From the NCBI RefSeq assembly GCF_003991905.1, contig NZ_RSCL01000011.1, positions 130,984-194,983 of the forward strand: DNA of 64,000 nucleotides, given 5' to 3'. The translations under genes and the position numbers were made by a program. This document shows, piece by piece, positions 1 to 64,000 of this stretch; the stretch's first letter is position 1; each line of letters opens with the position of its first letter. A model generated the notes under the pieces. That model was not told the DNA's origin, ran no database searches, and was given only the letters and a program-made list of their open reading frames with translations. This DNA is from Dulcicalothrix desertica PCC 7102 (GTDB lineage: Bacteria; Cyanobacteriota; Cyanobacteriia; Cyanobacteriales; Nostocaceae).

Positions 1-240
1 AGTATGAATTTCCTTTTTAGGTATCCATAATCTTTAGTCTGTCATAAAGACACGGTGATGACGCTTCAAAAGCGAGTTCATAGCACCGCTTAGGTTAAGA
101 GCAATCTGGTTATGATTTGGTGTTCCGCCTGTCATCGTAATTATTGTACCATTAATATATTCATGGCGCTCTTGAGAATTAACTTCGAGTTCTAAGTATT
201 CTTCAGGTGAAAAGTATCTTTGTTCTTGTACGACCGTCAT
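1..240 (-). pseudogene. Uma2 family (DUF820) endonuclease-like gene, broken by a nonsense codon
   Basis: The first 68 codons read as the N-terminus of a Uma2-type protein: a FSPEEYLELE opening, then the EYINGTII and GTPNHNQIALNL segments typical of this restriction-endonuclease-like family. Translation stops at a TAA around 34-36 just after VFMTD, but the same frame continues to the window edge as RLWIPKKEIH, which is what a full-length family member (about 190 aa) has next, usually with Q at the stop position. A single CAA/CAG-to-TAA change is therefore the simplest explanation. The rest of the gene lies outside the window. These genes are very numerous and often decayed in filamentous cyanobacteria. 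Confidence 0.75.
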
Positions 241-349
241 AAAATTTATAGTCCTTACGTTTACAAATTATTTTATATTACTCCATGTATTATGATATTA
301 TACAAACATATAAGTAAATTTGTATTTACTAATACCTAATAATAGAGTT

Positions 350-760
350 ATGACTTCGACTACTTTATTAAGAAGTTATCTGAGAGGAATGACTAAATTA
401 CAGATTGAGCAAAGTTTAGATTCTAACTATGAAGTTCTCCACAGTTTACGCAAACAAGCTAAACGTCTACGCTCTCAAATGGAATTATTTACCGAATTTT
501 ACGGATCAAATTACGCAGAGCATCTTACCGAAGTTAAGAATGTCCAAAATATATTAGGAGAAATTTACAACAGCGATGTTTTGGAAGACTGGTTAATAGA
601 TGTGTTTGGTAAAGACTTTACAGAGAATTTGCCAACTCTGACAAATTTGCTGGTCGATAAACGTCATCAATTATGGCAACAGTGGGTACTGACACGAAAA
701 CACCATACACAGTCAGACAAAAGAAATCAAATGTATCTAGCAATATTACACCAGTTGTGA
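350..760 (+). CDS. CHAD domain protein, half-size (probably N-terminally truncated)
   Basis: The segment LHSLRKQAKRLRSQMELF followed by VKNVQNILGEIYNSDVLEDW matches the second helical repeat of the CHAD (conserved histidine alpha-helical) domain, a basic fold implicated in polyphosphate binding. A full CHAD domain is about 200-270 residues with two such repeats; only one is present here in about 136 residues, so this is probably a remnant of a longer gene or a half-domain paralogue. I chose the ATG at 350 over a TTG at 320; neither has a convincing ribosome-binding site. Whether it is still expressed is unclear. Confidence 0.5.
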   Translation: MTSTTLLRSYLRGMTKLQIEQSLDSNYEVLHSLRKQAKRLRSQMELFTEFYGSNYAEHLTEVKNVQNILGEIYNSDVLEDWLIDVFGKDFTENLPTLTNLLVDKRHQLWQQWVLTRKHHTQSDKRNQMYLAILHQL

Positions 761-764
761 TAAT

Positions 765-793
765 GGGCGGGCAAGGATGCCCGCTCCACAAGA
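765..793 (+). repeat. Dispersed hairpin repeat, copy 1
   Basis: The stem CGGGCA (768-773) pairs with TGCCCG (778-783) around an AGGA loop and is followed by CTCCACAAGA. A near-identical copy lies at 47094-47121 (loop GGGA, tail TTCCACAAGA). It has the look of a small mobile palindromic repeat. There is no T-run, so it is not a classical terminator, although it lies between two convergent genes. Confidence 0.75.
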
Positions 794-867
794 CAAGAAT
801 GACAATTTATACTTTCTCTTACTTGTAAAACATCCTCTTGTATATAATCAACTATCCGTTACATCCG

Positions 868-3402
868 TTACATCCGTTGCCAACTTTCACCCACCATAAT
901 CCCCCGTCCTGTCAAAGCTACATATACCAAGTTTGGTGTACGCATATCACCCTCTATATAAGTAATTCCAGGAAACTGTAAAACATCAGGGTCACTAATA
1001 CGACTCCAAGACTTGCCCATATCTTCAGATTTGTATATCGCGTCTAAGGAAGCATTACCAACACGACCGAATATGTAAATATACGGAACTTTATTAGATT
1101 TACCTTTACCGAAAGTCACAAATTCACAGGTTTTGACTGACGTAACTTTACTAAAAGACTTTCCACCATCAGTAGAACGATACAACGAATTACCATTTAC
1201 ATCTTCAGGGTTACGCGCGAAACTCATCCACACATCACCCTGTTTTGTCGGGTTACTTATAATAGCAGGACGAATCAACCAACCAGGTAAATTATTTGCT
1301 TTGCTCTTACTCCAACTGGCGCCACCATCATTACTATAATAAAACCCACTAACATCATAATAATAGAAAGTTTTACCTTGAGGGTCTTTTCTATCTGCTG
1401 CCAAAATATATGAACTCAACCACGGACTAATACTATTCGACCAAGACTTTGGTAAAGCTTGATAATGTAAATGGTCGTTATTCTTCTCATCAAACGGTTG
1501 AGGTGGGGGATTATAATCTAGATTACGTGCAAGGCGCCAAGTTTTTCCACCATCGTTAGTATAGTGCGTCCAAGTTCCCCAAGCTGGCGCCCATACCATA
1601 TTTTTTGGGTTCGTTGGGGACATAGCTATTTGTCCACCTATTGCATAAACTTTCTCTTTTCCTGACTTATCACTTTTCCAAAGTTCTTCTGTAGGGATAG
1701 ACTCAAATGCTCTCCAAGTTCTACCGTTATCACTAGTTACACCATGTATTCCCCAAAACCCTTGCCATTGATGAAAACCTACAAATGCTGCATGGTCAGG
1801 ATTATTATACGAAAAATCCATTCCTGTGGCGCCTGCTACGTGAGGAAAAGGAACGGGATATACTTTCCAGTCAGGGTTTGCCCATTTATAACTAGGATTA
1901 ATAGCTATATTTTGGGGACTGATAGCTTTTGTTGGTACTTCATAGCGACTTACATGCCGAAACCCTATTTTATCTTGTGTAGCGCTTAATAAATCTGCAC
2001 CACCTTGTGCTTTCGGTTTGGGTGGTACTCGCACCATATTTAAGTCTAATTCTTCCAAATTATTCATCAACCATTGATAAACAGGAGTTTTTACTGTCAC
2101 ATCATCACTGCTTGCAACTCCCCAACCGTTTGTCCACCACACTTTTTTTGCATTACTGGGGTCAAATGTAATTGATGCGGCGCCTGTTGAAGCATAAAAT
2201 TGATAGTACCCTGGTGCAGTAGGATTAATTTTATATGAAGGATTGTTTGCATCATAGGCACCCATATACATAGTTTGCTTATCCCAAGTTTGTCCACCAT
2301 TGGTGGACATATAAACAAACTTGTCGGCAACAGCCATTATTGTGTTGGGTTGATTTGGGTGTACGGTAATAGCTGAATATACTCTTCCTTCCCCATCAGG
2401 TGTGATAGATGTCCAATTACCGTTACTATACTTACGGATACTTCCCGATGTATTCTGACCGTTACCACCCCAAGTCCCAAACGCTACATATAATGTTCCA
2501 TCATTACCAACTACTGCACGTACCGGATTTTTGGCGCCTTCATTACTAATATTTTGCCATGAATTACCACCATCACTACTGCGCCAAACTCCACTACCAT
2601 GAACACCTACATATATATTTTTGGCTTTATCGAATACAACAAATGTAAAACCAGGTATATCTTTATTATCTTTACCATCTTTTTGATATTCTGGTAAACT
2701 ACTAGCTTCTGGCAACCCTGTAACCTTCTTCCATTCTGCATTCCCGTCTTTTCTCCACAAACCATTGCGTCGTGAAGCAAAGTAAATCAATTCTGGTTTA
2801 TTTGGGTCAACTGCTATTCTCTCACCTGTATCTGAACGGTATGCATTATTTGGCCCGACGAAAACATCATGTTTTCCTAAACCTGTTGGTTGCCATGTAT
2901 TACCTCTATTGTTAGATACTAATATTTCACCTGAATATTTATATTTGAGTTTATCTTTTTCTGTAAAAGTTGAATTATTCCCATTTACAGCAGCATAAAC
3001 ACGATTTGTCAATCCATCAACAGTAATACTTTCTACTCCAATTCCACCACCAGCGAAATTAGTGTCAAACATGTCCATTAAAGGAAACCATGTTTTATTC
3101 TTACGGTCGAAACGATAGGCGCCACCTACATCTGTACGAACATATACATCATAAGGCGAACTTGGGCTAATTACTAAACCTGTAACATAACCCATTCCTT
3201 GAATATTAACATTACGCCATGTAAATAGATTATTTGCTTGGCGTATTGCTGGAGGCGCCTTTGCACGTACTAAAACTGGTGCTTGTACTGTTGCATTTTG
3301 TACATTCTCTACAATAGGTGCTTGTGTACAGGCATGTAAATTTAATAGTACCAGCACGCTTGCTGTTAATCGTAATAAGAATGATGTTAGGCGCCGTTTC
3401 AT
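868..3402 (-). CDS. GH74-family (xyloglucanase-like) beta-propeller lipoprotein
   Basis: An 844-residue exported protein. A signal peptide with lipobox LHAC puts the lipidated Cys at residue 25, so it is predicted to be membrane-anchored. The mature part opens with WRNVNIQGMGYVTGLVISP and YVRTDVGGAYRFDR, the hallmark of glycoside hydrolase family 74 (endo/exo-xyloglucanases); Asp91 in RTDVGG corresponds to one of the two catalytic acids of that family. Many BNR/sortilin-like strands follow (SNNRGNTW, SSDGGNSW, TNDGGKTW, YSNDGGASW, STDGGKSF, KSEDMGKSW), consistent with two seven-bladed propellers. I could not place the second catalytic Asp with certainty (GMDFSYNNPD is a candidate), so hydrolase activity is inferred. 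The three codons before the stop overlap a 9-nt tandem repeat (atccgttac). Confidence 0.75.
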   Translation of the reverse strand: MKRRLTSFLLRLTASVLVLLNLHACTQAPIVENVQNATVQAPVLVRAKAPPAIRQANNLFTWRNVNIQGMGYVTGLVISPSSPYDVYVRTDVGGAYRFDRKNKTWFPLMDMFDTNFAGGGIGVESITVDGLTNRVYAAVNGNNSTFTEKDKLKYKYSGEILVSNNRGNTWQPTGLGKHDVFVGPNNAYRSDTGERIAVDPNKPELIYFASRRNGLWRKDGNAEWKKVTGLPEASSLPEYQKDGKDNKDIPGFTFVVFDKAKNIYVGVHGSGVWRSSDGGNSWQNISNEGAKNPVRAVVGNDGTLYVAFGTWGGNGQNTSGSIRKYSNGNWTSITPDGEGRVYSAITVHPNQPNTIMAVADKFVYMSTNGGQTWDKQTMYMGAYDANNPSYKINPTAPGYYQFYASTGAASITFDPSNAKKVWWTNGWGVASSDDVTVKTPVYQWLMNNLEELDLNMVRVPPKPKAQGGADLLSATQDKIGFRHVSRYEVPTKAISPQNIAINPSYKWANPDWKVYPVPFPHVAGATGMDFSYNNPDHAAFVGFHQWQGFWGIHGVTSDNGRTWRAFESIPTEELWKSDKSGKEKVYAIGGQIAMSPTNPKNMVWAPAWGTWTHYTNDGGKTWRLARNLDYNPPPQPFDEKNNDHLHYQALPKSWSNSISPWLSSYILAADRKDPQGKTFYYYDVSGFYYSNDGGASWSKSKANNLPGWLIRPAIISNPTKQGDVWMSFARNPEDVNGNSLYRSTDGGKSFSKVTSVKTCEFVTFGKGKSNKVPYIYIFGRVGNASLDAIYKSEDMGKSWSRISDPDVLQFPGITYIEGDMRTPNLVYVALTGRGIMVGESWQRM

Positions 3403-3485
3403 GCACTTCCCTAATGTAAATAAATGTTAATGTATTTACGTGATTCAATACCTACAATAATAAATGTATACATCAAAAATTTACT

Positions 3486-3690
3486 ATGACGATTTTAACT
3501 TCAATAACTACTCTGGAAGAATTTCTCAAACTTCCTGATGCCAAAGAACCGATAATTATGCAGTATTTTAGTACTAGATAATTTACCAAGCATGTTAAGC
3601 GAGACGGATATTTTGTCAGTATTACCAGGTATAAATCTTGCACTGTGTGTTGAAGATGTATTTACTTGGCTAAAATTAAAAAGGGTTTGA
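3486..3690 (+). pseudogene. Uma2 family remnant: start and end kept, middle deleted
   Basis: From ATG 3486 the frame reads MTILTSITTLEEFLKLPDAK, a standard Uma2 N-terminus, and stops after 31 codons. In another frame 3592-3690 reads SETDILSVLPGINLALCVED and then VFTWL before its stop; this is the family's C-terminal signature (LPVLPG...L.VE.VF.WL). The roughly 130 residues normally between these two pieces are missing, so the gene carries an internal deletion plus a frame change. It is a second Uma2 relic close to the one at the left edge. Confidence 0.75.
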
Positions 3691-3773
3691 TTATCGCTAA
3701 TTAGACCAGAATTAAATAACAAATTTAATAGTCGTGATTATTAAATAATATGTAATTCATATAACAATTGACT

Positions 3774-6170
3774 ATGAGAATTATCGTAGTTGAAGATGAT
3801 GATTTAATTGTGGGAAGGTTGGTCAAAATTTTGAATGACCAGCATTATACTGTTGATTTCGCAACAGATGGTGAAGCTGCTTGGGAACTGATGGACTGCT
3901 TTAGCTATGATTTGATATTGCTCGATGTCATGTTACCCAAGCTTGATGGAATTAGTCTCTGTCGAAGATTACGCTCTATTGGTAACAAAACCCCAATTCT
4001 TTTATTAACTGCCCAAGACAATAGTACTACTAAAGTTATGGGTTTGGATGCAGGCGCCGATGATTATTTAGCTAAACCTTTTGATTTTCAAGAATTATTA
4101 GCTCGGATACGTGCTTTACTGCGTCGAGGTGGTTCTACCTTGCCACCAATGCTTGTATGGCAGAACTTACAACTTGACCCCAGCACTTGCCAAGTAATGA
4201 GCGATGGTCAACTTTTACATTTAACACCCAAGGAATATAGTTTACTTGAGCTTTTTCTTCGCAATACACAGCGAGTATTTAGCTGTGGAATGTTGATTCA
4301 GCATTTATGGTCATTTGAAGAACCTCCTTCTGATGATACCGTGCGCTCACATATTAAGGGATTACGTCAAAAACTTAAAGCTGCGGGAGTCAAGAGTGAT
4401 GTAATAGAGACAGTATACGGTATTGGCTATCGTCTTAAAACTGTTGAGAAGGAAGAACTCACGAAAGCAGGAACACGGAAACACAAAGAAGTCGAAAAGC
4501 AAAAAAACCCAAAATTAGCAACTCAAACCCCTTCATATGCAGAACAAAGTCAAATTAGGACTGGTGTCTCCCAAGTATGGGAGCAGGTAGCAGAAACTCT
4601 TAGTCAGCGTATTACTGTAATTGAAGAAGCATTGACTACTTTATTACAGAATAAATTGCTGGGTGACGAAGTGCTATTAAATGTAAAGCAAGAAGCTCAC
4701 AAACTGGTTGGTTCCCTAGGAATGTTTGGTTCCGATAAAGGTTCTTATGTCGCTAGTAAAATAGAATCTTTATTTGCCGATGGCAAAACACTGGATGCTC
4801 CCCAAATAATTCACTTTTCCGAATTAGTTGGTACCTTGCGTGACTGTCTGCAAAGCATGAATGGTGAACAAATTCCTGAAATGTTTTCAAACGAAACTTT
4901 AAATAAAAGTCCTTTACTACTGATTGTCGATGAAGACGCGGAATTTACAAGTAGTTTAATTGCTATAGCTTCTAGCTGGGGTATCAATGTACAAGTTACT
5001 CCCGATGTTATTACAGCTAAAAAGCTGATTGTAGATATGTGTCCTGATATTGTATTGCTTGACCTTTCTTGTGGTGATACCGCAGAAAAAGCTCTTGGGT
5101 TACTGGTGGAATTAACTAGTCGCACTCCTCCATTATCAGTTATTGTAACTACCGCACAAGATAGTTTGATTGACCGTGTTAAAATTGCGCGTCTCGGTGG
5201 ACGTGGAGTTTTGCAAAAACCTATGTCAGTAACCCAAGTACTAGAAGCTGTTACTCAAGTATTAAAGAATACTCCTTCCCCAGAAGCAAAGGTAATGGTT
5301 GTTGATGATGACCCACAAATATTAACTGCTCTGCAAACTTTGCTTACACCTTGGGGTTTAAAAGTTTATACCCTCGATAATCCTTCTCATTTTTGGGAGG
5401 TAATGACGGTCGTAAATCCCGATTTATTAATTTTAGATGTGGAAATGCCTGAAATTAATGGTATCGAATTATGCCAAGTTGTACGTAGTGACACTCGTTA
5501 TAGTGCAGTCCCAATTCTGTTTTTAACGGCACATAATGATACCAAAACAAGGCAAGATGTATTTGCAGCAGGCGCCGACGATTATATAATAAAGCCAATT
5601 GTGAAAGTAGAATTAGTAACACGTATTCTCAATCGTTTAGAGAGAACTCGCTTACTAAAGAGTTTAGCAGAAACCGATGTTTTAACTGGTATTGCTAATC
5701 GCCCCAAGTCTATTCAGGAATTAAATCGCTGTATAGAGTGGAGTACTAATTATAATCAACAGTTTTGTTTTGCGATTGTAGAGGTAGATAAATTTAAGCA
5801 AATTAATCAGCAGTATGGTTATGCTGTGGGAGATGCTGTTTTATCTCGCTTAGGTCGAATTTTAAGGTTAAATTTTCATTACGAGGATGTAGTCGGTCGT
5901 TGGGGTGGTACCGAATTTATTATTGGAATGTGTGGTATGACTAAAGTTGAGGGTACTAGGCGCCTGTCTGAAGTCATTAAAAATCTTGCCACATCATGTA
6001 GAGACGTTACATGTAACGTCTCCTGTAACAAACAATTTTGTGTTAATTTTAACGTTGGCATTGTCCAGTATCCTGAAGATGGCGCCGATATTGATACTTT
6101 ATACCGAGTCGCTAATGAAGCTCTCGAACAGTCGAAAGCAGTAGCACAAAATCGATTGTTAAATAATTAG
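3774..6170 (+). CDS. OmpR-type response regulator with Hpt, two extra receivers and a GGDEF domain
   Basis: About 798 aa from ATG 3774 (a TTG two codons upstream is less likely). Domain order: receiver 1 (phospho-acceptor Asp about 51, LLDVMLPKLDG), OmpR/PhoB winged helix (LTPKEYSLLELFL, VRSHIKGLRQKL, VYGIGYRLK), Hpt with EAHKLVGSLGMFG, receiver 2 (LIVDEDAEF, LLDLSCGD), receiver 3 (VVDDDPQILTAL, ILDVEMPEING) and a C-terminal GGDEF domain. The GGDEF signature reads GGTEF; the third position, an acidic metal/catalytic residue in active diguanylate cyclases, is Thr, so cyclase activity is doubtful. The gene lies 31 nt upstream of the hybrid kinase at 6202, which suggests one phosphorelay operon. 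A 22-bp palindromic repeat lies in frame inside the GGDEF coding sequence (6001-6022). Confidence 0.88.
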   Translation: MRIIVVEDDDLIVGRLVKILNDQHYTVDFATDGEAAWELMDCFSYDLILLDVMLPKLDGISLCRRLRSIGNKTPILLLTAQDNSTTKVMGLDAGADDYLAKPFDFQELLARIRALLRRGGSTLPPMLVWQNLQLDPSTCQVMSDGQLLHLTPKEYSLLELFLRNTQRVFSCGMLIQHLWSFEEPPSDDTVRSHIKGLRQKLKAAGVKSDVIETVYGIGYRLKTVEKEELTKAGTRKHKEVEKQKNPKLATQTPSYAEQSQIRTGVSQVWEQVAETLSQRITVIEEALTTLLQNKLLGDEVLLNVKQEAHKLVGSLGMFGSDKGSYVASKIESLFADGKTLDAPQIIHFSELVGTLRDCLQSMNGEQIPEMFSNETLNKSPLLLIVDEDAEFTSSLIAIASSWGINVQVTPDVITAKKLIVDMCPDIVLLDLSCGDTAEKALGLLVELTSRTPPLSVIVTTAQDSLIDRVKIARLGGRGVLQKPMSVTQVLEAVTQVLKNTPSPEAKVMVVDDDPQILTALQTLLTPWGLKVYTLDNPSHFWEVMTVVNPDLLILDVEMPEINGIELCQVVRSDTRYSAVPILFLTAHNDTKTRQDVFAAGADDYIIKPIVKVELVTRILNRLERTRLLKSLAETDVLTGIANRPKSIQELNRCIEWSTNYNQQFCFAIVEVDKFKQINQQYGYAVGDAVLSRLGRILRLNFHYEDVVGRWGGTEFIIGMCGMTKVEGTRRLSEVIKNLATSCRDVTCNVSCNKQFCVNFNVGIVQYPEDGADIDTLYRVANEALEQSKAVAQNRLLNN
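6001..6022. repeat. Perfect 22-bp palindrome inside a coding region
   Basis: The half gagacgttaca is followed directly by its complement tgtaacgtctc. Half of the same element (catgtaacgtctctac) recurs at 60521-60536. The palindrome sits in frame in the GGDEF domain and encodes a Cys-rich stretch (CRDVTCNVSC). It resembles the palindromic GAGACGTTnCATGnAACGTCTC elements common in filamentous cyanobacteria. Confidence 0.75.
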
Positions 6171-6183
6171 AAACCCGGTTTCT
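6169..6183. repeat. 15-bp inverted repeat agaaacccggtttct
   Basis: A 7-bp stem (AGAAACC/GGTTTCT) around a single C overlaps the TAG stop of the regulator and precedes the strong ribosome-binding site GGGGAGG of the next gene. It resembles another short palindrome frequent in cyanobacterial intergenic DNA. It could stabilise the mRNA end between the two genes; no T-run follows. Confidence 0.55.
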
Positions 6184-6201
6184 ACTATCTGGGGAGGTCA
6201 T

Positions 6202-9200
6202 ATGTCAGAATTTTTACATAACTTTTTTACTACAAGCTACTTTATTCCCCACGGACATTGTTATTTATGGAAACCTGGATTGGTATCACTACATGTCATT
6301 TCTGATGCACTGATTGGTTTAGCATATTATTCCATACCTATAACGTTGTTTTATTTTGTTAAAAAGCGTGACGATTTACCTTTTAACTGGGTTTTTCTAC
6401 TATTTGCAGCTTTTATCGTTGCTTGTGGAACTACCCATTTCATGGAAATTTGGACGCTTTGGTATCCAATTTACTGGTTATCAGGGACAATCAAAGCAAT
6501 TACAGCATTGATTTCAGCGTATACAGCAATAATTATGGTATGTTTAATACCTCAAGCTTTAGTGTTGCCGAGTCCTGCACAATTAAAAGCAGCAAATCAA
6601 GAGTTGCAACAGCAAATTATTGAACGTCAAAAAGTAGAGGAAGCTTTACGTCGAACGCACGACGAATTAGAAATTCGAGTTAGAGAACGAACTTTAGATT
6701 TAGCGACGGCAAATCAAGCATTACAAGCACAAATTGACGAACGTCAACGAACAGAGTTAGCACTACAAGAAATTACAACACTACAGAAGGCAATTTTAGA
6801 TAGTGCAAACTATACAATTATTTCCACAACTGTAGACGGTACGATTCGGACTTTTAATGCAGCAGCAGAAAATTGCTTGGGATATACTGCTGCTGACGTA
6901 ATTGGCAAAACTACTCCTGCAATTATTCACAACTCTTCGGAAATTTTACAGCGCTCGCAAGAATTATCGCAGGAATTATCTACTACAATTGAACCAGGTT
7001 TTGAGGTTTTTGTTGCTAAGGCACGTCGTGGAGATATAGACGAGCGTGAATGGTCTTACATTCGCAAAGACGGTTCTCACTTTCCTGTGTTGTTGTCAGT
7101 AACTGCTTTACGTGATAGTGAAAATAATATTACAGGCTTTTTAGGTATTGGTAGTGATATTAGCGAGCGTAAACAGGCAGAATCAGCGCTTTTGGAAAAT
7201 GAGCAATTGCTACGGACTGTGTTAGAAATATTACCTGTAGGTGTTTGGATTGTTGATAAAAACGGTCAAATCTTGCGAGTGAACCCCGCAGGAGAGCAAA
7301 TTTGGGCAGGCGCCAAGTATATTGGTATAGAGCAATATTGTGAGTATAAAGGCTGGTGGGAATCAACAGGTAAAGAGATAGAACCAGAAGAATGGGCACT
7401 TTATAGGGCAGTTATACATGGGGAAACTTCAATTAATGAAGTTATTAAAATTCAATGTTTCGATGGTAGCTATAAAACCGTACTCAATTCAGCCTTGCCA
7501 ATTTTGGATGCTGAAAACAATATACATGGCGCCATTGCCGTTAATCAAGATATTACTAATATTAAACAGACAGAAGAGGAATTACGGCGCCAAAATTTGC
7601 GGTCGCGACTATTTGCAGAAGTAACGCTGAAAATTCGCACTTCTTTACAAATTGAAGAAATTCTTCAAACTACCGTTACTGAGGTGCAAAGAATTCTTCA
7701 AGCAGACCGGGTATTAATCTTTAAGCTGAATTCAGATGGTTCGGGGAGAGTTGTTCAAGAGTCGGTAGTTTCAGGTTGGCCAGTCACCCTTGGTCAGGAT
7801 ATTTTTGACCCTTGTTTTGAACGGATATATCTAGAGAAATATCGCAAAGGAGAAATTACCGCCGTCACCGATGTTGATAATGGTAGTATTTTACCTTGTT
7901 ACGTCGAATTTCTCAAGCAATTTAGTGTTAAAGCAAACTTAGTAGTACCCATTTTTGTTAGGGAAAAGCTTTGGGGCTTATTAATTGCTCACCAATGCTC
8001 GGCGCCACGTCAGTGGACTGAGTTTGAGCTAACATTATTAAAGCATTTGGCAGACCAAATAGGCATTGCTTTGTCTCAAGCTCAACTATTAGAACAAGAA
8101 ATTATACAGCGTCAAGAATTAATTCGTTCTCAAGAAGAACTACGGACGATGAGTGCTGCTCTCGAAAGTGCAGTAGAAGGTATTTCTCAGTTAGACACTT
8201 CTGCTCGATATATAAAAGTTAATCCAGCCTATGCCAGTATGCTTGGTTATCAACCAGAGGAATTAATCGGTATGGAATGGCAGCATACCATCCATCCTGA
8301 TGACCAAGAAAGAATGATTGCTGCTTACCAGTATATGTTAACTAACGGGAAAGTCGAAATTGAGGTCAAGGGTGTGCGGAAAGATAACTCGGTTTTTGAC
8401 AAGCAGGTAATGATGCTCACAGCTTACAACCCGCAACAACAATTTATTGGGCACTACTGTTTTATGAAGGATATTAGTGACCGTCGAGAAGTCGAACGTC
8501 TTAAAGATGAATTTGTCTCGGTCGTTAGTCACGAGTTACGAACTCCATTAACTTCAATATCAGGCGCCTTAGATTTACTCGCAAGTGGTATTCTACAAAC
8601 TCAACCCGAAGAGCAAAAGCGGATGTTAAATATTGCCGCTAATAATACAGATAGACTAGTGCGTTTAATCAACGACATCCTTGATATTGAACGGATTGAG
8701 TCTGGTAAAATTCAAATGACCAAACAAATCTGTAATACTGCCGATTTAATGACGCAATCAGCAGAAGTTGTAGAAGAAATGGCTCTTCAAGAGTCGGTAG
8801 TTTTATCTGTTTCTCCCCTCAAAGCGAATATTTGGGCAGATAGTGACCGTATTATTCAAGTTTTTACAAATTTACTTAGCAACGCTATTAAATTTTCTCC
8901 CAAAGGCGCCACAGTTTGTTTAAGTGCAGAAATTAAAGATTCGCAACTAAATACTTTATCTCCCCACATTCTTTTCAAGGTGCAAGACCAAGGAAGAGGT
9001 ATACCTGCTGATAAACTCGAATCGATATTTGAACGCTTTCAGCAAGTCGATGCTTCTGACTCGCGTCAAAAAGGAGGAACTGGATTAGGTTTAGCTATTT
9101 GTCGCAGTATTTTACAACATCACGGTGGGCAAATTTGGGCATCTAGTACATTAGGTGTTGGTAGTACTTTCTTTTTTACCCTACCACTGCTGCCAGAAGC

Positions 9201-10002
9201 TCATTGTGATGTAAATATAGAAGAAGCAGGCGCCCCATTAATATTACAGTGTGACGATGACAGCGATATTCGAGCAGTCGTTCAAACCATGCTACAACGG
9301 CAAGGTTATCGCGTGTTAACAGCCGCATCAGGATTAGAAGCTGTAGAAATGGCAATTCAACAACATCCTGCCGTAATACTTCTTAACCTAATGATGCCCG
9401 GTATGGATGGATGGGAAACTTTAGCACTACTCAAACAGCGGACAGATACGCAAAATATCCCAATTATAATTCTTAGTGGTTTACTTCCCAACCAAAGTTT
9501 ACCCCCTGGTGTCAGCGACTGGATTGTAAAGCCACCAAATTTAAGATTATTGTGCCAAGCATTAGAAAAAGCGTTAGCTAAAAATAATCAAAGTATCAAA
9601 GTTTTGATTATAGAAGACGACCAAGATTTAGCGCAGGTACTAATTGCCATGTTCAACCGTCACGGAATCGAAACCTATCATGCACCCACAGGAAGAGAAG
9701 CACTTCAAGTCAGTCAGCACATAATTCCTGATTTACTAGTGCTTGACCTAGGATTACCAGAATATGATGGTTTTGCTGTAGTCGATTGGTTACGGCAACA
9801 TAATAGTTTATGCCGTGTGCCTTTAGTTGTATATACAGCCCAAGACTTAAACGAAAGCGAGCGGCAACGATTAAAATTAGGACAAACCATATACCTTACC
9901 AAAGGACGCATTTCTCCACAGGAATTCGAGCAGCGAGTAATTATTTTGCTCAACCGTATGATTCGAGGTAATGAAAATAATGAAACGCATTTTAATCATT
10001 GA
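6202..10002 (+). CDS. Ethylene-receptor-like hybrid histidine kinase (ETR1-type sensor, PAS, GAF, HisKA, two receivers)
   Basis: A 1266-aa protein. Its N-terminal three-helix membrane domain closely resembles the plant ETR1 ethylene-binding domain: SDALIGLAYYSIPITLFYF and FIVACGTTHFMEIW contain equivalents of the copper ligands Cys65/His69 (here Cys75/His79) and of Asp25 (here Asp35). A coiled coil follows, then two or more PAS domains, a GAF domain (about residues 470-635), another PAS, HisKA (His777 in SHELRTP), HATPase with DQGRGIP and GGTGLGLAI, and two receivers. Receiver 1 has Asn1062 (LLNLMMPGMDG) where the phospho-accepting Asp should be; receiver 2 keeps Asp1182 (VLDLGLPEYDG). Start ATG 6202 follows GGGGAGG. 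The gene overlaps the next receiver gene by about 30 nt, so the three genes are probably co-transcribed. Ethylene and copper binding is inferred from conserved residues. Confidence 0.9.
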   Translation: MSEFLHNFFTTSYFIPHGHCYLWKPGLVSLHVISDALIGLAYYSIPITLFYFVKKRDDLPFNWVFLLFAAFIVACGTTHFMEIWTLWYPIYWLSGTIKAITALISAYTAIIMVCLIPQALVLPSPAQLKAANQELQQQIIERQKVEEALRRTHDELEIRVRERTLDLATANQALQAQIDERQRTELALQEITTLQKAILDSANYTIISTTVDGTIRTFNAAAENCLGYTAADVIGKTTPAIIHNSSEILQRSQELSQELSTTIEPGFEVFVAKARRGDIDEREWSYIRKDGSHFPVLLSVTALRDSENNITGFLGIGSDISERKQAESALLENEQLLRTVLEILPVGVWIVDKNGQILRVNPAGEQIWAGAKYIGIEQYCEYKGWWESTGKEIEPEEWALYRAVIHGETSINEVIKIQCFDGSYKTVLNSALPILDAENNIHGAIAVNQDITNIKQTEEELRRQNLRSRLFAEVTLKIRTSLQIEEILQTTVTEVQRILQADRVLIFKLNSDGSGRVVQESVVSGWPVTLGQDIFDPCFERIYLEKYRKGEITAVTDVDNGSILPCYVEFLKQFSVKANLVVPIFVREKLWGLLIAHQCSAPRQWTEFELTLLKHLADQIGIALSQAQLLEQEIIQRQELIRSQEELRTMSAALESAVEGISQLDTSARYIKVNPAYASMLGYQPEELIGMEWQHTIHPDDQERMIAAYQYMLTNGKVEIEVKGVRKDNSVFDKQVMMLTAYNPQQQFIGHYCFMKDISDRREVERLKDEFVSVVSHELRTPLTSISGALDLLASGILQTQPEEQKRMLNIAANNTDRLVRLINDILDIERIESGKIQMTKQICNTADLMTQSAEVVEEMALQESVVLSVSPLKANIWADSDRIIQVFTNLLSNAIKFSPKGATVCLSAEIKDSQLNTLSPHILFKVQDQGRGIPADKLESIFERFQQVDASDSRQKGGTGLGLAICRSILQHHGGQIWASSTLGVGSTFFFTLPLLPEAHCDVNIEEAGAPLILQCDDDSDIRAVVQTMLQRQGYRVLTAASGLEAVEMAIQQHPAVILLNLMMPGMDGWETLALLKQRTDTQNIPIIILSGLLPNQSLPPGVSDWIVKPPNLRLLCQALEKALAKNNQSIKVLIIEDDQDLAQVLIAMFNRHGIETYHAPTGREALQVSQHIIPDLLVLDLGLPEYDGFAVVDWLRQHNSLCRVPLVVYTAQDLNESERQRLKLGQTIYLTKGRISPQEFEQRVIILLNRMIRGNENNETHFNH

Positions 10003-10345
10003 TGACGAATTTGATATTCGAGCAGTTGCTGAACTTGCTCTCAAAGCAGTAGGTGGTTGGGAAGTTTCGACAGCTGCTTCTGGAAGTGAAGGATTAGAAA
10101 AGGCTAGCGCAGAACAGCCCGATGTTATTTTACTAGATGTAATGATGCCCGATATGGATGGCATTGCTACCTTTAATGCATTGCAAGCGAATCCTGCAAC
10201 GCAGTCTATACCAGTAATTTTATTAACAGCTAAGGTACAGCCCGCAGACCAACGACGATTTGCTGAACTTGGAGTGCGAGCAGTTATTACCAAACCGTTT
10301 AAGGCTATGAAGCTAGCTACCCAAATTTCATCTGTCCTAGGATAG
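9971..10345 (+). CDS. Single-domain CheY-like response regulator
   Basis: A 124-residue stand-alone receiver: acidic pocket IDDEFD, phospho-acceptor in ILLDVMMPDMDG, Thr in LLTAK and Lys in ITKPFK are all present, and there is no output domain. It begins inside the 3' end of the hybrid kinase gene (overlap about 32 nt), implying translational coupling, and probably takes the phosphoryl group from that kinase. The start is ambiguous between ATG 9971 and ATG 9980 (MKRILIIDDE); the upstream GAGGT is rather close to the first and rather far from the second. Confidence 0.9.
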   Translation: MKIMKRILIIDDEFDIRAVAELALKAVGGWEVSTAASGSEGLEKASAEQPDVILLDVMMPDMDGIATFNALQANPATQSIPVILLTAKVQPADQRRFAELGVRAVITKPFKAMKLATQISSVLG

Positions 10346-10352
10346 ATGAAAT
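10325..10352 (+). terminator. Hairpin across the stop codon of the receiver gene
   Basis: ATTTCATCT (10325-10333) pairs with AGATGAAAT (10344-10352) around a 10-nt loop containing the end of the gene. Only a weak T-content follows (gttaagtta), so it may be an mRNA-end stabiliser rather than an intrinsic terminator. Confidence 0.35.
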
Positions 10353-10487
10353 GTTAAGTTATGTAAATTTATTTGTATCTCCACAACTTCTGCATATTTG
10401 AGTTATAACGTCAGAAGCAAGTAAGAGTTAGCTAGGCGCTAGTATTGATGTAAATAAATATACATTATAAAATTAGGTGGTGAAATT

Positions 10488-10907
10488 ATGTATACGACAA
10501 ATGATTCAGAGTTATTTAATTTCAGTCTTACAAAAACGATTAATGCTTTAAAAACGCAAAATAAGACACGGGTTGAAAGTTGTGAAAAGGCATTTATCGC
10601 ACTATTGGGAAGTAATTATACAGTTAATGTTTTTACGGCTGCAATACTTGAATTATCTGAAATAGATATAGCTACTTTTCATTGGACTATAGAAAATTTT
10701 TCACACTTAAAAGCTTGTGACTATTTACTAGAAGCAGTGACTGGGTTAACAATTCAAAAATTATTAAAAGCAGGATTTATTCCCGGTAAAGATTTTAGTG
10801 CATCTCAAGGACAACTATTAGTAAATGAAGATGTAAAAAACGTATTGATGGACAGCAAATCAAATACAGAACGTGTTCTAATTGAAAAATTATTGCTACC
10901 AGCTTGA
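10488..10907 (+). CDS. Hypothetical protein, 139 aa
   Basis: A soluble, probably alpha-helical protein that I do not recognise. The start is well supported: ATG 10488 follows AGGTGG at a suitable distance. There is no signal peptide or transmembrane stretch. It lies between the signalling operon and the nitrogenase C-terminal-type gene, with about 140 nt upstream and about 45 nt downstream, so it could be co-transcribed with the latter. Codon use looks like its neighbours. Confidence 0.65.
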   Translation: MYTTNDSELFNFSLTKTINALKTQNKTRVESCEKAFIALLGSNYTVNVFTAAILELSEIDIATFHWTIENFSHLKACDYLLEAVTGLTIQKLLKAGFIPGKDFSASQGQLLVNEDVKNVLMDSKSNTERVLIEKLLLPA

Positions 10908-10952
10908 AAAAGCAACAAATCACCTATTCTAAACACTCTACCTATTACCCAA

Positions 10953-11234
10953 ATGAATATTCTCGTAAATCCTATCGTACAGATAATCCTACTACCAATT
11001 CGTCAATGGCTGGAATCAATCAAAGTCAACAACTATAAAAAAGCACATACACTCTGCCAACTTATACCTGCCAGTTGTCCGTTTGAACGAAATATTACAC
11101 TCTTCAAACGTACCATTTTTCATATCCCCCCTCTTTGTAAACTAAATCCTTTCTACGAACAATTAGTTGAACTTCGCTTTAAAGCCTTAACTTATCTCGC
11201 AGAGTCTGGTGAGGATGTAACGATTTATTGCTAA
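10953..11234 (+). CDS. Mo-dependent nitrogenase C-terminal domain family protein
   Basis: A 93-residue protein with the cyanobacterial family signature CQLIPASCPFERNI, then IPPLCKLNPFYEQLVELRF and ALTYLAE. The family is annotated as 'Mo-dependent nitrogenase, C-terminal' because similar sequence occurs next to nif genes, but stand-alone members are common in cyanobacteria and their biochemical role is not known to me. No nif genes are in the window, so a direct nitrogenase role is not supported. The start ATG 10953 has no strong ribosome-binding site. Confidence 0.75.
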   Translation: MNILVNPIVQIILLPIRQWLESIKVNNYKKAHTLCQLIPASCPFERNITLFKRTIFHIPPLCKLNPFYEQLVELRFKALTYLAESGEDVTIYC

Positions 11235-11338
11235 GTTTCTTAAATATTTATTTTTTTCCTACCGGATTAATATTCCGGTATGGATTATTGTTTTACAATT
11301 TAAAAAACGCCAAAAAACGAATTAATTTAGTAGTATAT

Positions 11339-12001
11339 ATGAACTTTACTAATAATAATCATATCATAAAAATGAATCAAGAACAATCGCTAAGGTCAGA
11401 AATGCCTTATGAATTACAAAATCTTATTTTCCCTAGTACGCACGAAGAAACTGTTGCTACACCCGAAGACAAAAGCGATGTCAGTATCTTCAATAATATA
11501 AATCGTGGTCGTGTTGCGATTTTTCTCGATGGGTCAAACCTCTTTTATGCAGCATTACAACTTGGTATTGAAGTCGATTACACTAAACTACTTTCTCTTT
11601 TAATTGAAAAATCACAGCTACTACGTGCATTCTTTTATACAGGAGTAGACCGTACCAATGAAAAGCAACAGGGTTTTTTGTTGTGGATGCGTCGAAATGG
11701 CTATCGTGTAATTACCAAAGATTTAATCCAGCTTGCAGATGGCTCTAAAAAAGCTAACCTAGACGTAGAAATTGCAGTTGACATGATAACTTTAGCTGGA
11801 CACTACGATACAGCTGTTTTGGTTAGTGGTGACGGAGACCTTGCTTATGCAGCAAATGCCATTAGTTTTCAAGGTGTCCGAGTAGAGGTTGTAAGTTTAC
11901 GTTCCATGACCAGTGATAGCTTAATTAACGTTGCCGACCGCTACATAGACCTTGACTCTATCAAACACCATATCCAAAAGGCGCCTTTCACCTCACCTTA
12001 A
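11339..12001 (+). CDS. NYN domain (LabA-like, DUF88) protein
   Basis: The core RVAIFLDGSNLFYAALQLGI, then FFYTGVDRTNEKQQGFLLW, LDVEIAVDMITLA and AVLVSGDGDLAYAANAI is the NYN/PIN-like fold with its conserved Asp residues (DGSN, LDVEIAVD, SGDGD), a probable metal-dependent RNase-type site. The LabA subgroup is linked to circadian output in Synechococcus, but most cyanobacteria have several paralogues and this one's role is unknown. An open frame extends upstream to 11228, overlapping the previous gene; ATG 11339 or ATG 11372 (MNQEQS) are more plausible starts. Confidence 0.85.
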   Translation: MNFTNNNHIIKMNQEQSLRSEMPYELQNLIFPSTHEETVATPEDKSDVSIFNNINRGRVAIFLDGSNLFYAALQLGIEVDYTKLLSLLIEKSQLLRAFFYTGVDRTNEKQQGFLLWMRRNGYRVITKDLIQLADGSKKANLDVEIAVDMITLAGHYDTAVLVSGDGDLAYAANAISFQGVRVEVVSLRSMTSDSLINVADRYIDLDSIKHHIQKAPFTSP

Positions 12002-12052
12002 TTAAATTTTATACTGCACTCTGTGTGACTCGGCGCCTACTCTTAAGCCCAT

Positions 12053-12081
12053 TTGACAACTGTATGTTTACTCGCTACAAT
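12053..12081 (+). promoter_or_regulatory. Sigma70-type promoter
   Basis: TTGACA (12053-12058) is separated by exactly 17 nt from TACAAT (12076-12081), a near-perfect -35/-10 pair, and lies about 95 nt upstream of the FMN reductase start. It is the best consensus promoter I found in the window. Confidence 0.6.
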
Positions 12082-12178
12082 AAACTCATAATCATTACGA
12101 GTTCGTTTAATTCAGAAATTAAGCGATATTAAGTAAGAACTGAAGTTTTAAAAGATGTTTAGTGAGTGACGGTAGATT

Positions 12179-12724
12179 ATGGTGAAAATAGTAGGTATTG
12201 CAGGCAGCCTTAGAACAGACTCTTACTCGCAGTTAGCTTTAGAAGTAGCTGCACAGAGACTTCAAGCGCTCGGCGCTGAGGTAGAAATATTAGACTTAAG
12301 ACAGATGCAGTTGCCATTTTGTAATGGTGGAGACGATTATTCAGAATATCCTGATGTTGAGAAATTACAAAATGCCGTCAAAAATGCTGATGGGCTGGTT
12401 TTAGCGACACCAGAATATCACGGTAGTGTTAGCGGAGTCTTGAAGAATGCACTTGATTTAATGAGCTTTGACCAGTTGTCTGGTAAAGTAACAGGATTAA
12501 TTAGCGTTTTAGGTGGACAGCCCAACAGTAACGCACTTAACGACTTACGGGTAATTATGCGTTGGGTACATGCATGGGTTATACCTGAGCAAATAGGAAT
12601 TGGGCAAGTTTGGAAAGCCTTTAGCCCAGAAGGTAAACTTGTAGACGAAAAACTTTCTCAAAGATTTGACCAATTTGCTCAAAGTTTGGTTGATAATACT
12701 CGTAAACTGCGAGGAGTAAATTAG
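12179..12724 (+). CDS. NADPH-dependent FMN reductase (flavodoxin-like)
   Basis: A 181-aa protein with IAGSLRTDSYSQLAL (FMN phosphate-binding GSLR), ATPEYHGSVSGVLKNALD (the family's PEYxGS signature) and ISVLGGQPNSNAL. These place it in the NAD(P)H:FMN/quinone reductase family, which transfers two electrons from NADPH to FMN, quinones, azo dyes or chromate-like substrates. It is cytosolic. It has its own promoter (12053-12081) and a downstream hairpin (12744-12782), so it looks monocistronic. The physiological substrate cannot be told from sequence. Confidence 0.88.
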   Translation: MVKIVGIAGSLRTDSYSQLALEVAAQRLQALGAEVEILDLRQMQLPFCNGGDDYSEYPDVEKLQNAVKNADGLVLATPEYHGSVSGVLKNALDLMSFDQLSGKVTGLISVLGGQPNSNALNDLRVIMRWVHAWVIPEQIGIGQVWKAFSPEGKLVDEKLSQRFDQFAQSLVDNTRKLRGVN

Positions 12725-12743
12725 TCAGATAAGTAGCTGCATA

Positions 12744-12782
12744 GTGCGATTTTTAACTGTCCGAGTGCGTTAAAAATTGCAC
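12744..12782 (+). terminator. Long-stem transcription terminator after the FMN reductase
   Basis: GTGCGATTTTTAAC (12744-12757) pairs with GTTAAAAATTGCAC (12769-12782) with one G-T wobble and an 11-nt loop; the following DNA is T/A-rich (ttattatatt). It sits 20 nt after the stop codon. Confidence 0.6.
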
Positions 12783-12821
12783 TTATTATATTAAAAAAAT
12801 AATAAATGAATGTCCATTTAA

Positions 12822-13046
12822 TTTGCAAACAGAGTTAACTGCTATTTTACTAGTTTTGAACGGTTGCATCGGCGCCTGCCAAAAAAGCTGAAACGGTTTT
12901 TACCAACTGGTGGTGGCATAGCTCATGACCATCACGGTAAAGCAATATTCGGGTTTATTGTGTTTTTGTTGTCGGAGAGCATAATCTTTTTAAGTTTCAT
13001 TTTTACTTACGTTGCTTTGCGATTAACAACTAAAAATTGGCTATGA
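12822..13046 (+). pseudogene. Cytochrome c oxidase subunit III (CtaE) fragment
   Basis: The frame from 12822 lacks an ATG and reads a basic stretch, then GGGIAHDHHGKAIFGFIVF and LLSESIIFLSFIFTYVALRL, matching the N-terminal first transmembrane helix region of cyanobacterial heme-copper oxidase subunit III (about 200 aa when complete). It stops at TGA 13044-13046 right after NWL, where family members continue with PPG. Everything after helix 1 is missing and no subunit I or II gene is nearby, so this is a relic. Either an upstream piece was lost too or the start codon has decayed. Confidence 0.7.
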
Positions 13047-13149
13047 ACCAAGTGGATTAAATTTAGGCGCCAATAATAAACCTATCGAATTACTAAGACA
13101 CTACAGTTGGGAAGAACTACAGGCACTATCAAAACCTCAAAGCACATAA
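13042..13149 (+). pseudogene. Unidentified C-terminal gene fragment fused behind the CtaE relic
   Basis: In the frame overlapping the CtaE stop, codons read YEPSGLNLGANNKPIELL and then RHYSWEELQALSKPQST before TAA. It looks like a genuine protein C-terminus (hydrophilic, no odd codons) but I cannot assign a family. A GGCGCC hexamer lies inside it at about 13065. Most likely it is the tail of a gene joined to the oxidase fragment by deletion. Confidence 0.35.
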
Positions 13150-13159
13150 TAACTAAAAA

Positions 13160-13941
13160 ATGAATTCTAAAAGCAGTAATTGTTATTTTTTAACTCCTCG
13201 ACCAGGCAATCCATCCCATCCACTATTTATATTTCTGCCAGGAATGGATGAGACGGGAAAGGAACTAATGTGTCTTCAAACAGCGGGTTTGGAAACTGTT
13301 TTTGATGTTCGTTGTTTTGTTATTCCACCCAATAATCTAACTGACTGGGACAAAATGACTTTTGAAGTGGCATCTTTAACTGAGAGAGAACTAGAAAAAG
13401 CACCAGGTTCAGATATTTACCTTTGTGGTGAATCATTTGGTTGTTGTTTAGCACTGAAAGTTTTAGAAAGACACCCCGATTATTTTACAAAGGTTATTTT
13501 AATTAATTCTGCATCTTCGTTTAATCGGGTACCTTGGCTCAAGTTCGGCTCACTTTTATTTCCTTTTACACCTACTTTTTTTATAAAATCTCATCATTTG
13601 CAGCTTTACCTTTCCTGGCTCATTTAAATAAACTTTCAAAAGCTGCTAGACAAGCATTACTAAATTCAACTCGTTCGGCACCGAAAAAAACTGCGAATCA
13701 GCGTCTATCTTTAATAAGAGAGTTTGATGTGGACGAAAAAAAACTATCTCAAATCACCCAGCCCGTGTTGCTAATTGCAAGTACTAAAGACCGACTTTTA
13801 CCTTCAGTTGCAGAGGCGCAACGCTTGACATCTATTTTTACAAATTCTCATTTAATCACTTTACCTCATAGCGGTCATTCTTGTTTGGTGGAAGCTGACG
13901 TTAACCTGTACAACATTTTGATAGAGGAGAAATTTATTTAA
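13160..13941 (+). pseudogene. Alpha/beta hydrolase, disrupted by a single-base frameshift
   Basis: Frame 1 from ATG 13160 carries the oxyanion-side segment LFIFLPGMDETGKEL and the nucleophile elbow GESFGC, then runs into a premature stop at about 13625. The remainder (AALPFLAHLNKLSKAARQAL, the acid-bearing ASTKDRLLPSVAEAQ and the catalytic His in LPHSGHSCLVEAD) continues in another frame to 13941. The switch point is a run of seven T at about 13576-13582; one additional T would restore a single protein of about 260 aa with a complete Ser-Asp-His triad. It could be a real mutation, a phase-variable tract or a sequencing error. Confidence 0.75.
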
Positions 13942-13943
13942 TT

Positions 13944-14027
13944 ATGCCTGATATTGAAATTTATGACGAACGTATGCACGCGCTTGTACGTCCAGATAGC
14001 TCACTTCAGAAACTTACTAATGGCGCC
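13944..14027 (+). pseudogene. SMP-30/gluconolactonase family N-terminal fragment
   Basis: From ATG 13944, three nt after the hydrolase stop, the frame reads MPDIEIYDERMHALVRPDSS and then LQKLTNGA, the usual start of cyanobacterial SMP-30/gluconolactonase-like lactonases. Similarity ends at the codons GGC GCC (14022-14027), after which the frame is meaningless and soon stops. About 250 residues of beta-propeller are missing. Confidence 0.65.
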
Positions 14028-14163
14028 GGCGGTAATTGTTGCAGTCCGTCAAGGCTTGGATATTAGTACTCGCAAATCAGCAACTATTTGCTTAATTGGC
14101 TGGACAATAGTTCAAATTTTAATTGGCTTCGTGCAGGTTTTAGAGCAGCAATTAATAAGATAG
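14023..14163 (+). pseudogene. Membrane protein C-terminal fragment, unidentified
   Basis: Starting in the GGCGCC at 14022-14027 but in a different frame from the SMP-30 piece, codons read APAVIVAVRQGLDISTRKSA and then TICLIGWTIVQILIGFV, ending at TAG. This has the form of the last transmembrane helix of an integral membrane protein; a Yip1-type family is possible but unproven. The joint with the SMP-30 fragment coincides with the hexamer. Confidence 0.4.
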
Positions 14164-14351
14164 TGATAATGTCATGCAGTAACCTCCGCTTTTGTTGGAT
14201 GTAGTTTTTGTTAGTATTATTTTTTAGTTAATATTTTGAGGGATATTGAGAAGAATTATTAATTAACTAAGTAGAGATTGAAGGAGTATTGTACTAAATT
14301 TGTAGTATTTGTAGTTAGTACTGTACTTAACCATGTTTAGAGTTAAAGTGT

Positions 14352-14894
14352 TTATATCTTGGCGCCGAAGGTTTTGGTGTTTCTGCCAAAACTGGATGCT
14401 CCCCTCTCACCTTCCATCAAAACCGAAAGCCTTTTTTCAATTCCCAATTCCCGAAATAATGCAGTCACAGAAACAGGGTCGGTAGCAGAAAGGCAAGCTC
14501 CAATTAGTAAAGCAGTTGTCAGAGAAAGTCCCGCTATTTGATTTAAACTAATCGCTACTCCAGCAATAGAAATTATTACCCCACCAATGGCATACAAACA
14601 AATTGGCAATAAATCTTGCTTTAATTCTGTCTATTTAAAGTTCCAAGCAGCTTCAAATAATAAAGGCGGCAAAATAATTAATAAAATTAAGCCGGGAGAA
14701 AGCTTCATTAATCGCACATCTACCAGTGCTAACATTAACCCAACAATAACTAGTAGCAGCGTATAGGGGATGCGACGAAACCAGCTGAATATCTGTGGTA
14801 GCGTTGCTACACTCAGAGAAACCAAAAGTACTAGAAGAAATTGCTTAAGATTGTCTTCAATCACAACTTCTCGAATTGCCGATTCAATCGCCAT
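14352..14894 (-). pseudogene. NhaP-type Na+/H+ antiporter, nonsense mutation and 3' truncation
   Basis: The N-terminus MAIESAIREVVIEDNLKQFL leads into PGLILLIILPPLLFEAAWNF, typical of CPA1/NhaP sodium-proton antiporters. Codon 88 is TAG in the sequence WNFK-stop-TELKQDLLPI; relatives usually have Trp there, so a TGG-to-TAG change is likely. The same frame then continues through IGACLSATDPVSVTALFREL to LMEGE, where relatives continue SLFNDG; here similarity stops (about 14406) and the rest of the roughly 500-residue protein is absent. At least two inactivating events are therefore present. Confidence 0.78.
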
Positions 14895-15017
14895 TTTAGA
14901 ACTCCCCCGAAAGTTATAGGCTAAGTTTAATCATATTATTCTGCTTGTGGCAGATATGAGAACAAAACAGTCATAATTAACAAGTTGAGACTAAAGTCAT
15001 AATGTTGGAACTGATAA

Positions 15018-16022
15018 ATGATTGGCAGTGTTAGTGATTTCATTAAAAATTTCAACCACTCAGAGGTTGACGCAACTCAGTTAGAGCAGTTACAGACCGA
15101 ATTGTTAAACGAGTCTACACTTTCACCAGCTTACCTAATTTTGACTGTTGGTTCTTGTATTATCGCAACCCTTGGCTTAATTACTAATAGTACTGCCGTT
15201 ATTATTGGAGCAATGATTATTGCCCCTCTAATGCTGCCAATTAGGGGACTTGCCCTAGGCGCCCTTACAGGTAATATCATACTTTTTCGCAGAGGACTAA
15301 TAGCTATTGTATTCGGAACTCTACTATCAATTGGGTTAGCTTATGCTTTAGAGCTACTAGTCGGAATTTCGATTTTTGACACTGAAGTGTTATCCCGCTC
15401 TAAACCCACCTTACTAGATTTAGGGATTGCAGTGACGGCAGGTAGCATAAGCGGTTATGCCAAGGTACAACCCAAAATTTCTGGTAGTCTGGTGGGTACT
15501 GCGATCGCCGTTGCGTTAATGCCACCTATTTGTGTTATGGGTTTGGGTTTAGCTTCTTCCAATTGGTCGCTTAGTCAGGGAGCAGCTCTACTTTACTTTA
15601 CCAACTTATTAGGTATTACTCTTGCCTGTATGCTGACGTTTGTAATCATAGGTTATTCTCGCATACAGCGAGCAGGCGCCGCGCTTTTTTGGACATTATT
15701 GCTCACGGCTATTTTGCTGTTGCCTCTAAGTGTTAGCTTTGCCCAATTAGTTAAACAAACAAATATAGAAAGCAGTCTTAAAAACGCACTGCTGACTAAA
15801 ACTATTACTTTTCAGCGTTTGGAATTGCTCAAAATCAACACCAACTGGTTAGCTAACCCACCAATAGTTCGGTTGATTGTGCGGACAAGAGTACCCGTGA
15901 CTCCCAAACTAGTTGGCTTATTAGAAAAGTTTGTACAAGAAGAAATGGGTCAGCCTTTTACTTTGATATTTGAGGTTAGTCAAGTTGAAGAAGTAACAAG
16001 AGAAACGCCTATTTTACTTTAA
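15018..16022 (+). CDS. DUF389 membrane protein
   Basis: A 334-aa integral membrane protein whose core VGSCIIATLGLITNSTAVII followed by GAMIIAPLMLPIRGLALGAL is the DUF389 signature, with several further hydrophobic segments and a soluble C-terminus. The function of the family is not established. A cytoplasmic N-terminus of about 38 residues precedes the first helix. A truncated second copy follows at 16191, pointing to an ancestral tandem duplication. The start ATG 15018 is the first in frame; no strong ribosome-binding site is seen. Confidence 0.85.
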   Translation: MIGSVSDFIKNFNHSEVDATQLEQLQTELLNESTLSPAYLILTVGSCIIATLGLITNSTAVIIGAMIIAPLMLPIRGLALGALTGNIILFRRGLIAIVFGTLLSIGLAYALELLVGISIFDTEVLSRSKPTLLDLGIAVTAGSISGYAKVQPKISGSLVGTAIAVALMPPICVMGLGLASSNWSLSQGAALLYFTNLLGITLACMLTFVIIGYSRIQRAGAALFWTLLLTAILLLPLSVSFAQLVKQTNIESSLKNALLTKTITFQRLELLKINTNWLANPPIVRLIVRTRVPVTPKLVGLLEKFVQEEMGQPFTLIFEVSQVEEVTRETPILL

Positions 16023-16190
16023 TTATCCTCCAAATGGTAGAAATTATAATATTAATATTTATTTACATTGATAGATGACTTAATTCCAAAAATAGAAATC
16101 TAATTAGATGTCAAAGCTAATATCGAGTCAGAAATTAAGGAGTAAGCTTTGTTAGTAGCTATTCGTAACCGCTTCAAAAACTTTAAATGA

Positions 16191-16406
16191 CATCGATTAG
16201 ACCCAATCCAGATACAAAAGCTACAAACAGAATTGCTCGACGATTCCAACCCAGACCCAACTTACATAATTTTAATCATTGGCTCTTGTGCTATTGCTAG
16301 CTTTGGTTTACTCAGTAATAGCACTGCGGTGATTATTGGAGCTATGATTGTTGCACCGTTGATGTTACCAATTCGCGGTTTGGCTTTTGGCGCCTTGTTG
16401 CTTTAG
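16191..16406 (+). pseudogene. Truncated second copy of the DUF389 gene
   Basis: The frame has no start codon (TGA immediately upstream) and reads IQKLQTELLDDSNPDPTYII, LIIGSCAIASFGLLSNSTAV and IIGAMIVAPLMLPIRGLAFG, aligning with residues about 22-82 of the intact neighbour at 15018. Similarity ends precisely at the codons GGC GCC (16389-16394), also present at the same point in the intact gene; then come three unrelated codons and a stop. The downstream two thirds are lost. Confidence 0.8.
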
Positions 16407-16582
16407 CTTATCCACCCACTGAGGTTCGGCGCCTGATCCTAAACTTTTCTGGTCGAAGTCTTGAATTTGGCAACGAGACTAAGGATTTATCATTAGTTGA
16501 TGCGATTCTTGTATATAACGTTTACTTCTCATTTGAGATACATTGTAGCCTGCTAATAACCTCAGCTAAATCTAGAGTTTAG
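16391..16582 (+). pseudogene. Possible C-terminal fragment of an unidentified gene
   Basis: Downstream of the DUF389 break, an open frame reads VALAYPPTEVRRLILNFSGR and then SLEFGNETKDLSLVDAIL up to TAG 16580-16582. It overlaps the stop of the convergent phosphodiesterase gene by a few bases. It looks coding in composition but I cannot assign it. It may be the far end of whatever was joined to the DUF389 relic; a second GGCGCC lies at about 16429. Confidence 0.25.
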
Positions 16583-18884
16583 GATAGGCGATGCGTTGGT
16601 GATGAAATTGCTGCCAAACTTGAACAAAAATATGAGCAATTTGAGACATTTCTGCCCGTTTTAGCCCTGAATCAACTAACTGATTATCCTGCCAACGTGC
16701 TTTCAGGATTTTATTTACCATTGCCAGGGCTGCTTCTGGGGTTATATCTTTTTGCGAACGTAACGCTGCTTCGCACGCATCAGCCAGCATGACAATTCCC
16801 GTTTCTTTGGACTGGGGAATGGGGCCATCATAACGAAAATCTGATTCATACAAGATTTGTTGAGAATTTTGTTCTTTTTGCTGCTGTGCTTGATGGTAGA
16901 AATACGCAATCAATATGGTTCCCTGGTGTTCGGGAATAAACGCTTGAATTGCAGTAGGCAGCTTATACTGACGAGCCATTACCAACCCTTCACTCACATG
17001 TTTTTTGATAATTTCGGCACTTTTCCAGGGGTCATTAATAGCATCGTGTTTATTGGGGCTTCCGATTTGATTTTCAATAAATCCCAAAGGGTCATGCATT
17101 TTACCAATGTCATGATATAATGTCCCAGCCCGCACCAGTTCCACATTACAATGTAATGCCCGTGCCGCAGCTTCTGCCAGAGTTGCGACAAACAGTGTGT
17201 GCTGGAAAGTTCCAGGAGCCTCATGAGCTAGGCGTTTTAATAAAGGTCGGTTGGGATTAGACAATTCAGCCAGACGAATTGGTGTCACCAAATCAAATAA
17301 AGCTTCTAAGTAGGGGCTTAACCCTAGTCCTAAAATACTCCAAATCAATCCTGCCAAACTTTTGAGAACTGCTATACCCAAGACATTATACCAAAGGGGA
17401 GCGAGCGCAGTGTTTACCAACAAATAAACAACTCCCTGCGTCAACCCAATTAAGATTCCCAAGCTAGCTAATTCCTCTCGCGTTCGCAGTGCTTCTCTAC
17501 CGGGGAATCGCCATTGTCCTGCCATCAATCCGCCAACAATTCCGCCAGCTGCACTAGGTATTAAATCATGCCAGCTAAGTTCCGTTCCGATTGAGAGTAA
17601 TATCGCCAGTAACCCCATCACAGTACCCCCAATTGAGGCGCCGTAGAAGCTACCAACGAGCAAACCGATGGCTGCTAAACCTGTAAATGATTTGGTCAAG
17701 ACTATTAGCAACGGCGCACTAAGGGTAAGGAGCAGAATCAAGATATAATCGCTACTTCGTAATTTGGACGAAAACCGTTTTTCTACCAGCCTGAAAAAAG
17801 CCACTGCCAATCCCACCATCCCACTAAAACGAATCAAATGCAGCCAATCGATGCCGCGTTGACTCAAGTTAAAGTGGTCTAATAGTACAAAATTAGCGTG
17901 AGTAATTTTGTCTTCAGCCTTAACAATAACTTCACCTTTTTGAATCGCGACTATCGTCGGTTCTACTGCTTGTGCTGCTTGTTCTGCAATTAGCTTCGTT
18001 TGCTCAATGTCTTTAATTAAATTGGGAACGATCACCTTTAATAGCAATTGCCTTGCTAAAGGTTGTGCTGTTTTAGGGACAGAAGCACTTACCTGCATCT
18101 CGATGGCATAATTCAGGTTATCCTTGGATACTTCAGGATGAATCCCCTGTGCTAATATTCGGTCTAAAGTTTGACGTACTTGGATTTGAGTTTTTTGCCA
18201 ATCTGCATCAGACAGGTTCAACAAAGTTACATCGTAAAGGGTTTTTGGTTGAGCGAGCGCATTTTCCCTAAGACTACTTAGGGCAATATTATAACGCTGA
18301 CGAGCTTGGATGAGCGCTTTTAATAGTTGAGAGAAAGCTTGAGAGGAGTTATACTTACGGTAAGTTCGCAGTTGCTTGACTGCTAACTGTTGGGATAAAT
18401 TTAAGCCATTTAGATTTCTATTTTTCTCTAAGGTTTGCAATACTGTCTGCCATTGGGATTCTGGTGCTTGTCGCAGGTAAATTTGCGTCGCTGTGGATAA
18501 TACTGTAGTCTTGGTTAAGGGAAAATTGCCCAACTTATCGCGAATTAGGGCGCCTGTTGCCAGTAATTGCTGGAGATAAGAGTGAATTTGCTGATTAATT
18601 TCTGGATCGACAACCCATACCGCCAAAGTACCACTACGCGTCTCCCTACGTCTTTCCTCTGTCGTTTTTACATCTTCAACATGAGCAGAACTAGGTGCAG
18701 TGAGCGTTTGCGGGGCGATTTTACCCACATCTAGTTTTGGTTGATTATAAAAACGGTAGCCTAATCCGCTGGAGAGAGATAGCACGACAAATACAAACAT
18801 TCCAGCAGCATAAAATCGCTTTTTCAAATGCGCTCGCCTACCTTTAGGTAGAATTTGCTTGTAAGACCTACGAAATAAACTCAA
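16572..18884 (-). CDS. 7TM-HD (YqfF/PgpH family) cyclic-dinucleotide phosphodiesterase-like protein
   Basis: A 770-residue protein: a short basic cytoplasmic N-terminus, one transmembrane helix (about residues 26-44), an extracytoplasmic 7TMR-HDED-type domain (to about 340), a seven-helix membrane block (about 345-535) and a C-terminal HD domain containing GTLYHDIGKMHDPLGFIENQ and the EHQG and DACEAALRS segments. This is the architecture of PgpH, which hydrolyses cyclic di-AMP in Firmicutes; cyanobacteria have conserved homologues. The metal-binding HD pair and downstream His/Asp residues are present, so activity is plausible. The gene stands alone, divergent from the PRC-barrel relic. Confidence 0.88.
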   Translation of the reverse strand: MSLFRRSYKQILPKGRRAHLKKRFYAAGMFVFVVLSLSSGLGYRFYNQPKLDVGKIAPQTLTAPSSAHVEDVKTTEERRRETRSGTLAVWVVDPEINQQIHSYLQQLLATGALIRDKLGNFPLTKTTVLSTATQIYLRQAPESQWQTVLQTLEKNRNLNGLNLSQQLAVKQLRTYRKYNSSQAFSQLLKALIQARQRYNIALSSLRENALAQPKTLYDVTLLNLSDADWQKTQIQVRQTLDRILAQGIHPEVSKDNLNYAIEMQVSASVPKTAQPLARQLLLKVIVPNLIKDIEQTKLIAEQAAQAVEPTIVAIQKGEVIVKAEDKITHANFVLLDHFNLSQRGIDWLHLIRFSGMVGLAVAFFRLVEKRFSSKLRSSDYILILLLTLSAPLLIVLTKSFTGLAAIGLLVGSFYGASIGGTVMGLLAILLSIGTELSWHDLIPSAAGGIVGGLMAGQWRFPGREALRTREELASLGILIGLTQGVVYLLVNTALAPLWYNVLGIAVLKSLAGLIWSILGLGLSPYLEALFDLVTPIRLAELSNPNRPLLKRLAHEAPGTFQHTLFVATLAEAAARALHCNVELVRAGTLYHDIGKMHDPLGFIENQIGSPNKHDAINDPWKSAEIIKKHVSEGLVMARQYKLPTAIQAFIPEHQGTILIAYFYHQAQQQKEQNSQQILYESDFRYDGPIPQSKETGIVMLADACEAALRSQKDITPEAALAMVNKILKARWQDNQLVDSGLKRAEMSQIAHIFVQVWQQFHHQRIAYPKL

Positions 18885-19309
18885 ACATTACCCCCAAAAA
18901 CTACACTAGTAAGTGTGCTTGTAAAGTTTACCTGAGCGATATCGATATCATTGACGAGTCTATTTTACTAAAGTTTCAATCAATTTTGGTTTAACGCCGC
19001 GATACGAACGTAGGCAGTATTTTATAAAGTGTGTTTAAATTCTACCCGACTTTTCCACTATTGAGACTTAAGCTTAAAAATACATTCCGTTTTAGAAGTT
19101 CATTCTTCAGTTGAGCGGCTCAATTTTACTTTTATAGAATCAAATTTACCGGAATAATTGACTTATAACACTAAAAATGTACAAATATTTATATTTAAAA
19201 TAATTCCCAAATATTTTATTATTGGAGATTTTTATATATTTTATTGAGTAAAATTTTTACCTTGAACTTACTAGCTCTTGAAATTCAAAAAGATTTTACT
19301 GGAGGAAAA
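18885..19309. other. Intergenic region, no gene seen
   Basis: About 425 nt between the divergent phosphodiesterase and the PRC-barrel fragment. It is AT-rich, with no convincing ORF, RNA gene or strong inverted repeat. It must hold the phosphodiesterase promoter, which I could not locate by consensus. Confidence 0.5.
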
Positions 19310-19507
19310 ATGACTTTGTACAAATTGGAAAAATATTACCCTGATTATCGTGACGAAAATTTGGCTAGTTTTGACATTAAAAATTTTCATGTTTATGCCA
19401 AGGATGAGTTAATTGGTACTGTTACCAACATATTAATTGATGGAAATAATGGTCGTTTCCGTTATTTCGTCATCGATACGGGCTTTTGGGTATTTAGTAT
19501 AAAATAG
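19310..19507 (+). pseudogene. PRC-barrel domain protein, truncated after about 65 residues
   Basis: ATG 19310 follows GGAGG and starts MTLYKLEKYYPDYRDENLAS; then DIKNFHVYAKDELIGTVTNI and GRFRYFVIDTGFWVF match the N-terminal half of cyanobacterial PRC-barrel stress proteins (usually more than 200 aa). The frame stops at TAG after FSIK, where relatives continue with a GKKVLLP-like segment. It may still be translated, since its ribosome-binding site is good, but the barrel is incomplete. A GGCGCC lies about 20 nt downstream. Confidence 0.65.
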
Positions 19508-19604
19508 GATATTTCATATTTAGCATCTGGCGCCTGCTACTAAATTTGATACTACCTTAACTTTGTACTATGTCAATTTGCATCCTCTTCATTTTATAGT
19601 TATT

Positions 19605-19808
19605 TCATTTTTGACTTTTAGCAAGTTTTTCGGCAGAGTTAGATAATCGTTCTAATGCTTCTGTTTGTAGCTCAACTTGCTTCGTTTGCTTTTGAAGTTC
19701 CTGCAATTGCTTCGTCTGAGAAAGCGCATCACTGGTATGAGGAATAAAGAATTCACAACCTGACAATAGGATGCAGATTGACATTGTGATAATTAAGATA
19801 TAACGCAT
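19605..19808 (-). CDS. Small predicted lipoprotein with coiled coil
   Basis: From ATG at 19808, 8 nt after a perfect GGAGG on the minus strand, the 67-residue protein has a signal peptide MRYILIITMSICILLSGC with a lipobox Cys. A heptad-rich stretch LSQTKQLQELQKQTKQVELQ follows and the C-terminus is Lys-rich. It is probably an anchored periplasmic or outer-membrane coiled coil. No family recognised. A longer frame begins at 19856, but the ribosome-binding site decides for 19808. Confidence 0.65.
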   Translation of the reverse strand: MRYILIITMSICILLSGCEFFIPHTSDALSQTKQLQELQKQTKQVELQTEALERLSNSAEKLAKSQK

Positions 19809-20535
19809 TCTATCTTTCCTCCGGAAAACTATTCTATGGTATGGAAATGCTCGCAATTGCTTAACTGAGTATTGCTAATAATTCTAAATATCAATAGTGG
19901 AAAACTCGTGGATTAATCAACTATTTTACAAGCAAAATAGATAATGTTTTTTTATTTATATCTTCCGGTACAAAACTTATTATCTTCGGATAGATGCAGC
20001 ATGACTATATGAACTATAAAAAATTACAGCAGATTGTATTTTTATACGGTACTGTAGAAACCAGGTTAATACGCCTTCTACAAGAGCGGATTATTACAAA
20101 TTATTTAGATTTTTATATTAATAAAACGTAATTCAATCAAACTTTTTTTGTAAAAATTTACTCAATATAATTGTTAGTAAAAAGTACTAACTTTAATATT
20201 AATATAGATAAACAATTTAACCCAAACCCAAAGCTTTATGAAGTATTTTCAAAACGTAAAATCCAGAAATTACTGTTATCAATAATGAATGATAGTACGT
20301 TTAATGTTTTTAAAATTGGAACTAGCAAAAAGCTTGTAATTATTATCAATATCAAAGTCATCAGAATAATGTTTAATGAACTTTGTACAATAGCTTATTG
20401 CACTGTTTATACTATCTTTTGATAGACCATTTACTGCTGCTTGGCAATTTCTTCTACCTAAAGGACGAAGCTTGATACCACTATTTACAGATAATCTAGA
20501 AAAAAACCTGGCAAAAAATATTAGGGATAATAAGG
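19809..20535. other. Long AT-rich intergenic region
   Basis: About 730 nt with strong A/T bias and many stops in all frames. A plus-strand open frame at 20171-20422 starts with TTG, is Asn/Lys/Ile-rich and has no recognisable family, so I do not call it. No tRNA, repeat array or clear terminator was seen. Confidence 0.45.
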
Positions 20536-21387
20536 ATGCAACTAAAAAATATTTGGGTCATATTCAAAAAGACTGTCACTGCGTGGCAAGAACACAAAGC
20601 ATCTGTATGGGCAGCAGGTATAGCTTTTTATACAATTTTTTCTTTAGCTCCATTATTAATTATTGCAATCACAATTGCTGGCGCAGTTTTTGGTCAAGAA
20701 GTTGCCGAAAACGAACTTGTAGGACAAATTCAAGGTCTTATTGGCAAAGAAGGAGCAGAAGCAATTCAAGCAATAATTAAAAATGCTCAACAACCAGGTT
20801 CGCGTGGAACTATTGCCACGATATTTGGAATTGTGACGCTGTTATTTGGAGCTTCGGGTATTTTTGGACAACTCCAAGAAGCATTAAATACAGTATGGAA
20901 TGTTAAACCTAAACCAGGTTTAAATATTAAGTATTTTTTACAAAATCGGTTGCTATCATTTGCAATGGTATTAGTCATAAGTTTTTTGCTTCTAGTTTCT
21001 TTAATTATTAGTGCTGTCCTTGCTGGAATTGCTAACTTTTTTGGTCATTTATTTCCGGGATGGATTATGATTTTACAAAGTTTAAATTTTATTATTTCTT
21101 TTAGCACAACTACGTTTCTTTTTGCTCTTATTTACAAAATATTACCCGATATCAAAATTGCTTGGAGCAATGTTTGGATAGGAGCAATTTTTGCTGCTAT
21201 CCTATTTACAATCGGTAAATTGTTAATCGGTTTATATTTAGGTAATAGCGGTATTAGTTCTAGCTACGGTGCCGCAAGTTCTTTTGTTATCGTACTAATT
21301 TGGGTCTTTTTTTCAGCCCAAGTTTTACTATTTGGCGCTGAGTTCACCCAAGTTTACGCGAAACAAAAGGGAAATATTGCTATCTGA
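20536..21387 (+). CDS. YihY/BrkB family inner-membrane protein
   Basis: A 283-aa membrane protein with the family signature KASVWAAGIAFYTIFSLAPL in helix 1, then LFGASGIFGQLQEALNTVWN, YKILPDIKIAWSNVWIGAIF, SYGAASSFVIVLIWVFFSAQ and the C-terminal LLFGAEFTQVYA. About six transmembrane helices are expected. The family was once annotated as ribonuclease BN, which is not correct for YihY; its function is unclear. The start ATG 20536 follows AGGGATAATAAGG. The 3' end directly abuts an alcohol dehydrogenase relic. Confidence 0.88.
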   Translation: MQLKNIWVIFKKTVTAWQEHKASVWAAGIAFYTIFSLAPLLIIAITIAGAVFGQEVAENELVGQIQGLIGKEGAEAIQAIIKNAQQPGSRGTIATIFGIVTLLFGASGIFGQLQEALNTVWNVKPKPGLNIKYFLQNRLLSFAMVLVISFLLLVSLIISAVLAGIANFFGHLFPGWIMILQSLNFIISFSTTTFLFALIYKILPDIKIAWSNVWIGAIFAAILFTIGKLLIGLYLGNSGISSSYGAASSFVIVLIWVFFSAQVLLFGAEFTQVYAKQKGNIAI

Positions 21388-21505
21388 GGTAACAGACAAC
21401 CAAGCAATTATGATTTCTGACATTTTCCCCACAGAATACTTTGGCGCCGATACTGCAGAAACTCAACCAGGAGATACTACCTTTATCTTTTGTACCTTGA
21501 ATTAA
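21386..21505 (+). pseudogene. Zinc-type alcohol dehydrogenase fragment
   Basis: The frame starting inside the BrkB stop region reads EVTDNQAIMISDIFPTEYFG and then ADTAETQPGDTTFIF, corresponding to the segment before the Rossmann GxGxxG of medium-chain alcohol/formaldehyde dehydrogenases (relatives: SDILPTGY.GAELA..QPGDTVAVFG). It stops at TAA before the glycine motif. Both the catalytic Zn domain and the cofactor domain are missing. Confidence 0.6.
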
Positions 21506-21540
21506 ATTGCTCGCTTGGGGTGACGTTAACTAATAACTGA

Positions 21541-21714
21541 CTTGGAGAGTTGTTATTTACGCCAAGGATTGCTGCACTCTACGGCTATAGTCTTTTATGG
21601 GCGTTACTTGCGGCTGTTATCCTTAAATGGTTTATTAATGGTGAAGTGGGTCGCTTTTCTGTTTGTACTGGCGCCACCATCTTACAAGGTTTCAAGCAAC
21701 TTCCTGTCCCTTAA
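21541..21714 (+). pseudogene. Nramp-type metal transporter fragment
   Basis: The open frame 21541-21714 reads AALYGYSLLWALLAAVILKW, FINGEVGRFSVCTGATILQG and then a short tail. This matches the first helices of cyanobacterial Nramp-like Mn/Fe transporters (GY.LLWALL.AVILKWF.NE..GRFS..TG.TLLEG). No start codon remains and the other nine or so helices are absent. Confidence 0.6.
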
Positions 21715-22244
21715 ATAGTTAAAAAATTTACTTACCTCATCGGGTCTTGTTTTCAGATTTGTATTTTGCTTATCAATTTATTTGATATATCTCCCATTGT
21801 TCATGATTTGCTTCTCGTTTCTAGAGTACTAGATTTTAGTTGATATATTTTATCATTTATTTTTTAAAAGTAAATCTAAAAATATTATTTAAAATTAGAC
21901 TACAATTTTTAACTAGTATTATTTATAACAATTTTAAAAGAAAAGATTACGGTAATCACTGGACAATAAGAGTTTATTTGTAAAAAATAAAACAAATAAT
22001 ACCATCTTAAATAAGTATCATATAATCCTACCCACTTAATTAGTAGATATTAATTGTTAAGAGGGGTTAAAATCAATTGACAAAATTTCTAATTGTTTTT
22101 ATTCTGTTCAGAGGGATAAATAAGAGCAATACTCAAGGCAAGACTTAAAATCGTAAATTTTATAATGCCTAAGATGTCTGCTCTCATTTAATACATAAGT
22201 ATTGTTTTAGCTTTGTAATCTATTCCATTCTTTACCATAATGTA
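21715..22244. other. AT-rich intergenic region upstream of the siderophore locus
   Basis: About 530 nt without a convincing gene. Several A/T-rich runs are present, but I see no perfect Fur-box or sigma70 pair. It marks the border between the gene-relic region and the siderophore locus and should contain the acylase promoter. Confidence 0.45.
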
Positions 22245-24404
22245 ATGTTTATAAGTAGGGTGTATTTAATTCCTCCAAGAGTAATTTTGTTCTGTTTGAA
22301 CAAACGTTATATAATTAGAGTATGCAGACGAAAATCATTTAAGATTTTACCTTTTATTGTTGTTGTCATTTTTGCTTTGGTAATGGGATGCCAAAGCATA
22401 GGCGCCCCTCCAAGAAGTACTGAAATACTTTGGGATACTTACGGAGTACCCCATATTTACGGTAAAGATGTCCGAAATGCATTCTATGCTTTTGGATGGT
22501 CACAGATGCAGAGTCACGGGAACTTGCTTTTACGTCTTTATGGTCAAGCAAGAGGACGTGGCGCCGAATATTGGGGAGAAGAATACTTAGAATCTGACAA
22601 ATGGACTCTAACTATGGGAGTACCAAGTCGTGCGCGGTCTTGGTATGAAGCACAAAATCCGAGTTTCCGCAGCTATCTAGACGGTTTTGCAGAAGGCATA
22701 AATGCTTATGTAAAAGAAAATCCAAATTTGATTGATGATTCTGTTGAAGTTGTATTGCCAGTAAAAGGAGAAGACATACTCGCTCACCTTCAACGAGTGT
22801 TACATTTTACGTTCATGGTTAACCCAGAACAAGTTTTAGGTATAAGTAAACAAAAATCAAAAGCTGGGTCTAACGGTTGGTCAATTGCACCAAAACGTAC
22901 CGCAAGTGGTAATGCAATGCTTCTAGCTAACCCACACCTACCTTGGTCAGATTTATTTCTGTGGTATGAAGCACAGATAACGGCGCCGGGTATTAATACT
23001 TACGGAGCAAGTTTGGTAGGAATTCCTGTTTTAAATATTGCCTTCAATGATAATTTGGGCTGGACTCATACGGTAAATACTCACGATGGGTGGGATGCAT
23101 ATGAACTCAAGCTAAGTGGTGATGGTTATATTTTTGACGGTAAAGTTCGTCCTTTTGAAACAAAAACTACCCAACTGAAGGTAAAGCAGAAGAATGGGAC
23201 GTTGCGTTCTGAACCATTAGAAATCAAAAGTTCCGTTCACGGCCCTATTGTTACTCAAAAAGATGGTAAACCTATAGCGCTGCGGGTTGTTGGTCTTAAC
23301 CGTCCTGGAACATTAGAACAATGGTGGGATATGGGACGCGCGCGGAATTTCTCACAGTTTCAAGAAGTACTTAGGCGCCTGCAATTGCCAATGTTTACGG
23401 TGATGTATGCAGACCGAGAGGGTCACATCATGCATTTATTTAACGGACAAGTTCCAGTACATTCGCAAGGTGATTTTAAATACTGGCAAGGTATTATACC
23501 TGGTGATACATCGAAAACTTTATGGACAAAAATTCATCCTTACCAAGATTTACCGCGCGTCATTGACCCCCCAAGTGGTTGGTTACAGAATGCCAATGAC
23601 CCACCTTGGACTACTACCTTTCCGCTAGCTATTAAAGCAGATGATTATCCACTTTATATGGCGCCGCGTTCTATGGATTTCCGCGCGCAGCGTTCTGCAA
23701 GAATGTTAGACGAAGATAAAAAAATCTCGTTTGATGAAATGATTTCGTATAAACATTCGACGCGCATGGAATTAGCTGACCGAATTTTAGATGACTTAAT
23801 TCCAGCAGCGCGGAAATATGGCAATGAAGTGGCAAAGCGCGCGGCTACTGTTTTAGAGACATGGGATAGACAAGCAAATGTAGATAGCAAAGGAGCGGTT
23901 CTTTTTGCAAACTGGGCTGTTGAGCTAGATTTTGATAAAGCTTTTAGTAAACCTTGGATTGAACGCTTACCACGTATTACACCTGATGGTTTAGCAAATT
24001 CAAAGGGCGCCGTTGCATTACTGGAAACAGCAGCAGCAAAAGTAGAAAAAACTTATGGAAAGCTAGATGTTGCTTGGGGAGACGTTTTCCGTTTAAAACA
24101 TGGCAATGTAGATTTACCTGGCAATGGTGGTGATGGAGACCTTGGTATTTTCCGTGTAATTGATTTCGCTCCCGACTCTGAAGGTAAGTTTAAACCAGTT
24201 GCAGGTGATTCTTATGTTGCTGCAATTGAGTTTTCTAAACCTGTAAAAGCAATGGCACTGACTGGCTACGGTAATGCAACTCAACCAGGTTCACCACATG
24301 CTACACAGCAATTGCCAATGATGCAAGAGAAAAAGTTACGCCCAGTTTGGCGAACACGAAAAGAAATTACAGCCAATTTAGAGGAGCGCAAAATATTCAA
24401 GTAG
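22245..24404 (+). CDS. Penicillin acylase/PvdQ-type Ntn-hydrolase, exported
   Basis: A 719-aa precursor. The hydrophobic stretch before GCQS (Cys49 in LVMGC) is a lipoprotein-type signal. After RSTEILWDTYGVPHIYGKDV the alpha chain runs to the self-cleavage point AGSNGWSIAP; Ser209 would be the N-terminal nucleophile of the beta chain, followed by GNAMLLANPHLPW and the HTVNTHDGWDAY region. The family hydrolyses amides of fatty or aromatic acids. In Pseudomonas, PvdQ removes the acyl chain from the pyoverdine precursor in the periplasm, and here the gene sits beside a FAAL-primed siderophore line, so a maturation role is a reasonable inference. The start is uncertain because no methionine lies between 22245 and the hydrophobic core. 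It converges on the MFS gene with an 8-nt overlap. Confidence 0.82.
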   Translation: MFISRVYLIPPRVILFCLNKRYIIRVCRRKSFKILPFIVVVIFALVMGCQSIGAPPRSTEILWDTYGVPHIYGKDVRNAFYAFGWSQMQSHGNLLLRLYGQARGRGAEYWGEEYLESDKWTLTMGVPSRARSWYEAQNPSFRSYLDGFAEGINAYVKENPNLIDDSVEVVLPVKGEDILAHLQRVLHFTFMVNPEQVLGISKQKSKAGSNGWSIAPKRTASGNAMLLANPHLPWSDLFLWYEAQITAPGINTYGASLVGIPVLNIAFNDNLGWTHTVNTHDGWDAYELKLSGDGYIFDGKVRPFETKTTQLKVKQKNGTLRSEPLEIKSSVHGPIVTQKDGKPIALRVVGLNRPGTLEQWWDMGRARNFSQFQEVLRRLQLPMFTVMYADREGHIMHLFNGQVPVHSQGDFKYWQGIIPGDTSKTLWTKIHPYQDLPRVIDPPSGWLQNANDPPWTTTFPLAIKADDYPLYMAPRSMDFRAQRSARMLDEDKKISFDEMISYKHSTRMELADRILDDLIPAARKYGNEVAKRAATVLETWDRQANVDSKGAVLFANWAVELDFDKAFSKPWIERLPRITPDGLANSKGAVALLETAAAKVEKTYGKLDVAWGDVFRLKHGNVDLPGNGGDGDLGIFRVIDFAPDSEGKFKPVAGDSYVAAIEFSKPVKAMALTGYGNATQPGSPHATQQLPMMQEKKLRPVWRTRKEITANLEERKIFK

Positions 24405-25716
24405 GATCATAATCTGGCAGAGTATATTCGATATTTTGCAGGGAACGGGAGCGGTATCCACAAACTCCAACCATTAGCATACATACCGCACATAAAGTAA
24501 ATATAAGTGCCATACCTGCACCTTTTCCAGTACCGAATACTTTACCAAAAACTCCTGCTAGACTGCCTCCTGGCATCATTGCTGGCTCAAATACATTATC
24601 AGCTAGTGGTCCTGCTATTAAGGAAGCTACAGCCGAAACCAATTGCAAAAGTAGCGAACGGGCAGCGAAAACACGACCTTGTACATTCGGTGCAACCTTT
24701 GCTAACCATATAGCTGTTTCAGAACTACCATTTAAAGGGAAATTTAAAGAGGAGCAAAATTGAGCGGGAATCCAAATTAAACCACTATTACCCAGACCAA
24801 AGACGATTTTACTCAAACCTGCACCAACCATACCAACTAAAACTCCTTTGATACGGCGCCTAAAACCACCCCAAGTGCTAAAGATCAATGCTCCTATTAC
24901 ACCACCTAGACCAGCGGCTGAGGCTAAACTACCTAGAACCAAAGTATTATTTTTAGTGCGTGCTAAAATCATTGGCGTGTAAAGTGCATTACCAATATCA
25001 TGAGGCAACCAGAACAATAACGTTGTAATTAGTAGAACTAGTAAATTATTATCTGCTTGAATGTAGCGCCAACCAAAGCTAAGTTCTTGGTAGATATTTG
25101 CACGACTTTCGGGTTCTTTTGGCGTAAATATAGGGTTGGGAATGCGAACCAGCAATACGCTACTAATAGCAATGACAAACGTAAAGATATCAATAAGCGA
25201 AATTCCTACTAAGCCAATTATATAGTACAAATATCCAGCTAAAGCAGGCGCCATAATACTACCACCATAATTTGATAAAAATTCCATACTTGTGGCGCGT
25301 GCATAATGTTGCTTAGGTACCATTAACCCAACTGAAGCAGAGTAGGCAAGTCCCTGAAGTTGATTAAAAGTTCCACTAACTGCACCCGTCACATAAAGAT
25401 GCCAAACTTGCAAATTATTGGTTAAATATAGTAAAAGGATAATAGCTGTCAATGCCACAGCTACTGTATCACCTACTATCATCAACAATTTACGATTCCA
25501 TCTATCTACAATTACACCACTGATGGGAGTGATAAAAATGCTCGGTAACAAACTAAAGAAACCCACCAGTGTGAGTGTAGTTGCTTGACCCGTAAATTCC
25601 CATGCCCAAATCTCAATCGCAAAGGTAGTCATATTACTACCAATATTTGAAACTAATTGACCTATCCAGACAATGATAAAGTTACGTAGGCTTTGGGAAC
25701 CAATATCTTGTGTCAT
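24397..25716 (-). CDS. MFS transporter (siderophore-exporter type)
   Basis: A 439-aa transporter with about 12 hydrophobic segments. It has the MFS loop motif GVIVDRWNRKLLMIVGD between helices 2 and 3, plus ISLIDIFTFVIAISSVLLV and the C-terminal FTLCAVCMLMVGVCGYRSRS. This EntS-like subgroup often sits in bacterial siderophore operons and exports the product to the periplasm. It is the last gene of the four-gene leftward operon, starting 8 nt after the binding-protein stop, and overlaps the convergent acylase by 8 nt. Substrate assignment is from context only. Confidence 0.85.
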   Translation of the reverse strand: MTQDIGSQSLRNFIIVWIGQLVSNIGSNMTTFAIEIWAWEFTGQATTLTLVGFFSLLPSIFITPISGVIVDRWNRKLLMIVGDTVAVALTAIILLLYLTNNLQVWHLYVTGAVSGTFNQLQGLAYSASVGLMVPKQHYARATSMEFLSNYGGSIMAPALAGYLYYIIGLVGISLIDIFTFVIAISSVLLVRIPNPIFTPKEPESRANIYQELSFGWRYIQADNNLLVLLITTLLFWLPHDIGNALYTPMILARTKNNTLVLGSLASAAGLGGVIGALIFSTWGGFRRRIKGVLVGMVGAGLSKIVFGLGNSGLIWIPAQFCSSLNFPLNGSSETAIWLAKVAPNVQGRVFAARSLLLQLVSAVASLIAGPLADNVFEPAMMPGGSLAGVFGKVFGTGKGAGMALIFTLCAVCMLMVGVCGYRSRSLQNIEYTLPDYDPT

Positions 25717-25724
25717 TAATATAC

Positions 25725-26705
25725 TTATTTCACCTCCAATAAATATTTAGCCAGGTCATCTAATATTGTCCTAGCTGATAAAAGGTTGCCAAATATCCAG
25801 TAACTAGAATCAACTGTATAAACTTGTTTATTCTTAACCACGTTTAGTTGGCGCCAAACTTGACTATTCTGATATTTTTTAAAGGTTTTTTCAGAACCTG
25901 GGTCTAGCGCTACAAACATAGCATCTGCATCTAGTAGGTCGAGACGCTCTAAGCTAACTTGTACAAAAGTCTGGTCAGGGCTAGTGGTAAGCTGACGCTG
26001 CATTAAGGGTATTGAAAGTCCTACCTCTTCTATAACACTTACAGGAAATGAAAAAGATGTGCGAAACTCAGTAGTCTTTAATCCTGCATAAAATCTACTT
26101 ACAGAAACTTTCGTTTTCGCTTTCAGAGTGCTAAAAGCTGCCCGCAATTTTTCTACCCGATGTTGATATTGAGCCAATGCTTGTCCAGCTTGTTCGCTTT
26201 TACCAAGTATTTCACCCAGACGTTGAAAAGTATCTTTCCAAGCAGTTTGAACATATTCAAGCGAAACTGTAGGTGCTATCTGAGAAAACAAATTATAATT
26301 ATCTGTGGCAATTTCTAGCCCTAAAATAATATCAGGATGCAGTTGCAGCATCTTTTCTATATTTAATTGGCTTTCTTTACCAATAGAAATTGTATCCTTG
26401 TTCTTGTCTAATAAATGTCTTCCTGTGCTACTGATGCGCTCTGGTTCTGCTGCTCCTATTGGTTTAATACCAAGTGCTAGTACTCCTTCTAAAATCATTT
26501 GATCCACAACAATAATACGTTGGGGATCAATGGGAATACAAGCTTCACCTAGTTGGTGCTTAATTGTTCTGCATTCAGGTGCTGCTGATTGTATTTTATG
26601 AGAGTACGAGTTTTGAGTAACTTTACTATAGCAGCCAGTAAATAGAAGTAAAGGAAGAAAAATTAAGATAAATAGTTTAATATAACGATACCTATGATTA
26701 ATCAT
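25725..26705 (-). CDS. Iron-siderophore ABC transporter substrate-binding lipoprotein
   Basis: From ATG 26705 (the open frame reaches 26789, inside the previous gene) the protein has a lipoprotein signal ending LLLFTGC. The mature part has CRTIKHQLGEACIPIDPQRI, then VVDQMILEGVLALGIKPIGA, LHPDIILGLE and a final YWIFGNLLSARTILDDLAKY, the FecB/FhuD-type class III binding-protein fold. It delivers Fe(III)-siderophore to an ABC permease; no permease or ATPase genes lie in this window. It starts 20 nt after the sucrase/ferredoxin gene and belongs to the TonB receptor operon. Confidence 0.88.
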   Translation of the reverse strand: MINHRYRYIKLFILIFLPLLLFTGCYSKVTQNSYSHKIQSAAPECRTIKHQLGEACIPIDPQRIIVVDQMILEGVLALGIKPIGAAEPERISSTGRHLLDKNKDTISIGKESQLNIEKMLQLHPDIILGLEIATDNYNLFSQIAPTVSLEYVQTAWKDTFQRLGEILGKSEQAGQALAQYQHRVEKLRAAFSTLKAKTKVSVSRFYAGLKTTEFRTSFSFPVSVIEEVGLSIPLMQRQLTTSPDQTFVQVSLERLDLLDADAMFVALDPGSEKTFKKYQNSQVWRQLNVVKNKQVYTVDSSYWIFGNLLSARTILDDLAKYLLEVK

Positions 26706-26725
26706 TAGTATTATCTCAATTATGT

Positions 26726-27691
26726 TTAAACATAAATAATATTTTTGACAGTAAATTGAGGAGTTTTTTCTAATTCTGTACCATTGCATTCTCCAATTAA
26801 ATAAATAACTTTACTCTCATCTTCAACTACATCTGCTTGAACACGAATTAGATAATTATTAGGTTTTACAAAGCTGATTTCAATACGATGGTAATTACCA
26901 GTTTCATTTTGTGCAAGCAGATGATAATTAATGAGTTTATAATTAAACCAATCCCAACCATACAATAAAATCAATTCTCGTTCCAGAACTTGTGCTGGTT
27001 CTGGTAATATTCCCCAACCTCGATAATTATTTTTGAAACATTGATTTAAATATTCAGTATTACCTGTTTGTGTTAAAATAGAGAAAAATGAATTTTGGTC
27101 GAGTCTAGCGTAGTATCTGGCTTCTGGAAAATCAATAACAGTGGGTGCAAAGCGATGACCACCAAAGTGACTTACTTGCCAGATGCGAACATGAGTTAGA
27201 GATAAATCAGCGACAGTAGCTAACGCTTGACGGTAAAAGGGATTACCGTATTTAGCACAGCATTTATCGTTACTGCCATGAGTACAAACTAAAATATCTC
27301 TAGTTTGAGTATTAATGATTTTACTGTGAATATTTCCATCAATAAAATATTGTTTTAAAACGGGAGCTACATCTTGAATATGTGAAACTTCAAACTCATG
27401 TTTTATATAATTTGCTGATACTTCTTGACTTTTATTGTAAATTATGCATTTTGTAGAACCCTTTTGATAAAGACGTTCGTTGTAAATTAATAATAGTCTT
27501 ACAGATAATTCTGTTTGAGCAATTTCTTTATACAAAATTCTCAAATTATCTGGTATAAATTTAGAATTAATAGCAGTTTCTGTCCAGGGAGTAGGACATT
27601 CTAATAGCACGTACATTTTATAAGTATCTGCTGTTCCAATTGGGTCTTCTCCTGCTTGGCGTGATTCTTCTGCACAAAAAAAAGTATCCAT
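26726..27691 (-). CDS. Sucrase/ferredoxin-like (Apd1-type) [2Fe-2S] protein
   Basis: A 321-aa soluble protein of the 'sucrase/ferredoxin-like' family. DILVCTHGSNDKCCAKYGNP and HVRIWQVSHFGGHRFAPTVI contain Cys136, Cys145, His175 and His179; C-x8-C plus H-x3-H is the bis-Cys/bis-His cluster ligand pattern described for yeast Apd1. The thioredoxin-like fold would hold a redox-active [2Fe-2S]. It lies between the TonB receptor and the siderophore-binding protein, so reduction of the ferric siderophore after uptake is an attractive inference, but no such activity is proven for this protein. There is a 99-nt gap from the receptor gene, with a hairpin inside. Confidence 0.78.
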   Translation of the reverse strand: MDTFFCAEESRQAGEDPIGTADTYKMYVLLECPTPWTETAINSKFIPDNLRILYKEIAQTELSVRLLLIYNERLYQKGSTKCIIYNKSQEVSANYIKHEFEVSHIQDVAPVLKQYFIDGNIHSKIINTQTRDILVCTHGSNDKCCAKYGNPFYRQALATVADLSLTHVRIWQVSHFGGHRFAPTVIDFPEARYYARLDQNSFFSILTQTGNTEYLNQCFKNNYRGWGILPEPAQVLERELILLYGWDWFNYKLINYHLLAQNETGNYHRIEISFVKPNNYLIRVQADVVEDESKVIYLIGECNGTELEKTPQFTVKNIIYV

Positions 27692-27745
27692 AAATCTTGT
27701 TTTGAGAGTTGGTAATTTAAGAATTGTAAATTCAAAATTAGGAAT

Positions 27746-27769
27746 GGGGAAGAGTTAATTCTCATCCCC
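27746..27769 (-). terminator. Hairpin between the TonB receptor and ferredoxin-like genes
   Basis: GGGGAAGAG and CTCATCCCC pair over 8 of 9 positions around TTAATT. In the minus orientation it lies about 20 nt after the receptor stop. With no long T-run it may act as a partial terminator or mRNA-end stabiliser that gives more receptor than downstream products. Confidence 0.4.
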
Positions 27770-27790
27770 TTGTTGTCGGCGCCTCCCTTA

Positions 27791-30418
27791 TTAAAACTGC
27801 CAACCGAGCGTAAATTTCACAGTTGTTGGTGAACCAGGAAATACTCGCAGGTCATTTTCAGCGGACTCAAAATAATCGGTGTTAAATAAATTTTGAATAT
27901 TGAGAGCGGCTCGAAAGTTATCCCGACGGTAAAACAGAGCAGCATCGGTACGTACATAACTCGGCAATTTGAAGGAATTTTCAAGGTCGCCCTCTCGTTC
28001 TCCTACATAGAAAAATCCTAACCCAAATCCTAAACCTTGTAGAGAACCTTGTGGAATTTCATAGGTAGTCCATAAGCTAAAGGCATTTTCTGGGACATTA
28101 TTAATACGGTTTCCTTCTTCTATATCATTGTCTTCAGTAACTCGCGCGTCTGTATAAGCATAGCCACCAATAACTTTCAATCCTGGTAAAATTTCACCTG
28201 CTACATCTAACTCGATGCCTCGACTTCTCTGCTCCCCTGTTTGGATAGAAAAGTTACCACTAACGTCTCTTGGGTCAGTTGTAAGAACATTAGACCTATT
28301 GATTTGATAAAAAGCTAAAGTTGCAGATAGCGTATCAGTTAAATCCGTTTTAACACCGACTTCATACTGTGTTGCACGTTCTGGCTCGAATAGCCTTCTG
28401 TCAAAGGTTGTCCCCGTTACCTGTTGAAATGAACTGCTGTAGCTAGCGTAAAGTGAAACAAACTTGCTTGGTTGATACACAATACCTAAACGAGGACTAA
28501 ATGCTTCGTCCTGTTGAAAATCTTGGGTTCCATCGCTGAAGTTTAATGTTTGACTTACAATATCAAGGCGTCCACCTAAAAGAATCTTTAGGTTTTCAGT
28601 AAGGGCTATTTGATTTTGAAGATAAATACCTAAAATATCAGCTGTCACTGGTTCGCTAGGAATTTCTTCAACTATCGGGCCAATATTGTCACGACCGTAT
28701 TGAGGATTGAACAAATCCAAAGGGCGAATTTCTCGGAAAAAGTTATCTTTAGTTGCTTGAGAATAATCTCTAGATAAATCAACCCCAACCAACAGTTGAT
28801 GCTCAATACTCCCTGTTCTAAATTTACCTACAACATTTGTTTCTAAAATATAAGTTTCTTGAATTCGCTCACCCGTAGTTACTAAACCTCGTTCTAGAGT
28901 GCGATTGTCTTCTAATAGTCCTGTTGGGAAAACTGAGTTTTGTTCAACTTTTAACAATGCGGCTCGGAATGAATTTCGTAATTTCCAATCTTCACTGAAA
29001 TTATGCTCTAAATTATGACCAAATCTCCACACCCGGCGATCATTTCTATCTATCGATGGCTCATTCACAAAACGGCTAATGGGAATATTGCCGTTGGGAT
29101 TTGGTAGGACTGAACCAATAGCAGGCAAACCTCGGTCATTGCGTTGTTTAGTGTCTAAATACTCTGCCTCTAAACTTAACTGAGTGTTATTCCCTAGCTT
29201 AAAAGTTAAAGTCGGAGCAACCAAGTAACGCTCAATGTCAAAAAAATCAACGAATGTTCCTGTACTTAAAGCAGACGCATTCAAGCGGTACAGTACAGTT
29301 TTACTGTCATTAAGAGGCCCTGTTAAATCAATAGAACCGTCATAGTAATCATAATTACCTATGCTTCCTTGTATTGAGTAGAAAGGGTTACTCAAAGGCT
29401 TTTTAGTAACAATGTTGATAGTGCCACCTGCTCCACCTTGACCAAATAAAGCACCTGCTGGCCCTTTTAGAACTTCTATTTGCTCGATGTTGGCAATTCC
29501 CGAACCACCCGTAAGATTAGTATCATCTCTCAAACCATTACGTATAATGTTGCGATTAGTGAAGCCACGAATTGTAAAGCCTTCAAAAGCAGAGCGTGGT
29601 GAATTATCGCTTGTGACACCAGCTGTGTTACGCAATGCATCACTCAAGCGATCTACTTGCTGATCTTCTATAACTTGTCTGGGAATAACTTGAATTGCTT
29701 GCGGAATGTCACGCAATGGAGTATCTGTTCTAGTTCCTGCCGTCGCCTCTGGAACTCGATAGCTGTCTTGTTCACCCGTTACTACCAGTTCAATTGGCTG
29801 CTCCGCTTCAGCTGATGGTTGTTTTTCTGGAGTCTCAGTTTCGGCTGCTGGTTCTGGCTTTACTTCTGTCGTTGGCTTTTGTTGTTCTGGTTTGGGTGGC
29901 ACCTCTGGTTGCTCTTGTGTCGGCGTCGTTCCGGTTACTGCTACTCCAAAAATCAGACTTTCATTGCTATCGAACAACTCAGCTTTTGGCTGACTTGCCT
30001 CACCCGTTACAATTACCCGCACAGTATTTGCATCTACATTAGTTACAGTTATTACCCTTATTCCACCAGCCGGGTTTTCTTGACGGAATTCGTTACCAGA
30101 TGACAAACGTAACTGAGCATTGGGAATATCAGCAATAAAATTATTTCCTTCGCTACGATTTACAGGTTGTAACTTGTCGGCGCCCGCAGTTTGTAAAATT
30201 ATCTCTAGTTCCTGACCAGTGAAATTCAGCTTGACTCCTGTAATCGCTATTGCCGATGTTGGCGCCTGTACTAGTTTTGGGACACTTCTAATCGGCTCGA
30301 ATTCGCGTTTATGCTTTTCGGACGCAGCTATAATCTCCTCGCTTAACGCAGGAGTACCTAAAAATAAGACAATCGAGCCTGTGAACAACAGGCTTTGAAC
30401 CAACAACTGTAGTTTCAT
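27791..30418 (-). CDS. TonB-dependent siderophore receptor with N-terminal AMIN domain
   Basis: An 875-aa outer-membrane receptor. A cleavable signal (ends about GTPALSE) is followed by an AMIN domain (about 55-160), as in many cyanobacterial TonB receptors; a Pro/Glu/Thr-rich linker (about 165-210); a TonB-box-like IELVVTG; the plug (TPLRDIPQAIQVIPRQVIED, FEGFTIRGF, VLKGPAGALFGQGGAGGTIN); and a 22-strand barrel region ending FTLGWQF with the terminal Phe. It would take up Fe(III)-siderophore with energy from TonB-ExbBD, none of which are in the window. It is first in the leftward operon and divergent from the NRPS genes, so it shares their control region. Confidence 0.92.
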   Translation of the reverse strand: MKLQLLVQSLLFTGSIVLFLGTPALSEEIIAASEKHKREFEPIRSVPKLVQAPTSAIAITGVKLNFTGQELEIILQTAGADKLQPVNRSEGNNFIADIPNAQLRLSSGNEFRQENPAGGIRVITVTNVDANTVRVIVTGEASQPKAELFDSNESLIFGVAVTGTTPTQEQPEVPPKPEQQKPTTEVKPEPAAETETPEKQPSAEAEQPIELVVTGEQDSYRVPEATAGTRTDTPLRDIPQAIQVIPRQVIEDQQVDRLSDALRNTAGVTSDNSPRSAFEGFTIRGFTNRNIIRNGLRDDTNLTGGSGIANIEQIEVLKGPAGALFGQGGAGGTINIVTKKPLSNPFYSIQGSIGNYDYYDGSIDLTGPLNDSKTVLYRLNASALSTGTFVDFFDIERYLVAPTLTFKLGNNTQLSLEAEYLDTKQRNDRGLPAIGSVLPNPNGNIPISRFVNEPSIDRNDRRVWRFGHNLEHNFSEDWKLRNSFRAALLKVEQNSVFPTGLLEDNRTLERGLVTTGERIQETYILETNVVGKFRTGSIEHQLLVGVDLSRDYSQATKDNFFREIRPLDLFNPQYGRDNIGPIVEEIPSEPVTADILGIYLQNQIALTENLKILLGGRLDIVSQTLNFSDGTQDFQQDEAFSPRLGIVYQPSKFVSLYASYSSSFQQVTGTTFDRRLFEPERATQYEVGVKTDLTDTLSATLAFYQINRSNVLTTDPRDVSGNFSIQTGEQRSRGIELDVAGEILPGLKVIGGYAYTDARVTEDNDIEEGNRINNVPENAFSLWTTYEIPQGSLQGLGFGLGFFYVGEREGDLENSFKLPSYVRTDAALFYRRDNFRAALNIQNLFNTDYFESAENDLRVFPGSPTTVKFTLGWQF

Positions 30419-31071
30419 TTATTTTGCTCACACCTAAATAAAAACACTATAGATACTCAAGACTTAGCTGATAGCTCAGTAACTTATTAGTATTGATTGG
30501 TATTAATATTGCTCAGGATAAACTATATTATTACCATAATATAGTCACCTAGTATACAAACTTGTTGACTATATTTATTAACTAACTTAAATCCCTCGTA
30601 TCTATCAGAATACCTTATAAATACCACTATTGACTGGCATAATATTAAATCAATTGCTGGCATTGTGCTGCAAGCCTTGAATTGTAATCATCTCAATGTT
30701 TTGTAGTGTTTACGTACTAAATAAATTCTGTAATTAATTTCGATAAATTTTATTTTTATTTCATATGCATCTATCTAAAGATGTATTTATTTACAAGAAA
30801 ATAACTTATGACTATACCAAATTTATATTAAGATTCTTTAAGGATAAATATTTGAAGACATAAAATTGCAATAAGGTGGTAGAAGTATTATTGAGGATAA
30901 ATTCTAATAAGACTTTATAAGACTTTGAATTTTTGCTCATGGCTTCTAATAAACGCTGATTTAAACAAAAATCAGTGTTCGTTGTAAGCCTGGTGTAGTG
31001 AATAAATGTATAAAACGCTGGTACAGCTCTCAAGGCGTAATGTACTAGGGTCGTATCCAGATTAGGTGTGC
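30419..31071. other. Divergent control region between uptake and biosynthesis operons
   Basis: About 650 nt, AT-rich, without a convincing gene (a 73-codon minus-strand frame at 30812-31033 has no family features). It should hold promoters for both the TonB receptor operon and the NRPS operon. I found no canonical 19-bp Fur box by eye; the clearest symmetrical element is the inverted repeat at 30522-30545. Confidence 0.5.
30522..30545. promoter_or_regulatory. Candidate operator: 9-bp perfect inverted repeat
   Basis: ACTATATTA (30522-30530) and TAATATAGT (30537-30545) are perfect reverse complements with a TTACCA spacer. The element lies about 105 bp upstream of the TonB receptor start in the divergent control region. 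AT-rich 9-6-9 symmetry would suit a dimeric regulator; Fur-family or AraC/PchR-like control is possible but not shown. Confidence 0.4.
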
Positions 31072-34000
31072 ATGAAAATGCGTGAAATTAAAATTACTCA
31101 GAGTACCAGTGCCCTTCAAGGCATTCATGATTTTTCTACTGTTATTGAACTTTTGCGCTACAGAGGTTCTACTCAAGCACAAGAAGTAGCCTATACTTTT
31201 CTGGCAGATGGCGAAACAGAAGCAGAATGCCTGACTTATAAAGAAATGGACAGGCGTTGTCGCGCGCTCGCAGCAAAATTGCAAGCAATGGGCATGGCAG
31301 GAGAACGAGCTTTACTGCTGTATCCGCCTGGGTTAGATTATCTTACAGCTTTTTTTGGTTGTTTATATGCAGGAGTGGTAGCAGTTCCAGCTTATCCGCC
31401 ACGGAACCAACGTAACACCAAAAGAATTTTGTCGGTGCTGAAAGATGCACAAGCGGCTATTGTTTTAACTACAACAAAGGTTTTCTCCCAAATTCAGTCT
31501 TTACTAGCTGAAAATATTGATATTAATAAAAATATTGATATTAATATAGGACATTGGTTAACAACTGATAACCTTGCACCAGGTCTTGAGAGTTCTTGGC
31601 AGGCGCCTTTAATACACCAAGATACGCTGGCATTTCTGCAATACACCTCGGGTTCCACAGGTACGCCAAAAGGCGTAATGCTCAGTCATGGCAACTTGTT
31701 ACACAATGCTGCCGCAACTTACCTTTGTATGGAACATTGTAAGAGTAGTAAGTTTGTTACTTGGCTACCTATTTACCATGACATGGGACTTATTGGTGGT
31801 GTACTCCAACCTTTGTACGGTGGTTTCCCTTGTATCATGATGCCACCAACTGCTTTTCTCCAACGTCCATATCGTTGGTTACAGGCTATTTCTCATTATC
31901 GCGGAACTACTAGCGGCGCTCCCAACTTTGCTTATCAACTTTGTATTGATAAAATCACTCATGAACAACGCTCAACTCTTGACTTGAGTAGTTGGAGTGT
32001 TGCTTTCAACGGTGCAGAGCCAATTCGCGCGCAAACCTTAGAGCATTTTGCTGCCACCTTTGCCGAATGTGGGTTTCGCCCAGAAGCTTTCTACCCGTGC
32101 TACGGTATGGCGGAAGCAACTTTGATGGTTTCTGGTAGTGTGAAAGCAGCTTTACCCACTGCGAAAACCCTGGACAAAGCTGCATTAGAAGCGCATCAAG
32201 TTGTGGAGATGCCTGTTAATGAGAATGACTCTCAAAATTCCTTAAGTCGCTTACTAAGTTGCGGTCGCACCCTATCACAACAACACATAGTAATTGTCAA
32301 TCCAGAATCTCTTACTCATTGTTCCCCTGATGAAGTGGGAGAGGTTTGGGTATCTGGCGCCAGTATTGGACGAGGTTATTGGAACCGTTTAGAGGAAACA
32401 GAGCAAACATTTCATGCTTACCTCAAAGACACAGGTGAGGGACCATTTTTACGAACGGGAGATTTAGGATTTTTACACAATGGTGAGCTGTTCATTACTG
32501 GTCGAGCCAAAGATTTAATTATTATTAGAGGACGTAATCTCTATCCTCAAGATATTGAGTTAACTGCCGAGCGCAGCCACCCGATATTACGTCAAGGAAG
32601 TGGTGCGGCTTTTGCAATCGAAGAAGGTGGTGAAGAACGCTTAGTAGTAATACAAGAGGTAGAATTTCGCGCCAAACCCAATGTCGAAGAAGTTACTGCT
32701 GCTATCAGACAAGCTGTGGCAGAAGAACATGAGGTGCAAGCGTATGCCGTGGTTTTAATTAAAGCTGGCGCTATACCCAAGACGAGCAGTGGTAAAATTC
32801 AACGTCGTGCAACAAAGGCACAATTTTTGGCAGGTACTCTGGAAGTGATTGGTAGTAGTGTTTTAGATAACACTGATATGGTCGGAGAGGAACAGCAGTT
32901 AACGAGGGAAGAGATACTTGCAGTAGAGCCAGAACAAAGGCAGCAGCGAATAGAGTCGTACCTAGAATTTCTAGTAGTAAGAGTACTGCAAGTTACACAT
33001 CTTAGAATAAATCGTGAGCAGTCTTTAAGTAGTTTTGGTATAGATTCCTTAAAGGTTTTTGAGTTAAAAAACCGAGTTGAGGAGGACTTGAGAGTAAATG
33101 TATCTGTTGCTGATTTGTTTGACGGTGTGACTATTACTCAATTAGCAAGGCAGATTCTTGACCAAGTTATTAATACACTTCCTAGTACATCTATCACAAT
33201 TTCAAGAGTTGAAAGAAATACTGGACAGTATTCACTTTCCTTTGCTCAACAGCGACTGTGGTTTATTAATCAATTGCAACCAGAAACTGGTGCATATAAC
33301 ATTCCTGTAGCTGTGAAGATGAAGGGATATCTGGATACCTCTTTGTTAGTTCGCTCTATTAATGAAGTGATTCGGCGCCACGAAATCTTGCGGACGAGTT
33401 TTGTGGTGGAGGAGGGAAATCCTGTTCAGAAGATTACTCCTTTTGTAAGTATTACGTTACCGGAAATAGATTTACATCACATACCTGATGCACAGCGGCA
33501 GGCTGAGGTGGAAAAGTTGTCGTTGCAGGAAGCGCAGTTAGCTTTTGATTTAGGACAAGTTCCTTTATTGCGCGCAAAAATCCTACGTTTGTCCTTACAG
33601 GAATCAATACTGTTACTAACGCTGCACCATATCATTGCCGATGGTTGGTCGATCAAAGTTTTAATTCAAGAACTGTCAGTGCTTTATCAAGCTTTAGAAA
33701 GCGGAAAGTCACCCCAGCTTGCAGAATTACCCATACAATATCTAGATTTTGCCTATTGGCAGCGAAACTGGTTGCAAGGCGAGGTGTTAGAAAGTCTTCA
33801 AGCTTATTGGAGGCAACAGTTAGGGGGGGAACTTCCAGTACTGAAACTACCAACAGACCGTGCCCGTCCAAGAGTCCAAAGTTATCGGGGAGCGCAACAC
33901 CAATTTATATTACCCAAAGCTTTAACTGATGCTCTCAAACAGTTGAGTCAGCAAGAAGGGGCCACTTTATTTATGACCTTGTTAGCGGCATTTAATACCT

Positions 34001-36450
34001 TGCTTTACCGCTATACAGGTCAGGAGGATATCCTCGTAGGTTCACCCATTGCTAACCGCAATCGCACGGAATTTGAAGGTTTAATCGGTTGCTTTATTAA
34101 TACTTTAGTGCTGCGTACCCATCTAAATGGTAATCCCAGTTTTAAAGAGTTGCTGTCGCGGGTGCGTTTATGTGCAATTAATGCTTATGTTCATCAAGAT
34201 TTACCCTTCGAGAAACTAGTCGAATTACAACCAAACCGGGACTTGAGTTATCACTCTTTGTTTCAGGTGATGTTTGTACTGCAAAATTCCGCATTCTCGA
34301 ATGTGACGCTACGAACTTTAACTTGGGAAACAAGAGAGTTCAACAGTGAAACCGCGAAGTTCGATATTTTACTATCCATGATAGATAGCGAAGTAGGTTT
34401 GATGGGAACGTTGGAGTACAACAGCGATTTATTCAACCCAAATACTATCATGCAGATGGTAGAACATTTCCAGACTTTACTTCAAGGTATTGTTGTTAAT
34501 TCTGACGAACACATCTCACACTTACCACTCTTGAGTGATGTAGAACGTCAAAAATTGCTAGTCGAGTGGAATAATACTCAAGTAGATTACCCAAGAAATC
34601 TATGTCTCCATGAATTATTTGAGAAACAAGTAGAACGGACACCTCTAGCGAGCGCACTTTATTTTGAAAATCAACAATTCACCTATCAAGAGTTAAACCA
34701 GCGCGCAAATCAAATTGCCCATCATCTGCAACAGCTAGGTGTAATACCAGATACGTTAGTTGGTATCTACATGGAGCGTTCTATTGAAATGGTAGTAGGA
34801 ATACTAGCCGTTATGAAAGCAGGTGGCGCCTATGTACCCATAGACCCAACTTATCCACAAGAACGCTTAGACTTTATGTTGGCAGATTCTCAAGTGTCGG
34901 TGCTGTTGGTGAAAAACTCACAGGATAATTCTTGTGGAGTGGACATTAAAGTATCTATAGATACTGAATCTCTAGCCTTTACAGATTACAGCTTAGACAA
35001 CCCTGTCAGCGACGTTAAACCGGAAAACCTAGCTTATGTAATTTACACCTCTGGTTCTACAGGAACACCCAAGGGCGTAATGAACACGCACCAAGGTATA
35101 TGTAACCGCTTGTTATGGATGCATGATACATACCAATTAACAGCATCTGACCGGGTGTTACAGAAAACACCTTTTAGCTTTGATGTTTCAGTTTGGGAAT
35201 TTTTCTTACCATTGTTAATAGGCGCCAGTTTAGTTGTAGCTAAACCAGGGGGACATCAAGATGCGAGCTATCTTGTCGAGGTGATTACAAAACAACAAAT
35301 AACTACACTTCACTTCGTCCCTTCGATGTTGCAAGTGTTTTTAGAGGAACCGAGATTAGATAAATGTAAAAGTCTCAAACGTGTGATTTGCAGTGGTGAA
35401 GCATTACCTTTTGACTTGCAAGAACGCTTCTTTGAACGTTTAGACGCAGAATTACATAATCTTTATGGACCAACGGAAGCTGCTATTGATGTGACTGCGT
35501 GGCACTGTCAACCAGGTAGTAGTGATAAAATTGTTCCTATTGGGCGCCCAATAGCCAATATACAACTATATATTTTAGACAAATATCTACAACCTGTTCC
35601 TACTGGAGTCGCTGGGGAATTATATATTGGTGGTGTGGGACTAGCGCGTGGTTATTGGAATAGACTAGAATTAACTTTTGAAAAGTTTATTCCTAATCCT
35701 TTTGGAACAGAAAGGCTTTATAAAACAGGAGATTTAGCACGTTATCGAAGCAACAGCAGCATTGAATTTTTAGGAAGAATTGACGACCAAGTAAAAATTC
35801 GAGGTTTCCGTATTGAATTAGGAGAAATAGAAGCGGTATTAGGGCAACATCCACAAGTACGAGAAGCCGTAGTTGTTGCTAAAAAGAATATTATAAATGA
35901 GCTTTGTTTAGTCGCTTATTTAGTTCCTCATCCAGAAACGGAAATTTTTATTGATGAATTGCGACAGTTTCTCAGTAAAAAACTACCCGAATATATGCTA
36001 CCATTAATCTTTGTGGTGTTAAAAGCACTACCACTTACACCCAATGGTAAAGTAGACCGAGGCGCCTTACCTACACCAGAAAAAGAGCGTCCAGATTTGA
36101 CGGCAGCTTATCAGGCACCTGAATCTGAAATTGAAAAAACTATTGCCCAAGTTTGGCAAGAAGTCTTACACTTAGATAAAGTAGGAATCGATGATAATTT
36201 CTTTGATTTAGGTGGGCATTCATTGCTGATAGTTCAGGTTAATCACAAACTACGAGAAATTTTAAATCGAGAATTATCTGTAATTGAAATGTTTCAAAAT
36301 CCCACTATCAAATCCTTAACGCAGCATTTAAACGACAAATCAGGTGAGCAATTAGATTTTGAACCGACGCGCGCGCGGATACAAAAGCAATTAGAAGCGA
36401 GAAATAGGCAAAAAATAAACCGCGAAGGCGCAAAGAGCGCTAATAAATAA
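31072..36450 (+). CDS. Loading NRPS: FAAL-ACP-C-A(Ser)-PCP
   Basis: About 1792 aa from ATG 31072 (a GTG at 31066 is also possible). Residues 1-600 are a fatty acyl-AMP ligase (YTSGSTGTPKGVMLSHGNLL, WLPIYHDMGLIGGVLQPLYG, CYGMAEATLM); an ACP follows with Ser about 659 in FGIDSLK. The C domain (about 720-1140) has an intact HHIIADG. The A domain (about 1175-1660) has code residues read as D-V-W-H-I-S-L-I-D, the serine signature. The PCP has GGHSLL with Ser about 1717. The protein therefore activates a fatty acid, loads it and joins it to Ser. It is the first gene of the rightward biosynthetic operon, with 23 nt to the PKS gene. An 18-nt tandem duplication (NIDINK repeated) lies in the FAAL part at about 31515-31550. 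Confidence 0.92.
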   Translation: MKMREIKITQSTSALQGIHDFSTVIELLRYRGSTQAQEVAYTFLADGETEAECLTYKEMDRRCRALAAKLQAMGMAGERALLLYPPGLDYLTAFFGCLYAGVVAVPAYPPRNQRNTKRILSVLKDAQAAIVLTTTKVFSQIQSLLAENIDINKNIDINIGHWLTTDNLAPGLESSWQAPLIHQDTLAFLQYTSGSTGTPKGVMLSHGNLLHNAAATYLCMEHCKSSKFVTWLPIYHDMGLIGGVLQPLYGGFPCIMMPPTAFLQRPYRWLQAISHYRGTTSGAPNFAYQLCIDKITHEQRSTLDLSSWSVAFNGAEPIRAQTLEHFAATFAECGFRPEAFYPCYGMAEATLMVSGSVKAALPTAKTLDKAALEAHQVVEMPVNENDSQNSLSRLLSCGRTLSQQHIVIVNPESLTHCSPDEVGEVWVSGASIGRGYWNRLEETEQTFHAYLKDTGEGPFLRTGDLGFLHNGELFITGRAKDLIIIRGRNLYPQDIELTAERSHPILRQGSGAAFAIEEGGEERLVVIQEVEFRAKPNVEEVTAAIRQAVAEEHEVQAYAVVLIKAGAIPKTSSGKIQRRATKAQFLAGTLEVIGSSVLDNTDMVGEEQQLTREEILAVEPEQRQQRIESYLEFLVVRVLQVTHLRINREQSLSSFGIDSLKVFELKNRVEEDLRVNVSVADLFDGVTITQLARQILDQVINTLPSTSITISRVERNTGQYSLSFAQQRLWFINQLQPETGAYNIPVAVKMKGYLDTSLLVRSINEVIRRHEILRTSFVVEEGNPVQKITPFVSITLPEIDLHHIPDAQRQAEVEKLSLQEAQLAFDLGQVPLLRAKILRLSLQESILLLTLHHIIADGWSIKVLIQELSVLYQALESGKSPQLAELPIQYLDFAYWQRNWLQGEVLESLQAYWRQQLGGELPVLKLPTDRARPRVQSYRGAQHQFILPKALTDALKQLSQQEGATLFMTLLAAFNTLLYRYTGQEDILVGSPIANRNRTEFEGLIGCFINTLVLRTHLNGNPSFKELLSRVRLCAINAYVHQDLPFEKLVELQPNRDLSYHSLFQVMFVLQNSAFSNVTLRTLTWETREFNSETAKFDILLSMIDSEVGLMGTLEYNSDLFNPNTIMQMVEHFQTLLQGIVVNSDEHISHLPLLSDVERQKLLVEWNNTQVDYPRNLCLHELFEKQVERTPLASALYFENQQFTYQELNQRANQIAHHLQQLGVIPDTLVGIYMERSIEMVVGILAVMKAGGAYVPIDPTYPQERLDFMLADSQVSVLLVKNSQDNSCGVDIKVSIDTESLAFTDYSLDNPVSDVKPENLAYVIYTSGSTGTPKGVMNTHQGICNRLLWMHDTYQLTASDRVLQKTPFSFDVSVWEFFLPLLIGASLVVAKPGGHQDASYLVEVITKQQITTLHFVPSMLQVFLEEPRLDKCKSLKRVICSGEALPFDLQERFFERLDAELHNLYGPTEAAIDVTAWHCQPGSSDKIVPIGRPIANIQLYILDKYLQPVPTGVAGELYIGGVGLARGYWNRLELTFEKFIPNPFGTERLYKTGDLARYRSNSSIEFLGRIDDQVKIRGFRIELGEIEAVLGQHPQVREAVVVAKKNIINELCLVAYLVPHPETEIFIDELRQFLSKKLPEYMLPLIFVVLKALPLTPNGKVDRGALPTPEKERPDLTAAYQAPESEIEKTIAQVWQEVLHLDKVGIDDNFFDLGGHSLLIVQVNHKLREILNRELSVIEMFQNPTIKSLTQHLNDKSGEQLDFEPTRARIQKQLEARNRQKINREGAKSANK

Positions 36451-36473
36451 CAAAAACAAGGAAGTATGGCAAA

Positions 36474-39400
36474 ATGAATGGTACACAAGATGATGAATTA
36501 ATAGAAGGAATCGCTATCATTGGCATGGCAGGACGTTTTCCAGGCGCCAAAAATGTTGAAGAATTTTGGCAAAATTTACGAGATGGGGTTGAATCAATTT
36601 CCACTTTAACAGATGAGGAATTAATATTCGCAGGAATCAAGCCAGATGTACTAAATGATAGTAATTATGTTAAAGCTACTGCTACATTAGAAAATATCGA
36701 TTTATTTGATGCTTTATTCTTTGATATCAACCCAAAAGAAGCGGAAGTCACAGACCCACAACATCGTTTATTTTTAGAATGTGCTTGGGAAGCTTTAGAG
36801 AGTGCTGGTTATGATTCTCAAAGGTGTGAAATTCGGATTGGAGTTTATGGTGGTGCTAGTTTAAATCATTATTTGGATTTTGATTTAAATAAAGACCAAT
36901 TGGGGTCAGCAAAATCTTACCAAAAGCTAATTGGAAATAGTCATGACTTTTTAACAACTCGTGTTTCTTATAAGTTAAATCTTACTGGACCTAGTATTAC
37001 AGTTCAAACGGCTTGTTCTACTTCATTAGTTGCAACAACTCTTGCCTACCAAAGTTTGCTAAATTACCAATGTGATATAGCGTTGGTGGGAGGGGTTTCA
37101 ATACGAGTTCCACACAAAACGGGCTATTTGTATCAGCAAGGAGGAACTTTATCTCCTGATGGTCATTGTCGGGCTTTTGATGCTCAAGCGCAGGGGACAA
37201 CTATTGGAAATGGTGTGGGAGTTGTTGTGCTAAAGCGACTTAAGGATGCTATTGCTGACGGTGACTGCATTCACGCTGTGATCAAAGGCGCCGCAATAAA
37301 CAACGATGGTTCTCTTAAAGTTGGGTATACGGCGCCTAGCGTTGATGGTCAAGCTCTTGCGATTGCAGAAGCAATAATGTTAGCTTCAGTAGAGCCTGAG
37401 ACAATTAGTTATATAGAAGCCCACGGTACAGGAACCGCTTTAGGCGATCCAATTGAAATAGCTGCACTTTCCCAAGTTTTTCGTGCCAGTACCAATAAAA
37501 AAGGTTTTTGTGCTATTGGTTCCGTAAAAACCAATATCGGTCATCTCGATGCTGCCGCTGGAGTTGCAGGATTGATTAAAACCGTCCTTGCTCTTAAGCA
37601 CAAATTAATACCACCAAGTCTTAATTTTGAGCAACCCAATTCGGAAATTGACTTTGCCAATAGTCCTTTTTTCGTTAATACAAAATTAACACAATGGAAA
37701 TGTAAAGAACGCCGTGCTGGTGTTAGTTCTTTAGGTATGGGGGGAACTAATGCTCATGTAGTTTTAGAAGAAGCTCCCAATGTCGAACCTTCTAGTCCTT
37801 CTCGCCCCTGGCAATTGTTAGTAATCTCCGCAAAAACCGAGTCTGCGCTCGAAGCTGCTACGTACAATCTTACTCAACATTTGATACAAAATTCTGACCT
37901 TAATCTAGCGGATGTAGCTTATACCTTGCAAGTAGGGCGCAGAGAATTTAATTATCGTCGGATGTTAGTTTGTCGAGATATTGACGATGCAGTTAGAGTA
38001 TTGCAGCACAAAGGGGAGCAACGAGTTCTTACTCAACTTTATGAACCATGCAATGGTCAGATCGCCTTTATGTTTCCCGGACAAGGCGCCCAGTATGTAG
38101 AGATGGCTAAACAACTTTACCAAACTGAGCCAATATTTCGTGACCAGGTGAAGCGTTGCTGCGAGATACTCATACCTTATTTAGGACTAAATTTATGTTC
38201 GGTAATTTATCCTAACGAGTCTGAGAAGGAAAGTGCAGCAAAAAAACTCAAACAAACTTGCCTAGCTCAACCAGCTTTGTTTGTAATTGAATACGCTTTG
38301 GCACAGTTATGGTTCGCATGGGGTATCTCTGTACAAGCAATGATTGGGCATAGTATTGGCGAGTATGTGGCAGCATGTCTAGCTGGTGTCATGGCTGTAG
38401 AAGACGCTTTAGCTTTAGTTGCCGCACGCGGGCGCCTAATGCAGCAACTTCCCACTGGAAGTATGCTTTCTATTCCCTTACCAGAGGCAGAAATTAAACC
38501 CTTACTAGGCGAATTATCGCTAGGCGCCTGCAATGCACTAAATTCATGTGTAGTTTCAGGAACTGTTCAAGCAGTAGATACACTGAGGGAAAAATTATAT
38601 TCTCTGGGTGTTGAGTGTCGCTATCTGCACACTTCTCACGCTTTCCATTCCCAGATGATGGAACCTATAGTGGAATTATTTATTGCGGAAGTTAGGAAAG
38701 TTAAACTCAATCCTCCTCAAATTCCGTTTGTTTCTAATTTGACGGGAACCTGGATTACAGCACAAGAGGCAACAAACCCAAATTATTGGGCAAGGCATTT
38801 ACGAAATACAGTGCAATTTGCAGCGGGTATTTCTACATTGCTGCAAGAACCCAATCGTATCTTATTAGAAGTAGGACCAGGACGTACCTTATCTACCTTT
38901 GCTAAACAAAATTTAGAAAAGAAAGAGAAGAAACAAAACTTGATACTTTCTTCTGTGCGACATCCCAAGGAGGAAAAATCAGATGTCGAATTTTTACTAA
39001 ATACGGTCGGGCGCCTCTGGGTATCAGGAATTGTAATAGACTGGAATAAATATTATATTTCAAATACTTCAGAGCGTCGTTATCGAATTCCCTTACCAAC
39101 GTATCCATTTGAACGACAAAGATATTGGATAGAACCCCAGAAAGCAACTAATTCTGATCTCACTTCTAATCCAACTTCTGAACCAATAAATCGCAAAAAA
39201 GCAGATATTGCCGACTGGTTTTACATTCCTGTTTGGAAAAGTGCGACCACACCCCAAGCAGTTAAATTGAGAGAACAAATACTTGTATTTGTCGATACTG
39301 AAATCGGCACGCAAATAACAAAACTTTTGAAAAGTGATGGTTATAATGTTATCACAGTAGTAATAGGAGAGCAGTTTAGCAAACTTAGTCACAGCGAATA

Positions 39401-42400
39401 CACTATCAATCCTAAACAACCTAATGATTACGATATCTTAGTTGCACAATTAAAATTGCAGGATAAATTTCCAGATACCATAGTACACTTATGGAGCCTT
39501 ACAGCAAATGAGCAAGTAAGTCAACAAGTGAACTCAAACAGCGAATTTTTTGAAGGTTGTCAAAATTTAGGCTTTTACAGTCTACTATTTCTAGCACAGT
39601 CCCTTGGAAAACATTATATTAATCAGCCAATAGATATCTTAACTGTCACCAACAATGTATACGACGTAACTGGTACTGAAAAGCTAAGTCCAGAAAAAGC
39701 AACCGTCCAGGGAATCTCTAAAGTAATTCCACAAGAGTATTCAAATATTACTTGTCGCTGCATTGATATTGTTGTTTCCACTAGCTTAAAAAGTCTATTA
39801 ATAGACCAATTACTCACAGAAATAACTACATCTTCGGATCCAGTTATAGCGTATCGCGGTCATCATCGCTGGGTACAAACTTTTGAATCAATACGTTGCG
39901 AAAGTGCTACCCCCTTATTGCGCTCAGAAGGGGTATATCTCATTACTGGTGGATTGGGAGGTATCGGTCTTGAAATTGCAGAGTATTTAGCTTGCATTCG
40001 AGCCAAGTTAATACTAATAGGATATTCAGATTTTCCCGCGCGCAATGCCTGGGATGAATGGCTGGTAACTCATGACAACTCAGATAAATTAAGTCGCAAA
40101 ATCCTAAAAGTGCGAGAGTTAGAAGCGCTAGGTGCAGAAGTTCTTACCTTAACTGCGGATGTTGCCAATGAATCACAAATGCATAAAGTTATTACTCTAG
40201 CATTACAGCGCTTTGGTAAGATTAATGGAGTAATTCATGCAGCAGGAATCAAGTTATTTAGAACTATTCGAGAAATTACTATTAGCGAATGCCAACAGCA
40301 ACTGATAACTAATGGACGCGGATTATTTGTATTAGAAAAACTCTTTCAAGGAGTAGAGCTTGACTTCTGTGTGCTGATATCTTCTCTATCATCTGTTGTA
40401 GGTGCTTTGGGTATGGCAGCTTATCCAGCAGCACACTTGTTCGCCGATGCCTTTGTTCACAAGCATAATCAAACTAGCCGTACAAGTTGGATAAGTGTAA
40501 ACTGGGATAACTGGTTAACTAGCGAATTAGCTGCTCAATTGGCTATAAAACCAGAATTTTCTACTGAATTATTTATGACAAGTAAAGAAGGGGTAGAAGT
40601 ATTTCAGCGAGTTTTATCTCTCAAAAACATTAATCAAATAGTTGTTTCCACTACTAATTTACAAAATAGAATTTCTCAATTGATTAAACCGCAAGGTAAG
40701 CTGCAACAAGTTTCTCAGACAGCAAATTCTCTAGCACTACACAGGCGCCCAAATTTAAGTAATAATTATGTTGCTCCCCGAAATGAAATTGAGCAGACCA
40801 TTGCTAATATTTGGCAAGAAATTCTGGGAATTGAACTAGTCGGTATATATGACAACTTCTTGGAGATAGGTGGAGATTCTCTCCTCAGCATTCAGATTAC
40901 CGCTAGAGCTAACAAAGCAGGTTTGCGAATTAATAATCAGCATTTATTTGAATACCCAACGATTGCCCAACTAGCAGATATAGCAAGCAGAACTCAAACT
41001 GTTTTTGCCGAACAGGGATTAGTCCAAGGAGAAATACCCCTAACACCTATTCAACACTGGTTTTTTGAGCAAAATCTACTTGACTCGCACCACTGGAACC
41101 AAGGTATTAGGCTAGAACTGCAACAAAATCTTGATTTAGAGTTATTGAAGCAGGTTATACAGCATTTATTAATACACCATGATGCGCTGCGTCTACGCTT
41201 TGTCAAAGAAGCATCTGGTTGGAAGCAGCTTAATACAGAAATTGATACAAACATTGATGCAGTAATACCGCTCTCACAAATAGACTTGTCGTCCCTATCA
41301 TCACAGTTGCAAGAATTAGAGTTAGAAGCAACAGCTAACCAGTTACAAGCAAGTTTAAATCTTTCAGATGGGCCTATTATTAGAATTGCTCACTTTAATT
41401 TAGGACAGCACAAGCCAAGCTGTTTGCTGTTTGTTATCCATCATTTAGCTGTCGATGTGGGTTCTTGGCGGATTTTGCTCGATGACTTGCAAACTGCATA
41501 CCAGCAATTAAGTCAAGGGAAAGCTATTAAGCTACCTCCAAAGACAACATCGTTTAAGCAGTGGTCGCAACGGTTAATTAAGTATGCACAGTCCATAGAA
41601 CGAGAACGAGAGCAGGTATACTGGTTGGCGCCATCACGTGAGTGGGTATTGCCACTGCCAGTTGATAATTCTAATGGTGAAAATACTGTTGCATCAGCGC
41701 AAACTGTATCAATAACACTGAGTGTTGAAGAAACTGAGGTACTACAAACAAAGATAACAAGTGCTTATCGTGTTAAAATAGAGGAAGTGTTGCTGAGTGC
41801 CCTAGTACAAGCTACTGCTAAGTGGGCAAGAACACCCTCACTGTTGGTTGACTTAGAGGGGAATAGTAGGGAAGTTATTTTTGATGATGTAGATTTATCG
41901 CGGACAGTAGGGTGGTTTACTAACATTGCTCCTGTGTTGTTGGAAGCTGGAGAAGCTGCGAATACTGACCAAGTATTGAAGGTAGTTAAAGAGCAGTTAC
42001 GTAGTTTTCCTAACCAAGGGCTTGGTTATGGTGTAATGCGTTACTTGAGCAACGATGCACTCATTACTGAAAAACTACGTTCGTTACAACCAGCAGAAAT
42101 AATTTTTCTCTACCTTGGCAATCTGGAACAAAGTTTACCTCAGTCTTCTTTATTTAAATTGTCTCAACAATCTAGTGGGTTATCCCGAAGTACTAGGGGA
42201 CTCAGAAGCCATTTGTTAGAAGTTCATGCTGTCATTGTTGAAAAGCAATTAAGAGTGGATTGGACGTACAGCAAAAATCTACATCACAGAAAGACTATCG
42301 AGCATTTGGCTGAGGATTTAGTAGCAGTACTACGATTGATGATTGATGACAGTCAGTTGCCTTCGGTAGAAAGTTACACTCCTTCTGATTTTATAGAGTT

Positions 42401-42464
42401 TAAAACTAGTCAGTGGGGTCAAGATGATATTGATAGTATTTTGGCGGCAATTGATAAGTGTTAG
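36474..42464 (+). CDS. Hybrid PKS module: KS-AT-KR-PCP with C-terminal epimerization-like domain
   Basis: A 1996-aa protein. KS (about 10-430): Cys181 in TACSTSL, EAHGTGT, NIGHLD. AT (about 530-830): Ser627 in GHSIGEY and HAFH, the malonyl-type motif. KR (about 1150-1330): TGGLGGIG, SSLSS and catalytic Tyr in AAYPAAH; the usual YxxxN Asn is His. The carrier is NRPS-like (IGGDSLLSIQ, Ser1469), of the type that precedes E domains. The C-terminus (about 1510-1970) is an E domain (LTPIQHWFFEQ, VDLSRTVGWFT), but its active-site motif is HHLAVDV instead of HHxxxDG. The module would add a beta-hydroxy C2 unit to Ser, leaving no alpha stereocentre for an E domain. ATG 36474 follows AAGGAAG. Confidence 0.9.
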   Translation: MNGTQDDELIEGIAIIGMAGRFPGAKNVEEFWQNLRDGVESISTLTDEELIFAGIKPDVLNDSNYVKATATLENIDLFDALFFDINPKEAEVTDPQHRLFLECAWEALESAGYDSQRCEIRIGVYGGASLNHYLDFDLNKDQLGSAKSYQKLIGNSHDFLTTRVSYKLNLTGPSITVQTACSTSLVATTLAYQSLLNYQCDIALVGGVSIRVPHKTGYLYQQGGTLSPDGHCRAFDAQAQGTTIGNGVGVVVLKRLKDAIADGDCIHAVIKGAAINNDGSLKVGYTAPSVDGQALAIAEAIMLASVEPETISYIEAHGTGTALGDPIEIAALSQVFRASTNKKGFCAIGSVKTNIGHLDAAAGVAGLIKTVLALKHKLIPPSLNFEQPNSEIDFANSPFFVNTKLTQWKCKERRAGVSSLGMGGTNAHVVLEEAPNVEPSSPSRPWQLLVISAKTESALEAATYNLTQHLIQNSDLNLADVAYTLQVGRREFNYRRMLVCRDIDDAVRVLQHKGEQRVLTQLYEPCNGQIAFMFPGQGAQYVEMAKQLYQTEPIFRDQVKRCCEILIPYLGLNLCSVIYPNESEKESAAKKLKQTCLAQPALFVIEYALAQLWFAWGISVQAMIGHSIGEYVAACLAGVMAVEDALALVAARGRLMQQLPTGSMLSIPLPEAEIKPLLGELSLGACNALNSCVVSGTVQAVDTLREKLYSLGVECRYLHTSHAFHSQMMEPIVELFIAEVRKVKLNPPQIPFVSNLTGTWITAQEATNPNYWARHLRNTVQFAAGISTLLQEPNRILLEVGPGRTLSTFAKQNLEKKEKKQNLILSSVRHPKEEKSDVEFLLNTVGRLWVSGIVIDWNKYYISNTSERRYRIPLPTYPFERQRYWIEPQKATNSDLTSNPTSEPINRKKADIADWFYIPVWKSATTPQAVKLREQILVFVDTEIGTQITKLLKSDGYNVITVVIGEQFSKLSHSEYTINPKQPNDYDILVAQLKLQDKFPDTIVHLWSLTANEQVSQQVNSNSEFFEGCQNLGFYSLLFLAQSLGKHYINQPIDILTVTNNVYDVTGTEKLSPEKATVQGISKVIPQEYSNITCRCIDIVVSTSLKSLLIDQLLTEITTSSDPVIAYRGHHRWVQTFESIRCESATPLLRSEGVYLITGGLGGIGLEIAEYLACIRAKLILIGYSDFPARNAWDEWLVTHDNSDKLSRKILKVRELEALGAEVLTLTADVANESQMHKVITLALQRFGKINGVIHAAGIKLFRTIREITISECQQQLITNGRGLFVLEKLFQGVELDFCVLISSLSSVVGALGMAAYPAAHLFADAFVHKHNQTSRTSWISVNWDNWLTSELAAQLAIKPEFSTELFMTSKEGVEVFQRVLSLKNINQIVVSTTNLQNRISQLIKPQGKLQQVSQTANSLALHRRPNLSNNYVAPRNEIEQTIANIWQEILGIELVGIYDNFLEIGGDSLLSIQITARANKAGLRINNQHLFEYPTIAQLADIASRTQTVFAEQGLVQGEIPLTPIQHWFFEQNLLDSHHWNQGIRLELQQNLDLELLKQVIQHLLIHHDALRLRFVKEASGWKQLNTEIDTNIDAVIPLSQIDLSSLSSQLQELELEATANQLQASLNLSDGPIIRIAHFNLGQHKPSCLLFVIHHLAVDVGSWRILLDDLQTAYQQLSQGKAIKLPPKTTSFKQWSQRLIKYAQSIEREREQVYWLAPSREWVLPLPVDNSNGENTVASAQTVSITLSVEETEVLQTKITSAYRVKIEEVLLSALVQATAKWARTPSLLVDLEGNSREVIFDDVDLSRTVGWFTNIAPVLLEAGEAANTDQVLKVVKEQLRSFPNQGLGYGVMRYLSNDALITEKLRSLQPAEIIFLYLGNLEQSLPQSSLFKLSQQSSGLSRSTRGLRSHLLEVHAVIVEKQLRVDWTYSKNLHHRKTIEHLAEDLVAVLRLMIDDSQLPSVESYTPSDFIEFKTSQWGQDDIDSILAAIDKC

Positions 42465-42502
42465 ATCGTAGAACCACAGAACAAACAGAGTCTAAGGGAT
42501 AA

Positions 42503-45500
42503 ATGAAAAATATTGAATGTTTTTATCCGCTTTCGCCAATGCAGCAAGGCATTCTTTTTCACAGTCTTTATGCTTCTAATCCAGGGATGTATTGCGATGA
42601 ATTCAGTTGTAATATTCAGGGGAATCTTAATCCCTTAATATTTCAGCAAGCTTGGCAACAGTTAGTAGAACATCACCCTATTTTACGAACTTCTTTTGTT
42701 TGGGAAGGTTTGAAAGAGCCTACTCAGGTTGTACATAACCAAGTAAAGTTGCCAATCGAACAACACGATTGGCGCCTAATAACGAAGCTTGAACAGCAAA
42801 AACGTATACAAGCTTTTCAAAATGCGGAGCAACAGGGTTTTACACTTTCTCAAGCTCCTTTAATGCATTTAACGCTTATTCGGTTGGCTGATACAGATTA
42901 CCTGTTTATCTGGCGCCGTCACCATTTGTTGTTAGATGGCTGGTCTGCATCTCTACTTCTGGATGAAGTTTTTAAATTGTATCAGGCTTTGAATGAAGGT
43001 AAGGATTTTCACTTCAAACAACCTCGTGCTTACCGCGATTATATCGCTTGGCTGCAACAACAAGATTTAGTTGCTGCTGAAACGTTCTGGCGCCAGCGCT
43101 TGCAAGGTTTTACTGCTCCCACTTCTTTGACAGTACAAAAGCCTAAGTGCAATTCCAGTCAAGATAAAGACTATACACAACAGCAGTTGCAGCTATCAAC
43201 GGCAGAAACAGCAGCTTTACAGTCTTGGACTAAACAGCAACATTTGACATTGAGTACTGTAATGCATGGCGCCTGGGCTATTCTTCTCAGTCGCTACAGT
43301 GGGGAGAAGGATGTGCTTTTTGGGTCTGTTGTATCTGGTAGAGGCGCCTTGGCTGGGTCTGAGTCAATGGTGGGAGTGTTGATAAATACTCTGCCGATGC
43401 GAGTTTACATTAATCCAAAAGAAGAACTTTTACAGTGGTTAAAACAGTTGCAAATACAGCAAAATGAAACTCGTTGCTTTGAGTGCTGTCCTTTAGTCGA
43501 AATTCAACAGTGGAGCGATGTATCTGTTGCACCGCTATTTGAAAACATATTTAACTTTCAAAATTACCCCATAGGTTTTTCTCAAACCCCACAAGTCGGT
43601 TTAAATATTTCTGATATTCGTACTTGTATACACCCCCATTATCCCCTCACCGCATCGGTGAAGGTAGATTCAGAGTTATTACTAGAGATTTGTTATAATT
43701 GCGGCTACTTTGAACAAAGTACGATAAATAAAATGCTAGGACATTTTCGTACTTTGCTATTAAGTATGATTGTTAATCAGCAGCAGCATTTAGAAGATTT
43801 GCCGTTATTGACTGAGGCAGAGTGTCATCAACAATTGGTGGAGTGGAATAGTACTAAAGTTGATTACCCTCAAGTATGTATTCATCAGCTATTTCAAGCG
43901 CAGGTAGAGAAAACACCTGATAAGGTAGCAGTAGTATTTGAGCAGGAGCAATTAACTTATCGAGAACTGAATGCAAGAGCAAACCAATTAGCCCACTATT
44001 TACAAGCTTTAGGTGTAGGAGCAGAGGTACTTGTAGGTATTTGCATTGAGCGCTCCCTTGACATGATAGTCGCGCTGCTAGGTATTCTTAAAGCAGGTGG
44101 TGTATATGTACCGCTTGACCCTGCTTATCCGCACGCACGCCTAGCTTTCATGTTAGAAGATGCTCAAGTGTCGGTGCTGCTTACTCAACAAAACTTACTT
44201 GCAAATTTACCGAAACATCAAGCGAAATTAGTATGCTTAGATACTGAATGGGAGAAAATAGTTCAAGAAAATACTTGCAACCCTATCCACTGCACCACTA
44301 CAGAAAACCTAGCTTATGTAATCTACACTTCCGGTTCTACTGGCAAACCCAAAGGAGTGCAAATTCCCCACGGTGCTGTAGTTAATTTCTTAACTTCCAT
44401 GCGCCAAACTCCAGGGATAACCCAAGAAGATACGTTGCTCTCAGTAACCACATTATCTTTTGACATTGCTGCACTAGAACTATATTTACCACTAATTGTC
44501 GGCGCCCGTTTGGTTATAGTTAGTCGTGAAGACACCATTGATGGAACTAAGCTACTAAAAAAATTAACTTCTTCTAGCGTTACAGTTATGCAAGCTACAC
44601 CTGCAACCTGGCGAATGCTGTTAGCTGCTGGGTGGCAAACAGGTGGACAATTGAATAGACAATTAAAAATTCTTTGCGGTGGTGAAGCTCTTGACTCTTG
44701 CCTTGCTCAACAGTTGCTGGAACGTTCAAGCGAAGTGTGGAATTTATATGGTCCAACAGAAACTACGATTTGGTCAGTTGTACAAAAGGTATCACAAAAG
44801 TTAGAGGAGGGCGTTATCTCAATTGGTCGTCCCATTGCTAACACACAATTATATATTCTCGACCAACACCACCAGTTAGTACCTGTAGGAGTTATGGGTG
44901 AATTGCATATTGGGGGTGCTGGGGTCGCTCGTGGTTATTTAAATCAACCGGAACTTACCGCACAGAAGTTTATTCCTCACCCTTTGCAAAAAGATTCAAG
45001 TTCGCTCTGGTACAAAACTGGTGATTTAGCGCGCTATCTACCGGATGGAACCGTTGAGTTTTTAGGACGAATTGACAATCAAGTCAAACTCCGAGGTTTC
45101 CGTATAGAACTAGGAGAGATTGAAACTTTACTCAACCAGCATCCAGCAGTTAATAACAGTGTTGTGATAGTGCGAGAGGATGAACCTGGCCATCAGCTTT
45201 TGGTAGCATATGTAGTATTTAATTTAAGTGAATCAAATCAATTACCAGAAATTACCCAACTGCGGCGCCATCTCCAGAATAAACTACCTAGTTATATGGT
45301 GCCATCAGTCTTTGTGCAACTGGAAACACTACCCATAACACCGAATGGTAAATTAGACCGTCGTGCTTTGCCTAAACCCAACAGTAGCAACTTACATCTA
45401 GAAGGGCTACAAAATACTTTTGTTGCACCACGTCATCTAGTGGAAGAATTATTAGCAGGAATTTGGCTTCAAGTTCTAAATGTTCCACAAGTTGGTATTT

Positions 45501-47086
45501 ATGACAACTTTTTTGAATTAGGTGGACATTCGCTGCTAGCTACTCAGGTGGTTTCACGAGTTCGCAAAACCTTCGATATAGATTTACCGTTACAATGTTT
45601 GTTTGAGTCATCAACTGTAGCTGCACTAGCCACAGTTATTAATAGCTCAATCAAACAGGAAATTCCTTCGATTAAGTGTGTTGAGCGTGATTATTATTTA
45701 CCGCTATCATTTGCTCAAACTAGACTATGGTTGTTAGAGCAAATAAACCAAAGCAGCTTAAATTACAATGAAATTTTCGCTGTGCAGCTTATTGGCTTAT
45801 TAGATATAGATGTTTTAGAGCAGAGCATTAATGAAATAATCAGGCGCCATGAATTATTACGTACTAGCTTCTCGGTAGTGGATGGGCAACCATTTCAGTT
45901 TATTACCCCAGATGTAACTGTAAAAGTACTAGTAGTAGATCGGCAAGCAGAAATACAGCAACTAATCGATGAAGAATCTCTACGTAGCTTTGACTTAGCT
46001 AAAGCACCACTGTTGCGCTGCGTTATAATGCGCGTTTCAGAACAGGAACATATACTTTTGTTCACTATCCACCATATTGTCTCCGATGCTTGGTCAATAG
46101 GTGTGTTCGTGCGGGAGTTTGCAGCACTGTATACAGCTTTTTTAGACAAAAAACCTTCTCCACTACCAGAATTACCCATCCAATATGCAGATTTTGCAGT
46201 GTGGCAACGTCAATGGTTACAAGGTGAGACACTAGAAACACTATTAACTTACTGGAAAAAGCAATTAGGTAATAATCTTCCTATATTACAATTACCGACC
46301 GCGCGTCCCCGCACAGAAATTAAAACCAACCGAGGTGCTTCTCAAACCTTTGTCATTCCTTCTCATTTATCCCAAGCGCTGCAAACCCTTTCGCGTCAAG
46401 AAGGTGTCACTTTATTTATGACTTTGTTGGCTAGTTTTCAGGTATTACTACAACGTTATACTAATCAGGATGACATTGTTGTTGGTACTGATATTGCCAA
46501 CCGTAATCGGGCTGAATTAGAACCATTAATTGGCTTTTTTGTCAACTTACTAGTATTACGTACCTACCTTGGTGAAAATCCCAGTTTTCGAGAGTTGCTT
46601 AAAAGAGTACGTTCTTGTACATTAGAAGCATATGCTCATCAAGATTTGCCTTTTGACCAATTAGTTAAAGCTTTGCAGCCTGAGCGAAATTTGAGCAATA
46701 TACCACCATTATTTCAGGTCTTATTTGTGCTGCAAAATGCTCCAATGCCAGCTTTGGAATTGCCAGGACTAACCTTAAATGTATTAGAAGTAGAAAACAA
46801 AATTGCTAGGTTTGATTTAGCTTTATTTCTCACCGAAACAGAACAAGGAATCGTCGGAAAGTGGAAATACAATGCCGACCTTTTTGATTTTGCTATAATT
46901 GCGCGCATGACTAATCATTTTCAAACGCTACTCAACAATGTTGTAGTGCAACCCAATGCTCGGATAAATACTTTAGAAATGTTTACTGAAGCTGAGAAAA
47001 AAGAACAAAATATGCAACGAAGAGAGCGTCAAACCTTTAAGAGGGAAAAGTTTATTAGTATTGTGCCTAAAACAATTGATTTATAG
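42503..47086 (+). CDS. NRPS: C(DCL)-A(Gly)-PCP-C, hydroxylase domain apparently lost
   Basis: A 1527-aa protein. It begins YPLSPMQQGILFHSLY, the type of C domain that follows an E domain (DCL), with HHLLLDG intact. The A domain code reads D-I-L-Q-L-G-L-I-W, the glycine signature. The PCP has GGHSLLATQ. A second C domain (about 1070-1490) has HHIVSDA (Gly to Ala). The tail FTEAEKKEQNMQ...KFISIVPKTIDL is the same linker that in the protein at 54912 (LTEAEKRKQIMA...KKFMQVKPKAVKL) leads into a TauD-type hydroxylase, but here it ends at a stop codon. A dispersed hairpin repeat lies 8 nt after that stop. It starts 38 nt after the PKS gene with AAGGGA upstream. Confidence 0.9.
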   Translation: MKNIECFYPLSPMQQGILFHSLYASNPGMYCDEFSCNIQGNLNPLIFQQAWQQLVEHHPILRTSFVWEGLKEPTQVVHNQVKLPIEQHDWRLITKLEQQKRIQAFQNAEQQGFTLSQAPLMHLTLIRLADTDYLFIWRRHHLLLDGWSASLLLDEVFKLYQALNEGKDFHFKQPRAYRDYIAWLQQQDLVAAETFWRQRLQGFTAPTSLTVQKPKCNSSQDKDYTQQQLQLSTAETAALQSWTKQQHLTLSTVMHGAWAILLSRYSGEKDVLFGSVVSGRGALAGSESMVGVLINTLPMRVYINPKEELLQWLKQLQIQQNETRCFECCPLVEIQQWSDVSVAPLFENIFNFQNYPIGFSQTPQVGLNISDIRTCIHPHYPLTASVKVDSELLLEICYNCGYFEQSTINKMLGHFRTLLLSMIVNQQQHLEDLPLLTEAECHQQLVEWNSTKVDYPQVCIHQLFQAQVEKTPDKVAVVFEQEQLTYRELNARANQLAHYLQALGVGAEVLVGICIERSLDMIVALLGILKAGGVYVPLDPAYPHARLAFMLEDAQVSVLLTQQNLLANLPKHQAKLVCLDTEWEKIVQENTCNPIHCTTTENLAYVIYTSGSTGKPKGVQIPHGAVVNFLTSMRQTPGITQEDTLLSVTTLSFDIAALELYLPLIVGARLVIVSREDTIDGTKLLKKLTSSSVTVMQATPATWRMLLAAGWQTGGQLNRQLKILCGGEALDSCLAQQLLERSSEVWNLYGPTETTIWSVVQKVSQKLEEGVISIGRPIANTQLYILDQHHQLVPVGVMGELHIGGAGVARGYLNQPELTAQKFIPHPLQKDSSSLWYKTGDLARYLPDGTVEFLGRIDNQVKLRGFRIELGEIETLLNQHPAVNNSVVIVREDEPGHQLLVAYVVFNLSESNQLPEITQLRRHLQNKLPSYMVPSVFVQLETLPITPNGKLDRRALPKPNSSNLHLEGLQNTFVAPRHLVEELLAGIWLQVLNVPQVGIYDNFFELGGHSLLATQVVSRVRKTFDIDLPLQCLFESSTVAALATVINSSIKQEIPSIKCVERDYYLPLSFAQTRLWLLEQINQSSLNYNEIFAVQLIGLLDIDVLEQSINEIIRRHELLRTSFSVVDGQPFQFITPDVTVKVLVVDRQAEIQQLIDEESLRSFDLAKAPLLRCVIMRVSEQEHILLFTIHHIVSDAWSIGVFVREFAALYTAFLDKKPSPLPELPIQYADFAVWQRQWLQGETLETLLTYWKKQLGNNLPILQLPTARPRTEIKTNRGASQTFVIPSHLSQALQTLSRQEGVTLFMTLLASFQVLLQRYTNQDDIVVGTDIANRNRAELEPLIGFFVNLLVLRTYLGENPSFRELLKRVRSCTLEAYAHQDLPFDQLVKALQPERNLSNIPPLFQVLFVLQNAPMPALELPGLTLNVLEVENKIARFDLALFLTETEQGIVGKWKYNADLFDFAIIARMTNHFQTLLNNVVVQPNARINTLEMFTEAEKKEQNMQRRERQTFKREKFISIVPKTIDL

Positions 47087-47093
47087 TTAAATA

Positions 47094-47121
47094 ACGGGCA
47101 GGGATGCCCGTTCCACAAGAG
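47094..47121 (+). repeat. Dispersed hairpin repeat, copy 2, inside the NRPS operon
   Basis: CGGGCA (47095-47100), loop GGGA, TGCCCG (47105-47110), then TTCCACAAGA: the same element as at 765-793. It occupies the 69-nt gap between two NRPS genes, right where a hydroxylase domain seems to be missing. Confidence 0.75.
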
Positions 47122-47155
47122 AGATGAAAATATTATATTATAAGGGAAAAAGTAT

Positions 47156-50100
47156 ATGACAATTACAACTTTCAGCGGTTTTCGCCTTTCCCCACATCAA
47201 AAACATCTTTGGTTGTTACAAAAGTCATCCTCAAATTGTATAACTCAAAGCCAGATTAGTATTGCAGGAAAGCTTAAACCAGAGGCTTTAAAATTTGCTT
47301 TAAAACAAATAGTCAGTCGTCATGATATTCTGAGAACAACGTTTCACTCTCTTCCAGGCATGAAAGTTCCGGTGATGGTTGTAGAGAATGAAAGTGTTTT
47401 TGCTTGGCGTGAGATTAATTTGAAAGAGTGTGTATTTATAGAAGCACAAGTTGAAACTATTTCTCAGGAAGAAAGATGTCATAAATTTGATTTTGAAAAG
47501 TCTCCTTTATTACGTGCAAGTTTGCTTAATCTATCAAATGAAAAGCATATTCTACTTTTGACTTTACCTGCATTTTGTGCTGATACCAAGACTCACCACA
47601 ATTTATTTACGGAAATGAGTAATTTATATAAAGCTTATTTAGACGACGAGCAACTAAATCAAACGGAAGTTGTACAATATATTCAATTTTCAGAATGGCA
47701 GAACCAATTACTTGAAGAACCACAAGCAGAATCTGGTAAAGATTATTGGAATCAGCTAGATTTCTCTAGTCTCAATTCTTTAACACTAAATTTTGTAGAT
47801 AAATATCATCAAACAGATAAGTTTTCAGTAGCATCTTTTAATTTAACTCTCCCTGCTTCTCTCACCCAAAAAATTAAACAACAGATACAAGATATTGATT
47901 TATTTTTACTTTCATGTTGGCAGGTGTTACTCTGGCGCCTGACGGGAAATACAGAGATGATTGTGGGTACTGTCTTTGATGGTAGAGAGTATGAAGAGTT
48001 AAATAATGCCTTGGGAGCATTTGCTAAAGTATTACCAATTTCCTGTTTGTTAACAGATAATTTAAGTTTTGAAGAAGTTTTAGAACAAGTAAATAAAGCT
48101 AATCAAGCAGTTTTAGAATGGCAAGATTATTTTGTTTGGGAAACAGATAAGGAACTAAAGTTTCCAGTAATTTTTGAGTTTGTTAACATTAACAATAATT
48201 ATAATTTAGATGATGTTTCTTTCTTAGTTGAGAAAATATGTAACCAAATTGAACCATTTAAACTTAAACTAACTTGTGTTGAGACAGAAGCTTGTTTAAA
48301 TTTGGAGTTTGATTATAATACTAACGTCTTTTCACTACAGGACATTCGGCGCCTAGCAGAACAATTTCAGACTCTGTTAACTAATATAGTTGAAAATTCA
48401 CAAATTATAATAAGTAAATTAAAAATTTTACCACAAAATCAGCTTGACGAACTACTTATTCACTTCAATCAAACCCATGTTGATTATCCACAAAACAAAT
48501 GTATTCATCAAATATTTGAGGAACAAGCAACTCGTACTCCAAACCAAATTGCTGTTGTTTTTGAAAACAAGCAATTAACCTATAAAGAACTAAACGCACG
48601 CGCGAATCAATTAGCTAGCTACCTACGAAAGTTAGGAGTACAAAAAGAAGTAGTAGTAGGAATTTGCGTTGAGCGTTCTTTAGATATGATTGTTAGTCTA
48701 TTAGGTATTCTCAAGGCAGGTGGAGCTTATTTAGCTTTAGACCCTAAATTACCAAAGGAGAACCTTGGTTTTCGCTTGCAGGATGCTGATGTATCTGTAC
48801 TGTTAACTCACGAGCATTTGTTAGATATTAATAGTGTTCCTAATTTAGTACAGGTAGTACATTTAGACACAGACTGGAACCTTATTGCTCACGAAAGCGA
48901 CGAGAATTTGACTTGCTTGGCTACTGCAAATAATTTAGCTTATGTACTTTTCACTTCTGGTTCTACGGGTAAGCCGAAAGGTGTAGCTATTGAGCATCGG
49001 CAATTGGTAAATTATTTAAATGCAATTACAGATAAACTACAGTTACCTAATAATGCTAGTTTTGCAACTGTATCAACATTTTCAGCCGACTTGGGCAACA
49101 CTGCAATTTTTCCTGCTTTATGCAGGGGTGGGTGTCTTCATATAATATCTTCTGAAAGAGCATCTGACCCAGAGGCACTAGCAGCATACTGTCAAAAGCA
49201 TCCTATCGACTGTCTAAAAATTGTCCCCTCTCACCTCGATGCCTTATTAGCATCTACTCACGCTCAATCTATTTTGCCGACTCAGCGCTTAATTTTGGGT
49301 GGTGATACTGCTAGTTGGAGTTTGATTGAGAAAATTCAGTCTTTGGCGCCGAACTGCTTAATATTTAACCATTACGGACCGACGGAAGCCACTGTGGGTG
49401 TTCTAACTTATGCAGTCAAGGATGTACAGACACAAACACCTACAGTACCTCTTGGGCGCCCGCTTGCTAACACTCAAGTTTACGTGCTGGACAAGCAGAT
49501 GCAGCCTGTACCTATAGGTGTAGCAGGAGAATTGTATATTGGTGGGTCTAATCTCGCTCGATGTTATCATAACCACCCTGAAGAAACAGCAGAAAAATTT
49601 ATCCCTAATATTTTTAGTAATGTACCGGGAGAACGTTTATACAAAACAGGTGATTTGGTTCGCTATATCAATGATGGAAATTTGGAATTTCTGGGGCGAA
49701 TTGACAACCAAGTTAAGATTCGCGGTTTTCGTATAGAACTTGGAGAGATTGAAGCAACGTTACTGCAACACCCCCAGGTACAAGAAGTTGTAGTTTTGAC
49801 GTGGGCAACAGAAAATAATGATAAACGTTTGGTTGCTTATGTAGTAACGCATCATTTACAAGTTGATTTGAAAGACGAGCTGCGTCGCTTTTTGATGGCA
49901 AAACTGCCTGAGTATATGATTCCCTCTGCTTTCGTAATCTTGAAAGCTTTACCACTAACACCAAATGGCAAGATAGACCGTCAAGCTTTACTGGCACTAG
50001 AAAAAACCACAGAATCGGAAAAAACTGTATTGCCTCCTCGTAATCCTATTGAAGAAGTATTAGCTGGGTTGTGGGCAACAATTTTGGGGTGTAAGCAGGT

Positions 50101-53100
50101 GAGCATCCATGACAATTTTTTTGAATTAGGCGGGCACTCGCTGTTAGCAACGCAGCTTATATCTAGACTAAGAGAAGCTTTTCAAATCGAAATACCGTTA
50201 CCTTGGTTGTTTGAAGCACCAGTACTCATTGATTTAGCAAAACGCATTCAAAGTGCGATGAGTGGGGGAATGGAATTAAAAGCTCCACCAATTGCGCGCG
50301 CTTCCCGAATTGGGGAGTTACCTTTGTCATTTGCTCAACAGCGACTATGGTTTCTCGATCAGTTAGAGCCAGGTAGCTCATTGTACAATCTTCCCAAGGC
50401 TGTTCGCCTAACTGGAAAGCTGAATGTAGCAGTTTTGTCTAGTTGCATCAACGAAATAATCAGGCGCCATGAAGTATTGCGAACCAAATTTGCCATTGCC
50501 GACGGACGACCAATACAGATAATTTCTCCATCTATAAATTTAGAATTACCAGTGGTGGATTTATGCCATCTTCCACCAACCGAACGTGAAGCTGAAACGA
50601 GGCGCCTTATACAAAAAGAAGCGCAACACGGATTTGACTTGACGCAAAGTCCATTGCTACGCGCAACATTACTGCAACTCGATCAAGATGATTATGTACT
50701 TTTGTTCACGTTACATCATATTGTCTCTGACGGTTGGTCTAATGGAGTGTTGATTCACGAAGTGGTAGCACTTTATCAAGCTTTCAGTAATGGGGTAAAT
50801 TCTCCGTTACCAGAATTACCTATTCAATACGCAGACTTTGCCCTTTGGCAACAACAGTGGCTACAAGGACAAGTTTTAGAAACTCAGCTTGCATACTGGC
50901 AGCAACAACTAGGTGGTACTCGCTCTGCCCTAGAGCTACCCACCGACCATCCGCGACCAGCAGTATCAACTTACACAGGCGCAACAAAGTCATTTATAGT
51001 GCCTAAAACACTTACTGATGCTCTGAAAGCCCTTTCCGTTCAAAAATCTGCAACACTTTTTATGACGCTGTTAGCAGCGTTCAAAGTGTTACTTTATCGC
51101 TATAGTGGGCAAGATGATATAGTTGTCGGCTCGCCGATTGCTAACCGCAACCACGCTCAAATAGAAGGGTTAATTGGTTTTTTTGTCAATACCCTGGTGT
51201 TGCGTACTAATTTAGCAGGCAACCCTAGCTTTAACTCACTGCTGCAACGGGTACGAGAAGTTGCTTTAGGAGCTTACACTTACCAAGACTTACCCTTTGA
51301 GCAATTAGTATCACTTCAACCGGAGCGGCTTTTGAGTCGAAACCCGCTATTCGATGTAATGTTCATTCTCCAGAATACGCCTTCTGAGCCACTACAGTTA
51401 CCAGGGCTAATTATCACCCCCTTAGAGGAGGAACGTCAAACGGCAACTTTTGATTTAACTCTTTGCATTTTGGAAACTGATACTGGGCTAACGGGTTCGC
51501 TAGAATACAGCACTGAGTTGTTCGATGGCGCCACTATTGAACGGATGCTAGGACATTTCAATGTTTTACTAGAGGGAATTGTCGCTAATCCTGACCAACG
51601 TATTTCAAACTTGCCTTTGTTAACCGAAAAGGAACAGCAGCAATTATTGATAGGAAATCAAAATGTTGCAGCATATCAAGAGCAGTGTGTTCACAAGTTG
51701 TTTGAAGCACAGGTAGAGCTTACCCCCGATGCTATTGCGGTAGTGTATGGGAATTCTCAGTTGACTTACCGAGAGTTAAATCAGCGTGCCAATAAAATCG
51801 CATCTTACCTGCAAAAACAAGGTGTGCAACCAGAGGTTTTAGTTGGCCTTTGCGTGGAACGTTCTCTAGATTTGTTAGTAGGACTGCTCGGAATTCTCAA
51901 AGCAGGTGCAGCTTATGTACCGTTAGACCCAAATTATCCTCAAGAACGGTTAGCGTATATGGTAGCAGATGCACAAATACCAATATTGCTGACACAATCA
52001 ACTGTGGCGCCATTACCATTTGATAATGCCCAAGTTATTTGTCTGGATACAGATTGGCAAGAAATTGACCGTGAAAGCCAGGAAAATATAAAAAGTATAA
52101 TTAATTTAACTAGCGAAGCAACACCCGACAATTTAGCTTACTTAATTTACACTTCTGGTTCTACTGGAACCCCAAAGGGTGTATTAATTTCCCACAGGTC
52201 TTTGGTAAATTTCGCTACAATGGCTGCTGTTGAATATGAGATTAAAGCCAGCGATAGAGTATTGCAATTTGCGTCTATCAGCTTTGATACGGCTGCGGAA
52301 GAAATCTTTCCTACCTTATTGCGGGGTGCAACTTTGGTACTGCGAACTGAAGAAATGTTAAATTCCGTATCTAATTTCTTACAACAGTGTTATCAACAGT
52401 CGGTGTCGGTATTAGATTTACCAACTGCCTTTTGGCATGAGATTGTCGCGGAATTATCTACACTAGGATTAATATTACCAGAATCTTTGCGATTGGTAAT
52501 TATTGGTGGGGAGAGAGCCAGTAGCGAGGGACTAGCAACTTGGCGACAGCAAGTAAATTCATCTATAAGGCTAGTAAACAGTTACGGGCCTACAGAAACA
52601 ACCGTTGTCGCCACAATGTGCGATATAGGGGAAGAAGCAGTAGACTTTGGGCAACAAATACCCATTGGATACCCAATACCAAATGTTCAAACTTTTGTAT
52701 TGGATAAATATTTGCAACCAGTTCCTATTGGTGTCAGAGGTGAACTGTATATTGGTGGAGTTGGTGTAGCGCGCGGCTATCTCAACCAACCAGATTTAAC
52801 AGCCGAGAAATTTATTCCCAATCCTTTTAGTAAAGATGTTAATAAAAATGCGTCTCGCTTGTATAAAACAGCAGACTTGGTGCGTTATCGACCGGATGGC
52901 AACCTAGAATTTCTCGGTCGAATTGACCGTCAAGTCAAAATACGTGGTTTCCGTATCGAACTCTTAGAAATTGAAACGATATTAACTCAACACCCAGAAG
53001 TAAAAGCGGCTGTTGTCTTAGCACCAAAAGATGAACGTGGCAAAGAACGCTTAGTGGCTTATATTGTGCCTAATTCCTTTTATGAGGAAGCTGACTTAGA

Positions 53101-54901
53101 AATTAAGGATAAACTGCGTCGCTGGGTGAAAGAAAAGTTACCAGAGTATATGGCGCCTACAATCTTTATATTGCTTAATGCTATACCGCTCACAGCCAAC
53201 GGTAAAATAGATATGCAAGCACTACCAGCTTACGAACAGGAATCAGTTTTCGTTCCCCCGCAAACGACCATTGAAAAACAACTAACTCAAATTTGGGCTG
53301 AAGTACTTGGACTGCAACGAGTCGGTGTTAACGACAACTTTTTTGAGTTGGGTGGAGATTCTATTCTGAGTCTGCAAGTTATTTCAAAAGCGAACCAAGC
53401 AGGGCTGCATTTTACACCCAAACAGTTATTTCAATACCAGACCATCAGCCAATTAGCAGCAGTAGTGAGTACAACCAAGCTTATCCAAGCTGAACAAGGC
53501 CCAGTCAATGGCTCTTTCCCCCTAACTCCCATTCAGCACTGGTTCTTTGAACAAGATTTCGCCGACCCCCATCACTGGAATCAAGCGGTGCTGCTGGAAG
53601 TTCCCCAAAATATCAACCCAGTAATATTAGAGACAGCGGTGCAGTCTTTAATTGAGCATCATGACATTCTCCGAACTTGTTTCATCAAAGAAGCATCTGG
53701 TTGGCGCCCGATAATTGATAATTATACAAAAGTATCAATTACCAACTTAGATGTCTCTTCAATGTCCCCAGATGAACAAGCATCTGCGATGACGCAGTTG
53801 CAAGCTAGTTTCAACCTATCAGAAGCTCCACTGCTGCAAGTTGCCCTAATTAATTTAGGAAATGTACAGCGCTTGTTCTTCACCATTCACCACTTACTAA
53901 TAGATGGAGTTTCTTGGCGAATTTTGTTGGCAGACCTCCAGCTTGTCTATGAGCAACTGATTCAAGGCAAAGCTATAAAATTGCCGCCAAAAACAACCTC
54001 ATTTAAACAATGGTCGTACCGGATGCAAGAATATGCCCAATCGTCAGCGCTAAAACAAGAGTTAAATTACTGGTTAACATCGCTACGTCAACCCGTGGCG
54101 CCCTTAAGAGTAGATTATTTAGGAGGACAAAATACAGCAGCAAACGCGCGCACCGTGGAAGTTGCTTTGAGTGTAGAAGAAACTCAAGCCTTACTGCAAC
54201 AGGTTTCTGCTGCTTACCGAACTCAAATCAATGATGTGTTGTTAACACCGCTAGTACAGGCATTTAGCCAGTGGACGGGAGAAGAATCGCTACTTTTTGA
54301 TTTAGAGGGACACGGACGAGAAGAACTATTTACAGATATCGACTTATCGCGAACAGTGGGTTGGTTCACTTCTGTGTTTCCCGTGCGGCTTGATTTTGAT
54401 AAAGCTAGCTATCCTGGAGATGCTTTAAAGATGGTAAAAGAACAGTTACGTGCTATTCCTAATCGGGGTATAGGTTATGGTATTTTAAAATACTTAAGTA
54501 ATGTGGAAATTGCTACGTTATTGCGGTCATTGCCCCAAGCTGAGGTGAGCTTTAATTACTTGGGTCAGTTCGACCAAGTGTTAACTGAATCTTCATTGTT
54601 TAAGTTAGCACGGGAGTCGAGCGGTGCCTCTCAAAGTTTGCGAAACAATCGCTCGTATTTGATAGAGATTTATGGTGGCATTGAGTCGGGTAGGCTGCAA
54701 TTATCTTGGACTTACAGTCAAAGTCTATATTGCCAATCCACTATTGAAGGACTAGCACAGGGATTTATCGAAGCTTTGCGAGCGCTAATTGCTCACTGCC
54801 TATCTGCTGAAACGGGTGACTTTATTCCTTCAGACTTTCCTCTAGTGGAGTTGAATCAGGAAGAACTTGATGGTGCGTTCGAGCAAATCTCATTTAACTA
54901 A
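47156..54901 (+). CDS. NRPS: I-A(Asp)-PCP-C-A(basic?)-PCP-E
   Basis: A 2581-aa protein. The N-terminal 430 residues are a condensation-superfamily domain (FRLSPHQKHLWLL) in which the HHxxxDG motif is replaced by LPAFCADT; this fits the 'interface' domains of beta-hydroxyaspartate siderophore synthetases. A1 code D-L-T-K-I-G-H-V-G is the aspartate signature. PCP1 is followed by a normal C domain (HHIVSDG). A2 code reads D-T-E-D-I-G-S-V-V; Glu239 and Asp278 suggest a cationic side chain such as Lys or Orn, with low confidence. PCP2 (GGDSILSLQ) and an intact E domain (HHLLIDGVSW, VGWFT) end the protein. The ribosome-binding site is AAGGG. It matches the DCL-type C domain opening the next protein, 10 nt downstream. 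Confidence 0.9.
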   Translation: MTITTFSGFRLSPHQKHLWLLQKSSSNCITQSQISIAGKLKPEALKFALKQIVSRHDILRTTFHSLPGMKVPVMVVENESVFAWREINLKECVFIEAQVETISQEERCHKFDFEKSPLLRASLLNLSNEKHILLLTLPAFCADTKTHHNLFTEMSNLYKAYLDDEQLNQTEVVQYIQFSEWQNQLLEEPQAESGKDYWNQLDFSSLNSLTLNFVDKYHQTDKFSVASFNLTLPASLTQKIKQQIQDIDLFLLSCWQVLLWRLTGNTEMIVGTVFDGREYEELNNALGAFAKVLPISCLLTDNLSFEEVLEQVNKANQAVLEWQDYFVWETDKELKFPVIFEFVNINNNYNLDDVSFLVEKICNQIEPFKLKLTCVETEACLNLEFDYNTNVFSLQDIRRLAEQFQTLLTNIVENSQIIISKLKILPQNQLDELLIHFNQTHVDYPQNKCIHQIFEEQATRTPNQIAVVFENKQLTYKELNARANQLASYLRKLGVQKEVVVGICVERSLDMIVSLLGILKAGGAYLALDPKLPKENLGFRLQDADVSVLLTHEHLLDINSVPNLVQVVHLDTDWNLIAHESDENLTCLATANNLAYVLFTSGSTGKPKGVAIEHRQLVNYLNAITDKLQLPNNASFATVSTFSADLGNTAIFPALCRGGCLHIISSERASDPEALAAYCQKHPIDCLKIVPSHLDALLASTHAQSILPTQRLILGGDTASWSLIEKIQSLAPNCLIFNHYGPTEATVGVLTYAVKDVQTQTPTVPLGRPLANTQVYVLDKQMQPVPIGVAGELYIGGSNLARCYHNHPEETAEKFIPNIFSNVPGERLYKTGDLVRYINDGNLEFLGRIDNQVKIRGFRIELGEIEATLLQHPQVQEVVVLTWATENNDKRLVAYVVTHHLQVDLKDELRRFLMAKLPEYMIPSAFVILKALPLTPNGKIDRQALLALEKTTESEKTVLPPRNPIEEVLAGLWATILGCKQVSIHDNFFELGGHSLLATQLISRLREAFQIEIPLPWLFEAPVLIDLAKRIQSAMSGGMELKAPPIARASRIGELPLSFAQQRLWFLDQLEPGSSLYNLPKAVRLTGKLNVAVLSSCINEIIRRHEVLRTKFAIADGRPIQIISPSINLELPVVDLCHLPPTEREAETRRLIQKEAQHGFDLTQSPLLRATLLQLDQDDYVLLFTLHHIVSDGWSNGVLIHEVVALYQAFSNGVNSPLPELPIQYADFALWQQQWLQGQVLETQLAYWQQQLGGTRSALELPTDHPRPAVSTYTGATKSFIVPKTLTDALKALSVQKSATLFMTLLAAFKVLLYRYSGQDDIVVGSPIANRNHAQIEGLIGFFVNTLVLRTNLAGNPSFNSLLQRVREVALGAYTYQDLPFEQLVSLQPERLLSRNPLFDVMFILQNTPSEPLQLPGLIITPLEEERQTATFDLTLCILETDTGLTGSLEYSTELFDGATIERMLGHFNVLLEGIVANPDQRISNLPLLTEKEQQQLLIGNQNVAAYQEQCVHKLFEAQVELTPDAIAVVYGNSQLTYRELNQRANKIASYLQKQGVQPEVLVGLCVERSLDLLVGLLGILKAGAAYVPLDPNYPQERLAYMVADAQIPILLTQSTVAPLPFDNAQVICLDTDWQEIDRESQENIKSIINLTSEATPDNLAYLIYTSGSTGTPKGVLISHRSLVNFATMAAVEYEIKASDRVLQFASISFDTAAEEIFPTLLRGATLVLRTEEMLNSVSNFLQQCYQQSVSVLDLPTAFWHEIVAELSTLGLILPESLRLVIIGGERASSEGLATWRQQVNSSIRLVNSYGPTETTVVATMCDIGEEAVDFGQQIPIGYPIPNVQTFVLDKYLQPVPIGVRGELYIGGVGVARGYLNQPDLTAEKFIPNPFSKDVNKNASRLYKTADLVRYRPDGNLEFLGRIDRQVKIRGFRIELLEIETILTQHPEVKAAVVLAPKDERGKERLVAYIVPNSFYEEADLEIKDKLRRWVKEKLPEYMAPTIFILLNAIPLTANGKIDMQALPAYEQESVFVPPQTTIEKQLTQIWAEVLGLQRVGVNDNFFELGGDSILSLQVISKANQAGLHFTPKQLFQYQTISQLAAVVSTTKLIQAEQGPVNGSFPLTPIQHWFFEQDFADPHHWNQAVLLEVPQNINPVILETAVQSLIEHHDILRTCFIKEASGWRPIIDNYTKVSITNLDVSSMSPDEQASAMTQLQASFNLSEAPLLQVALINLGNVQRLFFTIHHLLIDGVSWRILLADLQLVYEQLIQGKAIKLPPKTTSFKQWSYRMQEYAQSSALKQELNYWLTSLRQPVAPLRVDYLGGQNTAANARTVEVALSVEETQALLQQVSAAYRTQINDVLLTPLVQAFSQWTGEESLLFDLEGHGREELFTDIDLSRTVGWFTSVFPVRLDFDKASYPGDALKMVKEQLRAIPNRGIGYGILKYLSNVEIATLLRSLPQAEVSFNYLGQFDQVLTESSLFKLARESSGASQSLRNNRSYLIEIYGGIESGRLQLSWTYSQSLYCQSTIEGLAQGFIEALRALIAHCLSAETGDFIPSDFPLVELNQEELDGAFEQISFN

Positions 54902-54911
54902 GAAGGAAGTA

Positions 54912-57900
54912 ATGAAGATGAAGCACAAGAATATCGAGGATGTTTATCCTTTATCTCCTATGCAACAGGGGATGCTTTTCCACAGTCTTTATGCTCCTGA
55001 AGATGGTGTATATATTGAGCAAATGAGTTTCAATATCAATGGAACTTTGAATGTGGATGCGTTTGTTCGAGCTTGGCAGCAGGTTGTGGAGCTTCATCCC
55101 ATTTTGCGAACGGCGTTTGTGTGGGAAAAATTAGAAAAACCTATTCAAGTTGTAGGTCGGCAGGTGACGTTACCTTGGGAGGAGCATGATTTTAGGGGTG
55201 TCTCTCCTTTGGAGCAGCAAAAACAATTGGAAGTTTTACAATTAAACGACCGTTCGCGCGGTTTTGATATTTCTAAGGCGCCACTAATGCGCTTCACGCT
55301 AATCCGCCTACAAGAAACAACTTATCATTTTATTTGGAGTCATCACCATCTACTGCTCGATGGATGGTCTGTACCTTTACTATTAAAAGAAGTAATTGCT
55401 TATTATAAATCTTTTTGCCAAGGTGAAAATCTCTACTTAGAAAAACCCCGTCCTTACCGAGATTATATTGAGTGGCTACAGCAGCAAAATGTTACTCAGG
55501 CAGAAGTATTTTGGCGCTCAATACTTAAGGGTTTCACAACTCCTACCTCACTAAGGAAAAACTTAGTTTCTCAACGTTTGTCTATCCAGGAAAAAAGTTA
55601 CTGTGAGCAAGAGCGTAAGTTGTCTGTCAGCAGCACCGTTGCTCTCCAAACTTTGGTGCATCAGCATCAAGTAACATTAAATACCTTTATTCAGGGAGCA
55701 GTGGCTCTGCTGTTAAGTCGCTACAGTGGTGAGGAAGATGTGGTATTTGGAGCTACGGTTTCTGGTCGTCCCCCCACTTTAGTCAAAGCTGAGTCGATGG
55801 TAGGGCTGTTTATTAATACATTGCCAGTTAGAATCAAAGTTAACCCTAAAGGATCTGTGGTTCCTTGGTTGCGCTCACTCCAAACCCAACAAGTGCAAGC
55901 GCGCGAGTATGAGTATACTCCGCTTGTGGAAATACAAGGATGGAGTGAAGTTCCTAGAGGTTTGCCTTTATTCGAGAGTATCGTGGTGTTTGAGAATTAC
56001 CCAATCGATGCTTCCTTGCAGTCACCTGCTATCGGTTTAGAAATTAGTAATGTTTGTAGCTTTGATAAAACAAATTATCCTTTAACCATAAGTGTAGTTC
56101 CTGGTGAACAGTTGTTGCTTAAGATTGCCTACACTAATGGCGATGGCTTTGACACTGATATTATTGAACGAATGCTAGGGCATCTTGTTACATTGCTCGA
56201 AGGTATAATTGCCAATCCTCATCAACGCTTAGAAGAATTGTCAATTTTGACACCAGCAGAACGCAATTATTTGTTAGTAGAACTCAATCAAAGTTCAAAG
56301 TTTGATACTCAGCAGTGCATTCATCATCTGTTTGAGAGACAAGTAGTAATGGCGCCTGATGCAGTGGCTGTAGTATTCGACACAAAGTCATTAACTTACG
56401 ATCAACTTAACCAACAGGCAAATCAATTAGCGCATCACCTAATATCCCTTGGTGTGAAACCAGAGATGCTAGTTGGCATCTGTGTAGAACGTTCCTTAGA
56501 AATGGTAATAGGTATTTTAGGCATCTTAAAAGCAGGTGGTGCTTATGTACCCCTAGACCCAGATTACCCACAGGAACGCTTGGCTTTTATGATTGCAGAT
56601 GCAAATGTGTCGATACTATTGACTCAAGAGCAAATAAGACACTTACTACCAAATCATGAAGCGCAAATCGTTTGTTTGGATGCAGACTGGAATGTAATTG
56701 CCCAGCAACCACCGTCAAATCCCGTTAATAGCAGATTACAACCGGAAAATCTCGCTTATGTAATTTACACTTCCGGTTCCACAGGACAATCTAAGGGGGT
56801 GATGATTGAGCATCGCAGTTTGGTTAATGCTTATTTTGCTTGGGAACAAACTTACCAACTGCGAGCAACCAGAACTTGTCACCTCCAGATGGCAAGCTTC
56901 TCCTTCGATGTATTTTCTGGTGATTTGGTAAGGGCTTTGTGTTCCGGCGGTAAATTAGTTCTGTCAAAACGAGAATTTTTGCTATCTCCAAAAGAATTAT
57001 ATAATTTGATGGTTTTGCAACAGGTTGACTGTGCTGAGTTTGTACCCGCAGTGTTGCGAAATCTAGTAGAGTACTTAGAACAAAGTCAACTTAGGCTTGA
57101 TTTTATGAAACTACTAGTGTGCGGTTCAGATGTTTGGTATGGGCAAGAATATCAAAAATTCCGTAGCTTTTGTGGTTCTCAAACTCGTTTGATTAACTCT
57201 TTCGGCACCACCGAAGCGACTATCGATAGTTCTTGGTTTGAAGCTACAACACACTCAGAGTTAGCGAGTGAACAATTAGTACCGATTGGACGGGCATTTC
57301 TTAACACCCAACTATATATTTTAGATGTAAATTTGCAGCCCGTACCTGTGGGAGTTGCTGGAGAAATTTATATTGGTGGCGCCTCCTTAGCGCGCGGGTA
57401 TCTCAACCGTCCTGAGTTAACGGCGCAAAAGTTCGTTCCCAACCCATATAGTCAGGAAAAAGGGCGCCTATACAAAACTGGAGACTTAGCTCGTTATTTA
57501 CCTGATGGGAATATTGAATTTATTAGACGCACTGACTACCAAGTTAAAATTCGCGGTTTCCGAATTGAGATTGCTGAAATTGAGACGGCACTGGTTCAAC
57601 ATCAAGTAGTGCGAGAGGTTGTCGTCTTAGCTAGAGAGGATGTACCGGGTGACAAACGCTTAGTAGCTTATATCGTTACTGATACACCTATAACATCTCC
57701 TGAATTACGCCACTTCCTCAAACAAAAATTACCAGAGTACATGATACCAGGTGCCTTTGTGTTTGTTGAAGCCCTACCGCTTACACCTAACGGCAAGGTA
57801 GACCGAAAAGCCTTACCAGCACCCGACATAGCAACAATCGAACAGCATAATTTTAAAGTACCGCGTACTATTTTAGAAGAGATATTGGTGGGGATTTGGA

Positions 57901-60512
57901 GCGATATTCTCGGTGTTAAACAAGTTAGTATTGATGATAACTTCTTTGATTTAGGTGGGCACTCCCTCATTGCCACCCAGCTTATTTCCCGTATTCGCAA
58001 AGTTTACCGAGTGGAAGTCCCTCTGCGCTACTTGTTTGAAGAACCAACCGTAGCAGGACTAGGCGCCAAAATTCAGGCATTTTCTCAACAAGAGGAATTG
58101 CAAGCGACGCCTATACTACCTGTTGCACGGTTAACGGATATTGAATTACCTCTGTCCTTCGCCCAACAGCGACTATGGTTTCTCCAGCAGTTACACCTAG
58201 ATAATAGCTATAACATCTTCAACGCTCTACACATGAAGGGTTCCCTTAACATAGCAGCCTTGGAGACAAGTCTTAACGAAATTATTAAACGTCATGAAGC
58301 TTTACGCACGTCGTTTATCGCTATAGATGGGTATCCTGTACAGGTGATTGCCTCCAAGTTGCAACTAACTATACCAATAATAGATTTGCAGACACTGCCG
58401 GAAGCAGAACAGAAAGCTCAGGTACTGAGACTGATAGCAAAGGAGTCTGAGCAACCTTTTGACTTAGCTTGCAGTCCACTCGCGCGCGTTACTCTTTTAA
58501 AGTTAAACTCTGCAGAACACATACTGCTGTGTACCATGCATCACATCATCTCTGATGGCTGGTCAATGGGAGTGCTTGTCGGGGAACTGGTAAATTTTTA
58601 CAAAGCTTCAGTTAACAAAAAACCTCTATCGCTACCCGAACTACCTTTACAATACGCAGATTTTGCGGTATGGCAAAGACAGTGGCTACAATCACATGTG
58701 TTAGCTCTTCAGTTAGCGTACTGGAAGCAACAACTAGGTGGAATATCAGTACTACAACTTCCCTACTCTCAACCACGACCTGAAAAAGGAACCAATCGTT
58801 GCATCATCCATAGTTTCAAGTTATCTGTCCAACTATCGCAAGCACTTCAAACCCTTAGCCGCGAAGCAAATGCAACTTTATTTATAACAATGCTTGCTGC
58901 TTTCAAAACCCTACTATACCGCTATAGTAAGCAAGATGACATTGTTGTGGGTACTGATGTTGCCAATCGTAACCAAGCAGAAACTGAAGGGTTAATTGGT
59001 TTTTTTGTCAATATTTTAGTTTTACGCACCTACCTTGGTGGTTGTCCCAGTTTTCGAGAACTGTTACAAAGGGTGCGCGAAGTCGCTTTAGGAGCTTATG
59101 CTCATCAAGATTTGCCCTTCGAGAAGTTAGTAGAGGAACTACAACCAGAGCGACATTTGAACCACACACCTTTATTTCAGGTGTTATTCGTTATGGATAA
59201 CGTTCCAAAACAGAATTTAGAACTGCCAGACCTAACAATAACACCCCTAGAAGTCAACTATGGAACGGCAAAGTTTGATTTAGCATTATTTGTTGCAAAA
59301 ACAGAACAAGAAATTGTTGGTAGCTGGCATTACAACGCTGACTTGTTCGATGCAGCAGCAATAACACGCATGACAGGACACTTTGAAACGTTACTAAATA
59401 ATATCGTTGCCCAGCCAGATACCCGTATCAACACTTTAGAAATACTTACTGAAGCAGAAAAGAGAAAACAGATTATGGCAGAAACTAAACAAGAAGAGAG
59501 TAAACTTAAAAAATTTATGCAGGTTAAACCCAAAGCTGTAAAATTACCACAAGGAGAATTAATTAAAACATGTTTCCTCGATCCAGATGAAAGCTTACCC
59601 TTAGTAATAGAGCCTGCTATTAATGATATTGACATTATCAATTGGGCTAAAAACAATAGGCTATTCATAGAAACTAAGTTACAACATCACGGAGCTATTC
59701 TCTTTCGTAACTGCAATATTGATTCAGTATTAACGTTTGAAAACTTAGCTCAAGCTATTTGTCCAAATTTATTCGCTGAATATGGTGATTTACCGCGCGA
59801 GGGAGTAAGTGATAAAGTTTACGGTTCCACACCTTACCCCGCAGACCAAGCTATTCTTTTCCACAATGAAAGTTCTCATTTACATCAGTTTCCTCTCAAA
59901 ATATGGTTTTTTTGCGTACAACCAGCAGCGCGCGGAGGAGAAACACCAATTGTAGATTGTCGCAAAGCTTATCAATTACTCAACCCCAAGTTACGAGAAA
60001 AACTTGAGAAACAGCAATTAATGTATGTTCGTAACTACATTGAAGGTTTAGACGTAAGCTGGCAAGAATTTTTCCGCACCACTGACAAAGCAGTAGTTGA
60101 AAATTATTGTAAAAAAGCTAGAATTGAATTTGAATGGCTAGCAAACAATAGCTTAAAAACTCGTCAAATCCGACAAGCTGTTACAAAACACCCCCATACA
60201 AGAGAAACAGTATTTTTTAATCAGCTTCAGTTACACCATATATCATGCTTAAACTCAACAGTTCGGGAATCTTTGTTGTCAATATTTGGTGAAAATAACT
60301 TACCCCGTAATGTCTATTACAGTGATGGTTCTCCTATTGAAGATGCAGTAATGTCAGAAATCAATGAAGTTTATCAACAAGCTACAATTAGTTTTCCGTG
60401 GCAGAAAGGAGACGTGCTAATGCTTGACAACATGTTAACGGCACACGGTCGCTTTCCTTATGAAGGACAAAGAAAAATTGTTGTAGCGATGGGAGAAATA
60501 CATCAGTTGTAA
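54912..60512 (+). CDS. NRPS: C(DCL)-A(Orn)-PCP-C-TauD-type beta-hydroxylase
   Basis: About 1866 aa from ATG 54912, which follows AAGGAAG (an open frame reaches 54867 inside the previous gene). The DCL C domain has HHLLLDG. The A code D-V-G-E-V-G-S-I-D is one residue from the classical ornithine signature (DVGEIGSID). The PCP has GGHSLIATQ. A C domain with HHIISDG follows, then a linker and a Fe(II)/2-oxoglutarate oxygenase domain (about 1545-1866) with ligands His1651 and Glu1653 in HNESSH and His1845 in TAHGRF, plus RGGETPIVDCRKAY. C-terminally fused hydroxylases of this type make L-threo beta-hydroxyaspartate in other siderophore lines (IbetaH-Asp class). It likely acts on Asp carried by the next protein, whose N-terminus is an I domain. 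Confidence 0.9.
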   Translation: MKMKHKNIEDVYPLSPMQQGMLFHSLYAPEDGVYIEQMSFNINGTLNVDAFVRAWQQVVELHPILRTAFVWEKLEKPIQVVGRQVTLPWEEHDFRGVSPLEQQKQLEVLQLNDRSRGFDISKAPLMRFTLIRLQETTYHFIWSHHHLLLDGWSVPLLLKEVIAYYKSFCQGENLYLEKPRPYRDYIEWLQQQNVTQAEVFWRSILKGFTTPTSLRKNLVSQRLSIQEKSYCEQERKLSVSSTVALQTLVHQHQVTLNTFIQGAVALLLSRYSGEEDVVFGATVSGRPPTLVKAESMVGLFINTLPVRIKVNPKGSVVPWLRSLQTQQVQAREYEYTPLVEIQGWSEVPRGLPLFESIVVFENYPIDASLQSPAIGLEISNVCSFDKTNYPLTISVVPGEQLLLKIAYTNGDGFDTDIIERMLGHLVTLLEGIIANPHQRLEELSILTPAERNYLLVELNQSSKFDTQQCIHHLFERQVVMAPDAVAVVFDTKSLTYDQLNQQANQLAHHLISLGVKPEMLVGICVERSLEMVIGILGILKAGGAYVPLDPDYPQERLAFMIADANVSILLTQEQIRHLLPNHEAQIVCLDADWNVIAQQPPSNPVNSRLQPENLAYVIYTSGSTGQSKGVMIEHRSLVNAYFAWEQTYQLRATRTCHLQMASFSFDVFSGDLVRALCSGGKLVLSKREFLLSPKELYNLMVLQQVDCAEFVPAVLRNLVEYLEQSQLRLDFMKLLVCGSDVWYGQEYQKFRSFCGSQTRLINSFGTTEATIDSSWFEATTHSELASEQLVPIGRAFLNTQLYILDVNLQPVPVGVAGEIYIGGASLARGYLNRPELTAQKFVPNPYSQEKGRLYKTGDLARYLPDGNIEFIRRTDYQVKIRGFRIEIAEIETALVQHQVVREVVVLAREDVPGDKRLVAYIVTDTPITSPELRHFLKQKLPEYMIPGAFVFVEALPLTPNGKVDRKALPAPDIATIEQHNFKVPRTILEEILVGIWSDILGVKQVSIDDNFFDLGGHSLIATQLISRIRKVYRVEVPLRYLFEEPTVAGLGAKIQAFSQQEELQATPILPVARLTDIELPLSFAQQRLWFLQQLHLDNSYNIFNALHMKGSLNIAALETSLNEIIKRHEALRTSFIAIDGYPVQVIASKLQLTIPIIDLQTLPEAEQKAQVLRLIAKESEQPFDLACSPLARVTLLKLNSAEHILLCTMHHIISDGWSMGVLVGELVNFYKASVNKKPLSLPELPLQYADFAVWQRQWLQSHVLALQLAYWKQQLGGISVLQLPYSQPRPEKGTNRCIIHSFKLSVQLSQALQTLSREANATLFITMLAAFKTLLYRYSKQDDIVVGTDVANRNQAETEGLIGFFVNILVLRTYLGGCPSFRELLQRVREVALGAYAHQDLPFEKLVEELQPERHLNHTPLFQVLFVMDNVPKQNLELPDLTITPLEVNYGTAKFDLALFVAKTEQEIVGSWHYNADLFDAAAITRMTGHFETLLNNIVAQPDTRINTLEILTEAEKRKQIMAETKQEESKLKKFMQVKPKAVKLPQGELIKTCFLDPDESLPLVIEPAINDIDIINWAKNNRLFIETKLQHHGAILFRNCNIDSVLTFENLAQAICPNLFAEYGDLPREGVSDKVYGSTPYPADQAILFHNESSHLHQFPLKIWFFCVQPAARGGETPIVDCRKAYQLLNPKLREKLEKQQLMYVRNYIEGLDVSWQEFFRTTDKAVVENYCKKARIEFEWLANNSLKTRQIRQAVTKHPHTRETVFFNQLQLHHISCLNSTVRESLLSIFGENNLPRNVYYSDGSPIEDAVMSEINEVYQQATISFPWQKGDVLMLDNMLTAHGRFPYEGQRKIVVAMGEIHQL

Positions 60513-60520
60513 AGACTAAA

Positions 60521-60536
60521 CATGTAACGTCTCTAC
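60521..60536. repeat. Half copy of the GAGACGTTACA palindrome
   Basis: catgtaacgtctctac matches the right half of the palindrome at 6001-6022 plus flanking bases. It lies just after the hydroxylase-NRPS stop codon. Confidence 0.55.
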
Positions 60537-60568
60537 TGACCGCAATGCACCGTGCGATAGCAAAGTAA

Positions 60569-60585
60569 GGTGGGCAGTGCCCACC
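60569..60585. repeat. Short palindrome GGTGGGCA/TGCCCACC
   Basis: An 8-bp stem with a single central G, followed by CTACA. It resembles the GGTGGGCAnTGCCCACC elements scattered in cyanobacterial intergenic regions. It lies in the 112-nt gap before the last NRPS gene; no T-run. Confidence 0.6.
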
Positions 60586-60624
60586 CTACAATCGGGATAA
60601 TTACCAATTAATTATTAATTAAAA

Positions 60625-63600
60625 ATGCAAAATCAAACATTAGAAGGGTTTCGTCTTTCCCCCCAACAACAACGTCTGTGGTCGTCACAACAAAACGGCT
60701 ATATCTACTGTTCACAACTAGCAATTCTCATTACTGGAAACCTTAGCGAAAAACTATTAAAATCAGCATTACAAAAAGTCATTAATCGTCATGAAATATT
60801 TCGTACAACTTTTCACCACCGACCAGGTGTAAAAATTCCTATCCAAGTTATAGCTGATATAAGTACACAGACATGGCGTAATATTAATTTAAGTAAACAG
60901 AAAGAACAAGAGCTAAAACTTAATGAATTATTTCAGGAGGAAAAAAGTCTTATTTCTAATTTAGAAAACAACACGTTGCGTTTGTTTTTGATAACCCTTT
61001 CAGAGAATCAACATATACTGCTAATTACTTTACCCTCTTTATGTGCAGATAGTTGGACACTCAAGAACCTACTACACGAAATTTATCAAGCTTATGTATC
61101 AGAAGAAACAGGATTGTTGGAACCGATACAATATATCCAATTTTCGGAATGGCAAAATGAACTATTAGAAGAAGATGCAGAAGCTGGAAAAAACTACTGG
61201 CTAAACCAAAACCTGAAAACTCAACAACCACTTATCCTTCCCTTTGAAAGCAAAATTGATCAAACTATTCCATTTACCCAAAAGCTTTTTTCTGTAGATT
61301 TATCAGATTACTTAGAAAAAATTGATGCTGCGATTAGTAAATCAAACATGAAGCTCTCGGACTTTTTGTTCACCTGCTTCCATATACTCATATCGCGACT
61401 TACTACACAATCAAATATTATTATTAATACTTTGTTTTTGGGGAGAAAATACGAAGAAGTTTATGAGACAATGGGGTTATTAGCTCAATCGTTGCCTATT
61501 GTTTCTTCAATAGATAAAGAATTTAAATTTTCTGAAGTTTTATATCAAATTAGCTCACAGATTAGCCAAGCTGATAAATATCAGGAATACTTTACTATTT
61601 CTGGTGGCGCCGACTCATCAATTAGTTTTGACTTTGAGGAATTGCCCGAAGAGTATCACACAAGTGAAGTTTCTTTATCCCTTTATAAACATTACGTCTG
61701 CCTTGACTGCTGCAAACTAAAACTTAGCTGTTTGCACAAGCCAAAATCTCTCGTTGCTCAGTTTCACTACAATGATAATATATATACAGACGAAAACATT
61801 CAACGTTTAGCAGAACAATTTCACACTTTAGTAAACAGCGCTGCCTCAAATTTAGAAACTACTGTTGGTAAATTAGAAATTCTTACTGTTCGAGAACGTC
61901 ATAAGTTATTAGTTGAATTTAATAATACCCAAATTAGTTATCCCCAAGATAAGTGCATTCATCAACTGTTTGAACAACAAGTAGAACAAACCCCAAACAA
62001 CATAGCTGTGGTGTTTGAAAACCAACATTTGACTTATACAGAACTGAATGCCAAAGCAAATCAACTAGCTTCTTACCTCAAGCGATTAGGTGTTGAAAAA
62101 GAGAATATAGTAGGGTTATGTGTAGAACGCTCGCTTGATATTATTATTGGAATATTAGCAATCCTTAAAGCGGGTGCTGCTTACCTACCGCTAGAACCAA
62201 TATTACCAAAAGCCAATTTAGCTTTTCGCTTGCAGGATGTTCAAGCATCAATTTTGTTAACACAGCAGTCTTTAGTGGAAAAACTTCCTGCTGATGTCGC
62301 TCAGATAATCTGCTTAGATACGAGTAGAGAAATTATTGCACAGGAACCTTTTGATAATCTTCAAACAAATGTGCAACCTGAAAACCTTGTTTATGCGCTC
62401 TTTACCTCTGGTTCCACAGGTAAACCCAAAGCTGTTGCTGTTGAACATCGGCAACTTGTAAATTACCTATATGCAATTGTGGAAAAATTAAACCTACACC
62501 CAGGTGCAAGTTTTGCAACAATTTCTAGTTTTGCAGCAGACTTGGGTAACACAGTAATTTTTCCTGCTTTGTATACGGGTGGATGTTTACATATAATATC
62601 TCAAGAACGAGCCGCAGACCCGCAAGCATTAGCAGATTACTTTCTCTTCCATCCAATCGATTGTCTTAAAATTGTCCCCTCTCACCTTGCAACGCTGATG
62701 GCATCTTCTCCGACATCATCCATATTGCCTCGACAGTGTTTAGTTTTAGGTGGCGAAGCTAGCAGTTGGGATTTAATTGACATTATCCACCAACAAGCAC
62801 CTAACTGCCAAATTCTTAACCATTACGGTCCCACAGAAACAACCGTTGGTGTACTAACTTATCACGTGAATCCAACCCCTTCTTCATCTAATATTTCAAA
62901 TCTCGCCTCCAAAACAGTTCCTCTGGGAAAACCCCTTGCAAATGCCCAAGTTTACATATTGGATAATCAACTACAACCTGTACCTTTTGGTGTTGCGGGT
63001 GAACTGTATATTGGTGGCGCCCCTCTAACTAGAGGGTATTTAAACCGACCAGAGTTAACTTTTGAGCGGTTTATTCTCAATCCCTTTACATCGGTTTTAG
63101 GAGAAAAGCTTTACAAAACAGGGGACTTAGCCCGCTATTTAACAGATGGTAATATAGAATTCGTTGGACGCATTGACAACCAAGTCAAAATACGTGGTTT
63201 CCGTATCGAACTAGGAGAGATTGAAACAATATTCAAGCAACACCAAGCTATACAAGAGGTTGTAGTCTTAGCAACACAGGAAGCACAGCGGGATAAGCGC
63301 CTGGTAGCGTATATAGTGACTAGCTCTGAGTTTCGCCGCCATAATCTTCATTCCACACCTATTAATGAACTACTTAAAGAACTACGTAATTTTGGAAAGC
63401 AACACTTACCAGAATACATGGTGCCTTCTGCTTTTGTACTGCTAAAAACCCTACCAAGAACACCGAATGGAAAGGTAGATCGCCAAGCGCTACCAGCACT
63501 CGTGCAAACTCATCTTGATTTAGAAGCGCAATACATGGCGCCACGGACTTCACTAGAAAAACAGTTAGCTTCTATTTGGGCAAATCTTCTGGGTTTAGAA

Positions 63601-64000
63601 AAAGTAGGTATTCACGATAACTTCTTTGAATTGGGAGGACATTCTTTACTGATTACCCAGTTGCTTGCTCAAGTAAGGAAAGCATTCCAGATAAATTTGT
63701 CTATAAGCTCTTTATTTGAGGTTCCTACTGTCGCAGGATTAGCTGCAAAAATTGAGAATCAGCAAACACCCTCTAGTAATATCCTTGCAACAGTTATCGC
63801 TGATGCTGTTTTAGACCCGACAATTTGCTCAAATGGGTTCACCTTTAACCATAATATTTTAGAGAATGTTGTTTTATTAACTGGCGCCACAGGTTTTCTG
63901 GGAGCTTTTTTACTTAATGAACTTTTACAACGAACGAGAGCGGATATTTACTGCTTAGTGCGCGCGAACAATATTGAATATGGAAAGCAGAAAATTCAAA
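60625..64000 (+). CDS. NRPS: I-A(Asp)-PCP-thioester reductase (cut by window end)
   Basis: The open frame from ATG 60625 runs off the right edge (1125 codons seen). The N-terminal 430 residues mirror the protein at 47156: FRLSPQQQRLW and LPSLCADSWT in place of HHxxxDG, an interface-type domain. The A domain code D-L-T-K-V-G-H-V-G is again the aspartate signature. The PCP has GGHSLL (Ser about 1007). From about residue 1075, NVVLLTGATGFLGAFLLNEL then LQRTRADIYCLVRA is the start of a reductase (R/Red) domain with its Rossmann TGxxGxxG. This suggests NAD(P)H-dependent release of the chain as an aldehyde or alcohol instead of hydrolysis. No strong ribosome-binding site is seen, and 112 nt separate it from the previous gene. 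Confidence 0.9.
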   Translation, partial: MQNQTLEGFRLSPQQQRLWSSQQNGYIYCSQLAILITGNLSEKLLKSALQKVINRHEIFRTTFHHRPGVKIPIQVIADISTQTWRNINLSKQKEQELKLNELFQEEKSLISNLENNTLRLFLITLSENQHILLITLPSLCADSWTLKNLLHEIYQAYVSEETGLLEPIQYIQFSEWQNELLEEDAEAGKNYWLNQNLKTQQPLILPFESKIDQTIPFTQKLFSVDLSDYLEKIDAAISKSNMKLSDFLFTCFHILISRLTTQSNIIINTLFLGRKYEEVYETMGLLAQSLPIVSSIDKEFKFSEVLYQISSQISQADKYQEYFTISGGADSSISFDFEELPEEYHTSEVSLSLYKHYVCLDCCKLKLSCLHKPKSLVAQFHYNDNIYTDENIQRLAEQFHTLVNSAASNLETTVGKLEILTVRERHKLLVEFNNTQISYPQDKCIHQLFEQQVEQTPNNIAVVFENQHLTYTELNAKANQLASYLKRLGVEKENIVGLCVERSLDIIIGILAILKAGAAYLPLEPILPKANLAFRLQDVQASILLTQQSLVEKLPADVAQIICLDTSREIIAQEPFDNLQTNVQPENLVYALFTSGSTGKPKAVAVEHRQLVNYLYAIVEKLNLHPGASFATISSFAADLGNTVIFPALYTGGCLHIISQERAADPQALADYFLFHPIDCLKIVPSHLATLMASSPTSSILPRQCLVLGGEASSWDLIDIIHQQAPNCQILNHYGPTETTVGVLTYHVNPTPSSSNISNLASKTVPLGKPLANAQVYILDNQLQPVPFGVAGELYIGGAPLTRGYLNRPELTFERFILNPFTSVLGEKLYKTGDLARYLTDGNIEFVGRIDNQVKIRGFRIELGEIETIFKQHQAIQEVVVLATQEAQRDKRLVAYIVTSSEFRRHNLHSTPINELLKELRNFGKQHLPEYMVPSAFVLLKTLPRTPNGKVDRQALPALVQTHLDLEAQYMAPRTSLEKQLASIWANLLGLEKVGIHDNFFELGGHSLLITQLLAQVRKAFQINLSISSLFEVPTVAGLAAKIENQQTPSSNILATVIADAVLDPTICSNGFTFNHNILENVVLLTGATGFLGAFLLNELLQRTRADIYCLVRANNIEYGKQKIQ

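Follow-up and report, generated by a model that had tools for sequence, protein, structure and literature searches.

A cyanochelin-like siderophore cluster of Dulcicalothrix desertica that has very probably lost one C-fused TauD beta-hydroxylase and kept its linker as a tail

In the genome of Dulcicalothrix desertica PCC 7102 (11.4 Mb) a nonribosomal peptide synthetase (NRPS) protein ends on a condensation (C) domain with a short tail, and the protein encoded next begins with an Interface domain followed by an Asp-type A domain, with no hydroxylase between the two proteins. Interface domains reportedly are C-like domains without the HHxxxDG motif which lie next to an Asp A domain and are paired with a TauD hydroxylase, IBH_Asp. 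The question raised by this junction is whether a beta-hydroxylase has been lost from it, as a first-pass annotation made from the sequence proposed, and, if so, what becomes of the Asp which is loaded there. The DNA analysed (hereafter the window) is a 64-kb stretch that forms part of contig C11. Its assembly line reads FAAL-ACP-C-A-T (31066), KS-AT-KR-T-E-like (36474), C-A-T-C-tail (42503), I-A-T-C-A-T-E (47156), C-A-T-C-TauD (54912), and I-A-T-R (60625), in which I stands for Interface and R for reductase domain. The labels I, E, R, and FAAL come from our own cuts of the window proteins together with the best BLAST match to those; Pfam, which backs the domain labels in the window proteins only, gives just the parent families. 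The features concerned are the following.

42503..47086, + strand: NRPS protein C-A-T-C-tail, TauD very probably lost (Pfam Condensation twice, AMP-binding, and PP-binding; domain map; C-domain tree)
45698..46987, + strand: last C domain of the 42503 protein, in the TauD-fused clade, with the motif HHIVSDA (Pfam Condensation at residues 1066-1501; tree; motif)
46988..47083, + strand: C-terminal tail, very probably the former C-TauD linker (score against the fused-linker profile; codon comparison with NIES-4105)
47087..47155, + strand: spacer 3' of the stop, occupied in relatives by about 320 TauD codons (no TauD remnant found)
47093..47114, + strand: dispersed hairpin repeat (genome copies of its 23-base core; spacer comparison)
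47156..54901, + strand: NRPS protein I-A(Asp)-T-C-A-T-E (domain map; Pfam gives Condensation for both I and E)
47156..48445, + strand: orphaned Interface domain (44 of 45 near-invariant positions kept)
48491..49990, + strand: Asp-type A domain, code DLTKIGHVG (code comparison)
54912..60512, + strand: NRPS protein C-A-T-C-TauD with the remaining hydroxylase (Pfam); the ORF opens at 54867 by a TTG start, the ATG at 54912 being the plausible start
59472..59561, + strand: intact C-TauD linker (domain map)
59562..60509, + strand: TauD-family hydroxylase domain, with no other close one found in the genome (PF02668, 150.5 bits; TauD tree)
60625..64000, + strand: second Interface protein, Interface-A(Asp-type)-T-reductase, which continues to 64941, beyond the window edge (Pfam Condensation, AMP-binding, PP-binding, and NAD_binding_4)
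24397..30418, - strand: MFS protein, periplasmic binding protein, sucrase/ferredoxin-like protein, and TonB-dependent receptor (Pfam)

The window has the FAAL-type start and the hybrid PKS/NRPS line of a cyanochelin-type cluster (an AMP-binding start, ACP, KS, AT, KR, Condensation, A, and PP domains), siderophore transport genes upstream of that line (TonB-dependent receptor, periplasmic binding protein, and MFS protein by Pfam), and a TauD-family hydroxylase at 59562-60509. A hydroxylase stands directly before the second Asp module and none before the first, which makes the cluster a less typical member of the cyanochelin type and leaves its kinship with that type unaffected.

The protein encoded from 42503 to 47086 (P0001, 1527 residues) ends in ...EAEKKEQNMQRRERQTFKREKFISIVPKTIDL followed by the stop. 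Its last C domain and tail were aligned by BLASTP with the 54912 protein (P0002) at 268 of 473 identical residues (57%), the alignment ending where the TauD domain of the latter begins. For scoring, 109 distinct C-TauD linkers, the window tail not among them, were made into a profile; the 32 residues of this tail scored 64.9 bits against it, which lies within the range of the linkers themselves (54.6-97.0). The tail of Calothrix NIES-4105 (G003), a genus-mate of the window strain, scored 62.4 bits, and the tails of two further relatives without TauD, LEGE 06147 and G285, scored 36.5 and 29.7 bits. As controls, 75 internal C-A linkers gave at most 11.0 bits and eight other C-terminal C ends at most 9.8 bits. 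Since the controls fall far below, the window tail is specifically a linker of the fused type, and both measures uphold the proposal that the end of the 42503 protein corresponds to the C-TauD linker of the 54912 protein. The profile replaced an earlier regular expression which had found 14 of 23 junction tails and none of six others, because the expression missed visible variants of the tail. A weaker version of the tail was detected by the profile at unfused C ends which adjoin TauD genes: of the 15 C ends located ahead of a TauD in a separate frame, 14 gave 4.3-25.6 bits and the frame-broken row of G106 gave -2.0, the tails of L181 and L163 having been left out of the scoring on account of frame breaks. 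A line at 8 bits misassigns two real junction tails (6.4 and 4.3), four internal C-A linkers (8.7-11.0), and one other C end (9.8), overlaps that affect the standalone-type tails and not the window tail. The concern that linker similarity might be common to unfused C domains is thus borne out in a weak sense, in that a related tail precedes standalone TauD genes; that tail scores much less, and ordinary C ends give next to no score.

What follows the tail in other genomes was surveyed in three ways. Scanning genome contigs for the pattern identified 31 loci, which overlap with the places counted below and were not added to the totals; TauD follows in 28 of these, the loci of NIES-4105 (L039) and LEGE 06147 (L065) stop at the tail, and the remaining one (L069) is an ordinary C-A junction that lacks the tail. 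Within the family, 217 genomes searched at E 1e-10 gave at least 73 tail places in at least 64 genomes. In the 68 that were fetched, the tail runs in frame into TauD at 65, TauD lies beside a broken frame at two (L163 and L181), and one near a contig end (L184) was not classed; the other five comprise a place with TauD in G005, the second places of the window genome and NIES-4105, also with TauD, and the first places of these two genomes, without it. Across the order, the tail was found in at least 62 of the 388 genomes searched (E 1e-8), with 46 new places, 44 of which lead into TauD (with a later frame break inside TauD in G454), while LEGE 06147 and G285 have one place each without. Family and order together, among at least 119 tail places found, 112 run in frame into TauD, two are broken, one was not classed, and four have no TauD, namely those of the window, Calothrix NIES-4105, LEGE 06147, and its relative G285. 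Orthologous clusters therefore showed the expected C-linker-TauD at this point almost throughout, the opposite of related clusters consistently keeping the linker without the enzyme, and the state of the window is shared with LEGE 06147 and G285. It should be noted that one related cluster (L196-L197, G106:C1) has several broken reading frames and is apparently decaying. It was also observed that all four TauD-less C domains (window 45698-46987, L039, L065, and G285) carry HHxxxDA in place of the usual HHxxxDG; with DA also present in no fewer than 20 of 113 TauD-fused C domains, the feature may be without significance.

The direction of change was addressed with a C-domain tree built without the tail, in quick IQ-TREE runs with SH-aLRT support only. 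The C domains of the window and NIES-4105 nest within the TauD-fused clade beside Spirirestis rafaelensis (L046), with support of 89 and 98 in two such trees. Spirirestis is the nearest TauD-bearing relative; its C-T-C-TauD is followed by I-A-T-C-A-T-E, a protein built as in the window. This position argues for the loss of one fused beta-hydroxylase ahead of the split between the window strain and NIES-4105, and together with the C-linker-TauD arrangement of the relatives it bears out the proposed loss, of which we are close to certain. The fewest changes among the fused and TauD-less rows of the tree number two, best read as two losses, and by its tree position the state of LEGE 06147 and G285 is probably a second, separate loss. 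A single origin of both was considered and is disfavoured by the grouping with TauD-bearing Spirirestis (98 in a quick run); forcing the four TauD-less rows together lowered the log-likelihood by 20.9 (AU p 0.085, no rejection at 0.05, for a group chosen after a tree had been seen). Both lineages retain a second fused C-TauD before an I-A-T-R protein, with C-A-T-C-TauD followed by I-A-T-R in LEGE 06147 and G285, and in the TauD tree the remaining enzymes of the window and LEGE 06147 fall in one clade of six rows (97). Clusters with two fused TauDs are found in G179 and G182.

No remnant of TauD was found around the stop, the best E values being 1.6 in the window stretch and 0.028 in NIES-4105. 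The hairpin reported after the stop is indeed a dispersed repeat: its 23-base core, at up to three mismatches, has 486 copies in the window genome and 119 in NIES-4105, and none for a reversed control. The family is thus about four times commoner in the window genome than in NIES-4105. The suggestion that the hairpin marks the deletion did not hold, since the NIES-4105 spacer contains a different inverted repeat at this site; nothing ties the hairpin to the deletion, and as its cause the repeat is unsupported.

Comparison of the tail codons between the window and NIES-4105 identified 10 codons with synonymous changes only and six with amino-acid changes among the 32, and seven and one, respectively, in the last 15. 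Random change would be expected to alter the amino acid in 11.5 codons (P 0.0006), and this codon pattern indicates that the tail is under purifying selection. A tail selected where no TauD follows, related tails beside standalone TauD genes, and a like motif on TauD N-termini together point to a possible docking role of the tail between the C domain and the Interface protein. Unfused C domains before a standalone TauD end in a K-rich, KLKxxKRKxI-like tail in the loci L043, L050, L054, L062, and L192 and in stretches of the genomes G001, G005, G019, G106, and G179, and many standalone TauDs have a similar motif at their N-terminus, as if the junction motif stood on both sides of the gene break; 14 of 23 N-terminal stretches of separate TauDs reach at least 8 bits against the linker profile, one of which (L181) is a frame-broken fused linker.

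The N-terminal domain of the 47156 protein gives a Condensation match with LPAFCAD where C domains have HHxxxDG, and the A domain behind it has the code DLTKIGHVG, which we take to mean Asp; both agree with the first-pass description of an Interface-type domain and an Asp A domain. The same code is common to the A domains behind the orphaned Interface domains of the window, NIES-4105, and LEGE 06147 and is found in 68 of 90 distinct A domains behind a TauD-preceded Interface domain, a set (G285 not included) in which 83 have DLTK-type codes and seven have others. A P..CAD site is present in 99 of 138 distinct N-terminal Interface domains, the search found no site in 27, and HHxxxDG was counted in none. 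TauD precedes 132 of the 138, fused in 111 and as a separate frame in 21, two of the latter (L163 and G454) being fused TauDs with a broken frame, so that 19 are standalone; here preceded refers to the previous mapped NRPS or TauD frame, with a gap of at most 300 bases in 110 of the 132 and of more than 1000 in seven. One further domain lies at a stretch edge, and five follow a C domain without TauD: those of the window, NIES-4105, LEGE 06147, G285, and another cluster of the window genome. Thinning at 95% identity left 134 domains and the same five. The second Interface domain of the window has its adjacent TauD, and the first does not. At L038 (G000:C42, 446-13618), in another NRPS cluster of the window genome, a protein ending in a C-tail stands immediately ahead of an Interface protein and no TauD of this kind separates them; the A code there is DATKIGEVG, and just upstream lie two genes, one distantly hydroxylase-like and one aminotransferase-like, which presumably resemble VioC/VioD.

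The orphaned Interface domain departs from one of 45 near-invariant positions and the second, paired one from six, the mean being 1.0 in 85 TauD-preceded domains. The window and NIES-4105 share 77% identity in the first Interface domain and 85% in the second, and the ratio of Interface to A-domain divergence for the first is 2.14, a value exceeded by 32 of 127 control pairs, which are not independent; LEGE 06147 and G285 are 65.8% identical in the Interface and 73.6% in the A domain. A relaxed Interface domain was not seen against these controls, in a weak test whose control ratios spread so widely (0.97-5.89) that mild relaxation is possible. The dN/dS of the first Interface domain (0.349) was the highest of the domains compared, ahead of KR (0.338), a C domain (0.322), and the second Interface domain (0.271).

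Four other explanations of the junction have to be weighed. That the window reflects an error of assembly or annotation, in favour of which nothing was found, is refuted for practical purposes by NIES-4105, a separate assembly in which the stop falls at the identical position (TAA, against TAG in the window) before a different spacer. That the tail-only state is ancestral, TauD having been gained by fusion in the relatives, is very improbable: the C domain of the window lies deep in the fused clade, so many separate gains at one position would be needed, and its tail scores in the fused range, even if C domains before standalone TauD genes bear a related tail and the tail as such may therefore be older than, or separate from, the fusion.

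There is rather more to be said for a first Asp that is incorporated unmodified, with the Interface domain acting only as a structural or docking spacer, which we hold to be unlikely but worth keeping in view. The junction has no TauD, a protein search of the window genome found no second close TauD (the next best match being 29% identical), and the first Interface domain has the dN/dS noted above. The genome of Spirirestis holds a single close TauD, and the 40 kb of it that were read contain a single Interface domain, which makes a product with one beta-OH-Asp possible. Against this stand the 44 near-invariant Interface residues kept out of 45, an Interface to A divergence within the controls, and the second fused TauD which the other TauD-less lineage likewise has. 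A hydroxylase encoded elsewhere in the genome might instead serve the first Asp, given that standalone TauDs serve 19 of the 138 Interface modules in other clusters, that further TauD-family genes lie on contigs C33, C8, and C42 of the window genome, and that NIES-4105 has a 42% identical standalone TauD (L193, frame from 6246, G003:C1:3126267-3127217) in a different NRPS-like locus; we regard this as improbable, as nothing close was found in the window genome and the genes on C33 and C42 score worse than E 1e-5 in the protein search.

Of the two outcomes which the first-pass annotation put forward, the conserved Interface domain favours service in trans over an unmodified Asp, and from the sequence evidence the likeliest course is that the one remaining TauD serves both Asp modules. 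Sequence, gene order, phylogeny, and selection underlie the history of the junction given above; action in trans, the role of the tail, and the identity of the product are what we infer from them. A cyanochelin-like lipopeptide siderophore cluster would once have had two C-fused TauDs, each ending a protein just ahead of one that starts with an Interface domain followed by an Asp-loading module. Of these TauDs the first, of about 320 residues, would have been lost at the linker end before the window strain and NIES-4105 split, leaving the C domain with the linker as a tail, and the Asp module with its Interface domain would have been retained. The TauD of the 54912 protein would then hydroxylate both carrier-bound Asp residues, that of its own next module and, in trans, that of the first, with the first Interface domain as the landing place that recruits it; the lost and the remaining enzyme being both of the fused type, the swap could have taken place with no change of stereochemistry. 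The retained tail would most likely help the C domain to pass the chain on to the Interface protein. Taken as a whole, this account seems to us moderately probable. A wider reading is more tentative: two lineages may have come separately to one shared TauD recruited in trans by an orphaned Interface domain, the leftover linker being a genuine docking tail which is retained for the sake of the contact that the C domain has to make with the Interface protein, and the junction tails and TauD N-terminal motif forming a general docking code. Natural relatives that have similar Asp modules with and without a TauD of their own allow hydroxylation across subunits and the role of the Interface domain to be asked about, and the tail is a candidate docking element open to testing. 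If service in trans is true, genome mining by hydroxylase count would under-predict beta-OH-Asp residues.

The literature searched, parts of which were available to us, holds no description of the loss of one hydroxylase, and the NIES-4105 case may have been mentioned earlier in Galica 2021 or Reitz 2019. As far as the available part of the report on cyanochelin B goes (PMC12628792), the cluster of Leptolyngbya NIES-3755 resembles that of the window in being a FAAL/PKS/NRPS siderophore cluster with two Asp modules, an NRPS-fused beta-hydroxylase before an Asp module, and a reductive end. The fused hydroxylase is described there before an Asp module without an epimerase and a standalone one before an Asp module with an epimerase, and the S beta-carbon is attributed to fused and the R beta-carbon to standalone enzymes (PMC12628792, citing Reitz 2019). 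The CyanoBH_Asp1 and CyanoBH_Asp2 groups, by their description in the part of PMC12971057 available, are beta-hydroxylases of cyanobacterial cyanochelin-type clusters like that of the window. The window departs from the pairing of Interface domain and IBH_Asp (Reitz 2019) in that its first Interface domain has no hydroxylase of its own, and, whereas the standalone hydroxylase before the second Asp module gives cyanochelin B one enzyme per Asp (PMC12628792, in the part available), one of the Asp modules in the window is without.
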